Shown one piece after another: positions 1 through 64,000 of a DNA stretch of 64,000 nt. Under the pieces are notes generated by a model. The model saw only the letters and a list, made by a program, of their open reading frames with translations. It had not been told where the DNA came from and did not search any database. This stretch comes from Solirubrobacter phytolaccae (GTDB lineage: Bacteria > Actinomycetota > Thermoleophilia > Solirubrobacterales > Solirubrobacteraceae). The position numbers and the translations under genes are program-made. Positions within the stretch are counted from its first letter, which is position 1; the number at the start of each line of letters is the position of its first letter. The DNA lies in the NCBI RefSeq assembly GCF_027587195.1, contig NZ_JAPDDP010000010.1, forward strand, positions 1 to 64,000, in the 5' to 3' direction.

Positions 1-129
1 GCCTACGACGTGCTCGCGCCCGTGTACGACCTCGTCACGGCGGGGCACGATCATGCGGCGTGGCCGGGCGTGGCGTCGCGCGGGGCGAGACCGGGCGTGG
101 CGTGGCCGGGCGTGGCGTGGCCGAGCGGG
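1..129 (+). pseudogene. Window-edge fragment resembling the N-terminus of a class I SAM methyltransferase
   Basis: Reading frame 1 opens with AYDVLAPVYDLVTAGHDHAAW, read from position 1 to about 63. That resembles the N-terminal segment (YDxLAxxYDxLTAGxDHxxW) of class I SAM-dependent methyltransferases. The similarity ends abruptly where GC-rich repeats begin near 58, and the frame then simply runs antisense to the TetR-hotdog gene. The glycine-rich SAM-binding motif expected 30-40 residues downstream is absent. This could be a truncated remnant, or the tail of a gene that starts to the left of the window. The identification rests on about 20 residues, so it is tentative. Confidence 0.25.
64..118. 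repeat. Short GC-rich repeat, CCGGGCGTGGCGT three times
   Basis: The 13-mer CCGGGCGTGGCGT occurs at 64-76, 91-103 and 106-118. The last two copies form a 15-bp tandem unit. The array lies directly behind the 3' end of the TetR-hotdog gene, at the point where the methyltransferase-like similarity stops. It looks like slippage-generated sequence or a recombination scar. Confidence 0.8.
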
Positions 130-1074
130 TCATCGCGTCAGCCCTTCGCGCTCGCCGGCCGTGAGCGCGCGGCCCGGCACCTCGAGCGTGGTCGCGCCCT
201 CCACGCCGATGCCGTCCGCGGTCGTGATCGTCTCGCGCGTGCGAAAGCTCGCCCGGCCGACGCTGTCCAGCGCGCAGGTCACGGTCACGTCGTCGCGGCC
301 CAGCGGGCGCACGTAGCGGACGGCGACATGGGTGACGACGGCCTCGGGCACGCGGTCGCCGAGCCAGGCGGTCCGCGCCTCCTCCAGAAACGTGAACAGC
401 ACGGCGGGGTCGACGACACCGCGCGCGTCCAGATCCCGCGCCCGCACCGAGAGCTCCACGCGGTGCTCCGCCACGACGCGGGGCGCGACGAACACGGGCG
501 GAGCGGGCAGCGCGACGCCCAGCTCGAGCTCGGCCATCCGGCGCGCCCAGGCGGCCGCGCGGGCCGGCGGGACGTCCTCGCCGTGGACGGTCGCGTGCAG
601 GCCGATCCCGTCGATCACGGCGACGAGCCGCGCGGCGGTGTCCTGCACGTCGTCGCACTCCCAGCAGCCCTGGCGCACGCCGTCGGCCAGCACTTCGGCG
701 AGCACCGCGCGCCAGCCGATGTCGAAGCGTCCGAGGGTGTCGCGCACGAGCGGCGAGTGCACCGAGGAGCCCCACGCGTCGACCCACAGCCGCCACGAGG
801 CGGCGTCGGCCCACTCGGACTGGTCCAGGTAGGCCGCGAGCCGGTCCGCCGGGCTCTCGAAGCGCCGCGAGATCGCCTCCAGCGCGTCCAGGTCCTCGCG
901 CGCCGCGGCCGCGAACGCCTCCGCGACGACCTCGTCCTTGGACCCGAAGTGGTAGTTGAGCAGCCCTAGAGACGCGCCGGCCTCGCGCGTGATCGTTCCC
1001 ACCGTCGCCGCCGCGAAGCCGTCACGACCGATGACGCGGCGGGCCGCGCCGAGCAGCTCTTCGCGCCGCCTCAC
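130..1074 (-). CDS. TetR-family regulator fused to a hotdog (acyl-CoA thioesterase-like) domain
   Basis: The predicted product has 314 residues. Residues 1-50 form a TetR helix-turn-helix (the segment around GLLNYHFGSKDEVV is typical), and residues 60-190 match a BetI-type TetR ligand domain. Residues about 204-300 then continue as a hotdog domain of the 4-hydroxybenzoyl-CoA thioesterase type, with the RARDLDARGVVDPAVLFTFL signature and an acidic residue at the usual catalytic position (D216). Classical TetR proteins end near residue 200, so this is a fusion. Its GTG start overlaps the TGA of the ABC ATPase gene by 4 bases, so it is probably translated as the last gene of the Rieske/Pot operon. 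An acyl-CoA or acyl-type effector is an inference. Whether the hotdog part is catalytic or only a sensor cannot be told. Confidence 0.85.
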   Translation of the reverse strand: MRRREELLGAARRVIGRDGFAAATVGTITREAGASLGLLNYHFGSKDEVVAEAFAAAAREDLDALEAISRRFESPADRLAAYLDQSEWADAASWRLWVDAWGSSVHSPLVRDTLGRFDIGWRAVLAEVLADGVRQGCWECDDVQDTAARLVAVIDGIGLHATVHGEDVPPARAAAWARRMAELELGVALPAPPVFVAPRVVAEHRVELSVRARDLDARGVVDPAVLFTFLEEARTAWLGDRVPEAVVTHVAVRYVRPLGRDDVTVTCALDSVGRASFRTRETITTADGIGVEGATTLEVPGRALTAGEREGLTR

Positions 1075-2114
1075 GGCTCCAGCACCCGCAGGCAGTTTGC
1101 GGGCAGGTGCACGCAGACAGGGTCGCCGGACGAGTGCTCCACGGCCTCGCCGTCGTTGGGGACGTCGCAGCGGACCAGCGCGCCGCTCGCCAGCCGCACG
1201 CGCACGTCCTGATGGAAGCCGAGGTAGACGACCGCCTCGACCATCCCCGGCACGCGGTTCTCCCCGCCGGTGCCGTGCGGCTCCAGGCGCACCCGCTCGG
1301 GCCGGATCATCGCCAGCGCGTCCCCCGTTCGCCCGTCGACGTCCGCGCGCAGCGTGAACTCACCGACCCGCAACGCTCCCTCCGACACCGTCGCCGGGAT
1401 GAGGTTCGAGGACCCGAGGAAGTTGGCCACGAACGCCGTGCACGGCTCCTCGTAGAGCACGCGCGGCTCGTCGCACTGCTCGACCTTGCCGCCCTTCATC
1501 ACCGCGACCCGGTCGCTCATCGTTAGCGCCTCGTCCTGGTCGTGGGTGACGTAGACGAACGTGATCTCCAGCGTCTCCTGGATGCGCTTGAGCTCGACCT
1601 GCAGGTCGATCCGCAGGCGCGCATCCAATGCCCCGAGCGGCTCGTCCAGCAACAGCACCGGCGGCTCGAGCACGAGCGCCCGCGCCAGCGCGACCCGCTG
1701 CTGCTGGCCGCCGCTCAACTGCCCCGGCCGCCGCTCGGCGAGGTGCCCGAGTTGCACGAGCTCCATCGCCTCGCCCACCCGGCGCGCGACTTCGCTCTTC
1801 GACACCCGCTTGTACTTCAAGCCGAACGCGACGTTCTCCGCCACGCTCATGTGCGGGAACAGCGCGTACGACTGGAAGACCGTGTTGACGGGCCGTTTGT
1901 GCGGCGGCCGGCGCGCGATGTCGTCGCCGTCGAGCGTGATCGCGCCGCCGTCCAGCCGCTCGAAGCCGGCGATGAGCCGCAGCGTGGACGTCTTCCCGCA
2001 GCCTGAAGGCCCGAGCAGCGTGAAGAACTCGCCGTGCGCGATCTCCAGCGACACGTCGTCGACGGCCAGCACGTCGCCGTAGCGCTTGACCAAGTGATCG
2101 AGGACGAGGCTCAC
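1071..2114 (-). CDS. potA: ABC transporter ATP-binding protein, spermidine/putrescine (PotA) type
   Basis: This 347-residue ATPase would power uptake by the two permeases encoded just upstream. Walker A is GPSGCGKT at residues 35-42. It is followed by the Q-loop (VFQSYALFPHM), the LSGGQQQR signature, Walker B with DEPLGALD, and the switch histidine in THDQDEAL. The C-terminal 100 residues form a TOBE domain, as in PotA/FbpC-type ATPases. The GTG start at 2114 overlaps the stop of the upstream permease gene (GTGA). The coding frame stays open further upstream, but that part only shadows the permease. The substrate cannot be read from the ATPase, and the operon context argues for an amine. Confidence 0.93.
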   Translation of the reverse strand: MSLVLDHLVKRYGDVLAVDDVSLEIAHGEFFTLLGPSGCGKTSTLRLIAGFERLDGGAITLDGDDIARRPPHKRPVNTVFQSYALFPHMSVAENVAFGLKYKRVSKSEVARRVGEAMELVQLGHLAERRPGQLSGGQQQRVALARALVLEPPVLLLDEPLGALDARLRIDLQVELKRIQETLEITFVYVTHDQDEALTMSDRVAVMKGGKVEQCDEPRVLYEEPCTAFVANFLGSSNLIPATVSEGALRVGEFTLRADVDGRTGDALAMIRPERVRLEPHGTGGENRVPGMVEAVVYLGFHQDVRVRLASGALVRCDVPNDGEAVEHSSGDPVCVHLPANCLRVLEP

Positions 2115-2929
2115 CGCATCAGCCCCGACAGGCTCTCCGGCCGGCGCCGGAACACGAGCCACGCGAGCGCGAGCGCCGCCAAAGACAGGACCAGCATGAT
2201 CGTCGCCAGCGCGTTCAAGGCCGGCGTCGGCGCCGCGCGGGCGGACGAGTAGATCCGCATCGGCACGGTCGTCGTGTCGGCGCCGCTGGCCATGTACTGC
2301 GCGACCACGAAGTCGTCGATGCTCAGCGCGAACACCGTCAGCAGCGACGCCGCGATCGCCGGGCCGAGCAGCGGCAGCAGCACGCGCTTCAAGACCTGCC
2401 ACGGCGGCGCGCCGAGGTCCGCGGCCGCCTCTTCCACATCGTTGCCGATCATCACCAGCCGCCCGCGCACGATCAGCACGACCCACGAGATCGAGAACGT
2501 CACGTGCCCGATCACCTGCGCGGTCGTGCCGAGCCCGATGAACCCGAACGCGCTCGTGAACAGCAGGAAGAGCCCAACCGCGAACACGAGCTCCGGCGTC
2601 ACCAAAGGCAGCAGCATCAGCACGTTCGAGACGCCGCTCCCCCGCCCGCGCCAGCGCTGTAGGCCGATCGCCAGCGCGGTCCCGAGCGGCACCGCGAGCA
2701 GCATCGCGAGCCCGGCCAGCACCAACGAGTGCTCCAGCGCGGCGGCGAGCGTCGGGTCGTTGCGCACCGACAGCGTCGGGTCCGTCCAGAACCAGCGCAG
2801 CGAGAAGCCCTGGCCGCTCGTGCGGGAACGCCCGTCGTTGAACGCGAACCGGATCGCGATCAGCACCGGCAGCAGCGACCAGGCCACATAGACCCAGGTG
2901 ATGACCGGAAGCCAGCGCGGGCGACTCAC
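2111..2929 (-). CDS. potC: ABC transporter permease, PotC type
   Basis: This 272-residue inner-membrane permease has about six hydrophobic segments and a binding-protein-dependent transport loop (EEAAADLGAPPWQVLKRVLLP), the EAA motif that contacts the ATPase. PotC-like features include the segment AASLLTVFALSIDDFVVAQY. The GTG start at 2929 overlaps the stop of the preceding permease gene by 4 bases, and its own stop overlaps the ATPase start. With the PotB-type protein it forms the channel of a Pot-type importer. Confidence 0.93.
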   Translation of the reverse strand: MSRPRWLPVITWVYVAWSLLPVLIAIRFAFNDGRSRTSGQGFSLRWFWTDPTLSVRNDPTLAAALEHSLVLAGLAMLLAVPLGTALAIGLQRWRGRGSGVSNVLMLLPLVTPELVFAVGLFLLFTSAFGFIGLGTTAQVIGHVTFSISWVVLIVRGRLVMIGNDVEEAAADLGAPPWQVLKRVLLPLLGPAIAASLLTVFALSIDDFVVAQYMASGADTTTVPMRIYSSARAAPTPALNALATIMLVLSLAALALAWLVFRRRPESLSGLMR

Positions 2930-3825
2930 GCAGCGCTCTCCCGCCGCAGCTCGCGCAGGTAATAGAGCATGAAGACCAGCAGGAACGCGGACAGCAGCAG
3001 CGTCATCGCGGCGCCGAGCGCCTTGTCCGGCCCACCCTGCACGTAGTTGTTGATCGTGTTGCCGAGCATCGCCGTGCGCGGCGAGCCGCTCATCAGGTCC
3101 GGCGTGTAGTAGTCGCCGAACATCGGCAGCGCGATCAGGACGATCCCGCCGAGCGTCCCCGCCCGGGAGAGCGGCAGGACCACGCGCCGGAACGCGCCGG
3201 CCGAGGATGCGCCCAGGTCCCGAGCCGCCTCGATCAGCCGCTGGTCGATCCGGTCCAGCGACGCGTACAGCGGCAGGATCAGGTACGGCACGTAGCCGTA
3301 GACGAGGCCCATGATCACCGCGATGTGCTGGCCGCCGAGCCAGTCCTCGCCGTCGAGCAGCCCGACTGCCGAGAACAGGGAATCGAGCGACAGCGTGTTG
3401 AGCACGTCCGCCGCGTAGCCGCCCTCCGCGAGCAGGTTCGTCCAGGCGAACATCCGCATCAGGTACGAGATCCAGAACGGCGCGACCAGCAGGATCAGCA
3501 GCGCGGCCTTCGAGCGCCCGGTCGCGTAGCGCGAGACGTAGTAGGCGACCGGATAGCCGATCGCCAGCGACAGCACGACCGCCACGACCACGTAGGCCAG
3601 CGTGCGCACGAACACCGGCCACGTGCGCCCGCCCGGCAGCACGTCCTCCAATGCCTGCAGCAGATATCCGATATTCCAGTCGAGCGGATTCCAGTGCGGC
3701 ACCGGGTCGTAGACGTCGGTGATGTTCCCGAGCCCGACCGCCACCACCGCGTAGAACGCGACGAGGAAGAACGCGGCGAGCCACGCCATCCCGGGAACCG
3801 CCAGGATCGCCCACGCGCGCCGCAT
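2926..3825 (-). CDS. potB: ABC transporter permease, PotB type
   Basis: This 299-residue membrane protein has an N-terminal hydrophobic anchor, a periplasm-facing loop (about residues 32-70) and a core of further transmembrane segments. The EAA loop reads IEAARDLGASSAGAFRRVVL. The segment FGDYYTPDLMSGSPRTAMLG is typical of PotB proteins. The ATG start at 3825 overlaps the stop of the binding-protein gene (ATGA), which fixes the start despite a long open frame upstream. Confidence 0.93.
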   Translation of the reverse strand: MRRAWAILAVPGMAWLAAFFLVAFYAVVAVGLGNITDVYDPVPHWNPLDWNIGYLLQALEDVLPGGRTWPVFVRTLAYVVVAVVLSLAIGYPVAYYVSRYATGRSKAALLILLVAPFWISYLMRMFAWTNLLAEGGYAADVLNTLSLDSLFSAVGLLDGEDWLGGQHIAVIMGLVYGYVPYLILPLYASLDRIDQRLIEAARDLGASSAGAFRRVVLPLSRAGTLGGIVLIALPMFGDYYTPDLMSGSPRTAMLGNTINNYVQGGPDKALGAAMTLLLSAFLLVFMLYYLRELRRESAA

Positions 3826-5102
3826 CAGCCGTTCCGGAACGCACCCCAGGCCTGGTCCCAGCGCCGCCGACCGTCCGCGGTCAGCGCCAGGAACGCGTTG
3901 CCGTTGGCGTAGTCCTCTCGCGTGACCACGCAGTTGCGCAGGTTCTCCGGCAGCACCTGCTGCTCGAACAGCGCGTCCGCGTCGATCTTCGTGATCGGCG
4001 GCTGGTAGCCGACGTACTCGACGAAGTTCTTCAGCGCGACGTCCGGCTGCAGCAGGTAGTTCATGAACCGGTGCGCCATGACGGGCTTGGCGGCGTCGAC
4101 GCCCACGCACATGCAGTCGTTGAACACGGGCCCGCCCGCGCGCTGGTACCAGTAGCTGAGCACGTCGCCGGTCGTGCCCTCGGGCAGGTAGGAGATGACG
4201 GCGTTGAGCATGTCGCCGGACCAGACCTGGTTCATCGTCATCCGCCCGGCGGGCAGCGTCTCGTAGCCGTTGATCGCGACCTTCACGCGTGCGACGTCGT
4301 TGAGCTCGATCAGGTCCTCGGACGCTCGCTCGAGCAGCCCTTCGTCCTCGGTGTTGAGGTTGGTGATCCCGCGGCGCATCAGGGCGAGGCCGAGCCCTTC
4401 GCGCGCGTCGTCGAGCACCGCGACGCGGCCCCGCAACGCCTGCGCCTGCCAGAACGACTCCCAGCCCAGCTCGTTCGGATCGAGATCGCCGATCTGGTCG
4501 TTGCGCCAGCCGATCCCGGTCGTGTAGAGCGTGTACGGCACCGTGTAGCGCGGCCCGACGTCGTAGAACGGCGACTGCACCTCGGGCCACACCTCCTTCG
4601 CCAGGTTCGGCACCAGGTCGAGGTTCAGCGGCTGGATGAGCCGGCGGCCGACCAGCCGCGGCAGGTGGTCGGGCGCGGTGAAGATCACGTCGAACTGGAA
4701 GCGGCCGGTCGAGAGCTTCGTGAACGCCTCGTCGAGCGTCTGGAACGTCGTGACGCGGACGCTCACGCCCTCCTGCTTGCCGAACGCCTGGATGACCTCG
4801 GGGTTCAGGTAGTCGGCGTAGTTGTAGACCTGCAGCTCGCCGCCCTTCTCGGGCGCGCCGGCCTTCACGGCGTCCCCGATCCGCGGCAGCGTCACCGGGT
4901 AGTCACGGCGGGCGAGCGGGATGCCCGCGGCGTCGACCGGCCCGCCCGCCGTCTCGTCCCCCATGATGCCTTTGCCGCCGGTCCCCTCGGCGGTGGCGAC
5001 GGGGGTCGTCGTGTTCTCGCACCCGGCCAGGCTCGCACCGGCGATCACCGCACCGGCCGACGCCAGCAAACCCCTCCGGGAAAGTCCTGAAGACTCGTTC
5101 AA
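3825..5102 (-). CDS. potD: Extracellular solute-binding lipoprotein of a Pot-type ABC importer
   Basis: This 425-residue binding protein should capture the substrate outside the cell and deliver it to the adjacent permeases. The N-terminus combines a twin-arginine motif (S-R-R-G-L-L, residues 8-13) with a lipobox (LAGC, Cys28), so it is predicted to be a Tat-exported lipoprotein. The mature part shows the spermidine/putrescine-binding protein fold (KGGELQVYNYADYLNPEVI; FDVIFTAPDHLPRL; YTVPYTLYTTGIGW). The start appears to be TTG at 5102, 34 bases after the FAD oxidoreductase stop. Binding proteins of this family take polyamines, but also opines, amino-acid derivatives and other cations, so the ligand is open. 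Confidence 0.9.
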   Translation of the reverse strand: MNESSGLSRRGLLASAGAVIAGASLAGCENTTTPVATAEGTGGKGIMGDETAGGPVDAAGIPLARRDYPVTLPRIGDAVKAGAPEKGGELQVYNYADYLNPEVIQAFGKQEGVSVRVTTFQTLDEAFTKLSTGRFQFDVIFTAPDHLPRLVGRRLIQPLNLDLVPNLAKEVWPEVQSPFYDVGPRYTVPYTLYTTGIGWRNDQIGDLDPNELGWESFWQAQALRGRVAVLDDAREGLGLALMRRGITNLNTEDEGLLERASEDLIELNDVARVKVAINGYETLPAGRMTMNQVWSGDMLNAVISYLPEGTTGDVLSYWYQRAGGPVFNDCMCVGVDAAKPVMAHRFMNYLLQPDVALKNFVEYVGYQPPITKIDADALFEQQVLPENLRNCVVTREDYANGNAFLALTADGRRRWDQAWGAFRNG

Positions 5103-5136
5103 GACGGACCGATCCTCGCCGTTTGTGCTTAACGTG

Positions 5137-6735
5137 TCAAGCCCGGCTGAGAACCTTGAACCGGCGTTCAGATCGCCTGCGGTCCTTCAAGACCCGCTGC
5201 GCCGCGTTGTGGCCCGCGGCCGCGATCACACCGCCCCCGGGGTGCGTGCCCGCCCCGCACAGGTAGAGGCCGTGAACGGGGGTCGCGTACCTCGACAGCA
5301 ACGGCGTCGGCCGCATGAACGCCATCTGGTCCAGGCCCTGCTCGCCCTGGAAGATCGAGCCGCCCACCAGGCCGAAGATGCGCTCGAGGTCCGGCGGCGC
5401 GAGCACCTCGTAGGTGATCACGGCGTCGCGGACGTTCGGCGCGTACTGGGCGATCAGGTCCAGGCAGCGCTGCGCGTAGGCCTCGCGCGCACCCTCCGGC
5501 CAGCCGGCCTCGTCGTGCGGGCCGTACTGGGTGAACATCGTCATCACGGTCGTGCCGTCGTCGGTGAGGCTCGGGTCGATCGCCGTCGGCACCTCGACCT
5601 CGATGTACGGACCCTCGGCGGGCACCCCGCGCGTCGCGTCCTGCCAGGCACGCTCGAGGTAGTCGATGCTCGGGCAGATCGCCAGCGAGGTGTGCAGCAG
5701 CCGCTCGTCCGGCAGGTTCGGCGGCTCGGACAGGATCCAGTTGACCTTCACCGAGCCGCCGCGGGAGCGGTAGCGGCGCATGTCCTCGCCGACCTCGTCC
5801 GGGAAGTGCTCGGCGCCGACCAGGTCCAGCACCGTGGTCTTGGGATGCGCGCCGGAGAGGACGATCGGCGCGGAGATCTCCTCGCCGTCTTCCAGCGTGA
5901 CGCCGGTGGTGCGACCGTTCTCGACGTCGATGCTCGCCACGGGCGCGTGCGTGCGCACGACGGCGCCGAACGCCCGCGCACTGCTCGCCAGCGCCTCGGA
6001 GATCGCCCCCATCCCGCCCTTGACGTGGCCCCACGCGCCGCTCTGGCCGTCCAGCTCGCCGAGCTCGTGGTGGAGCAGGTTGTAGGCGGTACCCGGCGTG
6101 CGCGGGCCGGCCCAGACGCCGACCACGCCGGTGGACGCGTAAGCGCCCTTGAGCGCGTCGTTCTCGAACCAGTCGTCGAGCAGGTCGCCGACGGACATCG
6201 TCATCACGCGGTAGAGCTCGTGGAGGCCGCGGCGGGAGAGCCCCGCGGCGCGGCCGGCCTCGCGCAGCAGCTCCATCACGTCGCCCGGCCGCTTGGAGCC
6301 GAGCGCGGGCGGCGGCTTGAGCATCATCGGGCGCAGGACGTTGGCGACGCGCTCCATCATCGCCTCGAAGTCGGCCATCTTGTCCGCGTCGTGCTTGGAC
6401 ACGCGCGCGAGGGACGCGTACGCGGCCTGCTCGTCGTTGTGGAAAAGGATCGGCGTGCCGTCGGCGGCGAACGTGCCGAACGGCGGGTCCAGCGGGATCG
6501 GGTCGTAGCCGAAGCGCTTGAGCTCGAGGTCGCGCACGACCTGTGGCCGGAGCATGCTCACCACGTAGCTCGCTCTCGACACCCGCCGCCCGGGGCTGAT
6601 CTCCTCGGTCACGCAGGCGCCGCCGAGCAGATCCCGGCGTTCCAGGACACACACGCGTAGGCCCGCGCGCGCGAGATACGCCGCTGCCGTCAGCCCGTTG
6701 TGGCCTCCCCCGACCACGATCGCGTCGTAGCTCAT
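5137..6735 (-). CDS. FAD-dependent oxidoreductase, phytoene-dehydrogenase-like (COG1233 type)
   Basis: The product has 532 residues. An N-terminal Rossmann FAD-binding motif (VVGGGHNGLTAAAYLARAG) is followed by LERRDLLGGACVTEE, and the C-terminus has the amine-oxidase/phytoene-desaturase end signature (LYLCGAGTHPGGGVIAAAGHNAA). This places it among carotenoid-desaturase-like oxidoreductases, a family that also includes many uncharacterised amine or alcohol oxidoreductases. No carotenoid gene is nearby. It overlaps the Rieske gene by 4 bases (ATGA), so it more likely acts on the product of that oxygenase or on the imported compound. The substrate is unknown. Confidence 0.88.
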   Translation of the reverse strand: MSYDAIVVGGGHNGLTAAAYLARAGLRVCVLERRDLLGGACVTEEISPGRRVSRASYVVSMLRPQVVRDLELKRFGYDPIPLDPPFGTFAADGTPILFHNDEQAAYASLARVSKHDADKMADFEAMMERVANVLRPMMLKPPPALGSKRPGDVMELLREAGRAAGLSRRGLHELYRVMTMSVGDLLDDWFENDALKGAYASTGVVGVWAGPRTPGTAYNLLHHELGELDGQSGAWGHVKGGMGAISEALASSARAFGAVVRTHAPVASIDVENGRTTGVTLEDGEEISAPIVLSGAHPKTTVLDLVGAEHFPDEVGEDMRRYRSRGGSVKVNWILSEPPNLPDERLLHTSLAICPSIDYLERAWQDATRGVPAEGPYIEVEVPTAIDPSLTDDGTTVMTMFTQYGPHDEAGWPEGAREAYAQRCLDLIAQYAPNVRDAVITYEVLAPPDLERIFGLVGGSIFQGEQGLDQMAFMRPTPLLSRYATPVHGLYLCGAGTHPGGGVIAAAGHNAAQRVLKDRRRSERRFKVLSRA

Positions 6736-7880
6736 CGCAGCGCCTCCAGGTACCGGGAGGCGACCATCTTGTCGAAGGTGTGCACGTCGTCCTCCTGCGT
6801 CGTGTAGCGGCCGGGCGTGAAGCGGCTCGAGGTCATGCCCTGCTGCGTGAGCTGGCACACGTGCCAGTCCTCGCGGTTGACCTGGTCCCAGAAGTCGACG
6901 GCGTCGCTCGGGTCGAAGCCGGGCTCGGCCATCGTCTCCGGCTCGAAGAACCACTCGCACACGACCTCGGTGCGGTCCACGGCGCGCGGCCACAGCGTGT
7001 GCAGCATCACGTAGTCCGGGTGCAGCGAGATCAGCGTGTTCGGGAAGATCAGGAAGTACAGGATCACCCGCTCGTCGACGCCCGCGATCGCGCGGCGGGC
7101 GTGGGTCGCGCCGTCCGTCGACATCGTCTCGACGCCCTCGGAGAGCGTCATCGAGCCGCCGCACCACAGGCCCGAGCCCTCGTAGGTCTCGCCCGTCAGG
7201 TAGTGGCTGAGGCGGTTGAGCTCCGGGTGCACGCCCGGGCAGTGCAGGCACTCGTTGTAGTTCTCGGCGATCGCCTTCCAGTTCGCGCCGACCTCGTAGA
7301 CGACCTTGCGCGCGCGCTTGAGCTCCGGCGTGCGGTAGGCGGCCATGTGGGTCGCGAGGTCGCCGATGTGCGCCTGCGGCGGCGGTGCTTCGCCGGACAG
7401 GTCGAGCAGCACGAGGCCCTCGATCACCGCGAGCCGGACCTCGTGCAGCGCGAAGCACTTCGGGTCGAAGTCCGTCAGGCCCTCGGTGAAGGGGGCATTC
7501 TTGAGCGATCCGTCGAAGCCGTAGCTCCACGCGTGATACGGGCACTGCAGGCGCCGCAGCTGGCCCTCGGGTTCCTCGACGAGGCGCGCGCCGCGGTGCC
7601 GGCAGGTGTTCAGGAACGCGCGCGGTAGGCCGTCGTCGTCGCCGACGACAAGGACGTTTTCCTCGCCGGTTTCCACCCGAATGTATGCACCACGACCGGA
7701 AACCTGATCAACGTGTCCGGCGCAGATCCAGCCGCGCGAGAAGAAGTTGGCACGCTCCCAATCGAGCACCGCTGGGTCCGTGAACGCCGGGCCCGGAAGC
7801 TGCGTGGCTTGCTCGAGCGGCAGCATGGTGCGCTCGAGATCGGCGGCGTAGAGCGGTAGAGACGGATTCGTGACGGCCAT
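6732..7880 (-). CDS. Rieske non-heme iron oxygenase, quaternary-amine (GbcA/CntA-like) type
   Basis: This 382-residue oxygenase large subunit opens the operon. The Rieske [2Fe-2S] ligands are C93-R-H95 and C113-P-Y-H116. The mononuclear iron site is H213 and H218 within NECLHCPGVH, with a probable Asp near residue 340. The residue three before H213, which bridges electron transfer between subunits, is Glu210. Most ring-hydroxylating dioxygenases have Asp there, whereas oxygenases acting on quaternary amines such as carnitine have Glu. A demethylase or monooxygenase acting on a betaine-like compound is therefore inferred. No reductase partner gene is visible nearby. A good ribosome binding site (GGAGG, complement of 7891-7895) lies 10 bases before the ATG. 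Confidence 0.9.
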   Translation of the reverse strand: MAVTNPSLPLYAADLERTMLPLEQATQLPGPAFTDPAVLDWERANFFSRGWICAGHVDQVSGRGAYIRVETGEENVLVVGDDDGLPRAFLNTCRHRGARLVEEPEGQLRRLQCPYHAWSYGFDGSLKNAPFTEGLTDFDPKCFALHEVRLAVIEGLVLLDLSGEAPPPQAHIGDLATHMAAYRTPELKRARKVVYEVGANWKAIAENYNECLHCPGVHPELNRLSHYLTGETYEGSGLWCGGSMTLSEGVETMSTDGATHARRAIAGVDERVILYFLIFPNTLISLHPDYVMLHTLWPRAVDRTEVVCEWFFEPETMAEPGFDPSDAVDFWDQVNREDWHVCQLTQQGMTSSRFTPGRYTTQEDDVHTFDKMVASRYLEALR

Positions 7881-7914
7881 GGCCGAGCGTCCTCCAAGGG
7901 GTTGACCTGCGCGA

Positions 7915-7944
7915 ACCGTATCACGGACTTTGTGCGGCTGGCAA
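7915..7944 (-). promoter_or_regulatory. Candidate promoter of the Rieske/Pot operon
   Basis: On the minus strand, TTGCCA (complement of 7939-7944) and TACGGT (complement of 7915-7920) are 18 bases apart and end 34 bases before the ATG at 7880. Both hexamers are only partial matches to the vegetative consensus. No clear inverted repeat for the TetR-hotdog protein was found in this intergenic region. Confidence 0.35.
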
Positions 7945-8039
7945 CAAGATCAGTTTGGTTCGATTGGCCACTTGACCGCAAGTCTGGACGCTGCTTGGCG
8001 TTTGAGCTTTCCATCCAACGTGCACCCCAGTTAGGCCAC

Positions 8040-9671
8040 ATGTCCCCACTTCTTACAGCCCGCCCATCAGTGTCCGTGACCATGCGGTTGCTGGCGGCGT
8101 GCGCCGTGACCGCAGTGGTGGCCGCGTTCGTTCCGCTGGCGGGTGGGGACGGCGAATCCAGTGCCGCCGTGCCCGCGTGCCTCACCGTGGCGATCATCTG
8201 CGCCGCGCTGATGAGCCACTTGCTCTACTCGTCGTCGAAGACGCTCGAGAACCGCTGCATGGCGTGGCTGTCCGTCGGCACCACGATCGCCATGCTCGGC
8301 CTGCTCACGTCGCTGTTCGCGCTGCCGAGCCTGTTCCCCGACGGCGGCCCGATCAACGGCAGCGAGGATGCCGCCGCCGCGCGGTACCTCATCTGGCACG
8401 TCGGCCTGATCGCGGCGGGCGTGCTCGCCCTGCTGCGCGTGAAGGCTTCGCTTCGCAACCTTCTGATCTTCGGCGGCCTGGGCGCCCTCCTCCTCGCCTG
8501 GGCCGCCGTAGCTAGTTCCCCGTTGGGCGATCTCGCCAGCGGTGACGGGTTCTCCCCCACGATGCGCACGCTCGTCGGGCTCATCGTGCTCGCGCAGGCC
8601 GGCGTCGCCGTCGCTTGGTGGCGGCGCGCCGGCGGCGCGATGAACTGGGGCGACATGTGCATCGTCGTCCTGATGGGGCTCTCCGCCCTGGACGCGTTCG
8701 CCTACATGTGGGCGTCCGGCCTGTTCGAGGGTTCCTGGTGGGCGTCGCTCGCCCTGCGCGCCGGGCAGTTCGCGATCCCCAGCGTCGGCCTGCTGATCGG
8801 CTTCATCGCCGTGGCCGAGAAGCTGCGCGAGTTCGAGGACGAGCTCGCCGCGAACCTCGTCGCCGAGCGCGAGAAGGCCCGCGCCCACGAGGAGCGCGTC
8901 TCGCTGGACGCCGAGCGCCGCGAGCGCGTCCAGGCCCGCATGCAGCGGATGATCGACGGCTTCGGGCTCGACGTCGCGTTCCAGCCGATCGTCGACCTGG
9001 CGTCCGGCCAGGTGGTCGGCGCCGAGGCGCTGGCGCGCTTCAAGGACGCCGACGGCAACGCGATCCCCACCGAGCGCTGCTTCCTCGACGCGCACGCCGT
9101 CGACATGGGCGTGGAGCTCGAGCTGGCCGTGATCCGGCTCGCCCTGCGCTGCCAGGAGCACCGACTCCCCAAGGGCCGCTACCTCGCCTTGAACGTCTCC
9201 CCCGCCGTGCTCGAGCAGGACGAGCTCGCCTTCGCGATCGCCCGTCACGACAACACCCACCGCCCGATCGTAATCGAGATCACCGAGCACCAGCCCGTCG
9301 AGGACTACGTGGCGCTGAGCGCCCAGCTCGACCGCCTGCGTGACCTCGGCGCCCGCGTCGCCGTCGACGACGTCGGCTCCGGCTTCGCCTCCTTCCGCCA
9401 CGTCACCCGTGTGAACCCGGACATCCTCAAGCTCGACCGCACCCTCGTCTGCGGCATCGACGACGACCCGGTCCGCCAGTCCCTCGCCAGCGCGATCGTC
9501 GCGTTCGCCAAGGACGTCGGCGCCACCGTCGTCTCCGAGGGCATCGAGAACGAGTCCGAGCTCTGCTGCCTCAAGGGCCTCTCCGTCGGCTGCGGCCAGG
9601 GCTTCTACCTCGCCCGCCCGAACCTCGGCACAGTTGACGCCGAGGTCTCCGAGCTCGTCGCCGCCGCCTAG
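8040..9671 (+). CDS. Membrane-anchored EAL-domain cyclic-di-GMP phosphodiesterase
   Basis: With the ATG at 8040 the product is 543 residues; an ATG at 8082 is an equally good start. The first 250 residues contain about seven hydrophobic segments, forming a membrane sensor region. A short charged coiled coil (AEKLREFEDELAANL onward) leads to an EAL domain from about residue 310. The EAL motif is at 329-331 (AEALARF). The catalytic series looks complete: LNVSPA, IEITEH, D443-D444 in AVDDVGSGF, LKLDR and SEGIEN. There is no GGDEF domain, so hydrolysis of c-di-GMP rather than synthesis is expected. The signal sensed is unknown. Confidence 0.88.
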   Translation: MSPLLTARPSVSVTMRLLAACAVTAVVAAFVPLAGGDGESSAAVPACLTVAIICAALMSHLLYSSSKTLENRCMAWLSVGTTIAMLGLLTSLFALPSLFPDGGPINGSEDAAAARYLIWHVGLIAAGVLALLRVKASLRNLLIFGGLGALLLAWAAVASSPLGDLASGDGFSPTMRTLVGLIVLAQAGVAVAWWRRAGGAMNWGDMCIVVLMGLSALDAFAYMWASGLFEGSWWASLALRAGQFAIPSVGLLIGFIAVAEKLREFEDELAANLVAEREKARAHEERVSLDAERRERVQARMQRMIDGFGLDVAFQPIVDLASGQVVGAEALARFKDADGNAIPTERCFLDAHAVDMGVELELAVIRLALRCQEHRLPKGRYLALNVSPAVLEQDELAFAIARHDNTHRPIVIEITEHQPVEDYVALSAQLDRLRDLGARVAVDDVGSGFASFRHVTRVNPDILKLDRTLVCGIDDDPVRQSLASAIVAFAKDVGATVVSEGIENESELCCLKGLSVGCGQGFYLARPNLGTVDAEVSELVAAA

Positions 9672-9681
9672 TCGCACGAAA

Positions 9682-9711
9682 AAGGCCGCCCCGGTTTCCC
9701 GGGGCGGCCTT
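9682..9711 (-). terminator. Strong intrinsic terminator between convergent genes
   Basis: A perfect 13-bp stem (AAGGCCGCCCCGG, 9682-9694, pairing with 9699-9711) encloses the loop TTTC. Read on the minus strand it is followed by a T-run (complement of 9679-9683), so it best serves the lipoprotein gene at 9735. On the plus strand it may also stop transcription of the EAL gene. Confidence 0.9.
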
Positions 9712-9734
9712 GAAAAGCGTCGTGCGAGGCGCGG

Positions 9735-10610
9735 CTAGGAGACCGTCGCGTCCTCGGGGATCGCGGCCGGGTCGGCGCCGCCGCCGCCGAAGTCCTCCTG
9801 GAACTTCTGCATGAGCTCCTCGATCGGGCGACCGCCGGACGGGGCCTGGATGTCGACGGGCTTGTCGACGTCTCCGAGCTTGACGGAGAAGGCGACCGCG
9901 CCCTTCTCGCCGTCGGCGTTGATGGTCATGTTGGCCGCGATGCGGCGGAGCTTGCCGTCGGACTTGCCGACGTCGATCGTGAAGTTCGGGTCGCTAATGA
10001 CCTTCTCGACCTCCTTGAGGTCCTTGTTGCTCAGCTCCTCGATGCCTTCGAAGCCGGAGGCGCCGGGCTGCTTGGCCAGCTCCTTCATGCCCTCGAGGGC
10101 GGCGGAGAGGTCGAGCTTGCCGGAGATGCGGGTGACGGGCTCGCCGTCGAGCTCCGCGTCCTGGGTGCCGCTGGTCTCGGGGAACCAGTCCTGCATCTGG
10201 GTCAGGAGCTTGCCGACGTCGGCCGACTCCATGCCGCCGCCGGCGCCCGAGAGCTTGAGCTTGGCGATGTTCTCCTTGCCCACCTGGTAGGTCTCGCCGC
10301 CGTAGACGACGAACGCGTCGTCGCCGGTCGAGATGATCTGGCCGGCGATCGGCTTCGGCATCCCGGCGCCCGTCAGGTTGAGCTTCCAGTCGACGCTCGG
10401 GAGCTTGTTCTCACCGTTGGACTGGTAGGGGCCGGCGAGCTGGAGCTTCGTCTCTTGCCCCTCCGCCTTGATCGAGAGGTCGACGGTGACGTTCGCGGAC
10501 TTGATGTCCTGCTCGAACGCCGACTTCACTACGGATGCCTCTTCCGCGCCACAGGCACTCACTGCAAGCGCGCCGGCAGCGGTGACTGCCACCAATAGCG
10601 TTCTCATCAT
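9735..10610 (-). CDS. Secreted lipoprotein, LppX/LprAFG-like fold suspected
   Basis: From the ATG at 10610 the product is 291 residues. The N-terminus is a signal peptide ending in a lipobox (AVSAC), so it should be anchored outside the membrane. The mature protein is charged with repeated beta-strand patterns: VTVDLSIKAEG, KLNLTGAG, TRISGKLDLSAAL and RIAANMTINADGEK. This layout recalls LppX/LprG-type lipoproteins, which bind lipids in a half-barrel. The assignment is by pattern, not by a diagnostic motif. A GTG start at 10640 is possible but would place 10 polar residues before the signal peptide. Confidence 0.75.
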   Translation of the reverse strand: MMRTLLVAVTAAGALAVSACGAEEASVVKSAFEQDIKSANVTVDLSIKAEGQETKLQLAGPYQSNGENKLPSVDWKLNLTGAGMPKPIAGQIISTGDDAFVVYGGETYQVGKENIAKLKLSGAGGGMESADVGKLLTQMQDWFPETSGTQDAELDGEPVTRISGKLDLSAALEGMKELAKQPGASGFEGIEELSNKDLKEVEKVISDPNFTIDVGKSDGKLRRIAANMTINADGEKGAVAFSVKLGDVDKPVDIQAPSGGRPIEELMQKFQEDFGGGGADPAAIPEDATVS

Positions 10611-10633
10611 GAGGTCCGCATACCCCGGACCTC
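10611..10633 (-). repeat. Inverted repeat directly before the lipoprotein start codon
   Basis: GAGGTCCG (10611-10618) and CGGACCTC (10626-10633) form an 8-bp stem with a 7-base loop. It fills most of the 29 bases between the enolase-superfamily gene stop and the lipoprotein ATG. It could be a weak terminator, or it could mask initiation of the lipoprotein. Confidence 0.5.
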
Positions 10634-10639
10634 GATTCA

Positions 10640-11641
10640 CTACTTAAGGCGAAACCCAATTGGTGGAGCAGTGACCTCGAGCGGGCTCGTCGGAAGGCCG
10701 GAGATCGGCTCTGGCAGGTTGAACGGCGGCGGCGCGACGTCGTTCGGCCCGTCGGGATGAAAGAGCGCCGCGAGCAGCTGCACCTGCTCGCGCGCCGGGC
10801 CGAGCTCGCCCATCCCGCCGCCGTACATGACGACACCGTGCGCCTCGCAGTGCGCGTAGATCTCCAGCAACGACCGCAGATCGCCGATCCGCGACGGCTT
10901 GACGTTGATCGTCTGCGTCGCGCCGATGTCCGACGCGCGCTTGATCGGCGCGTCGTAGGCCACGCGCTCGAGCGGCAACCCCGCCGCGAACGCCTCGTGC
11001 GGATCCTCGATCCGCGCCTCCGGCAGGAGCTCGAGCACCGCCTCGTAGACCGGTGCGAAGTCGCCCTCGACCTCGAGCCCGTAGCGGCCCTTGAAGTCCA
11101 CCGTCCGCACGGCGCCCGTCCCGGCCAGCTCCTCGATCAGCCCGCGACTCCACGCCGGCGCCGCGTCGAGCTTGAAGCCGACGCTCGGGTACAGCTCCAG
11201 CCGCGCCCGCACACCGTCGACGGAAGGCGTCTCCCCCAGCCCGAACGAGTTCACGAACGTGACCGGGCGCGCGGTCCGGCCCAGCGCGTCGCCCAACGAC
11301 AACCCCGCCTGCAGCAATGCCAGGTCGAGCGCCGCCGACTCGAACAGCCAGTTGCGGAACGGCCGCGCGAAGTCCGCGAACTCGGGCTCCACCCCGCCCC
11401 ACTGGTCGAACGACCCGAGCGCGTCCAGGAACTCCACGAGCGTCCACGAGCCGACCAGAGGGAACTCGGTCTGCGCCTCCAGCGCGTCGTGGTCCTCGAC
11501 CGCCGGCATGATGTCCTCGCCGAGCCCGCGATGGCCGCGCCCGTGCAGCCGCAGCAGCGTGGTCGACCGCTCGCCGCCGGTGAGCCGCACGTAGTCGTAC
11601 GACTCGATGTCGAGCGGTAGTCCGGCGAGCCGGTCGAACAT
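10640..11641 (-). CDS. Enolase-superfamily protein (mandelate racemase/o-succinylbenzoate synthase-like)
   Basis: The product has 333 residues from the ATG at 11641, which overlaps the stop of the YciI-like gene (ATGA). It has an N-terminal capping domain and a TIM-barrel half. Barrel-strand motifs include GFKLDAAPAW, RTVDFKGRYG, ARIEDPHE, KRASDIGATQTINVKPSRIGD (split here as KRASDIGATQ and TINVKPSRIGD) and a glycine-rich end (VVMYGGGMGELG). Acidic residues sit at the ends of successive strands where the superfamily binds Mg2+. The canonical K-x-K base motif is not obvious, so the reaction cannot be assigned. No menaquinone genes are adjacent. Confidence 0.75.
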   Translation of the reverse strand: MFDRLAGLPLDIESYDYVRLTGGERSTTLLRLHGRGHRGLGEDIMPAVEDHDALEAQTEFPLVGSWTLVEFLDALGSFDQWGGVEPEFADFARPFRNWLFESAALDLALLQAGLSLGDALGRTARPVTFVNSFGLGETPSVDGVRARLELYPSVGFKLDAAPAWSRGLIEELAGTGAVRTVDFKGRYGLEVEGDFAPVYEAVLELLPEARIEDPHEAFAAGLPLERVAYDAPIKRASDIGATQTINVKPSRIGDLRSLLEIYAHCEAHGVVMYGGGMGELGPAREQVQLLAALFHPDGPNDVAPPPFNLPEPISGLPTSPLEVTAPPIGFRLK

Positions 11642-11916
11642 CAGCTGACCACGACGGTCCACGGCTCGATCTTCTTGCTCACCACCAGGCCCGCGGCTCC
11701 GTATGGGTCTTCCTCCGCGAACGCCGCGGCGGCCTCCGCCGACGCGAACGCCAGCAGCCCCGAGTGTGGCGGATCGCCCAGCGCGCCCGCGATCACGAGC
11801 TTGCCTTCGGCGTGGTACTCCTCGATCAGGCTCAGATGCGCGGCACGGTGCGGCGCGCGCTTCTCGGCCATGTCGGACACGTACTCGTACTGGAGGAGCT
11901 GCAGCGTCTGGGGCAC
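11641..11916 (-). CDS. YciI-like (YCII-related) small protein
   Basis: This 91-residue protein matches the YciI pattern: an N-terminal strand, KRAPHRAAHLSLIEEY, a GAL segment (LVIAGALGDPPHSG), the DPYGAAGL loop carrying the conserved Asp-Pro-Tyr, and a terminal PWTVVV strand. YciI-like domains form dimers with a possible His/Asp active site, but their reactions are largely unknown. It is translationally coupled to the enolase-superfamily gene, which suggests the two act in one step or pathway. Confidence 0.85.
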   Translation of the reverse strand: MPQTLQLLQYEYVSDMAEKRAPHRAAHLSLIEEYHAEGKLVIAGALGDPPHSGLLAFASAEAAAAFAEEDPYGAAGLVVSKKIEPWTVVVS

Positions 11917-11946
11917 GTCGCGGACACTAGCGCGACGTGGAAGGGT

Positions 11947-11981
11947 GCGGCCGGGACGAGTGAGGGCCCCGTCCCGGCCGC
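11947..11981 (-). terminator. Hairpin terminator behind the M28 peptidase gene
   Basis: GCGGCCGGGACG (11947-11958) pairs with CGTCCCGGCCGC (11970-11981) around an 11-base loop. It begins 9 bases past the peptidase stop codon. No T-run follows, as is common for hairpin terminators in GC-rich actinobacteria. Confidence 0.7.
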
Positions 11982-11990
11982 GAATTCCAC

Positions 11991-14234
11991 CTAGGGGTTC
12001 GTGGTGGAAAGCGTGAACGTCAGCGTCTTGGAGTACGTGCCCGTGCGGAGCGGGTCGGTCTCCTTGATGCGCTGGCTGAACTGCAGGTCGACCGCGTCGT
12101 TGGAGACGGGGGCGGAGTAGGTCAGCAGGTTCAGCAGCGAGCCGACGTTGTTGTAGGCGGTGCCGGTGTTGGCGGCGTTGCGAGCGCGGGCCTGGAGGGG
12201 CTCGGGCAGGGCGAACGTGCCGTTGACGAGGTAGCCCGTCGCGGTCGTGCTCGGGTCGGAGACGCTCAGGAGCGCGTCGCCGGCGGTCGAGGTGATGGTG
12301 GCGCGCGTCGTGGCCTCGTAGGTCTTCGCGAGGCCCGGCGTGAAGGCGCCGAACGTGCCCGGGGTGCCGAGCGTGAGCGACAGCGTGGCCGGGACGGAGC
12401 CGCCCGCGGTGCCGTCGGCGCTGGTGGCGACGAGCGGCAGCTGCATGTCGCCCGAGACCACGACGTTCTTGGCCACGCCGTTGCCGACGGTGAAGTCGCA
12501 GGTCACGTGCGGGACGCGGACCTCGACCTTGCCGGCGGCGTCGGTCTTGCCGAACTGGCGGACGCCGTCACCGCAGTTGCCGGTGACGTTCGCGTTCGCG
12601 ACCGGAGCGCCGGCGGCGTTGGTGGCGGTGATGTTGACCCCGTTCAGCGCGTTCCAGATGTAGGAGGCGCCGATGACGTCGAGCTGCTCCTGCAGGTAGA
12701 ACTGCGAGACGTTGTCCATCGCGTCACGCGACGTGTGGTAGACGGGCTCGATGTTGTAGCTGCACCCGGTGCAATTCGAGCTGCTGCCACCGGTCGTGCA
12801 GTCCTTGCTGGGCGCCTTAATGTAGTTGAGGTGGATGAAGAGCGCCGCCGGGATGCCGGCGTTGTGGAACGGCACGTGGTCGGACTGCGACAGCTTGCAC
12901 TGGTCGAAGTACTGGCCGTCACCGGTCGTGATGCCGCTGCGCTGAGCGGCCTTGAACGCCTCATCGGTCACGCGGTTGGGCTTGCCGTCGACCGTCAGCG
13001 CCCACAGCTTGGCGGGAGCGAAGGTGGTGCCGGTCATGTCCATCTGCCACTGGCCGATGTAGCGCTTGGCCTCAGCGCTCGGCGTCGACGGAGTGGCGGG
13101 CACATTCGACGTCAGCGGGTTGTTGTCGGTGTCAGAGCTGACGTACAGGTGATCGTTGCCCCATGCGCGGGAACCGGTCAGGCCCTGCTCCTCACCGCCG
13201 AAGCCGCCGAAGCGGATCTCCTTGTCGAGCGACAGGTTCCGCATGACGCGCGCGACCTCGAGCCAGATGCCCTCGCCGGTGGCGTCGTCGTGCGCGCCCG
13301 GCGAGCCGAACGTCGAGTCGATGTGACCACCCATGCCGACGATCGGCGCCGTGTCGAAGACGTCGTTGACGGCCTGCTTCTCGGCGGTGATGACCGCGCG
13401 CGTGGACAGGCCGGGAGCGTCGACGGTGGCCGCCGCGTTGGCGGTGACGGTCTCGGTGGCGATCGTCAGGGTCAGCTTCTTCTGCGTGGCGCACCAGGGG
13501 CCGTTCTGCGTCGGCCCGACGGTACCGCCCGCGTGCGGGGCGAAGACCGAGCCGTCAGGGCCCGGAGCGCACACCAGCTCCTTGATCGTGTCCGACTGCA
13601 CATCGGCGGAGCCCACCACCGGGATGGTCGGCTGGGCGGCGGTGAGCGTGAACGCTCCCTGCGGCGACGACCCGGTGCCCATGTTGATCACGCCGATCGC
13701 GCCCGCGGCCACGGCGTTGACGACCGCGGTGTTGAGCGCCGTGCCCGTGACGTTGTTGATCGCCGCGATCTTGCCGGTGGTCGCAGCCGGGAAGTCGGCC
13801 GCGCTGGCGCCGCTGTTGTTGATCCAGATGACCTCGCCGCTGATCGGCGTGTCGTACCCGGTCATCTTCGAGTTGCCGGCGGCACGCATGATCCAGGTCG
13901 GACCGGGATACAGCGTGGTGTCCGGCGAGCGAACCACGGCCGACGAAGTCGTCGCCGACCCGTGGTACTGGTTGATCTTGGTCTGATAGCCGAACCCGTC
14001 CATCTGCTGCTTGAGCCAATCGGCAGCCTGGTCCTCCTGGCGCGTGCCGGAGAAGCGCCCGCCGATGTCGTTGGCGAGGTGGCGGACGGTCTCGTACGAG
14101 TTGGCCGCGTCGAGGTTGCTGACGAGCTCGTCGTAGTAGCTCGGCTTTGGCGTCTGCGCGGTCGCAGGACCGGCGAGGATGCCGAACGCAGCGACGGCGG
14201 CTGTCGCCGTCGCAGCGCGGAACAGGTGCTTCAT
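11991..14234 (-). CDS. Secreted M28-family zinc peptidase with PA domain and shared C-terminal domain
   Basis: From the ATG at 14234, preceded by a GGAGGG ribosome site, the product is 747 residues. Residues 1-26 are a signal peptide cut near ATAQ. A protease-associated insert lies at about 130-240. M28 zinc residues are visible: H304 in GGHIDS, D316 in the PGAHDDATG motif, E348/E349 in GGEEQG, and later YHTSRD. Residues 525-600 resemble a carboxypeptidase-regulatory-like beta domain (NITATNAAGAPVANANVTG). The last 140 residues, starting GGSVPATLSLTLGTPGTFG, closely match the end of the ThuA-domain protein at 30692-34195. The likely role is extracellular aminopeptidase or exopeptidase nutrition. 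Confidence 0.92.
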   Translation of the reverse strand: MKHLFRAATATAAVAAFGILAGPATAQTPKPSYYDELVSNLDAANSYETVRHLANDIGGRFSGTRQEDQAADWLKQQMDGFGYQTKINQYHGSATTSSAVVRSPDTTLYPGPTWIMRAAGNSKMTGYDTPISGEVIWINNSGASAADFPAATTGKIAAINNVTGTALNTAVVNAVAAGAIGVINMGTGSSPQGAFTLTAAQPTIPVVGSADVQSDTIKELVCAPGPDGSVFAPHAGGTVGPTQNGPWCATQKKLTLTIATETVTANAAATVDAPGLSTRAVITAEKQAVNDVFDTAPIVGMGGHIDSTFGSPGAHDDATGEGIWLEVARVMRNLSLDKEIRFGGFGGEEQGLTGSRAWGNDHLYVSSDTDNNPLTSNVPATPSTPSAEAKRYIGQWQMDMTGTTFAPAKLWALTVDGKPNRVTDEAFKAAQRSGITTGDGQYFDQCKLSQSDHVPFHNAGIPAALFIHLNYIKAPSKDCTTGGSSSNCTGCSYNIEPVYHTSRDAMDNVSQFYLQEQLDVIGASYIWNALNGVNITATNAAGAPVANANVTGNCGDGVRQFGKTDAAGKVEVRVPHVTCDFTVGNGVAKNVVVSGDMQLPLVATSADGTAGGSVPATLSLTLGTPGTFGAFTPGLAKTYEATTRATITSTAGDALLSVSDPSTTATGYLVNGTFALPEPLQARARNAANTGTAYNNVGSLLNLLTYSAPVSNDAVDLQFSQRIKETDPLRTGTYSKTLTFTLSTTNP

Positions 14235-14363
14235 GGACGTAACCCTCCGTTTGGTGCCGCGGCGCAACAGCAGACCCAGTTCGCGCCAACGCTGACCCTG
14301 ACCGTAAACCAGCCTTTCGCGAGCTGCAACTACAGGGCGTAGAAGTTCCTCAACACCCTGAAC

Positions 14364-14375
14364 CACTGGCCAGTG
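14364..14375. promoter_or_regulatory. Perfect 12-bp palindrome upstream of the helicase gene
   Basis: CACTGGCCAGTG lies 19 bases before the GTG of the helicase gene, in the divergent region shared with the M28 peptidase gene. A perfect 12-bp palindrome at this position is a possible operator. No cognate regulator can be named. Confidence 0.4.
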
Positions 14376-14394
14376 CGGGATAACCTAAGAGCGC

Positions 14395-17300
14395 GTGCTC
14401 CAAGCGCGTCTCCCCGAGCTGACCATCCAGGACGAGTTCCGCCTCGAGCAGCGCTACAAGCGGCTGGTCGACGGGGACGAGAAGGGCCTCGCCCGGCTCG
14501 ATGCCGACATCGCGAAGGCCGTCCTCCGGTTCGAGCAGCGCCGCGCCGCCGTCCCCGCCGTCTCCTACCCGGAAGAGCTGCCGGTCTCGGCCCGACGTGA
14601 GGATCTCCTGAACGCGATCCGCGAGCACCAGGTCGTGATCGTCGCGGGCGAGACCGGCTCGGGCAAGACGACCCAGCTCCCGAAGATCTGCCTGGAGCTC
14701 GGGCGGGGTGTGCGCGGGGCGATCGCGCACACGCAGCCGCGGCGGCTGGCGGCGAGAACCGTCGCCGAGCGCATCGCCGACGAGCTGAAGGTCCCGCTCG
14801 GCACTGCGGTCGGCTATGCGGTGCGCTTCAACGACAAGTCCGGCGAGAACACGCTCCTGCGCCTGTGCACGGACGGCCTGCTGCTGGCGGAGATCCAGAA
14901 CGACCGGCTGCTGCGCCGCTACGACACGATCATCGTCGACGAGGCGCACGAGCGGTCGCTGAACATCGACTTCCTGCTCGGCTACCTCAAGCGGCTGCTC
15001 CCGCAGCGGCCGGACCTGAAGGTCATCATCACGAGCGCGACGATCGACCCGGAGCGGTTCGCCAACCACTTCGAGGGCGCGCCGATCATCGAGGTCTCCG
15101 GCCGCACGTACCCCGTCGAGGTCCGCTACCGCGAGCCCGAGGACGACGCCGACCAGACGGACGCGATCGGCGACGCCGTGGACGAGCTCCTGCGCGAGCC
15201 GCCCGGCGACATCCTCGTCTTCCTGTCCGGCGAGCGCGAGATCCGCGACACCGCCGAGGCGCTCGAGGGCCGTTTCAAGCAGGTCGAGATCCTGCCGCTG
15301 TTCGCCCGCCAGTCCACGGCCGCGCAGCAGCGCGTGTGGAAGCCGCACAAGGGCCGGCGCGTCGTGCTCGCCACCAACGTCGCCGAGACGTCGCTGACGG
15401 TGCCGGGCATCCGCTACGTCGTGGACCCCGGCACGGCGCGCATCTCGCGCTACAGCGCGCGGTTGAAGGTCCAGCGCCTGCCGATCGAGCCGATCAGCCA
15501 GGCGAGCGCCGACCAGCGCAAGGGCCGCTGTGGCCGCGTCGCCGACGGCATCGCGATCCGGCTGTTCAGCGAGGAGAACTTCGAGGAGCGCCCGCGCTTC
15601 ACCGACCCCGAGATCCTCCGCACGAGCCTCGCCGCCGTGATCCTGCAGATGGCGGCGATCGACCTCGGCGACATCGAGGCGTTCCCGTTCCTGGATCCGC
15701 CGGACCGCCGCCAGGTGCGCGACGGCATCGCGCTGCTGCAGGAGCTGGGCGCGCTGGACGAGACCGGGCGCGTGCTCACGCAGCTCGGGCGCCGGCTCTC
15801 CCAGCTGCCGATCGACCCGCGGATGGGCCGGATGGTGCTCGAGGCCGCCGGCCTGGGCTGCGTGGACGAGCTGATCGTGATCGCCGCCGCGCTGTCGATC
15901 CAGGACGTGCGCGAGCGCCCCGCCGACCAGCAGGCCCAGGCCGACCAGGCGCACGCGCGCCACGCCGACGAGAGCTCCGACTTCCTCGCCTACTGGAACC
16001 TCTGGCGCTACCTGCACGAGCAGCGGTCCGAGCTGTCCGTGAACCAGTTCCGCAAGCAGGCCAAGGGCGAGTTCCTGCACTACCTGCGGATTCGCGAGTG
16101 GCAGGACCTCGTCTCCCAGATCCGCCAGGCCACGAAGTCGATGGGGATCAAGATCAACCACGAGCCCGCCGAGCCGGAGCTCATCCACCAGGCGATCCTG
16201 TCCGGGTTGCTGAGCCACATCGGGCTCAAGGACAGCGCCCGGCGCGAGTACACGGGCGCGCGCAACGCCAAGTTCGCGCTGTGGCCGGGGAGCGGCGTGA
16301 AGGGCCAGCCCGCGTGGATCATGGTCTCCGAGCTGGTCGAGACCTCGCGGCTGTGGGGCCGGACCGCGGCCAAGATCGAGCCGCGCTGGATCGAGCCGCT
16401 CGCCGGTCACCTGATCAAGCGCACGTACGACAACCCGCGCTGGGACCGCAAGCGCGCGCAGGTCGTCGCGACCGAGCGCGTGACGCTGTACGGGCTGCCG
16501 GTCGTGGCCGGCCGCGTCGTCGGCTACGGGCAGATCGACGCCGCGATGAGCCGCGACCTGTTCATCCGCCGCGCGCTCGTCGAGGGCGAGTGGGACACGC
16601 GCCACCACTTCGTCGCCGACAACGAGAAGCTGGTCGCGGAGATCCAGGCGCTGGAGGAGCGCGCCCGCCGCCGCGACATCCTCGTCGACGACCAGACGCT
16701 CTACGACTTCTACGCCGCGCGCGTGCCGGACACCGTGATCAGCGGCCGGCACTTCGACCGCTGGTGGCGCGACGAGCGGCGCGTGCGGCCAGATCTGCTG
16801 ACCTTCACGCGCGAGCTGCTGATCAACCCGGTGGCCGCCGAGGACGTGGCGGGGCGGCCGGACGTGTGGCGCCAGGGCGAGCTGGAGCTCAAGCTCTCCT
16901 ACCGCTTCGAGCCCGGCTCCGCGCACGACGGCGTGACCGTCCACGTGCCGCTGAAGATCCTGCCGCAGCTGCGCGCGCAGGGGTTCGAGTGGCTCGTCCC
17001 GGCGATGCGCGAGGAGCTCGTGATCGCGCTCATCCGCTCCCTGCCGAAGGACATCCGCAAGCAGCTCGTGCCGGTGCCCGAGGTGGCCGACAGCGTGCTC
17101 AAGCGCCTGGAGCCGCGCAAGCGCCCGCTGCTCGAGTCGCTCGCGGCGGAGATCGAGGCCCAGCGCGGCGTGCGCATCCCGCCCGACGCGTGGGACCCGT
17201 CCCGGCTGCCGAACCACCTGCGGATGACGTTCTCGGTCGAGGACGAGCAGGGCAAGGTCGTGGCCGCGAGCCAGGACCTCACCGCGCTGCGGGAGAAGTC

Positions 17301-18213
17301 CCGCCCGACGCTGCGCAAGGCCCTAGCGGCCGCGACCAAGAAGCTCGAGCGGACCGGGCAGACGAGCTGGACGTTCGGGAAGATCCCCAAGGCGGTTGCG
17401 CTGCCCGGGACCAACCAGACCGTGAAGGCGTACATGTCGCTGGTCGACGAGGGCGAGTCCGTCGGGCTGCGCGCGCTGGAGAGCCCGGCCGCGCAGGCGC
17501 TCAACATGCGCGCCGGCACGCGCCGCCTGCTCTCGCTGACGATCGCCGACCCGACGCGCCACTACCGCGGCTCCAAGCTCGGCAGCGCCGCGCAGCTCGT
17601 GCTGATCGAGGCGCCGCACGCCTCCCCCGCGGCGGTGCTGGAGGACGCGGCCAACGCGGCGATCGCCTCGCTGCTCGACCGCGCCGGCGGCCCCGTCTAC
17701 GACGCCGAGAGCTTCGAGCAGGTGCGCCAGTTCGTGGCGGGGAACGCCGCGGACGAGGTCGCGCGGATCGTCGCGGCCGTGGTGAAGATCCTCCAGGCCG
17801 CGCGTGACGTGCGCGCCCAGCTCGACCAGCTGCGCGGCCCCGCGTTCGACCCCGTCCGTCGCGACGTCGCCCAGCAGCTCGGCCGGCTCGTCTTCCCCGG
17901 GTTCATCACGCCGACCGGCGCGCAGCGGCTCGCCGACGTCGAGCGCTACCTGCGCGGCGCGGAGTGGCGACTGCAGCGCCTGAGCAAGAACGCCGCCGTC
18001 GACCGCGACCGGATGCTCGCGATCCACGAGCTCGAGCACGCGCACGAGTCCGTGCTGCGCAACCTGCCGCCGAGCGCGCGGCTGGACGGCGAGCTGGCCG
18101 AGGTGCCGTGGCTGCTGGAGGAGCTGCGGATCACCCAGTTCGCGCAGGCGCTCGGGCCCAAGGGCCAGGTCACGGCGCGCAAGATCCGCCGGATTCTCGA
18201 GGAAGCGACGTAG
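14395..18213 (+). CDS. hrpA: ATP-dependent RNA helicase HrpA (DEAH box)
   Basis: This 1272-residue protein is close to the usual length for HrpA (about 1300). Walker A is GETGSGKT at residues 85-92 and the DEAH box is at 182-185, followed by the TSAT motif and a helicase C-terminal half (LATNVAETSLTVPG, QRKGRCGR). A helicase-associated domain and OB-fold region follow, and the C-terminal half is the long DUF3418-type region specific to HrpA. It acts on RNA in the cytoplasm, with roles in mRNA and ribosome processing known from other bacteria. The start is GTG at 14395. Confidence 0.96.
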   Translation: MLQARLPELTIQDEFRLEQRYKRLVDGDEKGLARLDADIAKAVLRFEQRRAAVPAVSYPEELPVSARREDLLNAIREHQVVIVAGETGSGKTTQLPKICLELGRGVRGAIAHTQPRRLAARTVAERIADELKVPLGTAVGYAVRFNDKSGENTLLRLCTDGLLLAEIQNDRLLRRYDTIIVDEAHERSLNIDFLLGYLKRLLPQRPDLKVIITSATIDPERFANHFEGAPIIEVSGRTYPVEVRYREPEDDADQTDAIGDAVDELLREPPGDILVFLSGEREIRDTAEALEGRFKQVEILPLFARQSTAAQQRVWKPHKGRRVVLATNVAETSLTVPGIRYVVDPGTARISRYSARLKVQRLPIEPISQASADQRKGRCGRVADGIAIRLFSEENFEERPRFTDPEILRTSLAAVILQMAAIDLGDIEAFPFLDPPDRRQVRDGIALLQELGALDETGRVLTQLGRRLSQLPIDPRMGRMVLEAAGLGCVDELIVIAAALSIQDVRERPADQQAQADQAHARHADESSDFLAYWNLWRYLHEQRSELSVNQFRKQAKGEFLHYLRIREWQDLVSQIRQATKSMGIKINHEPAEPELIHQAILSGLLSHIGLKDSARREYTGARNAKFALWPGSGVKGQPAWIMVSELVETSRLWGRTAAKIEPRWIEPLAGHLIKRTYDNPRWDRKRAQVVATERVTLYGLPVVAGRVVGYGQIDAAMSRDLFIRRALVEGEWDTRHHFVADNEKLVAEIQALEERARRRDILVDDQTLYDFYAARVPDTVISGRHFDRWWRDERRVRPDLLTFTRELLINPVAAEDVAGRPDVWRQGELELKLSYRFEPGSAHDGVTVHVPLKILPQLRAQGFEWLVPAMREELVIALIRSLPKDIRKQLVPVPEVADSVLKRLEPRKRPLLESLAAEIEAQRGVRIPPDAWDPSRLPNHLRMTFSVEDEQGKVVAASQDLTALREKSRPTLRKALAAATKKLERTGQTSWTFGKIPKAVALPGTNQTVKAYMSLVDEGESVGLRALESPAAQALNMRAGTRRLLSLTIADPTRHYRGSKLGSAAQLVLIEAPHASPAAVLEDAANAAIASLLDRAGGPVYDAESFEQVRQFVAGNAADEVARIVAAVVKILQAARDVRAQLDQLRGPAFDPVRRDVAQQLGRLVFPGFITPTGAQRLADVERYLRGAEWRLQRLSKNAAVDRDRMLAIHELEHAHESVLRNLPPSARLDGELAEVPWLLEELRITQFAQALGPKGQVTARKIRRILEEAT

Positions 18214-18215
18214 CA

Positions 18216-18248
18216 CTGGGCGGCCCGCTCGGGTAGCGGACCGCCCAG
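18216..18248 (+). terminator. Hairpin terminator of the helicase gene
   Basis: CTGGGCGGCCCGCT (18216-18229) pairs with 18235-18248 over 14 positions with one mismatch and a 5-base loop. It begins 3 bases after the helicase stop codon. There is no T-run. Confidence 0.75.
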
Positions 18249-18304
18249 TCGCCCTCCCCCCTACGCCCAGCGACCATGCCCGGCGCAGAAATTGGGCTGA
18301 TCAG

Positions 18305-18310
18305 TAGGAT
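18305..18310 (+). promoter_or_regulatory. Candidate -10 element, TAGGAT, of the first AfsR-like gene
   Basis: TAGGAT lies 8 bases before the GTG start at 18319, so transcription would begin at or next to the start codon. No ribosome binding site is visible, which supports a leaderless mRNA. Confidence 0.45.
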
Positions 18311-18318
18311 CGACCTGA

Positions 18319-21084
18319 GTGGCAAAGGCTCGGCAAAGCCACGCGCTGAAATTCGGCGTGTTAGGGCCGTTGCGCGTCGAGGGCCCGTCCGGAGTGATCG
18401 CCGTCAACGCGCCGCGGCAGCGCACGCTGCTCGCCGTCCTGCTGCTCTCGCACCGCCACGACACGGTCACGATCGACCGCCTGATCGACGGCCTGTGGGG
18501 CGAGCACCCACCCGCGACCGCGATCAAGGCCGCGCAGGTCCACATCTCCCAGCTGCGCCGCCTGCTCGGCCCGGACGTGATCGTCACGCGCCCGAACGGC
18601 TACGCGCTCGCGGTCGACCCTGAAGCGCTCGACCTCGCACGCTTCGAGCAGCTCACGGAGCGGGCGCGCGGTGAGCCGCCGGAGCGCGCGGCCGAGACGT
18701 TGCGCGAGGCGCTATCGCTCTTCCGCGGCGCGCCCCTGGCCGACGCGCTGCTGCTCGGCCCGGCCGCGATCGAGGCCGACCGGATCGAGGCCGCCCGCCT
18801 GGACGCGCTCGAGCAGCGGATCGAGCACGACCTCACGCTCGGCCGCCACGCCGAGGTCGTCCCCGAGCTGGAGGCGCTCGCCGCCGAGCACGCCTACCGG
18901 GAGCGCTTCCACGCGCAGCTGATGCTCGCGCTCTACCGCTCCGGTCGCCAGGCGGACGCGCTCGACGCCTTCCACCGCGCCCGCCACGCCCTGGTCGAGG
19001 ACCTCGGCCTGGATCCGAGCCCCGCGCTCACCCGCCTCGAGGCGCAGATCCTCGCCCACGACCCGGCGCTGGAACTTAAACGTCCTGGACGTTTATCTTC
19101 CCAGGAACCTAAAGCCCCAGGTCCTTTATCTTCGCTTCCCACGCCCGCGACGCCGTTGCTCGGGCGTGAGGGCGATCTCGAGGCCGCGGAGGCGCTGCTC
19201 GCCGATCCGGACGTGCGGCTGTTGACGCTGACCGGGCCGGGCGGGATCGGGAAGACGCGGCTCGGGCTCGCGCTCGCGCACCGGCTCGCGCCGCGGTTCG
19301 GCGACGGCGCGCGGTTCGTCGCGCTGGCCGCGCTGGTGGACCCGGGGCTTGTGGCGTCGGAGATCGAGCAGGCGGCCGGCGAGGACCTCGCGACCGCCGA
19401 GCTGCTGCTGGTGGTCGACAACTTCGAGCAGCTGCTGGACGCCGCGCCCGAGCTGAGCCGGATCCTGGCGTCCTCGCCGCGGTCGAAGGTCGTCGTCACG
19501 AGCCGCGCGGCGCTACGCGTGCACGGCGAGTACGAGCTGGCGGTGTCGCCGCTCGCTCCGGAGCCGTCCGCGAAGCTGTTCGAACGCCGCGCGCGGGCGC
19601 TGAACCCGCGGCTGGAGCTGGCGCCGGAGGACGACGTGCTGATCGGGCGCATCTGCGAGCGCCTGGACGGGCTGCCGCTGGCGATCGAGCTCGCCGCCGC
19701 CCGTACGAAGGTGCTCGCACTGGCCGCGATCCTCGACCGGCTCTCGAAGCGACTGGACCTGCTGAGCGCCGGCCCGCGTGACGCGCCCGTCCGCCAGCAG
19801 ACGTTGCGCGCCGCGATCGGCTGGAGCTACGACCTGCTCGAGCCCGCCGCGCAGGCCACGTTCGACCGGCTCGGCGTCTTCGCCGGCGGTTTCACCTTCG
19901 ACGCCGCGGAGGCGGTGTGCGGCCTGGACGCGCTCGACACCGTCGCCGCGCTCGTCGACCACAGCCTCCTGCGCGGCACCGGCGGCCGCTTCGAGATGCT
20001 GGAGACGGTGCGTGAGTACGCGCTGGATCGCCTCGAGGCGTCCGGGGCGACCGAGGCTGCCCGGCGCGCCCACGCGCGCCACTACGCGGACGCGTTCGCG
20101 ACCGCCGAGGCGGAGATCCAGGGTCGGGACGCGCGCCGGTGGCTGGACCGGCTGGACGTCGAGCGCGAGAACGTCCGCGCCGCGATCCACTTCGCGGTGG
20201 CCGACGGCGACGCCGAGACGGCGCTCACGCTGTGCGCGAACGTGTGGCGCTACTGGGAGCGGCGCGGCAACCTCGCCGAAGGGCGCGAGGTGCTCGCGGC
20301 CGCGCTCGGGGCGCCGGACGGGCCGCCGCACCTACGACTGCAGGCGCTCAACGGCGCCGGGGCGCTGGCCGGCGACCAGGGTGATCTCGTTGCGGCCAAG
20401 GCGCTGTTCGAGGAGAGCCTGGCGCTCGCGCGGGCGCTCGGCGAGGACCGGCGCGCGGCGCGCACGGAGGGCAACCTCGGCAGTATCGCGCTGCTCGAGT
20501 TCGACTATCAGACCGCGATCGCGCACTACGAGGGCGCGGACGTGTACATGCGCGCGGTCGACGACCCGTGGGGCCGGAGCCTGAACGCGCAGAACCTCGG
20601 GATCGCGCACGCGGGCGCCGGTCACCACACGCGCGCGGTCGAGCGGCTGACGGAGAGCGTCGCCCAGGCGCGCCGCGTCGACGATCCGACGCTCCTCGCC
20701 TCGACGCTGCGCACCCACGGCCGGATCCTGCTCGCGGACGCCGAGGCCGATCCGCGGCCGGCGTTGGCGATCATGCGCGAGGCGATGGAGCTCCAGCGCG
20801 ACCTGCTGGAGCGCCCGGGCCTCACCGAGTCGTTCGAGACGCTGGCGCGCGTCGCGGGCACGCAGGGCGACCCGCGCAGCGGCGCGCTCCTGCTCGGCGC
20901 CGCGGAGGCACTGCGGGCCGCGGCGGGCGGCATGCGCCCGTCGGACGAGCAGGTGTGGGTCGACGAGACCGTCGCCGTCCTGCGCGGCGCGCTCGGCGAG
21001 GCGGCCTACGCCGACGCCGAACGCGAGGGCGCGGAGCTCGCGCTCTCAGACGCGCTCGCTCTCGCCCTCGCCGTGTGTAGCTAA
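18319..21084 (+). CDS. AfsR/SARP-type transcriptional regulator (wHTH, BTAD, NB-ARC ATPase, TPR), copy 1
   Basis: The product has 921 residues. The order is an OmpR-type winged helix (about 10-95), a bacterial transcriptional activator domain (about 100-250), a linker carrying two palindrome-encoded peptides (253-272), an NB-ARC ATPase with P-loop GPGGIGKT (306-313) and [11 protein letters not shown] as Walker B, then TPR-like helices to the end. Such STAND-type regulators act as ATP-controlled activators, often of secondary metabolism or transport. Copy 2 follows 79 bases downstream. The start is GTG without a ribosome site. TTA codons occur in the linker elements and at residue 15 (V-L-G-P). 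Confidence 0.92.
19075..19137 (+). repeat. Two in-frame palindromic mini-elements inside AfsR-like copy 1
   Basis: The first element contains the perfect palindrome AAACGTCCTGGACGTTT (19078-19094). The second (19110-19128) is the reverse complement of TAAAGGACCTGGGGCTTTA. Each is followed by TCTTC. They are read in the host frame as LKRPGRLSS and PKAPGPLSS (residues 253-261 and 264-272). They are much more AT-rich than their surroundings and use the codons AAA and TTA. They sit in the linker between the BTAD and NB-ARC domains. Confidence 0.9.
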
Positions 21085-21163
21085 TTGCGCCAACCCATGC
21101 GGATCACCCCTCCTGGCGCTGCGTCGTAGTCGGCACCCCATAGGGCGGTAAAGTCCGGCGGCG

Positions 21164-23866
21164 ATGGACTTCGCGATCCTCGGTCCGCTGCGGGTCGTGG
21201 GGCCCGCGGGCGAGATCGAGCTCCGCGCGCCCAAGCACCGCGCCCTGCTGGCGACGCTGCTGCTGGCGTACCGCGACGGCGCGGTCTCCGCTGCGCGGCT
21301 GATCGACGTCCTCTGGGACGAGGACCCGCCGGCGACGGCGTCCAAGGCGCTGCAGGTCCACGTGTCCCAGCTGCGCCGGCTGCTCGGACCGGACGCGATC
21401 GAGACCCGCCCGTCGGGCTACGCGGTCCGCCTCGCCCCGGGTGGCCTGGATCTCGAGCGCTTCGAGACGCTCGCCGCCCAGGCCCGCACCGCGCCGCCCG
21501 AGGCCGCGGTGACGTTGCTGCGGGAGGCGCTCGCCGAGTTCCGGGGTGAGCCGCTCGCGGACGCGCCGCTCTACGGCCCCGCCCGCGGTGAGCAGGACCG
21601 CCTCGAGAGCGCCCGCCTGGAAGCGCTCGAGCGGCGGATCGAGCTGGAGCTGGACCTGGGCGCCGGCGGTGCGCTCGTCGCCGAGCTCGAGCAGCTCACG
21701 GCCGCGCACCCGTATCGCGAGCGACTGCATGCGCAGCTGATGCTCTCGCTCTACCGCGCCGACCGCCAGGCCGACGCCCTGGACGCCTACCGCCGCGCCC
21801 GCCACGCGCTCGTCGAGGACCTCGGTCTGGACCCGAGCCCGGCCCTCCAACGGCTGGAGGCGCAGATCCTCGCCCACGACCCGGCGTTGCGCGGCAAACC
21901 TAAAGGCCCTGGGGCTTTATCTTCCGCCGAGGCCCCGCCGACGCCTCCGTTGCCCGTGCCCGCGACGGCGTTGCTCGGGCGCGAGGACGACCTGCTGACC
22001 GCGGAGGGGCTGCTGGAGGACGCGGATGTGCGGCTGCTGACGCTGACCGGGCCGGGCGGGATCGGCAAGACGCGGTTCGCGCTCGAGCTCGCGCACCGGC
22101 TCGGGGAGCGGTTCGCGGAGGGCGCGCGGTTCGTGACGCTCGGCGCGCTGGAGGATCCGGCGCTCGTCGCCGCGCAGCTGGAGGCGGCGATCGGCGAGAC
22201 CGCCGGGCGCGAGCTGCTGGTGGTCGTCGACAACTTCGAGCAGCTGCTGGACGCCGCGTCGACGTTGAACGGCATCCTCGCCGCCTCGCCCCGCAGCAAG
22301 CTCGTGGTGACCAGCCGCGCGCCGCTGCACCTGGCGGCCGAGCACGAGCTGGCGCTGGGCCCGCTCGCGGCCGAGCCTGCAGTCGCGCTGTTCCTGCGCC
22401 GCGCCCGCGCCGTCAACCCGCGCCTGCGCGACGACGAGACCGGCGTCGTTGAGGAGATCTGCCGCCGCCTGGACGGGCTCCCGCTCGCGATCGAGCTCGC
22501 CGCCGCCCGGATCAAGGTCCTCTCGCCCAAGGAGATCCTCGACCGGCTCTCGCGCCGGCTGGACCTCCTGAGCGCCGGCCCGCGCGACGCGCCCCAGCGC
22601 CAGCAGACCCTCCGGGCCGCGATCGGCTGGAGCTACGACCTGCTCGACGCCGGCTCCCAGCGGCTGTTCCGCGAGCTCGGGGTCTTCAGCGGCAGCTTCA
22701 CGCTCACCGCGGCCGAGGCGGTCTGCGGCCTGGAGGCGCTCGACGGGATCGCCGCGCTCGCCGACCACAGCCTGCTCACGGCCCACGACGGCCGCTTCGC
22801 GATGCTCGAGACCGTCCGCGAGTACGCGCTCGAGCAGCTCGGCGAGGCCCCGGACGTGCGCGACCGCCACGCGCGCGCCTACGTCCAGCTGCTCGCGGAG
22901 GCCGAGGACGGGCTCGTGAGCCCGCAGCAGCGCGACTGGCTGGAGCGCCTGGACGCCGACCACGACAACGTCCGCGCGGCGCTCCGGCACACGATCGCCG
23001 CCGGCGACGGCGACACGGCGCTCGCGCTGGTCGGCCCGCTGTGGCGCTACTGGCTGCTGCGCGGCGGCGTCAGCGAAGGGCGCGAGCTGGCCCGCGCGGC
23101 GCTCGCCCTGCCCGGCGGCACCGCCGAGGCACGTCTGCGGACCGCGAACGGCGCCGGCATCCTGGCCGCCGAGCAGGGCGACTTCGAGGCCGCCCGCGTG
23201 CACTTCGAGGAGGGCCTGGCGCGCGCCCGCGAGCTCGGCATCCGCGAGCGCGAGGCGCGGATCGTCTCCAACCTCGGCGTCCTCGCCGTCTACCGCAGCG
23301 ACTTCGAGATCGCCATCGCCCTCTACGACGAGGCCACGGTGATCGCGCGCGAGCTCGGCGACGAGCGCGCGGTCAGCCTCTACACGCAGAACCTCGGGAT
23401 CGTCCACGACGAGGTCGGCAACCCGGCGGCGGCAATCACGCTGCTTGAGGAGAGCGTCGCGATCGCCCGCCGCGTCGGCGAGCCCGCCCACCTCACCTCG
23501 ACGGAGGAGTCGCTCGCCCGCGTGCTCTACGACACCGACGAGGAGCGCGCGATCGAGCTGCTGCGGCTCGCCCTGAACCGCGCGCACGAGATCGGCGACT
23601 CGTACGGGATCGTCGGCTGTCTGGAGACCGCGGCGGCGGCCGCGACCCACCGCGGCGACCCGGGTGCCGGCGCCCGGCTGTGGGGCGCGGCGGACGCGCT
23701 GCGCGAGGCCCGCGGCACCACCCGCCAGCCGGACGAGCGGCGCTTCGGCGAGCGCGTCGAGGCCGAGTTGCGCGCGGCGCTCGGCGCTCCCGGCTACCAG
23801 GAGGCCGTCGACGCGGGCGCCGCGCTGGCGCTCGACGACGCGGTCAGCCTTGCGTTGCGGGTATGA
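21164..23866 (+). CDS. AfsR/SARP-type transcriptional regulator, copy 2
   Basis: The product has 900 residues and is a clear paralogue of the preceding gene along its full length, with the same order of winged helix, BTAD, NB-ARC (P-loop GPGGIGKT, 296-303) and TPR-like repeats. Identical blocks include [11 protein letters not shown] and [10 protein letters not shown]. The linker has one palindromic element (residues 246-254) where copy 1 has two. The 3' end overlaps the convergent MFS gene by 23 bases. Regulation of that exporter is plausible from position only. Confidence 0.92.
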   Translation: MDFAILGPLRVVGPAGEIELRAPKHRALLATLLLAYRDGAVSAARLIDVLWDEDPPATASKALQVHVSQLRRLLGPDAIETRPSGYAVRLAPGGLDLERFETLAAQARTAPPEAAVTLLREALAEFRGEPLADAPLYGPARGEQDRLESARLEALERRIELELDLGAGGALVAELEQLTAAHPYRERLHAQLMLSLYRADRQADALDAYRRARHALVEDLGLDPSPALQRLEAQILAHDPALRGKPKGPGALSSAEAPPTPPLPVPATALLGREDDLLTAEGLLEDADVRLLTLTGPGGIGKTRFALELAHRLGERFAEGARFVTLGALEDPALVAAQLEAAIGETAGRELLVVVDNFEQLLDAASTLNGILAASPRSKLVVTSRAPLHLAAEHELALGPLAAEPAVALFLRRARAVNPRLRDDETGVVEEICRRLDGLPLAIELAAARIKVLSPKEILDRLSRRLDLLSAGPRDAPQRQQTLRAAIGWSYDLLDAGSQRLFRELGVFSGSFTLTAAEAVCGLEALDGIAALADHSLLTAHDGRFAMLETVREYALEQLGEAPDVRDRHARAYVQLLAEAEDGLVSPQQRDWLERLDADHDNVRAALRHTIAAGDGDTALALVGPLWRYWLLRGGVSEGRELARAALALPGGTAEARLRTANGAGILAAEQGDFEAARVHFEEGLARARELGIREREARIVSNLGVLAVYRSDFEIAIALYDEATVIARELGDERAVSLYTQNLGIVHDEVGNPAAAITLLEESVAIARRVGEPAHLTSTEESLARVLYDTDEERAIELLRLALNRAHEIGDSYGIVGCLETAAAAATHRGDPGAGARLWGAADALREARGTTRQPDERRFGERVEAELRAALGAPGYQEAVDAGAALALDDAVSLALRV
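21899..21925 (+). repeat. In-frame palindromic mini-element inside AfsR-like copy 2
   Basis: TAAAGGCCCTGGGGCTTTA (21901-21919) followed by TCTTC is read as PKGPGALSS. It differs at one position from the elements at 62662 and, inverted, at 19110. It lies at the same linker position as the pair in copy 1. Confidence 0.9.
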
Positions 23867-25064
23867 GCGTCGGGACGGGCGCCCTCGAGGTCCGCTCGCG
23901 CAGCAGGAACGCCGCGCACGCCCAGACGACGAGCAGGATCGTGCCCGAGATGCCGAAGATCGCGCGGCCGCCGAACGCGGTCGCGAGCGCGCCGCCGGCG
24001 ATCACCGCGAGGCCGAAGCCCCACGAGTCCAGCGAGTCGACGAGCCCGAACGCGCGGCCGTGCACCCGCTCGGGGATCGCCCGCGTGAGCAGGATCCGGT
24101 TGCTCGTGCTGAACAGGCCGTTGGCCGCGCCGGTGAAGCCGAACGTGAACAGCGCGAAGCCGAGCCCCGGCGCGAACGCGGTGCTGAGCATCCCCACGGC
24201 GATCCCGGCCAGCCCGGCGAAGTAGCACAGGCGCGCGTCGCCGCCGTCCCGGCCCGCGCACAGCGCGCCGACGATCAGCCCGAACCCGTAGACGCTGACC
24301 AGCAGCGCGAAGCCGGTCGCTCCCGCCTTCAGGTCGCGCTGGGCGAGCACGAGCTCGCCGACGTTCATCGTCGCCGCGCACAGCGTCACGGTCGCCGACG
24401 TGCCGACCATGATCCGCACGACGCGATCGCGCAGGACGCCGCGCAGCGAGTCGGCGGTGCCGTCTTCGTCCGCGTCGGCCGCGGCCGGGCGGCGGATGTG
24501 CCCGCGCAGACGCAGGAGCAGCAGCGCGGACAGCCCGAAGGTGATCGCGTTGATGCCCAGCACGGCGGCCGGTGAGGCGACCACGAGCAGGCCCGCGGCC
24601 AGGACCGGCCCGAGCAGCTGGCCCGTGTCGCGCACCGCGTTGAACAGCCCGGTCGCCGGGGCCAACCGCGTCGGGGCGACGAGCCCCGGCAGCAGCGCCC
24701 ACGTCGACGGGCGGAACAGCGCGGTGCCGAACCCGGCCAGCAGCGCGAGCGCGATCATCGCGCCCGTGCCGTGGGTGAAGACGAGGGCGCCGAACGCCGA
24801 CGCGCGGATCACGTCGGCGAGGATGGCGCCCCCGAGCCGCGACGTGCGGTCGATCGCCGCGCCCAACAGCGGCCCCAACAGCATCGCCGGCAGCAGGTCG
24901 GCCAGGAGCACTGCGGTCGCGCCCCAGGCCGATCCGATCCGCTCGTACGCGAGCACGAGCAGCGCGATGTAGCCCGCACCGGCGCCCAGCGCGCCCTGCG
25001 CGTGCGCCGCGAAGAACCAGCGGGCGCGCCGCTCGTTCCTCCACATGTCCATCATGGGCTTCAT
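23844..25064 (-). CDS. MFS transporter (MFS_3/drug-export type)
   Basis: This 406-residue membrane protein has about twelve hydrophobic segments and a central polar loop (around RRPAAADADEDG). Typical motifs are GPLLGAAIDRTSRL in the first half and LTRAIPERVHGRAFG in the second. It is probably a proton-driven exporter of small molecules. It runs convergently into the second AfsR-like gene, overlapping it by 23 bases. A close paralogue (same GAGYxAxLxLAYE and GSAWGATAVLLADL blocks) lies at the right edge of the window. Confidence 0.9.
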   Translation of the reverse strand: MKPMMDMWRNERRARWFFAAHAQGALGAGAGYIALLVLAYERIGSAWGATAVLLADLLPAMLLGPLLGAAIDRTSRLGGAILADVIRASAFGALVFTHGTGAMIALALLAGFGTALFRPSTWALLPGLVAPTRLAPATGLFNAVRDTGQLLGPVLAAGLLVVASPAAVLGINAITFGLSALLLLRLRGHIRRPAAADADEDGTADSLRGVLRDRVVRIMVGTSATVTLCAATMNVGELVLAQRDLKAGATGFALLVSVYGFGLIVGALCAGRDGGDARLCYFAGLAGIAVGMLSTAFAPGLGFALFTFGFTGAANGLFSTSNRILLTRAIPERVHGRAFGLVDSLDSWGFGLAVIAGGALATAFGGRAIFGISGTILLVVWACAAFLLRERTSRAPVPTLIPATQG

Positions 25065-25070
25065 CGCACC

Positions 25071-25108
25071 CGCTTTATCGGCAGGTCCGGCAAAGAGCCG
25101 GTAAAGCG
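25071..25108. promoter_or_regulatory. Inverted repeat next to the MFS start codon
   Basis: CGCTTTATCGGC (25071-25082) and GCCGGTAAAGCG (25097-25108) pair at 11 of 12 positions around 14 bases. The repeat lies between the cupredoxin stop (25133) and the MFS ATG (25064). It may be an operator for the exporter or a terminator of the upstream operon. It has no T-run. Confidence 0.5.
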
Positions 25109-25132
25109 ATCCACCGATCGGGGGAAGCCGCG

Positions 25133-25753
25133 TTAGCGCACGCTGATCGCGGCGGCCATTCCCGCCTCCTCGTGCTGGGGCAGCGAGCAGTACAGCGTGT
25201 AGGACCCGGCCGGCAACGTGACCGTCAGCGTCTTGGTCTCCCCCGGCGCGAGATCGATCTTGCCCAGGTCGCGCGTGGCGTCACGCACGGTCAGGTTGTG
25301 GTCGTCCTCGCCACGGTTGTTGGCGTTGAAGTCGATCTTCCCCGCGGCCAGGATCCGGTAGGACGGCCGGACCGTCCACTCGCGCACGTCCGTGAGGTCC
25401 ACGTTCGTGCGTGACGGGAGCGGCACGGGCGTCGTCGTCGCCACGGGCGTGGCGGTCGGCGTCGGCGTCGCGGTCGCGCCCGGCTTCGGGGTCGGCGTCG
25501 CCTCGGGCTTGTCCCCCGAGGACGGCGAGTCCGGCCGCGGCGACGGGTTCGTCGACGGCGTCTCCGCCCCCGGGTTCCCGGGCTTCTTCGGCTTCGGCTT
25601 GGCCTTGACGGGCTTCTGCTTGCACGTCTTCTTGGCCGCCGGCGTGTAGGCGGCGGCGCCGATGCTGGTGGTCGCCACGCACTTGCGCGGCTTGACCTCC
25701 ATCGTCGGGCCGCCGAAGCCGGCGAGGCTCAGCAGGATCGCGAACCAGGTCAC
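25133..25753 (-). CDS. Cupredoxin-domain protein with Pro/Thr-rich linker
   Basis: The product has 206 residues. A short hydrophobic N-terminus (about 1-17) is followed by a Lys/Pro-rich and then Thr/Pro-rich spacer (45-112, with PTPTPTATP), and a C-terminal cupredoxin fold (118-206). The type-1 copper ligands are all present: H152, C189, H194 and M199. It is likely exported or membrane-tethered, acting as an electron carrier outside the cell. The GTG start overlaps the DUF1501 gene stop (GTGA), so it is co-translated with that gene. A redox role for the DUF1501/DUF1800 pair is inferred. Confidence 0.85.
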   Translation of the reverse strand: MTWFAILLSLAGFGGPTMEVKPRKCVATTSIGAAAYTPAAKKTCKQKPVKAKPKPKKPGNPGAETPSTNPSPRPDSPSSGDKPEATPTPKPGATATPTPTATPVATTTPVPLPSRTNVDLTDVREWTVRPSYRILAAGKIDFNANNRGEDDHNLTVRDATRDLGKIDLAPGETKTLTVTLPAGSYTLYCSLPQHEEAGMAAAISVR

Positions 25754-27336
25754 TTGAACAGCCGGCGGCCTTGCAGCCCGTCCCCGCGGACCAGCGACTC
25801 GATCGTCGGGCCGCCGAGCAGCGACTGCGAGTTCTCCTCGCCGAGCCACTCGTCCAGCACCGCCTTGTACACGGAGCGGTAGTCCGTCGGGACCTTCAGG
25901 TTGCCCTGCCCGGGGTTGTTGGTCGGCACGAGCTCGTTGAGCTCGCAGCCCGGCCAGTCGGACGCGAAGCCGCCGCGCACGCCGCTGCCCATCGCGAACA
26001 TCAGGCCGCCCGCGCCGTGGTCGGTGCCTGCCTCGGTGCCCGTGCCGTTCTCGCGCACCCGGCGACCGAACTCCGAGAACGCCAGCGTCGCGACGCGCTG
26101 CTCGATGCCGCGCGCCTGCAGGTCGGCCCGGAACGCGGCCAGCGCACGCGAGAACTCGGCCATCTGCCGGTCCTGCGCGACGAGCTGACCCGTGTGCGTG
26201 TCGAACCCGCCCCAGTGGATGGTGATGATGCGCGTGCCGAGGTTGGCCGCCAGCAACGTCGCCGCCGTCTTCAGCCGCGCCGACAGCGTGCTGTTGTTCG
26301 GGTAGGCGATCGGGACCGGCGTGGCCGTCGGCGTCGGGGTCGGGCTCGGCACCGCGGTCAGCGACTGGATCCGCTCGTAGGTCGTGTACGCGAGCCCGTA
26401 GGTCCCGCGCGAGCGGGCGAGGTAGGCGTTGCCCGCGCCCGCCTGGAGCGCGGCGAGGTCGCGCACCTGGGCGTTCAGGTTCGTGTTCGTGCCGCCGAAG
26501 CTCGACTGGCTGTGCGTGAAGCCCGACATCGGCAGCGACGGGATCGCGCACACCGGCTTGGAGTCGGTGCGGATCGCCTTCGACAGCGCGGTGTCGATCG
26601 AGATCGCCTGCAGCGGGTTGTCGCTGGAGCCGTTGCGGTCGATCCAGCGGCCCAGCCAGCCCGTCTTGGTGTTCTGGTCGTTGCTCGCGGCGAACCAGAT
26701 GTCCGAGTTGTCGAAGTGCGACAGCGAGTACTGCTTGGCGTCGACCGCCGGCATGATCGCCAGGTCCGAGCCCGTGCCGCCCGAGCCGTCGCCGAACAGC
26801 GTGTCCAGGCCGTAGCCCTCGCCGCCCGCCGCGAACTGGAAGCGGGGGTCGCTGTTGTCGCCGCCACCGTTCTTGGACACGATCGTGTTGGCGAACGACA
26901 GCGCCGCGCCACCCGCGCCGGGCAGCGGCTTGGAGCCGACCCGCTCGGCCGTGCTGAGACCTTGCGCGCGATGGATCATCGGGCGCGCCGTGACGTACGC
27001 GCCGTAGTCCTTGGCCTCGTTCGGGAGGATCCAGTTCAGGCCGTCGTTGCCGCCGGCCAGGTAGATCAGCACGAGGCACTTGTCCGTGGCCGCCTCGTTG
27101 GCGTTCGCGACGGACTCCCAGACCTGGTCCCAACCGAGCTGCTGGGCGCCGTAGATCGACGCCGTGCCCGCGATCCCCCACTGCAGCAGCTTGCGCCGCG
27201 TCAGCTCGTGCGAGGACTTGCCGGCCGGGAAGCCGTCGAGCGCGGCGTATGGGACCGGCATGGTCTGCTGGGGCAGCTCGTCGCGGACGCGCGCGAGCTC
27301 GATCTCTTCACACTCGATGCAGCGCTGATGCTCCAT
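25750..27336 (-). CDS. DUF1501 family protein with Tat motif
   Basis: This 528-residue protein matches DUF1501, sulfatase-like proteins of unknown reaction. A twin-arginine motif (T-R-R-K-L-L, residues 46-51) precedes a hydrophobic stretch, so folded export is expected. Typical blocks are KCLVLIYLAGGNDGLNW, GFDTHTGQ, FSEFGRRVREN and GTDHGAGG. A Thr/Pro repeat (SPTPTPTATPVP) lies in a central loop and resembles that of the neighbouring cupredoxin. It starts 1 base after the DUF1800 stop, the usual order for this conserved pair. Confidence 0.92.
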   Translation of the reverse strand: MEHQRCIECEEIELARVRDELPQQTMPVPYAALDGFPAGKSSHELTRRKLLQWGIAGTASIYGAQQLGWDQVWESVANANEAATDKCLVLIYLAGGNDGLNWILPNEAKDYGAYVTARPMIHRAQGLSTAERVGSKPLPGAGGAALSFANTIVSKNGGGDNSDPRFQFAAGGEGYGLDTLFGDGSGGTGSDLAIMPAVDAKQYSLSHFDNSDIWFAASNDQNTKTGWLGRWIDRNGSSDNPLQAISIDTALSKAIRTDSKPVCAIPSLPMSGFTHSQSSFGGTNTNLNAQVRDLAALQAGAGNAYLARSRGTYGLAYTTYERIQSLTAVPSPTPTPTATPVPIAYPNNSTLSARLKTAATLLAANLGTRIITIHWGGFDTHTGQLVAQDRQMAEFSRALAAFRADLQARGIEQRVATLAFSEFGRRVRENGTGTEAGTDHGAGGLMFAMGSGVRGGFASDWPGCELNELVPTNNPGQGNLKVPTDYRSVYKAVLDEWLGEENSQSLLGGPTIESLVRGDGLQGRRLFK

Positions 27337-27337
27337 C

Positions 27338-29281
27338 TCACATCACCTGCCCATCGGGTCCGCCAAGGATCATCGCTTGCAATGCGTAGAAGCGCGTGCG
27401 CCGCGCCGTGATGTTGGCCGCGGCGCTGCCGTCGCGGTTCGCGTCCGTGAAGTTCTGGGCGAACTTGAGCAGCTGGGCGCTCGTCGCCGCCGAGATCCAC
27501 GGCCGGTTCACCGACGCGTACGCGCGGTCGAGCACCGCCTGCGGTGACTCACCCTTGATGTCCGCCGGGTAGTTGATGCTGCCCGCCGGGACCGGCGTCT
27601 CGGTGTTGCGGTAGAAGTTCGAGTACTTCAGGTACTGCGCGATCCGGACCGTGTCGAAGCGCGCCTGCACGGTGTTCGTGTTCAGCCACGACATGCCGCC
27701 CTCCCAGCCCGCGACGTTCGGCGGCCGGTAGATCCGCTGCTGCATGTTGTTCATCGGCCCCTGCAGCTGCGTGTGCTTCATCGGCGCGCCGAGCTGGCGC
27801 AGCACGCCGATCATGTAGACGATCGGCGGCTTGATGAGGTTGGGCTCCTCGAGCGACTCGAAGATCTCGGTCGACGTCAGGATCCCGCGCAGCAGCGGCT
27901 TGAGCTGGTAGCCGTTGCCGCGGTACTCGGCGCTGAGCGCATCGAGCTTCGCCTGCGGGATCGGGCCGGCGATGAACTCGCCCCAGAGCTTGCGGATCAG
28001 GAACTGGGCGTGCTGCGCGTGCTGGAGCACGATGTCGATCGCCTGGTTGACCGACGACGGGCCCCACTGCAGGCTGGCCGGGTTCGTGGTCGTGTTCGTG
28101 GACCCGGTGACGGCTTCGATCACGCGCCCGAGGATGGTCTTCTGGGCCATCTCGAACTGGTTGGGCGCGAACGTGATCTTCCCGTAGTTCGGGTTCTCCG
28201 TGATCTTGTCGGCGAGGAACTCGGCGCCGTCGAGCCGCCAGCCCGTGAGCGCCTTGGTCAGCCCTTCGATGTCCAGCTGCGAGTAGTTGTCGTTGCCCGC
28301 CGGGTCCTTCGGCCCCAGGCAGAACAGCTCCATGATCTCGCGCGCGTAGTTCTCGTTTGGCTTGGTGCGGGTGTTCGCGTTCAGGTTCAGGTACGACGAC
28401 ATCGCGGCGTTCTTCGTCGTCATCTCGTACGCGAGCTGGCGGAAGGTGGCGTTCGGGTACTTGCCGAAGTCCGCGTACTCGAGCAGGTGGTTGCGGTAGG
28501 CCACGCACCACTTGTCCGAGACCGAGCCGTCGTTGGTGGAGATGACCCAGTGGCGGTGCCAGTAGAAGGCCATCCGCTCCGGGAACGGATTGACCGCGCG
28601 CTGCATGCGGTCCAGCCACTCCAGCTCCATCTCGACCTCGGACGCGAACGGGTCGATCGTGGTCGCCCCGGTCGTCGTCTTGGGGAGCGGCATCCGGTCG
28701 TCCAGCGTCTCCGGCGTGCTGAGGAACCAGTCGACGAGGTCCACGTGACGCTTGCCGATCCACGCGTCGCGCTGCTCCTGCGTGGGGCCGAAGCCCGCGC
28801 GCCAGAACAGGCGGTCGACCATCGCCTCGGTCATCGTGTCGTAGGGCGACGGCGTCGGCGGCGGTTCCTCCTCCACCGGCGGCGGCAGATACGGCACCGG
28901 CGTCGGCGTGACCTCCGCGATCGGCGCGCCCGGGTTGGCCGTGCCGGGCGGGCCGACCGGCTTCGCGCCCGCCGGCTTGGGCACCGTCACCCGTACGCTC
29001 GTCGACAGCGCTCCCGCGCGCTTGGCCTTGTCGTAGGCCCGGACCGCGTACCGGTACGTCTTGCCCGGCGTCACCTTGGTGTCCGTGAACGAGCTGCGCG
29101 TCGTCTTGCCGAGGCTCTTCCCGTCGCGCAGGATCACGTAATAGGCAGGCTTGGCACCCTTCGGCGCCGCCCACCGCAGCGTCACTCCCCCTGAACCGGC
29201 GCTTGCGACCTTCAGCGATCGCGGCGCGGCCAGGCGCTTCTTGGCTGCGGACTTGCGTCCGAAGACCGACCCCCCATCCAT
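27338..29281 (-). CDS. DUF1800 family protein with N-terminal fibronectin type III domain
   Basis: The product has 647 residues. Residues about 22-105 form a fibronectin type III domain (SLKVASAGSGGVTLRW; YRYAVRAYDKAKRAG). A Pro-rich spacer (150-180) leads to the DUF1800 domain, with hallmarks HLLWRAGFGPTQ-like (LFWRAGFGPTQEQ), FYWHRHWV, NENYAREIMELF and LTGWRLDG. No clear signal peptide is seen at the ATG, although its partner has a Tat signal. It could be exported with the DUF1501 protein. DUF1800/DUF1501 pairs are common and uncharacterised. The N-terminal Fn3 suggests cell-surface or polymer contact. Confidence 0.9.
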   Translation of the reverse strand: MDGGSVFGRKSAAKKRLAAPRSLKVASAGSGGVTLRWAAPKGAKPAYYVILRDGKSLGKTTRSSFTDTKVTPGKTYRYAVRAYDKAKRAGALSTSVRVTVPKPAGAKPVGPPGTANPGAPIAEVTPTPVPYLPPPVEEEPPPTPSPYDTMTEAMVDRLFWRAGFGPTQEQRDAWIGKRHVDLVDWFLSTPETLDDRMPLPKTTTGATTIDPFASEVEMELEWLDRMQRAVNPFPERMAFYWHRHWVISTNDGSVSDKWCVAYRNHLLEYADFGKYPNATFRQLAYEMTTKNAAMSSYLNLNANTRTKPNENYAREIMELFCLGPKDPAGNDNYSQLDIEGLTKALTGWRLDGAEFLADKITENPNYGKITFAPNQFEMAQKTILGRVIEAVTGSTNTTTNPASLQWGPSSVNQAIDIVLQHAQHAQFLIRKLWGEFIAGPIPQAKLDALSAEYRGNGYQLKPLLRGILTSTEIFESLEEPNLIKPPIVYMIGVLRQLGAPMKHTQLQGPMNNMQQRIYRPPNVAGWEGGMSWLNTNTVQARFDTVRIAQYLKYSNFYRNTETPVPAGSINYPADIKGESPQAVLDRAYASVNRPWISAATSAQLLKFAQNFTDANRDGSAAANITARRTRFYALQAMILGGPDGQVM

Positions 29282-29316
29282 GGGTGCGACTTTCTCATTG
29301 TTCTCGGTCCGAACAC

Positions 29317-29340
29317 AAACCTAAACTAAAATTTAGGTTT
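29317..29340. promoter_or_regulatory. AT-rich inverted repeat upstream of DUF1800, candidate ROK operator
   Basis: AAACCTAAA (29317-29325) and TTTAGGTTT (29332-29340) form a perfect 9-bp inverted repeat with a 6-base spacer, between the ROK stop (29350) and the DUF1800 ATG. It is strikingly AT-rich for this genome. The minus strand reads TTTAGTTTAGG, similar to the TTAGTT half-sites of ROK/XylR operators and to the site at 34218. It is too AT-rich to be a good terminator. Confidence 0.55.
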
Positions 29341-29349
29341 GAACTCCGA

Positions 29350-30591
29350 CTAAGCGGGGAGTTCGGCAGCCACCAGCGTGGGGTCGGCGAGCAGCCGACG
29401 GAGCTGCGTCGCCGCTGCGCCGCGCATCGCGGCCTCCGCCCCCAGATTCGACGACAGCACGGGCGGGACCGCGCCGTTCCCGCCCAGTACACGCGTCGAG
29501 AGCTCGGAAGCGATCACGGGTGCGAGCCATTTCGTCATCGGCGCGAAGTGCCCACCGAGCACGACGGCCTGCGGTGACAGCAGGTTGACGACGGTGCCGA
29601 GCGCGATCCCGAGCCAGCGCCCGCAGTCCTCGAGCGCCGCCAGCGGTGCCGGCTCCCCCGCCTCGGCGCGCCGGACGAGCTCCCCGACCGGCCGCGCGAG
29701 CCCGCGCGCGCCGCCCTCGCCCTCACCGTCGATGCCCGCCGCGGCGAGCACCGGCTCCAGGCCCGCCCGGGTCTCCAGGCAGCCGCGCGAGCCGCACGCG
29801 CACTGCAACCCGTCGTGCTCGACCGTCGTGTGCCCGAACTCGCCGCCGAAGCCGCGGTAGCCACGGAACAGCTCGCCGCCGAGGATGAGCCCGCCGCCGA
29901 CGCCGATCTCGCCCGAGCAGTACATGAAGTCGCTGATGCCGGTGGCCGCGCCCTCCCACAGCTCGGCGAGCGCGGCGAGGTTGGCCTCGTTGTCGACGCC
30001 GACCTCGAGCCCGGGCGCGTCGATGCGCTCGCGCAGCAGGTCGCAGATCGGCACGTCCTTCCAGTGCAGGTTGGGCGCGATCAGCACGGCGCCGTGCTCG
30101 ATGTCGACGAGCCCGGGCACGGCCACGGTCGCGCCGATCGGCCGCAGCCCCTGCGCCTGGACCTCCTGCAGCGCGCCGCGCGCCAGCTCGCCCAGCCGGT
30201 CGAGCACTTCCTCGACATCGCGGCCGCGGTTGTCGACGGCCTCCATGCCCTTGTAGCGCGAGCCGCCGGCCAGGTCGGTGGCCTGCACGCCGACGTAGTC
30301 GACGTTGACCTCCAGGCCGAGCGCGACCACGCCGTCGCGGGCGACGTCGACCACCAGGCCGGGCCGGCCGGCCGTGCCGCGATGCTCGGCGCCGCGCTCG
30401 ACGAGCAGGCCGAAGTCCATCAGCTCGCTCACGAGGCTGGAGACCGTGCTCTTGTTCAGGCCGGTGTCCGAGGCGATCGTCGCGCGCGACCGGGGGCCGC
30501 GTTCGACCACCTGGCGCAGCACGACACTCAGGTTGTGGCGGCGCACGGCGCGTTGGCTCGACAGCTCGATCGCCGGCTTCGGGGTCCACAT
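29350..30591 (-). CDS. ROK-family transcriptional regulator (NagC/XylR type)
   Basis: From the ATG at 30591 the product is 413 residues. A winged helix at the N-terminus (ATIASDTGLNKSTVSSLVSEL) is followed by a ROK sugar-kinase-like domain with the zinc motif C-A-C-G-S-R-G-C-L-E and the preceding EFGHTTVEHDG. ROK regulators typically bind a sugar or sugar phosphate and repress neighbouring catabolic genes. The gene lies between DUF1800 and the ThuA-domain gene, and both have AT-rich candidate operators. A TTG at 30645 would extend the frame but overlaps nothing useful. Confidence 0.92.
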   Translation of the reverse strand: MWTPKPAIELSSQRAVRRHNLSVVLRQVVERGPRSRATIASDTGLNKSTVSSLVSELMDFGLLVERGAEHRGTAGRPGLVVDVARDGVVALGLEVNVDYVGVQATDLAGGSRYKGMEAVDNRGRDVEEVLDRLGELARGALQEVQAQGLRPIGATVAVPGLVDIEHGAVLIAPNLHWKDVPICDLLRERIDAPGLEVGVDNEANLAALAELWEGAATGISDFMYCSGEIGVGGGLILGGELFRGYRGFGGEFGHTTVEHDGLQCACGSRGCLETRAGLEPVLAAAGIDGEGEGGARGLARPVGELVRRAEAGEPAPLAALEDCGRWLGIALGTVVNLLSPQAVVLGGHFAPMTKWLAPVIASELSTRVLGGNGAVPPVLSSNLGAEAAMRGAAATQLRRLLADPTLVAAELPA

Positions 30592-30648
30592 GAGGTCAGG
30601 GAATGTACCGACGGACACGTCAGTCGGCCCGCCTAGGGCCGGCAAGGG

Positions 30649-30686
30649 GTCCGCCGCGGCGACACGGAGCAGTCGCCGCGGCGGAC
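30649..30686 (-). terminator. Strong hairpin terminator behind the ThuA-domain gene
   Basis: GTCCGCCGCGGCGAC (30649-30663) and GTCGCCGCGGCGGAC (30672-30686) form a perfect 15-bp stem with an 8-base loop. It begins 5 bases after the ThuA-domain gene stop. It separates that gene from the downstream ROK gene. Confidence 0.85.
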
Positions 30687-30691
30687 ATCGG

Positions 30692-33600
30692 TCACGGAGT
30701 CGTGGTCGACAGCGTGAACGTCAGCGCCTTGCTGTAGGCGCCGGTGCGGAGCGCCTCATTTTGCCCGATCGCCTGCTCGAAGCTCAGCGTGACGGTGTCG
30801 TTGGACACCGGCCCGCCGTAGGTGAGCAACGAGGTCGGCGCACCCGAGCCGCCGACCGGGGCGAACGCCCCGCCCGTCCCGGCCGCGCTCGTGGCCTTCG
30901 CCTGGAGCGGAGCCGCGAGGGAGAAGGCGCCGTTGACCAGACGGCCCGTCGCGGTGGCGGAGGCATCGGAGACGCTCAGGCGGGCGTCACCGGCGGTGGA
31001 GATCACGTCGGCCTTGGAGGTCGCCGTGTACGTCTTGGCCAGGCCCGGCGTGAACGCGCCGAACGTGGCCGGCGTGCCGAGCGAGAGCCCGAGCGTCGCC
31101 GGCACGCTGCCGCCGACCGTGCCCTGGGCCGGCTCGCCCTGGAGCGTCGGCGTCGGCGGCGCCGCCTCGTTGCCGCTCATCCAGCCGACGAGCTCGGCGC
31201 CCTTGGACTGGAGCTCGAGCAGCGCGGTGCCGCTGTCGGCACCGGCGTTGGCGAGGCGCTTGGCCTGCGCGACGAACGTGCGGGCGAACCCGGCGGCGGC
31301 CGCGAAGTCGTCGGCGCGGTAGGCCGCGTCGGCGCTCGCCAGCGCGGAGCTGAGCGCGGTCTTGCCGGCCGCGGTCACGTTGCCATCGGCGGCGGCCTCG
31401 TCCAGCAGGTCCTTGACCTCGTTGAACGTGACGCAGTTGCTGTACTCCTGCCCGGCGGTCCACTGGACCGCGTTGAGCATCATGTCGCGCCACCACTTCT
31501 CGGTCGTGAACTGCCAGTTGTGGCCGAGGGTCGTGGTGAACGAGCGCCCGCCGTCGAAGTTCCGGCACCAGGTCATCGAGTGCCGGTCGCTGTTGTGCAG
31601 CGCGCCCGCGCCGTAGCCGAGCTGGCCGACGAGCGAGTCCTCGTTCTCGTACATCAGCGGGTGCACGATGCCGAGCTCGGCCGGGTTGCGGTTGGTGTTG
31701 TAGAGCTCCTCGACGGTGAAGAAGCGCGGCGGCACGGACTGCATCGTCGAGTGGGCCGGATCGGCGTTGAGGAGCTCGACGTGACCGCCGGACTCCGTCT
31801 CGACCAGGATGCCGCCCTGGTTGGAGCCGTGGTTGGTGAAGCCCGCGCCGACGAGGTCCATGAACCACGGCACGTTCTGCATCGAGTCGATGCCGCCGTG
31901 GATGGCGATCACGCCGCCGCCCGCCCGGACGAACCGCTGCAGGTTGGCGAACTCGACCGCGTTCATGGTCGCCGTGCCGTTGATGCCGACCGTCGAGTTC
32001 AGGACGACCGTCTTGTACTGCTTGAGCTGCTCCCAATCCAGGAACGGGCTCGTGGGCAGCGAGACGCCCGCGGGGGCCTGGCGGCCAGGGCTGGCGCCGA
32101 TGTTCGGGTCCCAGATCTCGACGTCGAAGCCGTTGGTGGTACCGAGCTCCTGGAACATCGTCTCGAAGTCGACGATCGACTGGTGGCGGAAGCCACCGGC
32201 CCGGCCGCTGACGAGGATCTTGTAGGTGGCGAACGGGTTCGCCTTGAACGGGCTCGGGTTGTAGTACTGGCGGATCGCCTGCACGCCCTCCTCGGCCCCT
32301 TCGACCGTGATGCCGGTGCCGGACGTGTCGACCGGCGTGCCGTTGAGCTGCGCGATCAGCGCCTCACCGGCGCTCTGCAGCGGACGTGAGCTCGCGGCAG
32401 CGGCGTTGAACGCCTGCAGGGCCGTGACCGCCGCGGCGGTCTGGCCCGCGTCGGCCTTGGTCTTGGCGTCGGCGAGCAGCGCACGCAGCTCCGTGGCCTT
32501 CGCGGCGCTGATCAGCGGCTGCGGGTCGGCGACCGCCGCACCCGTCGCCTGCGCCTTCGTCAGCGGGCTGGCGAGGATGACGTTGTTGAGGTTCGTCGCG
32601 GTGCCGGACGCGTGGTCCTTGGCCAGCGGCGCGGTCAGCTCGACGTTCGCCTCGGGCGCGGCCGGCAGCGGCGAGAGGTTGCGCTTGACGTACACGACCT
32701 CCTGGTTGGCGCCGGTGTCGAGCACGATCGGCTGCCCGGCGATCGGGCCGTTGTTGCTCGGCGGGTTGGGGCCGGCGAGCGCCTCGCTGTTGTAGCTGGC
32801 AAGGCGGATCTTGGTCGAGCCCGCGGTGGCGGCGGCGCCGAGCGTCGTGCTCAGCGTCGGCGCCGTGCTCAGCGCCTTGGCGACGGTCACCGTCTCGGCG
32901 GTGTCGCCCGAACCGACGACGATCTCCTGGCCGGCGCGGAACCCGACCGGGCTCGCGAGCCGCAGGCCGGTGGCGCCGACGGCCTGCGCGCCGTTGAGCG
33001 TGGTGCGCAGCGCGTTGTTGGCGTACTGGTCGATCACCGTCGCGAGGTCCGCGAACGAGGTCGTGACGACGAACGTGTTCACGTACTTGGACGTCTGGCC
33101 CGCCGTGTCCTGGAGCGAGACGGTCTGCACGTGCTTGCCGACCGTCAGCCGGTTCACGTCCAGCGTCTTGGGCACCATGAACGTGCCGTCGACGGTCATC
33201 CGCCGCGGGGCGGCGCCGCCCGCGCCGGTGGCCACGGTGTCGCCGGCGTCGCGCAGGCGCGGGTCGGCCCGCAGCGGGGTGAGCGTCTGCGACTGCAGGA
33301 TCTTGCCGTCGACGACCTGCGGCACGTAGACCGCGGAGCCCGACAGGTGCGCGCGCTGGAGCGCGGTGGTGAAGGTGATGTTCGGCGCCGGGGCGACCGC
33401 GGCCGCGTCGACGGCGGCGACCTTGACGGTCTCCGCGCCCGAGCCGGTGTCGACCTGCAGGGTCTCACCGGCGGTGCGGCCGGCGACGCTCGCGAGGCGC
33501 AGGCCGGTGGCGCCCGCCGTGGAGGCGGCGCTCAGCGTCGAGGCCTGGGTGCCCCAGGTCGCGACCGGGCCCTTCGTGTCGATCTGCAGCGTGATCGTGT

Positions 33601-34195
33601 GGGCGTACGCGGTCGCGGCGACCGCGGTGTTCGCGGTGTGCGCCTTCGTCAGCGGCGCCGTGAGGGTGACGTTGGGCGTGGTGCCGCCCGGGTTGGGCAG
33701 GACGACCGTCGCGATCGTCGCCGTCTCCTGGCCCGCGCCCGTGTTGAGCACCAGCTGGTCGCCTGGGCCGAGCCCGTTGGTGCTGTTCAGGCGGACCGCG
33801 GTCGCCCCGACCGCCGCCGCCTGGTTGAGGGTCGTGTTGACGGCTACGCGGGAGAGGTTCCCGGAGCTGTCCACCGCGCGGTAGCGCAGCGGTGTGTTGC
33901 CCTCCTGCGACAGCGCGACGGGCGCCGTCGCCGACGGACCGGCCGTGACCGGCACGTCGACGTACGTCGCCCCGCCGTCCAGCGAGTACTGGAACTTGCT
34001 GACGGCGACGTCGTCGGTCGCCGACAGGTTCAGCGTCTGCGGCGCCGTCAGGCGCCAGCTGTTGTTGCCCGTCGGCGACGACGCGAACGTGGCCGGCGAA
34101 ACGACTGGTGCAGCGGTGTCCTGCGCCTGCGCTGTGGACGGCAGCGCGGACAGCGCAGCGGCGACCGCAGCCGCGGTGGCGACTCTCCTTGACAC
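30692..34195 (-). CDS. Giant secreted ThuA-domain protein with four beta-repeats and shared C-terminal domain
   Basis: This 1167-residue protein has a signal peptide (1-24, cut after AQA). An Ig-like region (about 30-120) is followed by four copies of a module (about 124-192, 221-290, 401-445, 452-533) with the pattern VGATxLRLxS, Gxxxx, VDTGSGAETVxV, TAPLxKxH. A ThuA (trehalose-utilization-type) domain lies at about 656-916, between two helical spacers, with GGVIAIHGGID and SDRHSMTWCRN. The tail (1025-1167) matches the end of the M28 peptidase. ThuA domains act on or bind sugars and keto-sugars, so an extracellular carbohydrate role is inferred. The GTG start follows a GGGGAGAGG ribosome site. 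Confidence 0.88.
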   Translation of the reverse strand: MSRRVATAAAVAAALSALPSTAQAQDTAAPVVSPATFASSPTGNNSWRLTAPQTLNLSATDDVAVSKFQYSLDGGATYVDVPVTAGPSATAPVALSQEGNTPLRYRAVDSSGNLSRVAVNTTLNQAAAVGATAVRLNSTNGLGPGDQLVLNTGAGQETATIATVVLPNPGGTTPNVTLTAPLTKAHTANTAVAATAYAHTITLQIDTKGPVATWGTQASTLSAASTAGATGLRLASVAGRTAGETLQVDTGSGAETVKVAAVDAAAVAPAPNITFTTALQRAHLSGSAVYVPQVVDGKILQSQTLTPLRADPRLRDAGDTVATGAGGAAPRRMTVDGTFMVPKTLDVNRLTVGKHVQTVSLQDTAGQTSKYVNTFVVTTSFADLATVIDQYANNALRTTLNGAQAVGATGLRLASPVGFRAGQEIVVGSGDTAETVTVAKALSTAPTLSTTLGAAATAGSTKIRLASYNSEALAGPNPPSNNGPIAGQPIVLDTGANQEVVYVKRNLSPLPAAPEANVELTAPLAKDHASGTATNLNNVILASPLTKAQATGAAVADPQPLISAAKATELRALLADAKTKADAGQTAAAVTALQAFNAAAASSRPLQSAGEALIAQLNGTPVDTSGTGITVEGAEEGVQAIRQYYNPSPFKANPFATYKILVSGRAGGFRHQSIVDFETMFQELGTTNGFDVEIWDPNIGASPGRQAPAGVSLPTSPFLDWEQLKQYKTVVLNSTVGINGTATMNAVEFANLQRFVRAGGGVIAIHGGIDSMQNVPWFMDLVGAGFTNHGSNQGGILVETESGGHVELLNADPAHSTMQSVPPRFFTVEELYNTNRNPAELGIVHPLMYENEDSLVGQLGYGAGALHNSDRHSMTWCRNFDGGRSFTTTLGHNWQFTTEKWWRDMMLNAVQWTAGQEYSNCVTFNEVKDLLDEAAADGNVTAAGKTALSSALASADAAYRADDFAAAAGFARTFVAQAKRLANAGADSGTALLELQSKGAELVGWMSGNEAAPPTPTLQGEPAQGTVGGSVPATLGLSLGTPATFGAFTPGLAKTYTATSKADVISTAGDARLSVSDASATATGRLVNGAFSLAAPLQAKATSAAGTGGAFAPVGGSGAPTSLLTYGGPVSNDTVTLSFEQAIGQNEALRTGAYSKALTFTLSTTTP

Positions 34196-34217
34196 GACCC
34201 TCTCCCCTCGAAAACCC

Positions 34218-34266
34218 TATTTGGTCCGGCGTGCCAACTAAACACTGTCTGACAATCGCGTGTCAA
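34218..34266 (-). promoter_or_regulatory. Promoter of the ThuA-domain gene with overlapping candidate ROK operator
   Basis: On the minus strand, TTGACA (complement of 34261-34266) and TTTAGT (complement of 34237-34242) are 18 bases apart. An imperfect inverted repeat, TATTTGG (34218-34224) and CCAACTA (34234-34240), overlaps the -10 and reads TTAGTTGG...CCAAATA, close to known XylR/ROK operators. This would give repression by the neighbouring ROK protein. Confidence 0.6.
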
Positions 34267-35700
34267 CTACCTCTTTAGCTGGCTGAGGGCCGGGTACAGC
34301 GCGCGGTAGCGGGCGCGCAGCTCCCGGTAGGGCTCGATCCACTCCTGCACCGGCTCCACCTCCGAGTGCGTGTGGACGCAGGCGGCGACGGCTTCGTGCA
34401 CGTCATCCCACAAACCCCCGGCGACGCCGCCGAGCAGGGCCGCGCCGTACGCCGCGCCCTCCTCGACCGCCAGCCGTTCGAGCGGGATCTCCAACACCGA
34501 GGCGACGATCTGCAGCCACAGCTCGCTGCGCGCGCCGCCGCCGGAGACGCGGCCGCGCTCGCCGCCGCCCACGAGGTCGAACGAGTCACGCAGCCCGCAG
34601 GCCACGCCCTCGAGCACGGCCCGGGTGAGCGCGCCGCGGTTGTGGCGGATCTCCAGGCCGGTGAACGCGCCGCGGGCGTTCGGGTCGGCGTGCGGGGTGC
34701 GCTCGCCCGTCAGGTACGGGAGGAACGTCAGCCCGTCCGCCCCGGGGCCCCACGCCTTCGCCTCCTCGGTGAGCTCCGGGAACTCGCCGCCGACCACGCC
34801 GCGCAGCCACGCGAGCGAGCCGGCCGCGGAGAGCATCACGCCCATCTGGTGCCAGGCGCCGGGCACGGCGTGGCAGAAGGCGTGCACGCGGGCCTGGGGG
34901 TCGGCCCGGTACTCGGGCAGCGCGGCGAAGACGACCCCGCTCGTCCCCATCGCGACCGAGAGCGGGCCGGGCCGGTCGACGCCGACGCCGAGCCCGCCCG
35001 CCGCCTGGTCGCCGGCGCCCGCGGCGACCGCGATCCCCGCCGCCGTCCGGCCACTCACCTCAGGCGACTCGAGCACGGTCGGCAGCCACGCCTTGTCGAT
35101 CTCGAGGATGTCGAGCACCTCGTCGCTCCAGCGGCGCTTGGCCACGTCCAGCAGCAGCGTGCCGGAGGCATCGGCGACGTCGATCGCCCGCTCCCCCGTC
35201 AGCTTCAGGCGCACGTAGTCCTTCGGCAGCATGATGTGCGCGATCCGGGCGTAGTTGTCCGGCTCGTGCTTGCGCAGCCACAGCAGCTTGGGCGCGGTGA
35301 AGCCGGTCAGCGCGCGGTTGCCGGTCAGCTCGACGAGGCGGTCGAAGCCGACGCGCTCCTCGATCTCCGCGCACTCCGCCCCCGTGCGCTGGTCGTTCCA
35401 CAGGATCGCCGGGCGGATCGGGCGGTCCTGCGCGTCCAGCGTGACGAGGCCGTGCATCTGGCCGGAGAGCCCGATCCCGGCGACGCCGTCGGTCAGGCCC
35501 TCGAGGGCCTGCTGGGTGGCGGCCCACCAGTCGTCGGGGTTCTGCTCGGACCAGCCGGGCTTGGGTGTCGAGAGCGGGTACGGGACCTCGCGGCGCTCGA
35601 GCACCTCGCCGTCTTCAGCGACGGCGATGACTTTGACCGCGGACGTTCCGACATCGATGCCGATCGCGGTGCGTGACGGATTCTGAAGTGTTGATGACAT
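34267..35700 (-). CDS. xylB: Xylulokinase (FGGY family)
   Basis: This 477-residue kinase should phosphorylate D-xylulose, or a related ketose, with ATP to feed the pentose phosphate pathway. FGGY motifs are clear: GIDVGTSAVKVI at the N-terminus, GLSGQMHGLV, AILWNDQRT, and TGNRALTGFTAPKLLWL, with the last two blocks typical of xylulokinases. C-terminal motifs are TGLEIRHNRG and VSGGGARSELW. It is divergent from the FAD oxidase operon across 47 bases. The ATG is only about 8 bases from the predicted transcription start, so the mRNA is probably leaderless. Confidence 0.93.
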   Translation of the reverse strand: MSSTLQNPSRTAIGIDVGTSAVKVIAVAEDGEVLERREVPYPLSTPKPGWSEQNPDDWWAATQQALEGLTDGVAGIGLSGQMHGLVTLDAQDRPIRPAILWNDQRTGAECAEIEERVGFDRLVELTGNRALTGFTAPKLLWLRKHEPDNYARIAHIMLPKDYVRLKLTGERAIDVADASGTLLLDVAKRRWSDEVLDILEIDKAWLPTVLESPEVSGRTAAGIAVAAGAGDQAAGGLGVGVDRPGPLSVAMGTSGVVFAALPEYRADPQARVHAFCHAVPGAWHQMGVMLSAAGSLAWLRGVVGGEFPELTEEAKAWGPGADGLTFLPYLTGERTPHADPNARGAFTGLEIRHNRGALTRAVLEGVACGLRDSFDLVGGGERGRVSGGGARSELWLQIVASVLEIPLERLAVEEGAAYGAALLGGVAGGLWDDVHEAVAACVHTHSEVEPVQEWIEPYRELRARYRALYPALSQLKR

Positions 35701-35705
35701 TTGGC

Positions 35706-35744
35706 TTGACAGCGATTGAAGGGTAATGCAAGGTTCGCTGTCAA
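35706..35744. promoter_or_regulatory. Perfect 10-bp inverted repeat filling the divergent promoter
   Basis: TTGACAGCGA (35706-35715) and TCGCTGTCAA (35735-35744) are separated by 19 bases. Each arm begins with a consensus -35 hexamer, TTGACA, reading into the spacer. For xylB a TTCAAT -10 (complement of 35715-35720) fits at 18 bases. The plus-strand -10 (AAGGTT, 35730-35735) is weak. The DeoR-type regulator at 40194 is the obvious candidate binder. Confidence 0.7.
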
Positions 35745-35747
35745 TAG

Positions 35748-37172
35748 ATGAAGTCTTCTGTTACGCAGCTGGCCGAGCTCGCACCCGCCCTCGCGGCGCT
35801 CCTCGGGGAGGACGCGGTCCACACCGAGGACGCACAGCTTGACGCCTACACGGCCGACACGTACTGGCCCGCCATCCATGCCCGCGCGGCGGGGGTGCCG
35901 CTGGGCCGGCCGGACGTCGTGGCGGTGCCCCGGCGCGAGGAGGACGTGGCGGCGGTGCTGCGGCTCGCTTCCGAGCACGAGGTGCCGGTCGTCGCGTGGG
36001 GCGGCGGCTCGGGCACGCAGGGCGGCGCGGTGCCGACCGGCGGCGGGCTCGTCGTCGACCTGCGCGGGCTGGACACGATCATCGAGATCGACGACGTCTC
36101 GATGACGGTCACCGCGCAGGCCGGCGTGAACGGGGACATCCTGGAACGCGCGCTGAACGAGCGCGGCCTCATGCTCCCGCACTACCCGGCCAGCTCGCAG
36201 TGGGCGACGGTCGGCGGGTACGTGTCGGCGCGGGGCTCCGGCGTGCTCTCCACGCGCTACGGCAAGATCGAGGACCTCATCGTCGGCCTGCGGGTCGCGC
36301 TCCCGAACGGGCAGCTGATCGACAGCGTCGGCGTCCCGCGCCACGCCGTCGGCCCCGACTTCACGCAGCTGTTCGTCGGCGCGGAGGGCACGCTCGGGAT
36401 CGTCACCCGCGCGAAGCTCGAGGTCGTCCCGCTGCCCGAGCGCAGCTTCGCGGCGCTGCACTTCCCGTCGGTCGCGGCGGGCGTGGACGCCTTCCGCACC
36501 GCGCTCGCCCGTGGCAACCGCCCGTCCGTGATCCGGATGTACGACGAGGAGGCGACGGTGCGGACGCTCTCCCCCGTCGTCGGCGAGCCGCTCGACGGGG
36601 TGTGCGCGATCGTGGTCTTCGAGGGGGGAGAGCCGGCGGTGGTCGCCGCTGAGCGGACCGCCACGATCGAGCTCGCGCGCCTGGAGGGCGCGCGCGAGCT
36701 CGATCCCGCTCTGGCCGAGACCTGGTGGAACCGCCGCTACGACTTCTACAAGCCGCCCCACCACCCCGAGCTGCCCGCGATCTGGGGCACGATCGACGTC
36801 GTCGCCTCCTATCGCGACATCCACGCGGTCCACCAGGCGCTGAAGACGGCGGTCCGCGACCGCTACGCGCCCCAGGGCCTCCAGCTGCGGATGCACTTCT
36901 CGCACTGGTACCGCTGGGGCACGATGATCTACGCCCGCTTCCTGATCCCGGACGGCGGGCCCGACGCGCTCGCCCTCCACGACCGGATCTGGAACGACGG
37001 CGTGACGGCCGTCCTGGCCGCCGGCGGGGTCATGAACGACCACCACGGCGTCGGCCTCAAGCTCGCACCCTTCATGCACGCACAACACGGCGCGGGGCTG
37101 GAGGCCTTGCGCTCGATCAAGTCCGCGTTAGATCCTCTCGGCATCATGAATCCCGGCAAGCTCGGCCTCTGA
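35748..37172 (+). CDS. FAD-linked oxidase, alkyl-DHAP synthase/glycolate oxidase-like
   Basis: This 474-residue flavoprotein has a PCMH-type FAD domain in its first half (VVAWGGGSGTQGGAVPTGGG; PASSQWATVGGYVSARGSG; GAEGTLGIVT). The C-terminal half ends with the AGPS-like features HFSHWYRWGTMIY, NDHHGVG and DPLGIMNPGK. Family members oxidise 2-hydroxyacids or carry out alkyl-dihydroxyacetonephosphate synthesis. In this catabolic locus, oxidation of a sugar acid or polyol is more likely. The ATG at 35748 is 3 bases after the operator repeat, so the mRNA is nearly leaderless. Confidence 0.88.
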   Translation: MKSSVTQLAELAPALAALLGEDAVHTEDAQLDAYTADTYWPAIHARAAGVPLGRPDVVAVPRREEDVAAVLRLASEHEVPVVAWGGGSGTQGGAVPTGGGLVVDLRGLDTIIEIDDVSMTVTAQAGVNGDILERALNERGLMLPHYPASSQWATVGGYVSARGSGVLSTRYGKIEDLIVGLRVALPNGQLIDSVGVPRHAVGPDFTQLFVGAEGTLGIVTRAKLEVVPLPERSFAALHFPSVAAGVDAFRTALARGNRPSVIRMYDEEATVRTLSPVVGEPLDGVCAIVVFEGGEPAVVAAERTATIELARLEGARELDPALAETWWNRRYDFYKPPHHPELPAIWGTIDVVASYRDIHAVHQALKTAVRDRYAPQGLQLRMHFSHWYRWGTMIYARFLIPDGGPDALALHDRIWNDGVTAVLAAGGVMNDHHGVGLKLAPFMHAQHGAGLEALRSIKSALDPLGIMNPGKLGL

Positions 37173-37187
37173 GGAGTGGGCCGTGCC

Positions 37188-37200
37188 GGAGGAGGAGAGG
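37188..37200 (+). promoter_or_regulatory. Ribosome binding site deciding the TIM-barrel gene start
   Basis: GGAGGAGGAGAGG lies 6 bases before the ATG at 37207. This favours that ATG over the upstream in-frame GTG at 37183, whose coding would cover the ribosome site. Confidence 0.7.
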
Positions 37201-37206
37201 AAGACG

Positions 37207-38115
37207 ATGGCGATCAAGGTGTCGATGCACAACTGGATGCGTCCAGAGCCGATCGAGCGGACGATCGAGCGGCTCAGCCGGTTGGGGTACGACGGGATCG
37301 AGATCTCGGGTGAGCCGGGCCTGTACGACGTCGGTCACGTGCGCGGGCTGCTCGAGGAGCACAACCTCGAGTGCTGGGGCGCGGTGACGCTGATGATGGG
37401 CGCGCGCGACCTCTGCCACGAGGACCGCTACATGCGGCTCGGGTCGATCGAGTACGTCAAGGACTGCCTGACGTTCGTGTCCCAGCTCGGTGGCCAGATC
37501 GTCACGGTCGTGCCGTCGACGGTCGGCAAGATCACGCCGATGGGCTCGCCCGCGGACGAGTGGCGCTGGTGCGTGGAGGCGCTGCGCGAGTGCCAGGCGC
37601 ACGCGGAGACCGTCGGCGTGCGGATCGGCCTGGAGCCGCTCAACCGCTTCGAGACGTACTTCCTGAACCGTTGCGAGCAGGCGCTGGCGCTGTGCGACGC
37701 GGTCGGCGGGAACATCGGCGTGGCGCTGGACACGTTCCACATGAACATCGAGGAAGCCGACCTGATCGACGCGATCCACCAGGCCGGCGACCGGCTGGTG
37801 GACTTCCACGTCGCCGACAACAACCGGATGCCGCCCGGCCACGGCGCGCTCGACTGGACGGCGATCGTGCGCGCGCTGCAGACGATCGGCTACGAGGGCC
37901 ACATGACCGCGGAGTTCGTCGCGTCGCTGGACCGCAGCGTCATCTCCGACCGGGAGATCGGCGACGCGTCCGAGGCCGGCGGCAGCGCGGGCATGGAGAA
38001 GTTCCTGCGCGACCACTCGACCGGCGCCGTGCCCGAGGTCTATTACGACCGCTACGCGCTCGAGAGCGTCGACTACCTGCGCTCTGTCCTGGCCTCGACC
38101 GCAACCGCCGTATAG
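37207..38115 (+). CDS. Sugar phosphate isomerase/epimerase (xylose isomerase-like TIM barrel), first copy
   Basis: This 302-residue TIM-barrel protein resembles ketose 3-epimerases. The metal-binding quartet is visible: Glu in IGLEPLNRFE, Asp in VALDTFHMNIEE, His in VDFHVADNNR and Glu in MTAEFVAS. These match the Glu-Asp-His-Glu site of D-tagatose/D-psicose 3-epimerases, with ADNNRMPPGHGALDW typical of that group. It probably epimerises a free ketose or keto-acid sugar in the pathway feeding xylulokinase. It follows the FAD oxidase gene by 34 bases and precedes the Tm-1-like gene by 2. Confidence 0.9.
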   Translation: MAIKVSMHNWMRPEPIERTIERLSRLGYDGIEISGEPGLYDVGHVRGLLEEHNLECWGAVTLMMGARDLCHEDRYMRLGSIEYVKDCLTFVSQLGGQIVTVVPSTVGKITPMGSPADEWRWCVEALRECQAHAETVGVRIGLEPLNRFETYFLNRCEQALALCDAVGGNIGVALDTFHMNIEEADLIDAIHQAGDRLVDFHVADNNRMPPGHGALDWTAIVRALQTIGYEGHMTAEFVASLDRSVISDREIGDASEAGGSAGMEKFLRDHSTGAVPEVYYDRYALESVDYLRSVLASTATAV

Positions 38116-38117
38116 GC

Positions 38118-39341
38118 ATGCCCGCCGTCGCCCTGATCGGGACCCTCGATACCAAGGGCGACGAGATCGCGTACGTGCGCAAGCGCCTGGAGGCGCTGCG
38201 CGTGGACGCCGTCGTGATCGACAGCGGCATCCTCGGCGAGCCGGGCTGCGTGGCGGACATCGGCCGGGAGGAGGTGGCCGCGGCGGGCGGCCACGCGTTG
38301 GCCGACGTGCAGTCGGCGGGGTCGCGCGGAGCGGCCGTGTCGCTGATGGTGGACGGGGTCCGGGCGCTGGTCGTGCGCCTGTTCGCCGAGGGCCGGGTGC
38401 AGGGCGTGCTGTGCCTGGGCGGCGCCGAGGGCGCGCTGCTGGGAGCCGCGGCCATGCAGGCGTTGCCCGTGGGCGTGCCGAAGCTGCTCGTGTCGCCCAG
38501 CGCGAGTGGGCGCCGCACCTTCGCGGCCTTCGTCGGCGAGAGCGACGTCTGCGTCATGCACTCCGTCGTCGACATCCTGGGCCTGAACGGCATCTCGCGA
38601 CCGATCTTCGACAACGCCGCGGCCGCGATGGCCGGGATGGTGCGGGACGCGGGTGCGCCGCTGGGCGCGCTCGGCGAGCACTGCGTCGGCGTGACGATGC
38701 TCGGCCAGACCACGCCGGGCGTGATGCGCCTGCGCGATCAGCTCGTGCGCGCCGGCCACGAGCCCGTGATCTTCCACGCCAACGGCGTCGGCGGCCCCGC
38801 GATGGAGCACCTGTGCGAGGAGGGCGCGCTGCAGGGCGTCGTCGACTACACGCTGTCCGAAGTCGCCAACTCGCTCAAGGACGGCATGCACGCGACCGGC
38901 CCCGAGCGGCTGACGATCGCCGGCCGGCTCGGCCTCCCCCAGGTCGTCGTGCCCGGCTGCGTGGACTTCTTCAACCAGGGCCCGCGCGACTCGCTGCCGC
39001 TCGCCTACCGCTCCCGCAAGGCCTACTTCCACAACCCGGTGATGACGCTGGTGCGCCTCGACCGCGAAGAGTCCGCCGAGCTCGGCGGGATCGTGGCCGA
39101 GCGGCTGAACCGCGCCACCGGGCCCGTGCACGTCGTCGCGCCCACGCGCGGGTTCTCGCTGGCCGACGCCGAGGGCGGCGACCTGTGGGACCCCGAGGCC
39201 GACGCCGCCTTCTTGGACGCGCTGTCCAGTGCCTTGCGCCCCGAGATCCCGTACGAAGCCGTCGACGCCCACGTCGACGACCACGAGTTCGCCGACGTGG
39301 TCGCCTCCCGTTACCTCGCCCTTGTCGGAGCTTATGCCTGA
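38118..39341 (+). CDS. Tm-1-like ATP-binding (UPF0261) protein
   Basis: The product has 407 residues and spans the whole UPF0261/Tm-1-like family: VALIGTLDTKGDE at the N-terminus, LGGAEGALLGAAAMQALPVGVPK, GVTMLGQTTPGVMRLRD, FHANGVGGPAMEHL and VVPGCVDFFN. The plant Tm-1 homologue binds ATP and a viral protein. The bacterial reaction is unknown, though the family recurs in carbohydrate-type gene clusters. Here it sits tightly between a TIM-barrel epimerase and a creatininase-like gene, overlapping the latter by 8 bases, so a catabolic role is inferred. Confidence 0.9.
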   Translation: MPAVALIGTLDTKGDEIAYVRKRLEALRVDAVVIDSGILGEPGCVADIGREEVAAAGGHALADVQSAGSRGAAVSLMVDGVRALVVRLFAEGRVQGVLCLGGAEGALLGAAAMQALPVGVPKLLVSPSASGRRTFAAFVGESDVCVMHSVVDILGLNGISRPIFDNAAAAMAGMVRDAGAPLGALGEHCVGVTMLGQTTPGVMRLRDQLVRAGHEPVIFHANGVGGPAMEHLCEEGALQGVVDYTLSEVANSLKDGMHATGPERLTIAGRLGLPQVVVPGCVDFFNQGPRDSLPLAYRSRKAYFHNPVMTLVRLDREESAELGGIVAERLNRATGPVHVVAPTRGFSLADAEGGDLWDPEADAAFLDALSSALRPEIPYEAVDAHVDDHEFADVVASRYLALVGAYA

Positions 39342-40197
39342 TTCTCGCCCTGTTAGCCACTGCATCATGGACCTCGCGCCGCCGGACATCGCGTGGTTCC
39401 AGGAGAAGTCGGACATCATCCTCGTGCCGATCGGCTCCTGCGAGCAGCACGGCGCGCACCTGCCGCTGGGCACGGACACGATCACCGCCCTGGAGGTCGC
39501 GCGGCGCGCGGCCGAGCAGGCCGACGTGCCCTACACGGCGCCGTTCTGGGCCGGCTACTCGCCGCAGCACATGCGCGAGACCGAGTCGGCCGTGGGGACG
39601 ATCACGCTGCGCGCGGAGACGCTGAACGCGGTCCTCTACGACATCCTGCGCTCGCTCATCCACCACGGGTGGAACAAGCTCATCCTGGTCAACGGGCACG
39701 GCTCCAACGTCAAGGTGCTGGACCCGCTGCTGCGGCGGATCAAGTACGAGACCGGCGCGCTGGTCGCGCTCTACAAGCCGTACGCCGAGCGCTACATCGG
39801 GATCCTGGAAGGGCTGCTCGACAACCCGCCCGAGGAGACGCCGGGCTGGCACGCGAGCGAGCTGGAGACCTCGCAGGTGATGGCGCACAACGCGTCGCTG
39901 GTGCGGATGGACCGCGCCGCCGAGGACCGCGCGCAGGCGCCCGAGTGGCTGCCCGACTCGTTCCTGAAGTCCGACGGCGCGCCCGACGTGCAGTTCGAGG
40001 GCTACCAGTACTTCTCGTTCCCGATGGACCACGGCGAGTTCTCGCGCACGGGCGTGATCGGCAACCCGATGACGGCCACTCCGGAGAAGGGCGAGGAGGC
40101 CCTGACCCGCTTCTCCGGCCATCTCGTGCGGGCGATCGACGAGTTCCGCGGCCTGGACGTGCAGGTGCGCCGCCGCGCGTTCGAGGAGCGCGTGTGA
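39334..40197 (+). CDS. Creatininase-family amidohydrolase
   Basis: The product has 287 residues from the ATG at 39334, which overlaps the end of the preceding gene; ATG 39367 is an alternative. The creatininase signature is complete: DIILVPIGSCEQHGAHLPLGTD with metal ligands Glu and His (given as IGSCEQHG and HLPLGTD), LVNGHGSN, and an ETSQVMA helix. Family members open cyclic amides or lactam-like rings using two metals. In sugar clusters they may act on lactones or other ring compounds, but no substrate can be read here. There is no creatine pathway in the window. Confidence 0.9.
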   Translation: MPDSRPVSHCIMDLAPPDIAWFQEKSDIILVPIGSCEQHGAHLPLGTDTITALEVARRAAEQADVPYTAPFWAGYSPQHMRETESAVGTITLRAETLNAVLYDILRSLIHHGWNKLILVNGHGSNVKVLDPLLRRIKYETGALVALYKPYAERYIGILEGLLDNPPEETPGWHASELETSQVMAHNASLVRMDRAAEDRAQAPEWLPDSFLKSDGAPDVQFEGYQYFSFPMDHGEFSRTGVIGNPMTATPEKGEEALTRFSGHLVRAIDEFRGLDVQVRRRAFEERV

Positions 40198-40988
40198 GCA
40201 CCATCCCTCCCGCCTTACGGAGGGCCCAGATCCTCGAGCGCATCCAGCGTGACGGCGGCGTGTCCGTTGCCGATCTCGCGCGGGAGCTCACGGTGTCGTC
40301 GATCACCGTCCATCGCGACCTCGAGCAGCTCTCGCGCGACGGGCTCGTGGAGCGCGTGCACGGTGGTGCGCGGGCGTTGCCGGCCGCGGGGCCCGCAACC
40401 GCGATCCCGCCCACGGGCTGGGAGCAGCGCGCGGCGGTGGCCCGTGGCGCGAAGGCCGTGATCGCCGCGCACGCCGCGCGCGAGGTGCAGTCGGGCTCGA
40501 CGATCTTCCTGGACTCCTCGTCCTCGTGCCTGGCGCTCGCCCGCCAGCTCGTGGTGAGCGAGGCCGCGAGCAACCTGACGCTCGTCACCAACTCGCCGGC
40601 GATCGCCTACGAGCTCGCCGACGAGCGGATGCTGGTGATCGTCACGCCCGGCGAGCTGGATCAGCACATGCGGCTGCTCGCCGGCCGCTGGACGACCGAC
40701 TTCCTGGCCGGGCTCAACTTCGAGCTGGCGTTCGTGTCCTGCGCGGGCGTGACGCTGGACGCGGGGCTCACGACGTCGCGGCGGGCGCTGGCGGACGTGA
40801 TCAACGTCGCCAGCGCGAACGCCGCCCGGACGGTGGGGCTGATCGACTCGAACAAGTTCGGGCGCGCGTCGCTGCTGACGATCGCCCGTGCGGAAGACCT
40901 TGACGCCATCGTCACGGATGAGGGCCTTGACGAGGCGACCGAACACACGTACCGAGCGGCCGGTGTGGCGCTCGAAATCGCGAAATAG
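40194..40988 (+). CDS. DeoR-family transcriptional regulator
   Basis: This 264-residue regulator has a DeoR helix-turn-helix ([21 protein letters not shown], with [14 protein letters not shown] after it) and a DeoR sugar-phosphate sensor domain ([56 protein letters not shown]). Such proteins normally repress sugar catabolism until a sugar phosphate binds. The GTG start overlaps the creatininase stop (GTGA). The inverted repeat at 35706-35744 is its likely operator, which would co-regulate xylB and this operon. Confidence 0.92.
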
Positions 40989-41011
40989 CGCAACGAGGAG
41001 GAGAGATAGGG

Positions 41012-42013
41012 ATGGCACGACCCGTAACGCTGTTCACCGGCCAATGGGCCGACCTCAGCTTCGAGGACCTGGCCGCGAAGGTCGGGGAGTGGGAGTTCGA
41101 CGGCCTCGAGCTGGCGACCTGGGGTGACCACTTCGAGGTGCCCAAGGCGCTGGCGGACCCGTCGTACATCAAGGGGCGGCGCGAGGTGCTCGAACGCCAC
41201 GGGCTGAACATCTGGGCGATCGGCGCGCACCTGACGGGGCAGGCGGTGTGCGATGTGATCGATGGGCGCCATCAAGGCGTGCTGGACCCGGAGGTGTGGG
41301 GCGACGGGGACGCCGAGGGCGTGCGCCAGCGCGCGGCGGAGCGGATGAAGGACACGGCGCGCGCCGCGGCGCAGCTGGGCGTCGAGGTCGTGACCGGGTT
41401 CTCCGGCTCGTCGATCTGGCACCTGTTGTACTCGTTCCCGCCCAACGACTGGGCGGACATCGAGCGCGGCTACGAGGACTTCGCGGAGCGCTGGTCGCCG
41501 ATCATCGACGTCTTCGACGCGGAGGGCGTCAAGTTCGCGCTCGAGGTCCACCCGACCGAGATCGCGTACGACTTCGTCACGACGCGGCTGGCGCTCGACG
41601 CGCTCGACAACCGCGAGGGCTTCGGGATCAACTTCGACCCGTCGCACTTCGCGCACCAGTTCCTGGACAGCGCGCAGTTCGTGGGCGAGTTCGCCGACCG
41701 CATCTACCACGTGCACGTCAAGGACTCGATCAAGCGGCTCAACGGCCGCCGGTCGATCCTCGGCTCGCACATCAACTTCGGCGAGGAGGCGCGCGGCTGG
41801 GACTTCGTCTCCCCCGGCCACGGCGACGTCGACTTCGAGGACCTGTTCCGGGCGCTGAACCGGATCGGCTACCAGGGTCCGCTGTCGATCGAGTGGGAGG
41901 ACTCCGGCATGGACCGCGACTGGGGGGCCCCGGACGCGCTCGCGTTCGTGCGCCGGACCGACTTCGCCCCGTCCACCGTCGCGTTCGACGCGGCGTTCGC
42001 GCGGGAGGGCTAG
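41012..42013 (+). CDS. Sugar phosphate isomerase/epimerase (TIM barrel), second copy
   Basis: This 333-residue TIM-barrel protein is of the same superfamily as the protein at 37207 but clearly different in sequence. Metal ligands are Glu in FALEVHPTE, Asp in INFDPSHF, His in HVHVKDS and Glu in [14 protein letters not shown] and SPGHGDVDF are common in IolE/YcjR-like isomerases that partner Gfo/Idh/MocA dehydrogenases. A strong ribosome site (GAGGAGGAGA, 40995-41004) precedes the ATG, and the dehydrogenase gene begins immediately at its stop codon. Action on a 3-keto sugar is inferred. Confidence 0.9.
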
Positions 42014-43195
42014 ATGAGCAAGGTCGGATTCGTCACGATGGGCGAGTCGGCGGGCGGGGACGACATCCCGACCGTCGGCGTGGGCATGCTCGGCTACGGG
42101 TTCATGGGCAAGGCCCACTCGAACGCGTACAAGACGCTCGCCTACATGACCTGGCCGCCGCCGCTGATGCCGCAGCTGGTGTCGATCGCGGGGCGCAACG
42201 AGGAGGCCGTCGCCGGCGCCGCGCGGCGCTACGGCTTCGACGGCTACGTGACCGACTGGAAGGCCCTGGTGGCCGACGAGCGGATCGGCGTGTTCGACAA
42301 CTCGGGGCCGAACAACTTCCATTCCGAGCCGACGATCGCTGCCGCCGAGGCGGGCAAGCACGTGATCTGCGAGAAGCCTTTGGGGCGGACCGCGGAGGAG
42401 TCCTACGAGACGTGGAAGCGCGTCGACGCGACCGGCGTGAAGGCGATGGTGGCCTTCAACTACCGGTTCGTGCCGGCGGTGCGTCTGGCGCGGATGATCA
42501 TCGAGTCGGGCGAGCTCGGCGAGATCTTCCACTTCCGCGGGCGCTACCTGCAGGAGTGGATCATCGACGCGGACTTCCCGATGGTCTGGCGGCTCGACAA
42601 GGACGTGGCCGGCTCGGGTGCGCTGGGTGACCTCGGCGCGCACGTGATCGACCTCGCCCGGTATCTGGTCGGCGAGATCGCGGCGGTGAGCGCTTCCACC
42701 CGGACGTTCGTGAAGGACCGCGAGGGCCAGGCCGTGACCGTCGACGACGCGGTCGAGTCGGTCGTGGACTTCGAGAACGGCGCGGTCGGGACGATCGAGG
42801 CGACGCGCTTCGCGTCCGGTCGCAAGAACGCGCTCCAGTTCGAGATCAACGGCTCCAAGGGCTCGCTCTCGTTCGACATCGAGCGGCTGAACGAGCTCGA
42901 GGTCCACTACCGCGACTCCGCCCCCGGCAACCTGTCGCAGGGCTTCCGGCGCGTGCTCGTCTCCGAGGCCGACCATCCCTTCTGGGAGCACTGGTGGCCG
43001 CAGGGGCACATGATCGGCTGGGAGCACACCTTCGTCCACGAGATCCACCACTTCTTCACGGCGATCCGCGAGGACACGGAGATCGGGCCGCACGGCGCGA
43101 CCTTCGAGGACGGCTACCGCGCGGCGGAGATCTGCGACGCGATGCTGCGCTCCGCGGAGAACGGCGCGCGCGAGTCGCTCAGCTACCGGTCCTAG
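42014..43195 (+). CDS. Gfo/Idh/MocA-family oxidoreductase
   Basis: This 393-residue NAD(P)-dependent sugar dehydrogenase has a Rossmann motif displaced by a short N-terminal extension (GVGMLGYGFMGKAHS), the EKPLG motif, VAFNYRFVPAVRLA, and the catalytic region GSGALGDLGAHVIDLARYLVG (aspartate and histidine in DLGAHVID). The adjacent TIM-barrel gene ends at the base before its ATG, indicating tight coupling. Together they resemble dehydrogenase/isomerase pairs acting on inositols, 3-keto glycosides or rare sugars. The exact substrate is open. Confidence 0.92.
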   Translation: MSKVGFVTMGESAGGDDIPTVGVGMLGYGFMGKAHSNAYKTLAYMTWPPPLMPQLVSIAGRNEEAVAGAARRYGFDGYVTDWKALVADERIGVFDNSGPNNFHSEPTIAAAEAGKHVICEKPLGRTAEESYETWKRVDATGVKAMVAFNYRFVPAVRLARMIIESGELGEIFHFRGRYLQEWIIDADFPMVWRLDKDVAGSGALGDLGAHVIDLARYLVGEIAAVSASTRTFVKDREGQAVTVDDAVESVVDFENGAVGTIEATRFASGRKNALQFEINGSKGSLSFDIERLNELEVHYRDSAPGNLSQGFRRVLVSEADHPFWEHWWPQGHMIGWEHTFVHEIHHFFTAIREDTEIGPHGATFEDGYRAAEICDAMLRSAENGARESLSYRS

Positions 43196-43211
43196 GACCA
43201 AAGGCGTCTGG

Positions 43212-43246
43212 ATACCGGGCATCGTCGGCGCGACGATGCCCGGTAT
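43212..43246 (+). terminator. Perfect 15-bp hairpin between the sugar operon and DUF5519
   Basis: ATACCGGGCATCGTC (43212-43226) and GACGATGCCCGGTAT (43232-43246) pair perfectly around a 5-base loop. It starts 17 bases after the dehydrogenase stop. The right arm contains the in-frame ATG at 43236 and reaches the ATG at 43245, so besides terminating the operon it could hide the start of the next gene. Confidence 0.75.
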
Positions 43247-43568
43247 GTCCACCATCGCTGAAGAAGTCGAGGCCTGGCCGGGCGTGACCGCCGGCCACGG
43301 CGAGCGCGGCGAGTACGCGTTCAAGGTCGGCGCGCGCGAGATCGGCCACCTGCACGGCGAGCGCGTCCTGCACATCGGGCTCCCGAAGCCCGTCTGGCAC
43401 GAGCTCCACGACGCGGGCCGGATCGACTACCACCCGGTCTTCCCCGGCAAGCCGGGCTTCGGCGCCCGCGCGATCCGCAGCGAGGACGACAAGCGCGACG
43501 CGATCGCGATCCTGCGCCTGAACTACGACCGCGTGATCGAGCGCTACGGCCTTCCCGTCCCGACGTGA
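43245..43568 (+). CDS. DUF5519 (luciferase-like domain) small protein
   Basis: This 107-residue protein matches DUF5519: WPGVTAGHGERGEYAFKVG, REIGHLHGERVLHIGLPK, LHDAGRIDYHPVFPGKPG and a terminal helix ILRLNYDRVIERYG. The family is uncharacterised, despite a luciferase label in databases. The ATG at 43245 is preferred; ATG 43236 lies inside a hairpin arm. Its stop overlaps the next gene's GTG start (GTGA), so it is co-translated with the dehydrogenase-like gene that follows. Confidence 0.82.
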   Translation: MSTIAEEVEAWPGVTAGHGERGEYAFKVGAREIGHLHGERVLHIGLPKPVWHELHDAGRIDYHPVFPGKPGFGARAIRSEDDKRDAIAILRLNYDRVIERYGLPVPT

Positions 43569-44437
43569 GAGCGGTCTGGCTGCGGCAGTTCGGCCCGCCC
43601 TCGAACCTCGTCCTCGGCGACGCCCCGAACATAAAGAGGGACAGTCCCTCTTTAAGCTTGATCGACGTCGCGTACGCGAACATCACGTTCGTCGAGACGC
43701 AGATCCGCGCGGGCAACGGCCCGTTCCCGGTCAACCTGCCGATGATCCCCGGCAACGGCGTCGGCGGGTGGTTGGACGGCCGGCGCGTTGTCGCGTCGCT
43801 CAATGGCAGCGGCGGCTACGCGGAGCAAGCGGCCGGGGGCGAGGTGTTCGAGGTTCCGGACGGCCTGGCGCTGGACGACGCGGTCGCGCTCTTGGCCGAC
43901 GGCCGCACGGCGACGCTGCTCACGGACGCGGCGGCGATCCAGCCGGGCGAGCGCGTTCTCATCCTCGCGGCGGCGGGCGGGGTCGGCACGCTCCTCACCC
44001 AACTGGCCCTGCGTGCCGGCGCCGAAGTGACCGGCGCGGCGAGCCACTTCAAGCATGACGTCGTGACCTCGTTGGGCGCCACCGCGACGAACTACGAACT
44101 TAAACGTCCTGGACGTTCAAGTTTGGTCTTTGACGGCGTGGGCGGCGAGGTGGCGCGGCGGGCGTTCGAGGCGCTGGAACCGGGCGGGCGGATGCTCTCG
44201 TACGGGCTCGCGAGCGGCGCGTGGGCGGACATCTCGGCCGAGGAGGCCGGGGCGCGGGACGTCACGCTCGTGCGTGCCGGTCGGCCGACGCGCGAGCACA
44301 CCGAGCGGGCGCTGCGGTCAGGGCTTCGGCCCGTGATCGGCCAGCGGTTCGCGCTGGAGGAGGCCGCCGCCGCGCACGCCGCAATCGAGGCGCGCGCGAC
44401 CACCGGCAAGACGCTGCTCGTGGTTCAGGGCGAGTAG
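43565..44437 (+). CDS. Zinc-independent MDR-family oxidoreductase (quinone oxidoreductase-like) carrying two palindromic elements
   Basis: This 290-residue protein is a medium-chain dehydrogenase/reductase relative, short for the family (about 320). The catalytic-fold half shows IPGNGVGGWLDGRRV and the cofactor half shows ILAAAGGVGTLLTQLALRAGA, a typical AAxxGVGxxxxQLA motif. No structural zinc cysteines are present. Two AT-rich palindromes are inserted in frame: residues 22-32 (NIKRDSPSLSL), before the strand usually reading EVLVRV, and 179-187 (LKRPGRSSL), just before FDGVGGE. The frame is otherwise intact, so the protein may be functional. The GTG start overlaps the DUF5519 stop. Confidence 0.88.
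   Translation: MRAVWLRQFGPPSNLVLGDAPNIKRDSPSLSLIDVAYANITFVETQIRAGNGPFPVNLPMIPGNGVGGWLDGRRVVASLNGSGGYAEQAAGGEVFEVPDGLALDDAVALLADGRTATLLTDAAAIQPGERVLILAAAGGVGTLLTQLALRAGAEVTGAASHFKHDVVTSLGATATNYELKRPGRSSLVFDGVGGEVARRAFEALEPGGRMLSYGLASGAWADISAEEAGARDVTLVRAGRPTREHTERALRSGLRPVIGQRFALEEAAAAHAAIEARATTGKTLLVVQGE
43632..43654 (+). repeat. Perfect AT-flanked palindrome inside the MDR gene (GGGACAGTCCC class)
   Basis: Two 11-base arms (TAAAGAGGGAC, 43632-43642, and its complement at 43644-43654) surround a single A. The element is in frame and encodes I-K-R-D-S-P-S-L, including a TTA leucine codon. The core GGGACAGTCCC differs from the CCTGG-core elements elsewhere in the window. Confidence 0.9.
44099..44121 (+). 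repeat. CCTGG-core palindromic mini-element inside the MDR gene
   Basis: AACGTCCTGGACGTT (44103-44117) is a perfect palindrome around a T, extended by CTT and AAG at the ends. It is read LKRPGRSSL. Its first 17 bases, from CTTAAACG onward, are identical to the first element in AfsR-like copy 1 at 19075. Confidence 0.9.
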
Positions 44438-44877
44438 TCGACCCGCTCGAACCGCCAGGTCTCGGCGAGCCAGCGCGGGACGAAGGCGTCCAGCGCGCGT
44501 TCCAGATCGCTCCCGACCTCGTTGTCCACGACCCACCAGGACGCGACCGCGTCGTGCGGCGCGTCGCCGGCGGCCGGGTCGATGTAGACGCAGCCGAGCA
44601 GCTCGGCCTCGTCGGCCGGGAGCACCGCGTAGTTGAAGGTGATGTGGGCCGCGATCTCGTCCTCGTGGTGCTGGAGGTCGTCGCGGTCCTGCTCGTGGGT
44701 CATCGTCGCCGGCGGCCAGCCCCACGCGTCGCCGTACTTCGCCAGCCGGTCGCGGGAGCCCATGACGGCGGGCAGGTCGATGTCGACGTCGTCGGCGCGG
44801 ATCGGGCGCAGGTGATGCCCGGTCGGCAGGTCCACACGCAGGGGGTGCTCGAAGCCCTCAGGCAGCCATGTATCCAT
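44425..44877 (-). CDS. GNAT-family N-acetyltransferase-like protein
   Basis: This 150-residue protein has a GNAT-like layout: an N-terminal strand (HHLRPIRADDVD), a central strand pair (AHITFNYAVLPADEAELLGCVYIDP) and a later segment (SWWVVDNEVGSDLERALDAFVPRWL) resembling the region around the acetyl-CoA loop. A classical Q/RxxGxG/A loop is not obvious, so it may be a divergent member. It is convergent with the MDR gene and overlaps it by 13 bases. Confidence 0.65.
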   Translation of the reverse strand: MDTWLPEGFEHPLRVDLPTGHHLRPIRADDVDIDLPAVMGSRDRLAKYGDAWGWPPATMTHEQDRDDLQHHEDEIAAHITFNYAVLPADEAELLGCVYIDPAAGDAPHDAVASWWVVDNEVGSDLERALDAFVPRWLAETWRFERVDYSP

Positions 44878-44904
44878 CGTCGAGGGTCAGGGTAAGGGCG
44901 AACC

Positions 44905-45444
44905 GTGCCTGAGACTGCCCTGATCGTGATCGACATGCTCAACACCTACGACCATGAGGACGGAGAAGCCCTCGCGGAGTCGGTGCGCGAGCAGCTGCCG
45001 CAGATCGTGGACCTGCGGGACCAGGCCAAGGCGCACGAGGACGTCCTGCTCATCTACAGCAACGACAACCACGACCGCTGGCACGCCGGGCGCCACGACC
45101 TCGTCGAGCAGGCAATGGCTGGCAAGCACCCGGAGCTGATCGAGCCGATCGCGCCGACCGACCCGCTGCCGTTCATCCCCAAGGGGCGGCACTCGATCTT
45201 CTACCAGACCGCAATCGACCATCTGCTGCGGATCGAGGAGGTCAAGCGGGTGGTCCTCGTCGGCCAGGTCACCGAGCAGTGCGTGTTGTACTCGGCGCTG
45301 GACGCGTACCTGCGCGGCTTCGACCTCGTCGTCCCGACCGACGCGGTCGCGCACATCGACCCCGGGCTCGCCGAAGCCGCGCTGCGGATGATGGAGCGCA
45401 ACCTGCACGCCGACCTGAGGCCGGCCGCGCAGGTCTTCGCCTAG
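44905..45444 (+). CDS. Isochorismatase-family cysteine hydrolase
   Basis: This 179-residue hydrolase shows the Asp-Lys-Cys triad: D10 in LIVIDML, Lys in FIPKGRHS and Cys in VTEQCVLYSA, preceded by a cis-peptide-type VGQVTEQ segment. Family members hydrolyse isochorismate, nicotinamide or other amides. Without isochorismate genes nearby, an amidase-like role is more likely. The start is GTG at 44905, 27 bases from the divergent GNAT-like gene. Its stop codon directly abuts that of the convergent UvrA-like gene. Confidence 0.9.
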   Translation: MPETALIVIDMLNTYDHEDGEALAESVREQLPQIVDLRDQAKAHEDVLLIYSNDNHDRWHAGRHDLVEQAMAGKHPELIEPIAPTDPLPFIPKGRHSIFYQTAIDHLLRIEEVKRVVLVGQVTEQCVLYSALDAYLRGFDLVVPTDAVAHIDPGLAEAALRMMERNLHADLRPAAQVFA

Positions 45445-47835
<2,391 letters not shown>

Positions 47836-47879
47836 TCTAGGCGCGGAGCACGGCCCGCGCTTCTCGATTCATGATCGGC

Positions 47880-48068
47880 TCACGTGACGTCGTAGCCCGC
47901 CAGGTCCAGGCAGACCAGGCAATACGGCCACGGCGGGTTCCACGGCCAGCCGGTGACGTCCTTGCCGCACAGGGCGGTGTCGGGGTCGTCCTCGGGGACG
48001 ATGTGGCAGATCTTCTCGCCGTCGTGCGTCGGGCCGTCCGTCTTGTGCTTCTCGGGGGCGAGGGCCAT
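47880..48068 (-). CDS. Small zinc-ribbon-like protein (DUF3039-like)
   Basis: This 62-residue protein carries a compact cysteine/histidine set: [15 protein letters not shown] and YCLVCLDL, with one His next to the first Cys. The arrangement recalls small actinobacterial zinc-binding proteins of the DUF3039 kind. It starts 5 bases after the carboxylase beta-subunit stop and so probably shares that transcript. The function is unknown. Confidence 0.7.
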
Positions 48069-48073
48069 CGCGC

Positions 48074-49579
48074 CTACATCCTAAAGACGCCGTAGCCGAC
48101 GTCGCGCAGCGGCGCGCCCGCGGTGGCGCCGAGGGCGAGACCGAGCACGTCGCGGGTGTCGCGGGGATCGATCACCCCATCGTCCCACAGCCGCGCGGTC
48201 GCGTAGTACGGGTGGCCCTGGTCCTCGTACTGGTCGCGCAGGGAGGCGCCGACCTCGGGCTGGCCGACGGTCTCCATGACGGTCGCGGCCTGCTGGCCGC
48301 CCATCACGGAGATGCGGGCGTTCGGCCACATGAACAGGAAGCGGGGCGAGTAGGCGCGGCCGCACATGCCGTAGTTGCCGGCGCCGAACGAGCCGCCGAC
48401 GATCACGGTGAGCTTCGGGACCCGCGCGCACGAGACGGCCGTGACCATCTTCGCGCCGTGCTTGGCGATGCCGCCCGCCTCGTACTCCTTGCCGACCATG
48501 AAGCCGCTGATGTTCTGGAGGAAGAGCAGCGGGATCTTGCGCCGGTCGCACAGCTCGATGAAGTGCGCGCCCTTCAGGGCCGACTCGCTGAACAGGATCC
48601 CGTTGTTGGCGAGGATCCCGACCGGGTGGCCGTGGATGTGCGCGAAGCCGGTGACGAGCGTCGTGCCGTAGAGCGCCTTGAACTCGTGGAAGCGCGAGCC
48701 GTCGACGATCCGCGCGATCAGCTCGTGCGGGTCGTAGGGCTTGCGGACGTCGGCGGGCACGACGTCGAACAGCGAGTCGGCGTCGAAGTGCGGCGCCTCC
48801 ACCGGGATCCGCTCCCAGGGCGCGGGCGACGGGGCCGGGAGCGTGGCCACGATGTCGCGGACGATCGCGAGCGCGTGGGCGTCGTCGTCGGCGAGATGGT
48901 CGGTCACGCCGGACGTGCGCGAGTGCAGGTCTCCCCCGCCCAGCTCCTCCGCGGTGACCTCCTCGCCGGTCGCGGCCTTCACGAGCGGCGGGCCGCCGAG
49001 GAAGATCGTGCCCTGCTCGCGGACGATCACGCACTCGTCGCTCATCGCCGGCACGTAGGCGCCGCCGGCGGTGCACGAGCCCATCACGGCGGCGATCTGC
49101 GGGATGCCGCGCTCGGACATCGTCGCCTGGTTGAAGAAGATCCGGCCGAAGTGCTCGCGGTCCGGGAACACCTCGTCCTGGAGCGGCAGGAACGCGCCGC
49201 CGGAGTCCACGAGATAGATGCACGGCAACGCGTTCTGGAGCGCGATCTCCTGCGCCCGTAGGTGCTTCTTGACCGTCATCGGGTAGTAGGTGCCGCCCTT
49301 GACGGTCGCGTCGTTGGCGACGATCACGCACTCGCGCCCGCTCACCCGGCCGACGCCGGTGATCATCCCCGCGCCGGGCGCGTCACCGTCGTACATCCCG
49401 TGCGCGGCGAGCGGCGAGAGCTCCAGGAACGGCGCGCCGTGGTCCAGCAACCGGTCCACGCGCTCGCGCGGGAGCAGCTTCCCGCGCGACGTGTGCCGCG
49501 CGCGGGCCTTCTCGCCCCCGCCCAGCCGCACGCGCTCGAGCTGCGCGTTGAGGTCGTCGACCAGCTCTTGATGCGTCAC
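48074..49579 (-). CDS. Acyl-CoA carboxylase beta subunit, methylcrotonyl-CoA carboxylase type
   Basis: From the GTG at 49579 the product is 501 residues, the length of MccB carboxyltransferases. Diagnostic blocks are [70 protein letters not shown] and [16 protein letters not shown]. It transfers CO2 from carboxybiotin on the partner subunit to an acyl-CoA, most likely 3-methylcrotonyl-CoA in leucine breakdown; geranyl-CoA is an alternative. GTG 49579 is chosen over GTG 49585 because the GGAGG site (complement of 49587-49591) is 7 bases upstream of it. Confidence 0.93.
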
Positions 49580-49613
49580 CGCCACGCCTCCTTCCCTGCC
49601 ACGTCGCAGGACC

Positions 49614-49628
49614 GAGCCGCCAGGCGAG
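49614..49628. repeat. Intergenic repeat GAGCCGCCAGGCGAG, copy 1
   Basis: This 15-base sequence recurs exactly at 61349-61363. It lies in the 82-base gap between the two carboxylase genes and is followed by a second imperfect inverted pattern (GAATGCGAGCGCG...CATTC). It is probably a member of a dispersed extragenic repeat family. Confidence 0.55.
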
Positions 49629-49661
49629 AGCCTGCCGAAGAATGCGAGCGCGCAGCGCGAG

Positions 49662-51425
49662 TCATTCGACCACCGCCACGATCTCGTCCCGCGCCACCTT
49701 GTCCCCGACCTTGACGTCGAGCTTCGTCACCGTGCCGTCCGAGGGCGCGTTGAGCGCGAGCTCCATCTTCATCGACTCGAGCACGACCACCGGCTCGCCC
49801 GCCTTGACCTCGTCGCCCACTTTGCGCGGCACGAGCAGCACGGACCCGGGCATCGGCGCCCGCAGCTCCCCGTCACCGACCGCGTGATGGAGCTCATCGG
49901 CGCTCGGCTCGGTGACGTGCCACGCCCACCCGTCGTGCGCGATCCACTCACCCGAACACAACATAAAGGGGTCAGACCCCTTAAGGTTATGTTCGATCGC
50001 GATCGGGTCTCCGCCGTTGACCGAAAGGGTCCAGTAGGACGGGGCGCGGACGCCGCCCAGGCGCCAGCCGTCCACCCGCTGCCAAGGGTCGTCGCCGCGC
50101 TGGATCAGCTGCGCCGAGGCCCAGGCCACGGCGACCTCCTCGTCGGTGAGCGGCGGCTCCGGAGGGTCGAGGGTGCCGATGAGGCTCGTGGTCAGCTCGC
50201 CGGCGCGGACGTCGTCGCGGGCGAGCAGGGACCGCAGGAAGCCGACATTGGTCTCCAGACCGAGGATCGCGGTCTGCGAGAGCGCGCGGTCCAGGCGGGC
50301 GATCGCGGTCTCGCGGTCCGGCCCGTGGGCGATGACCTTGGCGATCATGGAGTCGTAGTCCGTGCCGACGACGCTGCCCGTCTCGACCGCCGCGTCCACG
50401 CGGACGCCGTCCGGGAAGGCGGCCAGCAGGACGGGACCGGCCGACGGGAAGAACCGCAGGTCCTCCGCGTTCACGCGCGCCTCGATCGCGTGCCCGGTCA
50501 GAGACACCTCGATGTCCAGCGGCTCCCCCGCCGCGACCCGGAGCTGCAGCTCGACCAGGTCCAGGCCGGTGACCAGCTCGGTGACCGGGTGCTCGACCTG
50601 GAGCCGCGCGTTCATCTCGAGGAAGAAATGCTGGGAGGGATCGTCGGCGTCGGCGATGAACTCGACCGTCCCCGCGCCCACGTAGCCCGCCGCCTGCGCC
50701 AAGGACACGGCCTCCTCGCCCAGACGCGAGCGCAGCGCGGCGTCCACGACCGGCGACGGCGACTCCTCGATCACCTTCTGGTGCCGGCGCTGCAGGGAGC
50801 ACTCGCGCTCCCCCAGCGAGATCACCTTCCCGTGCGTGTCGCCGAGGACCTGGACCTCGATGTGCCGGGCGCGCGGGAGGTAGCGCTCGAGGAAGACGCG
50901 GTCGTCGCCGAAGCCCGCGGCGGCCTCGCGGCTGGCGGCGGCCATCGCTTCCGGGAGGTCCTCCGGGCGCTCGACGACGCGCATACCGCGCCCGCCGCCA
51001 CCCGCCGCCGCCTTGACCAGCACGGGGTACTCGGCCGTCTCGGGCGTGTAGGTGGGCACCGTGGGCACGCCGGCGCGGTCCGCCGCCTCCTTCGCCCGCA
51101 CCTTGTCGCCCATCAGCTCGATCGCGTCGGCCGACGGCCCGATGAACACGACGCCCATCTCTTCGCACGCCCGCGCGAACGCCGGGTTCTCGCTCAGGAA
51201 CCCGTAGCCCGGATGCACGGCGTCCACGCGCGCGGCGGCGACCATGATCTCGTCGATCGCGAGGTAGGACGACACCAGCTCGGCCTCGTCGGCCTCGCGG
51301 ACGTGCGGCGCGTCGCGGTCGGCCTCGGTGTAGATCGCCAGCGAGCGGATGCCGAGCCCGTGCAGCGTGCGCAGCACCCGGCGGGCGATCTCGCCGCGGT
51401 TGGCGACGAGCACGGAGTCGAACAT
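49662..51425 (-). CDS. Acyl-CoA carboxylase alpha subunit (biotin carboxylase plus biotin carrier)
   Basis: The product has 587 residues. The biotin carboxylase domain covers about 1-450 ([47 protein letters not shown]), a short linker region follows, and the biotinyl domain ends the protein with ESMKMEL and biotinylated Lys553. It makes carboxybiotin from bicarbonate and ATP for the adjacent MccB-type subunit. A nested palindrome encoding [10 protein letters not shown] sits in the linker (480-489). The ATG overlaps the acyl-CoA dehydrogenase stop (ATGA). Confidence 0.94.
49960..49993 (-). repeat. Nested palindrome inside the biotin carboxylase gene
   Basis: An inner perfect palindrome, AAGGGGTCAGACCCCTT (49966-49982), is nested within outer arms AACATAA (49960-49966) and TTATGTT (49987-49993). 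It is in frame and encodes [10 protein letters not shown] in the linker before the biotinyl domain. The GGGTCAGACCC core is related in design to the element at 43632. Confidence 0.9.
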
Positions 51426-52558
51426 CAGGCGCCCAGCGCGCGGGCGATGACCATCTGCTGCACCTCGTCGGTGCCCTCGCCGATGGTGAGGATCTTCGCG
51501 TCCCGGTACATGCGGCAGACCGGGTACTCCTCGATGTAGCCGTAGCCGCCGTGGATCTGCACGGCCTCCTCGGCGCAGCGCACCGCCAGCCGCCCCGTCT
51601 TGAGCTTGGCCTGGGCCGCGGTCAGCGTGAAGTTCTTGCCCTGATCCTTGAGCCACGCCGCCTTGTAGACGAGGAACCGCGCGGCCTCGATCTCCGTCGC
51701 CATGTCGGCGAGCTTGCCCTGGATCGCCTGGAACTTGGAGATCGGCTTGCCGAACGCGCGCCGCTCCTTCGCGTAGGCCAGCGCCTGGTCGAGCGCGCCC
51801 TGCGCCAGGCCGACGCCCATCGCCGCGACGCCGATCCGCCCGATGTCCAGCACGTGCAGGAACTGCTTGAAGCCGCCGCCGCGCGGGCCGAGCAGGTTCG
51901 CCTCCGGCACGACGCAGTCCTCGAACGTCAGCGGCCGCGTGTCCGAGGCGTTCCAGCCCATCTTGCGGTACGGCTCACCCTGCTCGTAGCCCGGCGTGCC
52001 GTTCGGGACGATCAGGTTGGAGATCTCGTCCTCGCCGGTCTTGGCCGTGATGCAGACCACGCCGGAGATGTCCGTGCCCGCGTTGGTGATGAACTGCTTG
52101 GTGCCGTTGATCGTCCAGCCGTCGTCGCCCAGCGAGGCGCGCGTGCGCACGTTGCCTGCGTCCGAGCCCGCCTCCGGCTCGGTCAGGCCGAACGCGCCGA
52201 GGATCTCGCCGGAAGTCAGCTTCGGCAGCCACTCCTGCTTCTGCTCCTCGGTCCCGAACAGGTAGATCGGCTGGGTCCCCAAAGACGTGTGGGCACAAAG
52301 CGTGATCGCCACCGACGAGTCCACGCGCGTGAGCTCCTCGACCGCCAGCGCGTAGGCGAGCGAGTCCGCCCCGGCTCCGCCGTACTCCTCCGGGAACGGG
52401 ATCCCCATCAGCCCGAGCTCCCCGAGCTGCTTGACGATCGCGTACGGGAACGCCTTCGTGCGATCGAGCTCCTCCGCAACCGGAGCGACCTCCTGCTCCG
52501 CGAAGTCGCGCACGGTGCGCCGGATCAGCTCGTGGTCGTCGGGGAGATCGAAGTTCAT
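51425..52558 (-). CDS. Acyl-CoA dehydrogenase (short/branched-chain type)
   Basis: This 377-residue flavoenzyme shows the family's blocks: FPEEYGGAGADSLAYALAVEEL, GAFGLTEPEAGSDAGNVRT, QFITNAGTDISG, and AEEAVQIHGGYGYIEEYPV. The probable catalytic base is Glu361 in IGEGTDE, the position used by SCAD/MCAD. Isovaleryl-CoA dehydrogenases have Ala there (GAGT), so despite the MCC-type neighbours this is not a canonical isovaleryl-CoA dehydrogenase. A branched- or short-chain substrate is plausible. It heads the operon; the ATG is 6 bases after a TATAAG box, suggesting a leaderless mRNA. Confidence 0.93.
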   Translation of the reverse strand: MNFDLPDDHELIRRTVRDFAEQEVAPVAEELDRTKAFPYAIVKQLGELGLMGIPFPEEYGGAGADSLAYALAVEELTRVDSSVAITLCAHTSLGTQPIYLFGTEEQKQEWLPKLTSGEILGAFGLTEPEAGSDAGNVRTRASLGDDGWTINGTKQFITNAGTDISGVVCITAKTGEDEISNLIVPNGTPGYEQGEPYRKMGWNASDTRPLTFEDCVVPEANLLGPRGGGFKQFLHVLDIGRIGVAAMGVGLAQGALDQALAYAKERRAFGKPISKFQAIQGKLADMATEIEAARFLVYKAAWLKDQGKNFTLTAAQAKLKTGRLAVRCAEEAVQIHGGYGYIEEYPVCRMYRDAKILTIGEGTDEVQQMVIARALGA

Positions 52559-52588
52559 GTACAACTTATACCGAACGCCCGTTACAAA
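52559..52588. promoter_or_regulatory. 30-bp divergent promoter/operator of acyl-CoA dehydrogenase and TetR genes
   Basis: The minus strand has TATAAG (complement of 52565-52570), 6 bases before the dehydrogenase ATG. AACGCCCGTT (52574-52583) is a short inverted repeat, AACG-CC-CGTT, in the centre and is a candidate TetR half-site pair. The gap is too short for long leaders on either side. Confidence 0.5.
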
Positions 52589-53146
52589 ATGTCGACCGCC
52601 CGCAGAGAGAAATACGACCGCCGCCAGCGCGAGGTCGTCAGCATCGCCGCCGCCCTGTTCGCGCGCCGCGGCTTCCAGGCCACGACGATGGACGAGCTCA
52701 GCGACGCGACCGGCCTGCGGTCCGGCGGGCTGTACCACTACATCGGCTCCAAGCAGGCGCTGCTCTTCCAGATCTTCGGCGAGCTGATGGACCCGCTGCT
52801 CGAGCAGGCCTCGGCCATCGACACGGGCACGCCGGAGGAGCAGCTGCGCGAGCTGGTGCGCGTGTGGGTGCGGCACATCGAGGGGCACCTGGACCACATG
52901 GCCGTCTTCGCGCAGGAGCGTCACTCGATCGAGCACGCGCCCGAGTGGGAGCAGGTGCGCGCGAGCCGCGACGCGTTCGAGGCGATCCTCGCCCGCCGCC
53001 TCGCCGACGTCGGCATCACCGACCGACTGCAGCACTTCGCGCTGCTCGGCATGGTGAACCACACCGCCACCTGGCTCAAGCCCAGTGGCCGGCTGACGGC
53101 GGACCAGATCGCGGACGGCTACTGCGACATGATCCTGCGCACGTGA
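52589..53146 (+). CDS. TetR-family transcriptional regulator
   Basis: This 185-residue TetR protein has a clear helix-turn-helix (FARRGFQATTMDELSDATGL, then RSGGLYHYIGSKQALL) and a C-terminal TetR_C_33-type ligand domain (YDRRQ start, HIEGHLDHMAVFAQERHSI). It is divergent from the acyl-CoA dehydrogenase/carboxylase operon with 30 bases between, which makes it the likely repressor of that operon, sensing an acyl-CoA. Its stop overlaps the start of the GNAT gene (GTGA). Confidence 0.92.
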   Translation: MSTARREKYDRRQREVVSIAAALFARRGFQATTMDELSDATGLRSGGLYHYIGSKQALLFQIFGELMDPLLEQASAIDTGTPEEQLRELVRVWVRHIEGHLDHMAVFAQERHSIEHAPEWEQVRASRDAFEAILARRLADVGITDRLQHFALLGMVNHTATWLKPSGRLTADQIADGYCDMILRT

Positions 53147-53622
53147 TCCGCTCCGCCCGTCGCAAGGACGCAAAGGCGCTACGCCGGCTCGACCGTGAGG
53201 TCTGGTCGTGGCTGCACTCTCCGGTCGAGCCGCGCGACGTCCCGTTCGACATCGAAGGCGTCCTCGTCTACGAGCTCGACGGCGAGATCGCGGGCTACGT
53301 GAAGGTCGGCGAGCCGTGGGCGATCGACTCGGTGCGCCACGTGCGCCAGATCTTGGGCCTCGCGGTCGACGCGCGCTTCCACCGCCGCGGCATCGCCACA
53401 GGGCTGCTCGAGACCGCGATCATCCTCGCGCGCAAGGAAGGCGCGCGCAAGCTCATCCTGCGCGTGCTCGGCCACAACGCGCCGGCCCGCGAGCTCTACG
53501 CCGCGTGCGGCTTCGAGATCGAGGGCGTCCTGCGCGACTTCTTCCTCATCGAGGGGCGCTACGTGGACGATGTGATGATGAGCCTGGACCTCACAGCCGG
53601 CGGCTCGTCAGCGTCGTCGTGA
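53143..53622 (+). CDS. GNAT-family N-acetyltransferase
   Basis: This 159-residue protein has the GNAT core: ILGLAVDARFHRRGIATGLLETAI contains the acetyl-CoA loop R-R-G-I-A, followed by the strand KLILRVLGHNAPARELYAACGFEIEG, typical of the ribosomal-protein-type and amino-acid acetyltransferases (given here in two overlapping blocks: KLILRVLGHNAPA and ELYAACGFEIEG). It is co-translated with the TetR gene (GTGA). Its 3' end overlaps the convergent M14 peptidase by 32 bases. The acceptor substrate is unknown. Confidence 0.9.
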   Translation: MIRSARRKDAKALRRLDREVWSWLHSPVEPRDVPFDIEGVLVYELDGEIAGYVKVGEPWAIDSVRHVRQILGLAVDARFHRRGIATGLLETAIILARKEGARKLILRVLGHNAPARELYAACGFEIEGVLRDFFLIEGRYVDDVMMSLDLTAGGSSASS

Positions 53623-56524
53623 CGCCCTCGGCCACGAGCTTCACCCGATACTCGCCACGGGCCTTCGCGCGGAGCGTGAACGAACCGGTCGCGCGCTTGA
53701 TCACCGTGTTCCCGCGCAGCACGGTCAGCTTCGCCGGGCCACCCGTGTAGGCGACCTTCAAGGCGCGGTTGGCGGTGCCGCCGAACACGGGCGACGAGAG
53801 CTTGAAGGCCTTCACGCCGTCGCAGGCCGCACCGCGCTCGAACGCGCTCAGCACGCGGAACTTGCCGCCGGACCGCCGCAGGGCGATCGGTGTGCCCGCG
53901 CCGCGCACCACGTAGTAGCCGTCCTTCGCGGCCTTGCTCCAGCGGTTCGGGAAGCGCGCGACCAGCTTCTCGCCCGATACCGTCCGGCCGCTCGCGATCC
54001 GGAAGAGCGAGGCGGTCCCGCCCACGGTGAGCCCGCGCCCGCTCGGCTTGACCGCGACCGACGAGGCCTTCGCGCACGGCGTGGTCGGCACCGGCGGCTT
54101 GTCCTCGACGAACACCTTCGACTGCAGCGCCGGGCACGGCGAGACCGCCAGCACCTGCCCACGGTCGACCACGACCTCCGACGTCTTGACCACCGCGCCG
54201 CCCACCTCGCACGTCAGCGTGTAACGCTCGACCGCCCCCGGCTGGTAGGGCTCGGGCGCCGTGTAGGTGACCGTCGCGGTGTAGCTCTCCAGCGCCGCGT
54301 AGTTCGCCACCCGCAGCACGTACGCGCCCGCCGGCTGCGCGACCGTGACCTGCTCGAAGTCCGTCGTCGCCTGGCCGGAGCTGCCGACGCTCGGATCGCC
54401 CGAGTCCACCGTGCCGTTGGCGTTCGTGTCGGCGAAGACCTCGATGTCCCAGTCGCTGACGGGCGTCGCCCACTGCACGCGGAAGACCGCGCTCGCGTTG
54501 TTCCCACCCGCGGGGACGGTGAACGCGTGGTCGGCGTACGCGCCCACAGCGGTGCTGGTCGGCCCGCCGGCCGCGTTCTGCGGGGCGCTCGGCGGCCCGG
54601 TCTGCGGCGAGCCCGTCGCCTTGGCCACGATCGGCCGCGTGGACGGGTTCACGTGCCAGCGGAACGTGCCGCTCGCGCCGACGTCCAGCGTCGTCTCCAG
54701 GTGGTCGTCGACCTGCGAGGCGCCCTGGAAGGTGTCGGTCTTGAAGGACTTGGTCAGCCGCAGCGTCGCGCCCGCCGGCGCCGTGCCCTCCAGCACCGAG
54801 TGTCGCGCCGTGTCGATCGTGCTCTCGGCGGCGAGGTAGTACGCCTCGCGATTGCCCTTGCCGTCGTAGCCGCCGTGGTCGGCCTGCGCGCTCGTGCCGT
54901 CCCACTCCTTGGCCATCGTCGCGTAGCGCGGGTGGAAGGCCGGGTCGTCGCAGTCGCCGGTGTCGTAGTTCGGCGCGCCGCAGTAGAGCTCGAACGTGAA
55001 CCCGTAGCCGCCGGTGGCGTTGTAGCTCCAGTCCTCGGTCGTGCCCGTCGTGTCGTAGAGCTCGTAGGACTTCTGCGAGAAGTAGCCGTTCTCGCGCGCC
55101 ATGTCGTCGCCGAGGGCCTTGTAGCCGCGGTGCTCGTCGATCGGATCGCCGGCCGCCGCCAGGCCCGGCGCGCGCAGCACGAGCCCCGCCGTGGTGTGGT
55201 TGGTGATCAGCGTCGTCACCTGGTTGCGGGTGACGAGCCACTGGATGTTGCGCGACTCGGGCTCTGAGAACGGCGCCGGGCCGCGGTAGGTCTGGGTCAG
55301 GGGGTTGCTGTCCGAGCCCGGGCCGCCCCAGAACTGCGCGTAGTTGCGGTTCGGGTCCACGCCGTTCTCGGCCAGCCCGAGCGAGATCGGGCAGAACGCG
55401 GTCTGCGTGTCCCCCACGCGGCAGTTCTTGCGCCGGTACTCCCCGGGCGAGCTGACGATGTAGATCGTGTCCTCGACGGCCTCGTCGCGGCCGTCGGCCA
55501 TGCCGACGCTCCGCGAGCCCTCGAAGCCGTCCGGGTTGACGATCGGCACGACCAGGTTGCGGCTCTGCTGGACGATCCGCGTCGCTCGCGCGTCCCCCGC
55601 CTTGTAGCCGTTGATCAGCTCGTACGCCCACTCCATGGTCAGCTCGCCCGCCGGCCACTCGCGCGCGTGGTGCACGCCCATGTTCAGGAAGGAAGGCCGC
55701 CCGTCGTTGACCGCCACGTGCTCGGCGATATCGATCCCGAGCACCTCCTTGCCGCCCCACGTCTTGTTCGGCAGCGCGAAGAGCCGCACGAGATTCGGGT
55801 TCTGCGCCGCCAGCGTCTTGAGCTCGCTCTCGTAGTCGGCGAGCGTGCGGTAGCTCGTCCGGCCGCTGGGCAGCGTCGTGGCGACGGCGGGCGCGGCGGC
55901 GTCGCGCGCGGACTTGGCCACGAGGTCGCCGACCAGCACGCGCCACTCGAAGCCCGCGCTGCGCAGCGCGGCCTCGTCGGCCGCGCCGTGCAGGACGACG
56001 CCGAGCGACTCGCGGCCGCCGTGCTCGGTCATGTCCAGGCCGAGGGCGAGGAGCCGCGCCTTGTCCGCGCGCGTGGGCGTGCGCACGGAGACCAGTGAGG
56101 GCGCGTTCGCCCGTGCGGTCGCGGCGTCGCCGGTGAGCGGCGTGAAGTCCACGTCCAGCGCCGCGTCGGACGCGCCGCTGCGCCGGCACGCCTGGACGGT
56201 CAGGGTCGCGCGCTCCAGCGCCCAGCCCGTCGTGACCTCCCGCGCGTCGGCCGAGGCACCGGCGGCGACGAGCCCGTCGGCGCCGAACAGCGCGACGTCC
56301 CAGTCACCGCGATCGCCGTCGAGCCGCACCGTCACCTGGCCCGCGCCCGGCACGAGCACCGGCCGCGTGACCACGCCTGGCGCGCCGCGGCGCAGCGCCT
56401 GCTGGCACGGCGTCGCGGCGCTGCCGGTGGCGGTGACCCGTGTGTCGAGGACGGTCGAAGCGTCAGCCGTCTGCGGAACGGCGAGCGCGACCGCCGTCAA
56501 GGCGATCATGAAGCGACGAGACAC
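53591..56524 (-). CDS. Secreted M14-family zinc carboxypeptidase
   Basis: From the GTG at 56524 (GGAG ribosome site 8 bases before) the product is 977 residues. Residues 1-23 are a signal peptide. An N-terminal pre-domain (about 25-230) is followed by the M14 catalytic domain. Zinc ligands are H286 and E289 in HHAREW, and a later His in LITNHTTAG; the catalytic Glu is in GFTFELYCG. C-terminal beta domains follow: a pre-peptidase-like domain (VFRVQWATPVSDWDIEVFAD) and a final basic beta domain (TLRAKARGEYRVKL). It is an extracellular carboxypeptidase for protein scavenging. Its tail differs from that of the M28/ThuA pair. Confidence 0.93.
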   Translation of the reverse strand: MSRRFMIALTAVALAVPQTADASTVLDTRVTATGSAATPCQQALRRGAPGVVTRPVLVPGAGQVTVRLDGDRGDWDVALFGADGLVAAGASADAREVTTGWALERATLTVQACRRSGASDAALDVDFTPLTGDAATARANAPSLVSVRTPTRADKARLLALGLDMTEHGGRESLGVVLHGAADEAALRSAGFEWRVLVGDLVAKSARDAAAPAVATTLPSGRTSYRTLADYESELKTLAAQNPNLVRLFALPNKTWGGKEVLGIDIAEHVAVNDGRPSFLNMGVHHAREWPAGELTMEWAYELINGYKAGDARATRIVQQSRNLVVPIVNPDGFEGSRSVGMADGRDEAVEDTIYIVSSPGEYRRKNCRVGDTQTAFCPISLGLAENGVDPNRNYAQFWGGPGSDSNPLTQTYRGPAPFSEPESRNIQWLVTRNQVTTLITNHTTAGLVLRAPGLAAAGDPIDEHRGYKALGDDMARENGYFSQKSYELYDTTGTTEDWSYNATGGYGFTFELYCGAPNYDTGDCDDPAFHPRYATMAKEWDGTSAQADHGGYDGKGNREAYYLAAESTIDTARHSVLEGTAPAGATLRLTKSFKTDTFQGASQVDDHLETTLDVGASGTFRWHVNPSTRPIVAKATGSPQTGPPSAPQNAAGGPTSTAVGAYADHAFTVPAGGNNASAVFRVQWATPVSDWDIEVFADTNANGTVDSGDPSVGSSGQATTDFEQVTVAQPAGAYVLRVANYAALESYTATVTYTAPEPYQPGAVERYTLTCEVGGAVVKTSEVVVDRGQVLAVSPCPALQSKVFVEDKPPVPTTPCAKASSVAVKPSGRGLTVGGTASLFRIASGRTVSGEKLVARFPNRWSKAAKDGYYVVRGAGTPIALRRSGGKFRVLSAFERGAACDGVKAFKLSSPVFGGTANRALKVAYTGGPAKLTVLRGNTVIKRATGSFTLRAKARGEYRVKLVAEGVTTTLTSRRL

Positions 56525-56630
56525 AGCGGGCTCCCGAGTCGATGGCCTCCGGCGAGTACCCCGCCCTGTCACCCGACTAACACGCCGTCAAGCGGTGCAT
56601 CGACCCTGTGCGCTTTTCACGCGTTCGAAG

Positions 56631-56636
56631 TAGGGT
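56631..56636 (+). promoter_or_regulatory. Candidate -10 element, TAGGGT, of the acyl-CoA synthetase gene
   Basis: TAGGGT lies 9 bases before the ATG at 56646, with no ribosome site between. The spacing matches the TAGGAT box before the first AfsR-like gene. A transcript starting at or next to the ATG is likely. Confidence 0.4.
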
Positions 56637-56645
56637 TGGCTCAAC

Positions 56646-58448
56646 ATGGCCGACACTGCCCAACGCTCATCCTCCGCCGACCTGCGCTCGCTCGGCGGCC
56701 TCGCGCTCGCCGCCGCCGACCGTCATTCGGGGGACGCGATGCGCGCTCCGGGCCGGCCCGCGCTCAGCTACGCCGACTTCGGCCTCGGGATCCGCGAGAT
56801 CGCCGGCGGCCTCGCCTCCCTGGGCGTCGAGTCCGGCGACCCCGTCGCGATCCTGTGCGGGACGATCCCCGAGTGGACGCTCGCCGACTTCGGCGCGTTC
56901 TGCGCGGGCGCCGTCGTCGTGCCCGTCTACCACACCAACTCGCCCGAGGAATGCGAGTACGTGCTCCAGCACAGCGGCGCGAAGGTCGTGCTGCTGGAGG
57001 ACGCGAGCCAGGCCGCGAAGATCGCGTCGGTCCGCGAGCAGCTGCCCGAGCTGGAGCACGTCGTCGTGCTCACCGGGGACGCCGAGGACGCGATCACGCT
57101 CGCCGACCTGCGGTCGCGCGGCGCCGAGACCGGCGACCAGGTCGCGCGCGAGCGCACCGCGGCCGTCGCCCCCGAGGACACGGCGACGATCGTCTACACG
57201 AGCGGCACGACCGGCCCGCCGAAGGGCTGCGTGCTCTCCCACGCGAACCTCCTGTACACGGCGGGCGCATACATCGACCGGCTCGAGCTGCGCGACAAGC
57301 CGCCGGTGATCTTCCAGTACCTGCCGCTCGCGCACGTGCTCGCGCGCATGGTCTCGTTCGTCACGCTGGACGTCGGCGGCACGCTCGCGTTCTGGGGCGG
57401 CGACACGAAGAACCTCGCGGCCGACATCGCCGAGGCCAAGCCGACGCACATCCCGACCGTCCCGCGCTTGCTCGAGAAGATCATGACCCGCGTGATCAGC
57501 ACCGCGGAGTCCGCCGGCGGCGCCAAGGCAGCGATCTTCAAGCGCGCCCTGTCCACGGGTGAGACCGTGGCCAAGGCCAAGCGCGACGGCGGTTCGGTCA
57601 ACCCCCTGGTCAAGGTCCAGGCGGCGCTCGGCCACAAGCTGGCCCTGTCGAAGGTCAAGAACGCGCTGGGGCCGAACGACCCGGTCTTGATCACCGGCGC
57701 GGCGCCGATCGGCGCCGAGGTGATCGAGTTCTTCTACGCGTGTGGCGTGCCGGTGCTCGAGGGCTACGGACTGACCGAGACGTGCGCGGCGGCGACGCTG
57801 AACACGCTGACCGAGGTGCAGGTCGGCTCGGTCGGGCGCCCGCTCTCCGGCGTCGAGGTCTCGCTCGGGGAGGACGGCGAGATCCTCGTGCGCGGCCCGC
57901 TCGTGTTCAAGGGCTACCACCGCAACGAGGACGCCACGGCGGCGATCATCGACCGCGAGGGCTGGCTGCATACGGGCGATCTCGGCGAGATCGTCGACGG
58001 CTACGTGCGCATCACGGGCCGCAAGAAGGACCTGATCATCACGTCCTCGGGCAAGAACGTCTCGCCGGAGATGCTCGAGTCGGCGCTGCGTGAGACGCGC
58101 TGGATCTCGCAGGCGATCGCGGCCGGCGACCGCCGCTCGTACCTGGTCGCGCTGGTGACGATCGACCCCGACGAGGCGCCCAAGCTCGCCGCTGAGCTCG
58201 GCGTGTCCGCCGACCCGGAGACGATGGCGCGCGACGAGAAGGTCCGCGAGCGCATCTGGGAGGACATCGACAAGATCAACCAGCGCTTCGCCCGGATCGA
58301 GCAGATCAAGCGCTTCGCGATCCTCCCGCGTGACCTCTCCCAGGAGGAGGGCGAGCTGACGCCGACGCTGAAGGTCAAGCGCTCGGTGGTCTACAACAAG
58401 TACGCGGGCGACGTCGACTCGCTGTACGAAGGCTCAACCACCGAGTAA
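56646..58448 (+). CDS. fadD: Long-chain acyl-CoA synthetase (FadD15-like AMP-binding enzyme)
   Basis: This 600-residue enzyme activates fatty acids to acyl-CoA via acyl-AMP. The AMP-binding motif is TIVYTSGTTGPPKGCVLSH, followed by YLPLAHVLARM, EGYGLTETCAAATLN, GWLHTGDLGEI and DLIITSSGKNVSPEMLE. The full-length layout (residues 1-600) matches the mycobacterial FadD15/long-chain synthetase group. It lies between the M14 peptidase (divergent) and the LuxR-type regulator (convergent, 15 bases of overlap). The fatty acid range cannot be read. Confidence 0.94.
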   Translation: MADTAQRSSSADLRSLGGLALAAADRHSGDAMRAPGRPALSYADFGLGIREIAGGLASLGVESGDPVAILCGTIPEWTLADFGAFCAGAVVVPVYHTNSPEECEYVLQHSGAKVVLLEDASQAAKIASVREQLPELEHVVVLTGDAEDAITLADLRSRGAETGDQVARERTAAVAPEDTATIVYTSGTTGPPKGCVLSHANLLYTAGAYIDRLELRDKPPVIFQYLPLAHVLARMVSFVTLDVGGTLAFWGGDTKNLAADIAEAKPTHIPTVPRLLEKIMTRVISTAESAGGAKAAIFKRALSTGETVAKAKRDGGSVNPLVKVQAALGHKLALSKVKNALGPNDPVLITGAAPIGAEVIEFFYACGVPVLEGYGLTETCAAATLNTLTEVQVGSVGRPLSGVEVSLGEDGEILVRGPLVFKGYHRNEDATAAIIDREGWLHTGDLGEIVDGYVRITGRKKDLIITSSGKNVSPEMLESALRETRWISQAIAAGDRRSYLVALVTIDPDEAPKLAAELGVSADPETMARDEKVRERIWEDIDKINQRFARIEQIKRFAILPRDLSQEEGELTPTLKVKRSVVYNKYAGDVDSLYEGSTTE

Positions 58449-61304
58449 GCCGAGCTCGGCGGCGCGGCTCGCGGCCTCGGTCCGCGTGCGGCAGCTGAGC
58501 TTGGCGAGGATGTTGCGGACGTGCATGTCGACCGTGCGCGGGCTGAGGAACAGCTCGCGCGCGATCTCGCGGTTGGTGCGCCCGAGCGAGACGAGCCGGG
58601 TGACCTCCAGCTCGCGGCGGGAGAGCCCAGCTGCGGCGTGCTGCTCGGCGGCGCGGCGGCCGAGCCGGCGCTCCAGCGGCTCCCCCAGGCGCTCGAACTC
58701 CGCGGTGGCGGCGGCGACCAGCGGGCGCGCATTGAGTCTGCGCGCGGTCCGGTAGCTCTCCTCCAGGCGCTGGAGCGCGAGCTCACGACGGCCGGCCGCG
58801 GCGAGCGCCACGCCCGCGCGCAACGCGATCTGCGCGCGCTCGAACGGCAGCTCGAGGTCGGCGTGCAGCTCGAGCGCGCGGCCGAGCTTGTCGGCGGCGG
58901 CGTCGGCCTCCCCCTCGGCGAGCGCGACCTCGGCCAGGGCGTGCGCGAGGGCGGCGAGCGCGTCCGCGTGGCCGGTCGCGGCGGCGATGCTCGACAGGGC
59001 GGCCGCGCACGCGCGCGCCCGGGCGAGATCGCCGTGCGCGACGAAGATCGCCGCAGCCGAGCGCAGGCCCCAGATCGCGTAGTGGTGGTCCTCGCTGCGC
59101 TCCCAGCGGGCCAGCACGGCGCGGGCGTGCTCGCTCGCGCTCGCCAGGTCGCCGGCCTGCGCCGCCGACCACGCGAGGACCGAGGCGCTGTCGACGCCCA
59201 TCGAGACGACGTCCAGCCGGACCGAGGTCGTGCGGCAACGCATCAGCAGCGGCTCGGCGGCTTGCGTATCGCCGCGGAAGGCCAGGACGGAGCCGAGGAT
59301 GCCGTCGGCGACGAGCGCGTCGTCCGCGCGGGCGGTGCCGGCGCCCAGCTCCTGGCAGAGCGTGGCGGCCTGGTCCCAGTCGCCGAGCTCGCGCAGGACG
59401 TAGGCCATGCAGCTCAGGCATGTCTGCTCCTGCCCGCTCGCGCCCGACACCTCGCAGAGGGCCACTGCCGCGCTGAGCGCCTCGCGCGCGCCGCCGTAGT
59501 CGGCCGCGGTCTCCATCGCGGTCGCGAGCCGCTGGTAGAGCTCGGCGGCCTCGGTCGTCAGCTCGTGCTCGAGCGCGAGCGCGAGCCCCGCGCGGATCGT
59601 CTCGACGCCCTCCGCGAACTCGCCGCGCTTGGCCCGCGCGACACCTTCGAGGCCGAGCGCGCGGGCGCGGAGGTCGCTGCGGCCGGCGCGCTCGCCGTCG
59701 GCCTGCGCGGTGCGCGCCAGCTCGGCCGCCTCGGCATGCCGGCCCGCGCTCTGCCCGTACGCGGCGAGCAGCAGCCGCTCGGCCGCGGCCTCGCCCGGGA
59801 GGTGCGCGAGGTCGAACGCGGCAGCCGCGCTGCGGCGCGTGAGCAGCGCGTGCTCGCGGTCGCCCTGGAGCTCGAACAGCCCGGCGAGCCGGCGCTCGGT
59901 GGTGGCGAGCGCGGCCACGGCCTCGGCGTCGGGCGTCTCCGCGCTGAGCCCGCCGATCACGCCCGCGCGGCGCACGGCGATCGCCTCCCGGAGCGCGCGC
60001 GTGGCCTCCGGCAGGTCACCGGCCAGCTCCGCCGACTGCGCGTAGACGTCGAGCGCGGCGAGCCGCTCCTCGGGACGCTCGCCGTCGGGCCACAGGTCCA
60101 GCGCCTGCAGGGCGGCCGCGGCGGCGTCGCGGTGCGCGTGCACGTAGGCGAGCTCGCGGGCGGAGGCCAGGAACGCGTCGAGGGCGCGCTCGCGGTCGCC
60201 GGCGGCGAGCCGATGGGCGGCGATCTCGCGGCTTGGGGCGCCGCCGAACTGGAGCGCGTCGGCGAACGCGGCGTGCAGGTCGCGGCGCCGCCGCCACGGG
60301 ACGTCCTCGTAGATCGCGCCGTGCACGAGCGCGTGGCGGAAGGCGGCGTGACCCGGCCGGGACTCGACGATGAGCCCGGCCTCCAGCAGCTCGTCGAGGG
60401 CCGGCGCGAGGTCGAGCCGGAACTCCGGACCGACGACCGCCGCCGCCTCGGCCGCGGCGCGGCCCGCGTCGGACAGGCCCATCGTGCGCGCCAGCACCGC
60501 GTCGCGGATCGTCTCCGGGATCGGGACCTCGGTGTCGTGCAGCAGCTCGAGGCCGTCGGGGCCCGCGCTGAGGCGGTCGCCCGCCTGCAGGACCGCCGCG
60601 AGCTCCTGGATGAAGAACGGGATGCCCTGCGTGCGGTCGTACAGGGCCGCGGCGAGCGCCGGGGCGGGCGCGGCGCCGAGGGTGCGCTCGGCGAGCTCGC
60701 GGCTCGCCTGCGCGTCGAGCGGGCCGACCACGAGCTCGCGCAGCGTGCGGGCTCGGCGCAGGTCGGCGCGTAGTCGGCGCAGCGCGTGGCCGCGGCCGAT
60801 CTCGTCCGAGCGGTACGTGGCCACGAGCAGGATCGGCAGCTCCTGGACCGGCGCGGCCAGCGCCGAGAGCAGCTCGAGCGTCGCGCCGTCGGACCACTGC
60901 AGGTCGTCGAGCAGGATCACGGCCGGGGCGACCGCGGCGAGGGCCGCGCGGATCGCCTCGAACATCGTCGCGCGGTCGCTCGTCTCCGCCGCCGGGCCCA
61001 GCTCGGGCAGCAGCCGCGCGAGGTGCGCGCGCAATGGCCCGCAGCCGTCCAGCGCGTCGGGAACGTCGCGCAGCCGCCACCGGAGGGCGGCCACGATCGG
61101 CCCGTACGGCGCGGCACCCGGGGGGAGAGCCGCGCCGCGCAGGACCGGTCCGCCGGCGAACGCGGATTCGGCCAGGTGGGTCTTGCCGACCCCGGCCTCG
61201 CCCGCCAGCAGCACGAGCGCGCCGCGTCCGGCGAGCGCCTCGTTCGCCGCCTCACCGAGCCAGGCGAGCTCGCGGCGGCGTCCAATCAACGGCTGGCTAG
61301 GCAC
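58434..61304 (-). CDS. LuxR-family regulator with AAA/ATPase sensor (LAL-like)
   Basis: From the GTG at 61304 the product is 956 residues. An N-terminal ATPase (IGRRRELAWL; Walker A GEAGVGKT; Walker B LLDDLQWSD) is followed by a long TPR-like alpha-helical sensor region, and the C-terminal 65 residues are a LuxR helix-turn-helix (LSRRELEVTRLVSLGRTNRE; LSPRTVDMHVRNILAKL). This is the layout of large MalT/LAL-type activators. A TTG at 61310 is an alternative start. No target is apparent; the genes beside it are not clearly a pathway. Confidence 0.93.
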   Translation of the reverse strand: MPSQPLIGRRRELAWLGEAANEALAGRGALVLLAGEAGVGKTHLAESAFAGGPVLRGAALPPGAAPYGPIVAALRWRLRDVPDALDGCGPLRAHLARLLPELGPAAETSDRATMFEAIRAALAAVAPAVILLDDLQWSDGATLELLSALAAPVQELPILLVATYRSDEIGRGHALRRLRADLRRARTLRELVVGPLDAQASRELAERTLGAAPAPALAAALYDRTQGIPFFIQELAAVLQAGDRLSAGPDGLELLHDTEVPIPETIRDAVLARTMGLSDAGRAAAEAAAVVGPEFRLDLAPALDELLEAGLIVESRPGHAAFRHALVHGAIYEDVPWRRRRDLHAAFADALQFGGAPSREIAAHRLAAGDRERALDAFLASARELAYVHAHRDAAAAALQALDLWPDGERPEERLAALDVYAQSAELAGDLPEATRALREAIAVRRAGVIGGLSAETPDAEAVAALATTERRLAGLFELQGDREHALLTRRSAAAAFDLAHLPGEAAAERLLLAAYGQSAGRHAEAAELARTAQADGERAGRSDLRARALGLEGVARAKRGEFAEGVETIRAGLALALEHELTTEAAELYQRLATAMETAADYGGAREALSAAVALCEVSGASGQEQTCLSCMAYVLRELGDWDQAATLCQELGAGTARADDALVADGILGSVLAFRGDTQAAEPLLMRCRTTSVRLDVVSMGVDSASVLAWSAAQAGDLASASEHARAVLARWERSEDHHYAIWGLRSAAAIFVAHGDLARARACAAALSSIAAATGHADALAALAHALAEVALAEGEADAAADKLGRALELHADLELPFERAQIALRAGVALAAAGRRELALQRLEESYRTARRLNARPLVAAATAEFERLGEPLERRLGRRAAEQHAAAGLSRRELEVTRLVSLGRTNREIARELFLSPRTVDMHVRNILAKLSCRTRTEAASRAAELGLLGG

Positions 61305-61348
61305 GCGCAAACCCTACGCCCACGCCGACCAATCCGCGCGGGAGGTAC

Positions 61349-61363
61349 GAGCCGCCAGGCGAG
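61349..61363. repeat. Intergenic repeat GAGCCGCCAGGCGAG, copy 2
   Basis: This is an exact 15-base match to 49614-49628, here in the gap between the LuxR-type gene and DUF4242. A variant, AAGCCGTTAGGCGAG, follows at 61381-61395 and contains the DUF4242 stop codon. Confidence 0.55.
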
Positions 61364-61371
61364 TACTCCCA

Positions 61372-61403
61372 GCAAAGCGCAAGCCGTTAGGCGAGGGCTT
61401 TGC
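61372..61403 (-). terminator. Weak inverted repeat at the end of DUF4242
   Basis: GCAAAGC (61372-61378) and GCTTTGC (61397-61403) pair around 18 bases that include the DUF4242 stop codon. The repeat overlaps the coding end. It may act as a terminator, but the stem is short. Confidence 0.35.
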
Positions 61404-61686
61404 CCGAGACTGGATCCGGGTTGACGATGACGGTGTCCGCGACGAGCGTGATCTCGTCGGCCGGCATGCCGGTGCGCTCGGCCTGCTCGCGGACCTTGGC
61501 CGCGCTCGTGCCCTCGTACAGGCACACGGTGCCGAGCTTGCCCGACTCCTCCTGGACGACGTAGGTGCGGATCCAGCGGACGTCCTCGGACATCTCCGCG
61601 CCCACCTCGGCGGAGCGGGCGGCGGTCTCTTGCAGCTCCTCGGGCGTACCCCAGAAGTCACGGCGGCGGATGGCGTAGAGGTTCAT
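61387..61686 (-). CDS. DUF4242 family small protein
   Basis: This 99-residue protein matches DUF4242: MNLYAIRRRDFWGTPEEL at the N-terminus, EDVRWIRTYVVQEESGKLG, TVCLYEGTSAAKVREQ and GMPADEITLVADTVIVNPDP. The family is small, widespread and of unknown function, possibly binding a ligand or metal between its two ferredoxin-like repeats. The ATG at 61686 fits the family start; ATG 61698 would add four residues. Confidence 0.85.
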   Translation of the reverse strand: MNLYAIRRRDFWGTPEELQETAARSAEVGAEMSEDVRWIRTYVVQEESGKLGTVCLYEGTSAAKVREQAERTGMPADEITLVADTVIVNPDPVSGKALA

Positions 61687-61752
61687 GCCGTCAACCATCT
61701 CGGGTCGTGGCCGCCGTAGCAGCGGCAGGATTGCCGTATTTTCGCCGCCGGG

Positions 61753-63213
61753 CTACGCCGTAGCGGCCGCGTAGCCGGCCCGGCGCCCGTACACGGTGCC
61801 CGCGGTGAGCCCCGATCCGCCGGGGTAGTTGTGGAAGAACAGCCCGCCGACGAGCTCCCCGCACGCGTGCAACCCCGGCATCGGCTTGCCGCTCAGGTCG
61901 AGCACCCGCGCCTGCTCGTCCACGCGCAGCCCGCCGAACGTGAACGTGATCCCGCACGTGACCGGGAAGGCGACGAACGGCGGCTCGGCGACCGGCAGCG
62001 CCCAGTTGGACTTGGGCACCGCGAGCCCGTCGGTGCGCAGCCCGTCCTTGATCGCGGGATCGAACGGCCCGCCGGTGATCGCGGCGTTGAAATCGCGCAC
62101 CGTGCGCTCGAAGCGCTCACCGTCGATCCGCAGCGCGGCGGCCAACTCCCCCAGCGTCTCGGCCACGACGCGCGTGTTCCCGGGAGCGTCGTAGTCGATC
62201 CCGCGCAGCAGCTTCGCCGAGCGCGCGTCGAAGACCTGGAACGCGACGCCGTCGGGCTGGCGCAGCACCTCCGCGCCGTACTTGGCGTAGGTGTAGTTGC
62301 GGAAGTCCGCGCCCTCGTCGATGAAGCGCTCACCGTCGCGGTTCACGACGATCCCCACCGGATACGACTGGCGGGAGAAGCGGTTGGTGAGCTCCAGGTC
62401 GCCGGTCGGCGGCGCGCCCGCGTCCCACTGGATCGCGTGGCAGCCGCTCCAGTGCCCGTACGGCGCGGCGCCCGCGGCCAGCGCCGCCTCCAGCACCTCG
62501 CCGGTGTTGTGCGGCGTCCCGCGCACCTTGGCCACGTCCCAGTTCGGGCCGAGATAGCCCGCCCGTAGCCGCGGGTTGGACTCGAAGCCGCCCGCCGCGA
62601 GCACGACCGACCGCGCGCTCAGCGTCGCCCGCGAGCCATCCGGCCGGCGAATGACCAAACTTAAAGGACCTGGGGCTTTATCTTCGGCCAGCGACTCGAC
62701 CGCGGCCTCGTGGCGGACCTCGATGCCGAAGCGCGCGGCCGCGGCGGCCTGCTGGTCGACCAGCCCGCGCCCGCCGTCCACGACGCCGACCGCGAGGCCG
62801 CCCCAGAACGTCCAGCGCCCGTCGGTCTCGTGGGCCTGGCGCTCGTACATGAGCCGGAAGCGCACGCCGCGGCCCGCGAGCCAGCGCAGCGCGTCACCCG
62901 AATCACCGACGAGCACGCGCGCCATGTCGGGGTCGCCGCGGCCGAGCGTGACGCGCTCCAGGTCGGCGGCGAAGTCCGTGTACGGCGGCAGGTCCGTGAC
63001 GGCGTGGCGTTCGTCCTGCTCGACGAGATCCAGCACGTCCTCGAGGCCGCCGTGCGCCAGCCGCGTCGCGCCCGCCGTGAACGCCGAGTTCCCGCCCGAC
63101 CACTCGCGCGCTGCCTTCTCCAGCACGAGCACCGACGCGCCGCGCTCACGCGCCGCCAGCGCCGCCGACATCCCGGCGTTGCCCGCCCCGACCACGATCA
63201 CGTCCGCGTCCAT
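61753..63213 (-). CDS. FAD-binding dehydrogenase, fumarate reductase/tricarballylate dehydrogenase-like
   Basis: This 486-residue flavoprotein has a Rossmann motif (VIVVGAGNAGMSAALAARE), the SGGNSAFTAGATR loop, and a C-terminal block (TCGITFTFGGLRVDEQARVL, then GLHACGELVGGLFFHNYPGG and SGLTAGTVYGRRAG) that closely follows TcuA-type tricarballylate dehydrogenases and related 3-ketosteroid/fumarate-reductase flavoproteins. The substrate is a carboxylate by analogy only; no transporter or partner gene of the Tcu type is visible. A palindromic element encodes DKAPGPLSL (178-186) in a surface loop after the FAD domain's first half. Confidence 0.87.
   Translation of the reverse strand: MDADVIVVGAGNAGMSAALAARERGASVLVLEKAAREWSGGNSAFTAGATRLAHGGLEDVLDLVEQDERHAVTDLPPYTDFAADLERVTLGRGDPDMARVLVGDSGDALRWLAGRGVRFRLMYERQAHETDGRWTFWGGLAVGVVDGGRGLVDQQAAAAARFGIEVRHEAAVESLAEDKAPGPLSLVIRRPDGSRATLSARSVVLAAGGFESNPRLRAGYLGPNWDVAKVRGTPHNTGEVLEAALAAGAAPYGHWSGCHAIQWDAGAPPTGDLELTNRFSRQSYPVGIVVNRDGERFIDEGADFRNYTYAKYGAEVLRQPDGVAFQVFDARSAKLLRGIDYDAPGNTRVVAETLGELAAALRIDGERFERTVRDFNAAITGGPFDPAIKDGLRTDGLAVPKSNWALPVAEPPFVAFPVTCGITFTFGGLRVDEQARVLDLSGKPMPGLHACGELVGGLFFHNYPGGSGLTAGTVYGRRAGYAAATA
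62660..62682 (-). repeat. CCTGG-core palindromic mini-element inside the flavoprotein gene
   Basis: TAAAGGACCTGGGGCTTTA (62662-62680) is identical, once reversed and complemented, to the second element in AfsR-like copy 1. Read on the gene's own strand it encodes KAPGPL followed by S-L, in the same frame as the other CCTGG-core copies. Confidence 0.9.
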
Positions 63214-63264
63214 CCCGACTGCCTTTACCCGGACATAACCGAGCCATAGCCGGCCGCTCCGAAT

Positions 63265-64000
63265 ATGGCCGCCATGCACCGCGCCCGTCCCTTCTTCGCC
63301 GCTCACCTCCAGAGCTCCCTGGGCACGGGCGCCGGCTACGTCGCGATCCTGCTGCTCGCCTACGAGGTGCTGGGCAGCGCGTGGGGCGCGACCGCGGTGC
63401 TGCTGGCCGACCTCGCCCCCGCGATGTTCCTCGGCCCGCTCCTGGGCGGCTTGATCGACCGCACGAGCCGGCTGGGCTGCGCGATCGCCGCCGACGTGCT
63501 CGGCGCGCTCGCCTTCGCCGGCCTCGCCTTCCTCCCGCACAGCACGGCTTCGCTCGTCGCGCTGGCGCTGCTGGCCGGCCTGAGCACCGCCCTCCTGCGC
63601 CCCGCGTCCTGCGCGCTGCTGCCCGCGCTCGTCACGCCCGACCAGCTGATGCGCGCGAACGGCGTCTTCGGGGCGATGCGGGAGATCGGGCAGCTGGCCG
63701 GACCGGCGCTCGCCGCCGGCGTCCTGCTCGTCGCCGAGCCGTCGGCGCTGCTGGCCCTCAACGCGCTCACCTTCGCCGTCTCGGCGCTGCTGCTCACCCG
63801 GCTGCGGCCGACGGCGACGACGAGCGCGGACGACCAGCCCGAGCGCGGCACCGCCGCCCTGCTGCGCGACCGCACCACCCGCACCCTCTTCGCCAGCTCC
63901 GGCGCCGTGATGCTCGTGGCGGGTACGACGAACGTGGCCGAGCTCGTCCTCGCCCGGGACGAGCTCGGCGCCGGCGGCAGCGGCTTCGCCCTGCTGGTCA
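63265..64000 (+). CDS. MFS transporter, 3'-truncated by the window edge
   Basis: The first 245 residues are present from the ATG at 63265 (or 63274), and the frame is open at 64000. They align with the MFS protein at 23844-25064: GTGAGYVAILLLAYEVLGS, GATAVLLADLAPAMFLGPLL, GGLIDRTSRLG and LLRPASCALLPALVTPDQL. About six hydrophobic segments are seen, followed by the same polar central loop. An exporter role is likely. It is divergent from the flavoprotein dehydrogenase across 51 bases. Confidence 0.9.
   Translation, partial: MAAMHRARPFFAAHLQSSLGTGAGYVAILLLAYEVLGSAWGATAVLLADLAPAMFLGPLLGGLIDRTSRLGCAIAADVLGALAFAGLAFLPHSTASLVALALLAGLSTALLRPASCALLPALVTPDQLMRANGVFGAMREIGQLAGPALAAGVLLVAEPSALLALNALTFAVSALLLTRLRPTATTSADDQPERGTAALLRDRTTRTLFASSGAVMLVAGTTNVAELVLARDELGAGGSGFALLV

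What the first reader, a model, noticed from the sequence alone, without database searches (positions are those of the whole stretch)
35701..35747. Perfect 10-bp inverted repeat doubling as both -35 boxes in a 47-bp divergent promoter
TTGACAGCGA and its complement lie 19 bases apart, and each begins with consensus TTGACA reading inward. The gap leaves almost no leader on either side. One bound DeoR dimer could block both promoters at once, a very compact regulatory switch.
Basis: seen in the sequence. Interest (0 to 1): 0.5.

Follow-up and report, generated by a model that had tools for sequence, protein, structure and literature searches.

The report
Compact overlapping sugar-operon divergent promoter
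A 47-base gap between two sugar-breakdown gene sets in a soil bacterium seems to pack two back-to-back promoters and a repressor site into the same letters; it is a tidy but fairly ordinary control switch, and the eye-catching mirror repeat is only partly what relatives conserve.

Summary
The repeat is real: TTGACAGCGA (35706-35715) and its complement (35735-35744), 19 bases apart, lie in the 47-bp gap between a xylulokinase gene (-) and a FAD-oxidase/DeoR catabolic operon (+) of a Solirubrobacter-genus genome. Ten loci were compared (seven genomes of the genus, a Thermoleophilaceae MAG, two MAG loci labelled Dormibacteraeota and Chloroflexi). Conserved are TTGACAG and, 4 bases on, a TG(A/C)A(A/G)-type word; the GCGA extension that makes the repeat 10 bp long is found only here and in G002. 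The right arm TGTCAA occurs in the 7 genomes where a long divergent gene starts 3-5 bases from TTGACAG, and is missing in G003 and L050, which have no such gene, as expected of a -35 box; L051 also lacks it, but its divergent start codon is ambiguous. The left block has 10-bp direct-repeat spacing, the layout reported for DeoR-family RhaR operators. So "two -35 boxes plus DeoR control" is probably right; "the 10-bp palindrome is the site of one DeoR dimer" is not supported. The -10 boxes are weak (2/6 and 4/6), a strict promoter scan found nothing, and binding and start sites are untested. New member of a known kind; low interest.

The parts
34267..35700 (-). FGGY kinase (XylB-type xylulokinase), divergent gene; no Shine-Dalgarno motif
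   Evidence: (TIGR01312 542.5 bits, cut-off 380.25)
35701..35747 (.). 47-bp divergent intergenic control region
   Evidence: conserved 47/47 (G002), 42/47 (G001, G004, G006), 39/47 (G005) against 54-73% identity at fourfold sites of the two flanking genes
35706..35711 (+). TTGACA: proposed -35 of the FAD-oxidase operon; also part of the first 10-bp direct-repeat unit
   Evidence: present in all 10 loci compared; precedes TAGGCT/TAGTCT at spacer 17 in L050/L051
35739..35744 (-). TTGACA: proposed -35 of the kinase gene
   Evidence: present in 7 genomes with an abutting divergent gene; missing in G003 and L050 (no such gene) and in L051 (start codon ambiguous)
35705..35734 (+). Proposed DeoR operator: three imperfect 10-bp direct repeats CTTGACAGCG / ATTGAAGGGT / AATGCAAGGT
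   Evidence: lag-10 self-match 0.60, 13 of 20,000 base shuffles as good; TTGACAGNNNNTGMARG found once in the genome
35715..35720 (-). TTCAAT, proposed -10 of the kinase promoter (spacer 18, 4/6)
   Evidence: the same hexamer by reading in G001/G004/G006 and G005 (spacer 18) and G084 (spacer 17)
35729..35734 (+). CAAGGT, weak candidate -10 of the operon promoter (spacer 17, 2/6, A2 and T6 only)
35706..35715 (+). left arm of the perfect inverted repeat
35735..35744 (-). right arm of the perfect inverted repeat
35748..37172 (+). FAD-linked oxidase (GlcD-like), first gene of the operon; no Shine-Dalgarno motif
40194..40988 (+). DeoR-family regulator, fifth gene of the run; proposed repressor
   Evidence: DeoRC 131 bits, HTH_DeoR 51.9 bits, both above gathering score; orthologues

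Best explanation
A compact divergent control region in which two sigma-70-type promoters overlap almost completely, each -35 box lying beside the other gene's start codon, with a local DeoR-family repressor site laid over them. The left arm TTGACAG is both the -35 of the FAD-oxidase operon and the first unit of a 10-bp-period direct-repeat operator (35705-35734); the right arm is the -35 of the xylulokinase gene. When the sugar or sugar-phosphate signal is absent, DeoR made from the operon sits on the repeats, covering the left -35, the spacer and both inferred -10s, so both genes are off; the inducer releases it. Transcripts would have leaders of about 5-9 nt and be translated without a Shine-Dalgarno sequence. 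Shown: the sequence, its conservation, the gene context, and that the right arm goes with an abutting divergent gene in 9 of 9 unambiguous loci. Inferred: start sites, DeoR binding, repression, inducer.
For: The gap is more conserved than flanking fourfold sites in 5 of 5 pairwise comparisons, e.g. G005 39/47 against 143/243 and 153/285. TTGACAGNNNNTGMARG is found once per genome, always here, in 6 of 8 genomes searched. TTGACA-17-TAGGCT and TTGACA-17-TAGTCT in L050/L051. Right arm in 7 genomes with a long divergent frame starting 3-5 bases from TTGACAG (kinase in six; ABC permease, Pfam BPD_transp_2, in G084), missing in G003 (abutting ATG opens only 27 codons) and L050 (abutting TTG, 38 codons) (the start distance was computed for own, G003, G084, L050 and L051 and read for the others). 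DeoR orthologue (51-93% identical) in the six other Solirubrobacter genomes, G084, L051 and G138. Lag 10 has the highest mean self-match of lags 4-15 across 7 loci (0.49; lag 11 next, 0.39), and DeoR-family RhaR sites are described as direct repeats of 10-11 bp period, with EMSA of a four-unit tandem site in Chloroflexus (PMC3870299: passages, section 14). In G138 the region in front of the ABC genes carries TTGAAAA and TTGAAGG 20 bp apart.
Against: A strict promoter scan found 0 promoters in 34201-44500 (shuffle mean 0.4); -10 candidates are 2/6 (+) and 4/6 (-). L051 has a divergent FAD-protein gene whose longest frame starts with a TTG 5 bases from TTGACAG yet has no right arm; if that TTG (not the GTG at 80 bases) is the true start, it is a counterexample. 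Lag-10 periodicity is not significant alone in G003 (1486 of 20,000 shuffles as good), L050 (1820) or L051 (3316); the motif words were chosen after seeing the data. G003 and G138 lack an exact 17-mer match. No second DeoR site was found in the genome, and none of the exact words tried lies in front of the own ABC-permease orthologue, so the motif rests on orthologues. These are related sequences: independent events are few.
Confidence: 0.55

Rival explanations
1. As first read: the 10-bp inverted repeat TTGACAGCGA is the operator, bound by one DeoR dimer (or a tetramer bridging both arms) that blocks both promoters.
For: Perfect symmetry in this genome and G002; only 3 of 20,000 shuffles of the gap do this; G001/G004/G006 keep 7 bp and G005/G084 6 bp of symmetry (reading). 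B. subtilis DeoR, a SorC-family protein, binds a 39-bp operator with separated half-operators as a tetramer (PMC11229326, passages).
Against: The GCGA extension is not conserved; symmetry limited to TTGACA(G) is accounted for by two -35 boxes; G003 and L051 lack the right arm although both keep a DeoR orthologue and the left block.
Confidence: 0.16
2. Only overlapping promoters: both arms are plain -35 boxes and the conserved middle is -10/spacer sequence; control is by RNA polymerase competition or by another regulator (for example the ROK protein at 29350-30603), not DeoR.
For: TTGACA is the consensus -35; in E. [quoted passage not shown] A ROK gene lies nearby in 6 of 7 Solirubrobacter loci.
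Against: The TG(A/C)A(A/G) word in the spacer, not needed for a promoter, is kept in G084, L050 and L051; ROK and kinase give no hit in the G003 and G084 loci of 20 kb while the block and DeoR are there. At E. coli bidirectional promoters starts are most often 18, 10 or 23 bp apart around a shared -10; here the inferred ones are about 32 bp apart.
Confidence: 0.22
3. The repeat acts as an RNA or DNA hairpin.
For: The strand folds at -10.4 kcal/mol as DNA, z -4.8.
Against: The pairing beyond TTGACA(G) is not kept: both sides change without compensation in G001/G004/G006 and G005, and G003 lacks an arm; both inferred transcripts start inside the repeat.
Confidence: 0.03

Closest known systems
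DeoR-family RhaR operators (rhamnose regulons, incl. Chloroflexus RhaR)
   Same: Local DeoR-family regulator of a sugar-catabolic cluster; direct/tandem repeats with 10-11 bp period (PMC3870299)
   Different: Other repeat sequence (TTGAMRG-like, not TCGAAA) and another pathway; here overlapping two -35 boxes in 47 bp; binding not shown
Bacterial bidirectional promoters with a shared -10 (PMC12825309)
   Same: Two promoters on opposite strands so overlapped that RNA polymerase could bind only one way at a time
   Different: There a shared symmetric -10 with starts mostly 18, 10 or 23 bp apart; here symmetric -35 boxes, separate -10s and inferred starts about 32 bp apart
AxgR (DeoR family) site of Caldicellulosiruptor
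   Different: There the site lies in the intergenic region beside the regulator gene; here the regulator is the fifth gene after the promoter

Membership tests
DeoR-family (HTH_DeoR + DeoRC) local sugar regulon | Regulator with HTH_DeoR and DeoRC domains in the operon | tested here: met
   protein 6: both above gathering scores
DeoR-family (HTH_DeoR + DeoRC) local sugar regulon | Direct-repeat operator of 10-11 bp period overlapping the promoter | tested here: inconclusive
   lag 10 best overall; rare in shuffles for own (13/20,000), G001 (2), G005 (51), G084 (162), not for G003, L050, L051; words picked post hoc
DeoR-family (HTH_DeoR + DeoRC) local sugar regulon | Binding of the operator by the protein | not testable with these tools
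   needs gel shift or footprint
Bidirectional promoter with a shared -10 | Divergent start sites mostly 18, 10 or 23 bp apart around a shared -10 | tested here: not met
   best -10 candidates at 35715-35720 and 35729-35734 do not overlap; starts about 32 bp apart if 7 bp after them (inference, no start-site data)
Sigma-70-type promoter | TTGACA with a TANNNT -10 at 16-18 bp | tested here: inconclusive
   -35 perfect on both sides; -10 2/6 and 4/6; 0 hits in the strict scan; TAGGCT/TAGTCT at 17 bp in L050/L051

The most novel reading that the evidence does not exclude
One 39-bp sequence carries several readings at once: two -35 boxes, two start-site regions (each inside the other promoter's -35), and a DeoR direct-repeat operator whose first unit is one of the -35s, so that RNA polymerase on one strand excludes it on the other and a single repressor complex shuts both; the arms are gained and lost with the divergent gene, which makes the perfect palindrome a by-product of promoter placement and not a dimer site.
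Probability: 0.3. Interest if true: 0.35.

Novelty: new member of a known kind. Interest (0 to 1): 0.22.

Why it matters
It warns that a perfect palindrome between divergent genes can arise from two facing -35 boxes and need not be the repressor's site. It also offers a short, testable operator for an uncharacterised DeoR-linked sugar-catabolic cluster shared by Solirubrobacter and some more distant genomes.

Tried and rejected
Hairpin reading: folds well but the pairs beyond TTGACA(G) are not conserved. Further operators in the same genome: TTGACAGNNNNTGMARG is found only here; with CTTGACAGCAATTGAAGG at 3 mismatches one more place (C93) was found, at which I only looked at the frames of the locus. 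Exact words (TTGAAGG, TTGAAAGG, TTGACAG, TGCAAGG, TTGACA, TGTGAAGG) in the 16-kb stretch with the own orthologue of the G084 ABC permease gave two hits, neither in front of that gene.

Distant homologues (40-48% identity; 22 of the 30 loci): the stretch before the match was printed for 12 of 22 and I saw no such block by eye; L061, L063, L064, L065, L068, L069 and L071-L074 were not looked at. Of those 12, gene hits were printed for 11, with no DeoR hit at 1e-15; several contigs are short. L083 (G035) was also printed, no block seen. G324 has a DeoR hit but a rearranged cluster; its promoter was not analysed. In G138 the oxidase is internal to the gene run, so its own upstream was dropped from the comparison, and the ABC promoter on another contig was used instead, a post hoc choice.

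Literature: 8 searches were answered (lists of at most 15); no listed paper is about this region. I saw passages of PMC12825309, PMC11229326, PMC8579813 and PMC3870299, and section 14 of the last.

Full report
WHAT IS THERE. The window lies in a 7.74-Mb genome of 169 contigs. Its genus is Solirubrobacter: genomes marked 'same genus' have contigs whose lengths match named Solirubrobacter records. At 35706-35715 and 35735-35744 lie TTGACAGCGA and its exact complement, 19 bases apart, in the 47-bp gap between the ATG of a XylB-type xylulokinase on the minus strand and the ATG of a GlcD-like FAD oxidase on the plus strand. After the oxidase come a TIM-barrel epimerase-like gene, UPF0261, a creatininase-family gene, the DeoR-family regulator at 40194-40988, a second TIM-barrel gene and a Gfo/Idh/MocA dehydrogenase.

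IS IT CHANCE. Inverted repeats of this size are ordinary for a 64-kb window of this composition (14 observed; 6-17 in 10 shuffles), but of 20,000 shuffles of the gap itself only 3 have one. The exact pair is unique in the genome.

WHAT IS CONSERVED. The oxidase search of 101 genomes gave close orthologues (75-100% identity) in 7 of 7 Solirubrobacter genomes, own included, and one at 68% in G084 of another family; the next best was 43%. A profile search of 399 genomes of the class gave 8 at E<=1e-90, own included. The named collection gave 30 loci, of which L050 and L051 (MAGs labelled Dormibacteraeota and Chloroflexi) have 63-64% identity. The gap is identical in G002 (47/47), 42/47 in G001, G004 and G006, and 39/47 in G005, while fourfold sites of the two flanking genes are 72-73%, 66-70% and 54-59% identical. 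The GCGA part of the left arm reads GCAA in G001, G004, G006 and G005; symmetry with the right arm shrinks to 7 bp in the first three and 6 bp in G005 (reading). G003 keeps CTTGACAGTAGTTGAAGAG but has no right arm; G084 has TTGACAGACATTGAAAGGG and TGTCAA. L050 and L051 have TTGACAG-N4-TGCAAGG and TTGACAG-N4-TGAAAG, then TAGGCT and TAGTCT 17 bases after TTGACA, and no right arm.

WHY THE ARMS LOOK LIKE -35 BOXES. In L050/L051 the left arm sits at the ideal distance from a good -10. The right arm is present in the seven genomes where a long divergent frame starts 3-5 bases from TTGACAG: the kinase in six, a BPD_transp_2 permease in G084. It is missing in G003, where the abutting ATG opens only 27 codons, and in L050, where an abutting TTG opens 38. 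L051 also lacks it: its divergent FAD-protein frame can start at a TTG 5 bases away or at a GTG 80 bases away, so it is either neutral or a counterexample. G001 and G006 are apparently one strain; the seven with the arm amount to four sequence types. Both first genes lack a Shine-Dalgarno motif, while epi1, deoR, epi2 and gfo have one and UPF0261 does not (the creatininase start used there was set wrongly and is not counted). This fits transcription starting a few bases before the ATGs. Against: the strict scan found no promoter, and the -10 candidates here are CAAGGT (2/6) and TTCAAT (4/6).

WHY THE DeoR SITE IS PROBABLY A DIRECT REPEAT. Written in tens from 35705, the block reads CTTGACAGCG ATTGAAGGGT AATGCAAGGT. 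Lag 10 gives the highest mean self-match over seven loci; of 20,000 base shuffles, 13 do as well in the own sequence, 2 in G001, 51 in G005, 162 in G084, but 1486 in G003, 1820 in L050 and 3316 in L051, so the distant loci do not prove it alone. Words of the type TTGA(A/C)(A/G)G occur 15 times in seven promoter regions against a mean of 0.5 in 500 shuffles, a number inflated by relatedness and by choosing the word from the data. Predicted sites of DeoR-family RhaR proteins in four lineages are two imperfect direct repeats of 10-11 bp period, and a 38-bp DNA with four tandem sites (consensus TCGAAA) was tested by EMSA for Chloroflexus RhaR (PMC3870299; passages, section 14). A DeoR orthologue accompanies the cluster in the Solirubrobacter genomes, G084, L051 and G138; kinase and ROK give no hit in the 20-kb loci of G003 and G084. 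In G138 the region in front of the ABC genes, on another contig, carries TTGAAAA and TTGAAGG 20 bp apart. TTGACAGNNNNTGMARG is found once, here, in 6 of 8 genomes searched; G003 and G138 have none. The regulon would be local.

MECHANISM. Most likely DeoR on the direct repeats covers the left -35, the spacer and both inferred -10s and shuts both genes until a sugar signal arrives. The two promoters overlap so far that polymerase on one would exclude the other. This is inference; no binding or start-site data exist here.

COMPARISON. At bidirectional promoters of E. coli starts are most often 18, 10 or 23 bp apart around a shared -10 (PMC12825309, passages); here the -35s are the symmetric parts and the inferred starts are about 32 bp apart, so it is not that type. 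Two other TTGACA-N20-34-TGTCAA places in the genome lie at the 5' ends of a MarR/GNAT and a TetR-type gene, so symmetric TTGACA pairs also occur at other likely regulator sites.

VERDICT. Observation confirmed; interpretation partly supported; a compact but ordinary sugar-operon control region.

Noticed in passing
window 35748-43195: Conserved uncharacterised catabolic cluster (FAD oxidase, IolO/psicose-epimerase-like, UPF0261, creatininase family with weak IolN similarity, DeoR, TIM-barrel, levoglucosan-dehydrogenase-like Gfo/Idh); of these seven proteins only UPF0261 passes an NCBIfam cut-off; substrate unknown; cluster also in L051 and G138.
   Followed up: partly
L113 (G000:C83:87879-87912), L114 (G000:C105:48276-48311): Other inverted TTGACA...TGTCAA pairs in the own genome, at the 5' end of a MarR/GNAT gene and of a TetR gene: possibly autoregulatory operators that include a -35.
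   Followed up: partly
L116, L120, L122: TTGACAG-N3-CTGTCA type double palindromes in G001, G006 (apparently one strain) and G004; in L122 next to a DJ-1/PfpI gene with a MarR gene downstream.
   Followed up: partly
L102 (G000:C169:44001-60000): A separate own-genome stretch with the ABC permease 80% identical to the one beside the DeoR operon in G084, and frames that look like a ROK regulator and a TIM-barrel protein (my reading): the transporter sits elsewhere in this genome.
   Followed up: partly
window 25750-34195: ThuA-domain protein, DUF1800 and DUF1501 genes and a ROK regulator on the minus strand after the kinase; hits to them in the same order in L038-L042, five of the six other Solirubrobacter loci, the ThuA protein partial in two and the DUF1501 gene not reached in L042.
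   Followed up: no
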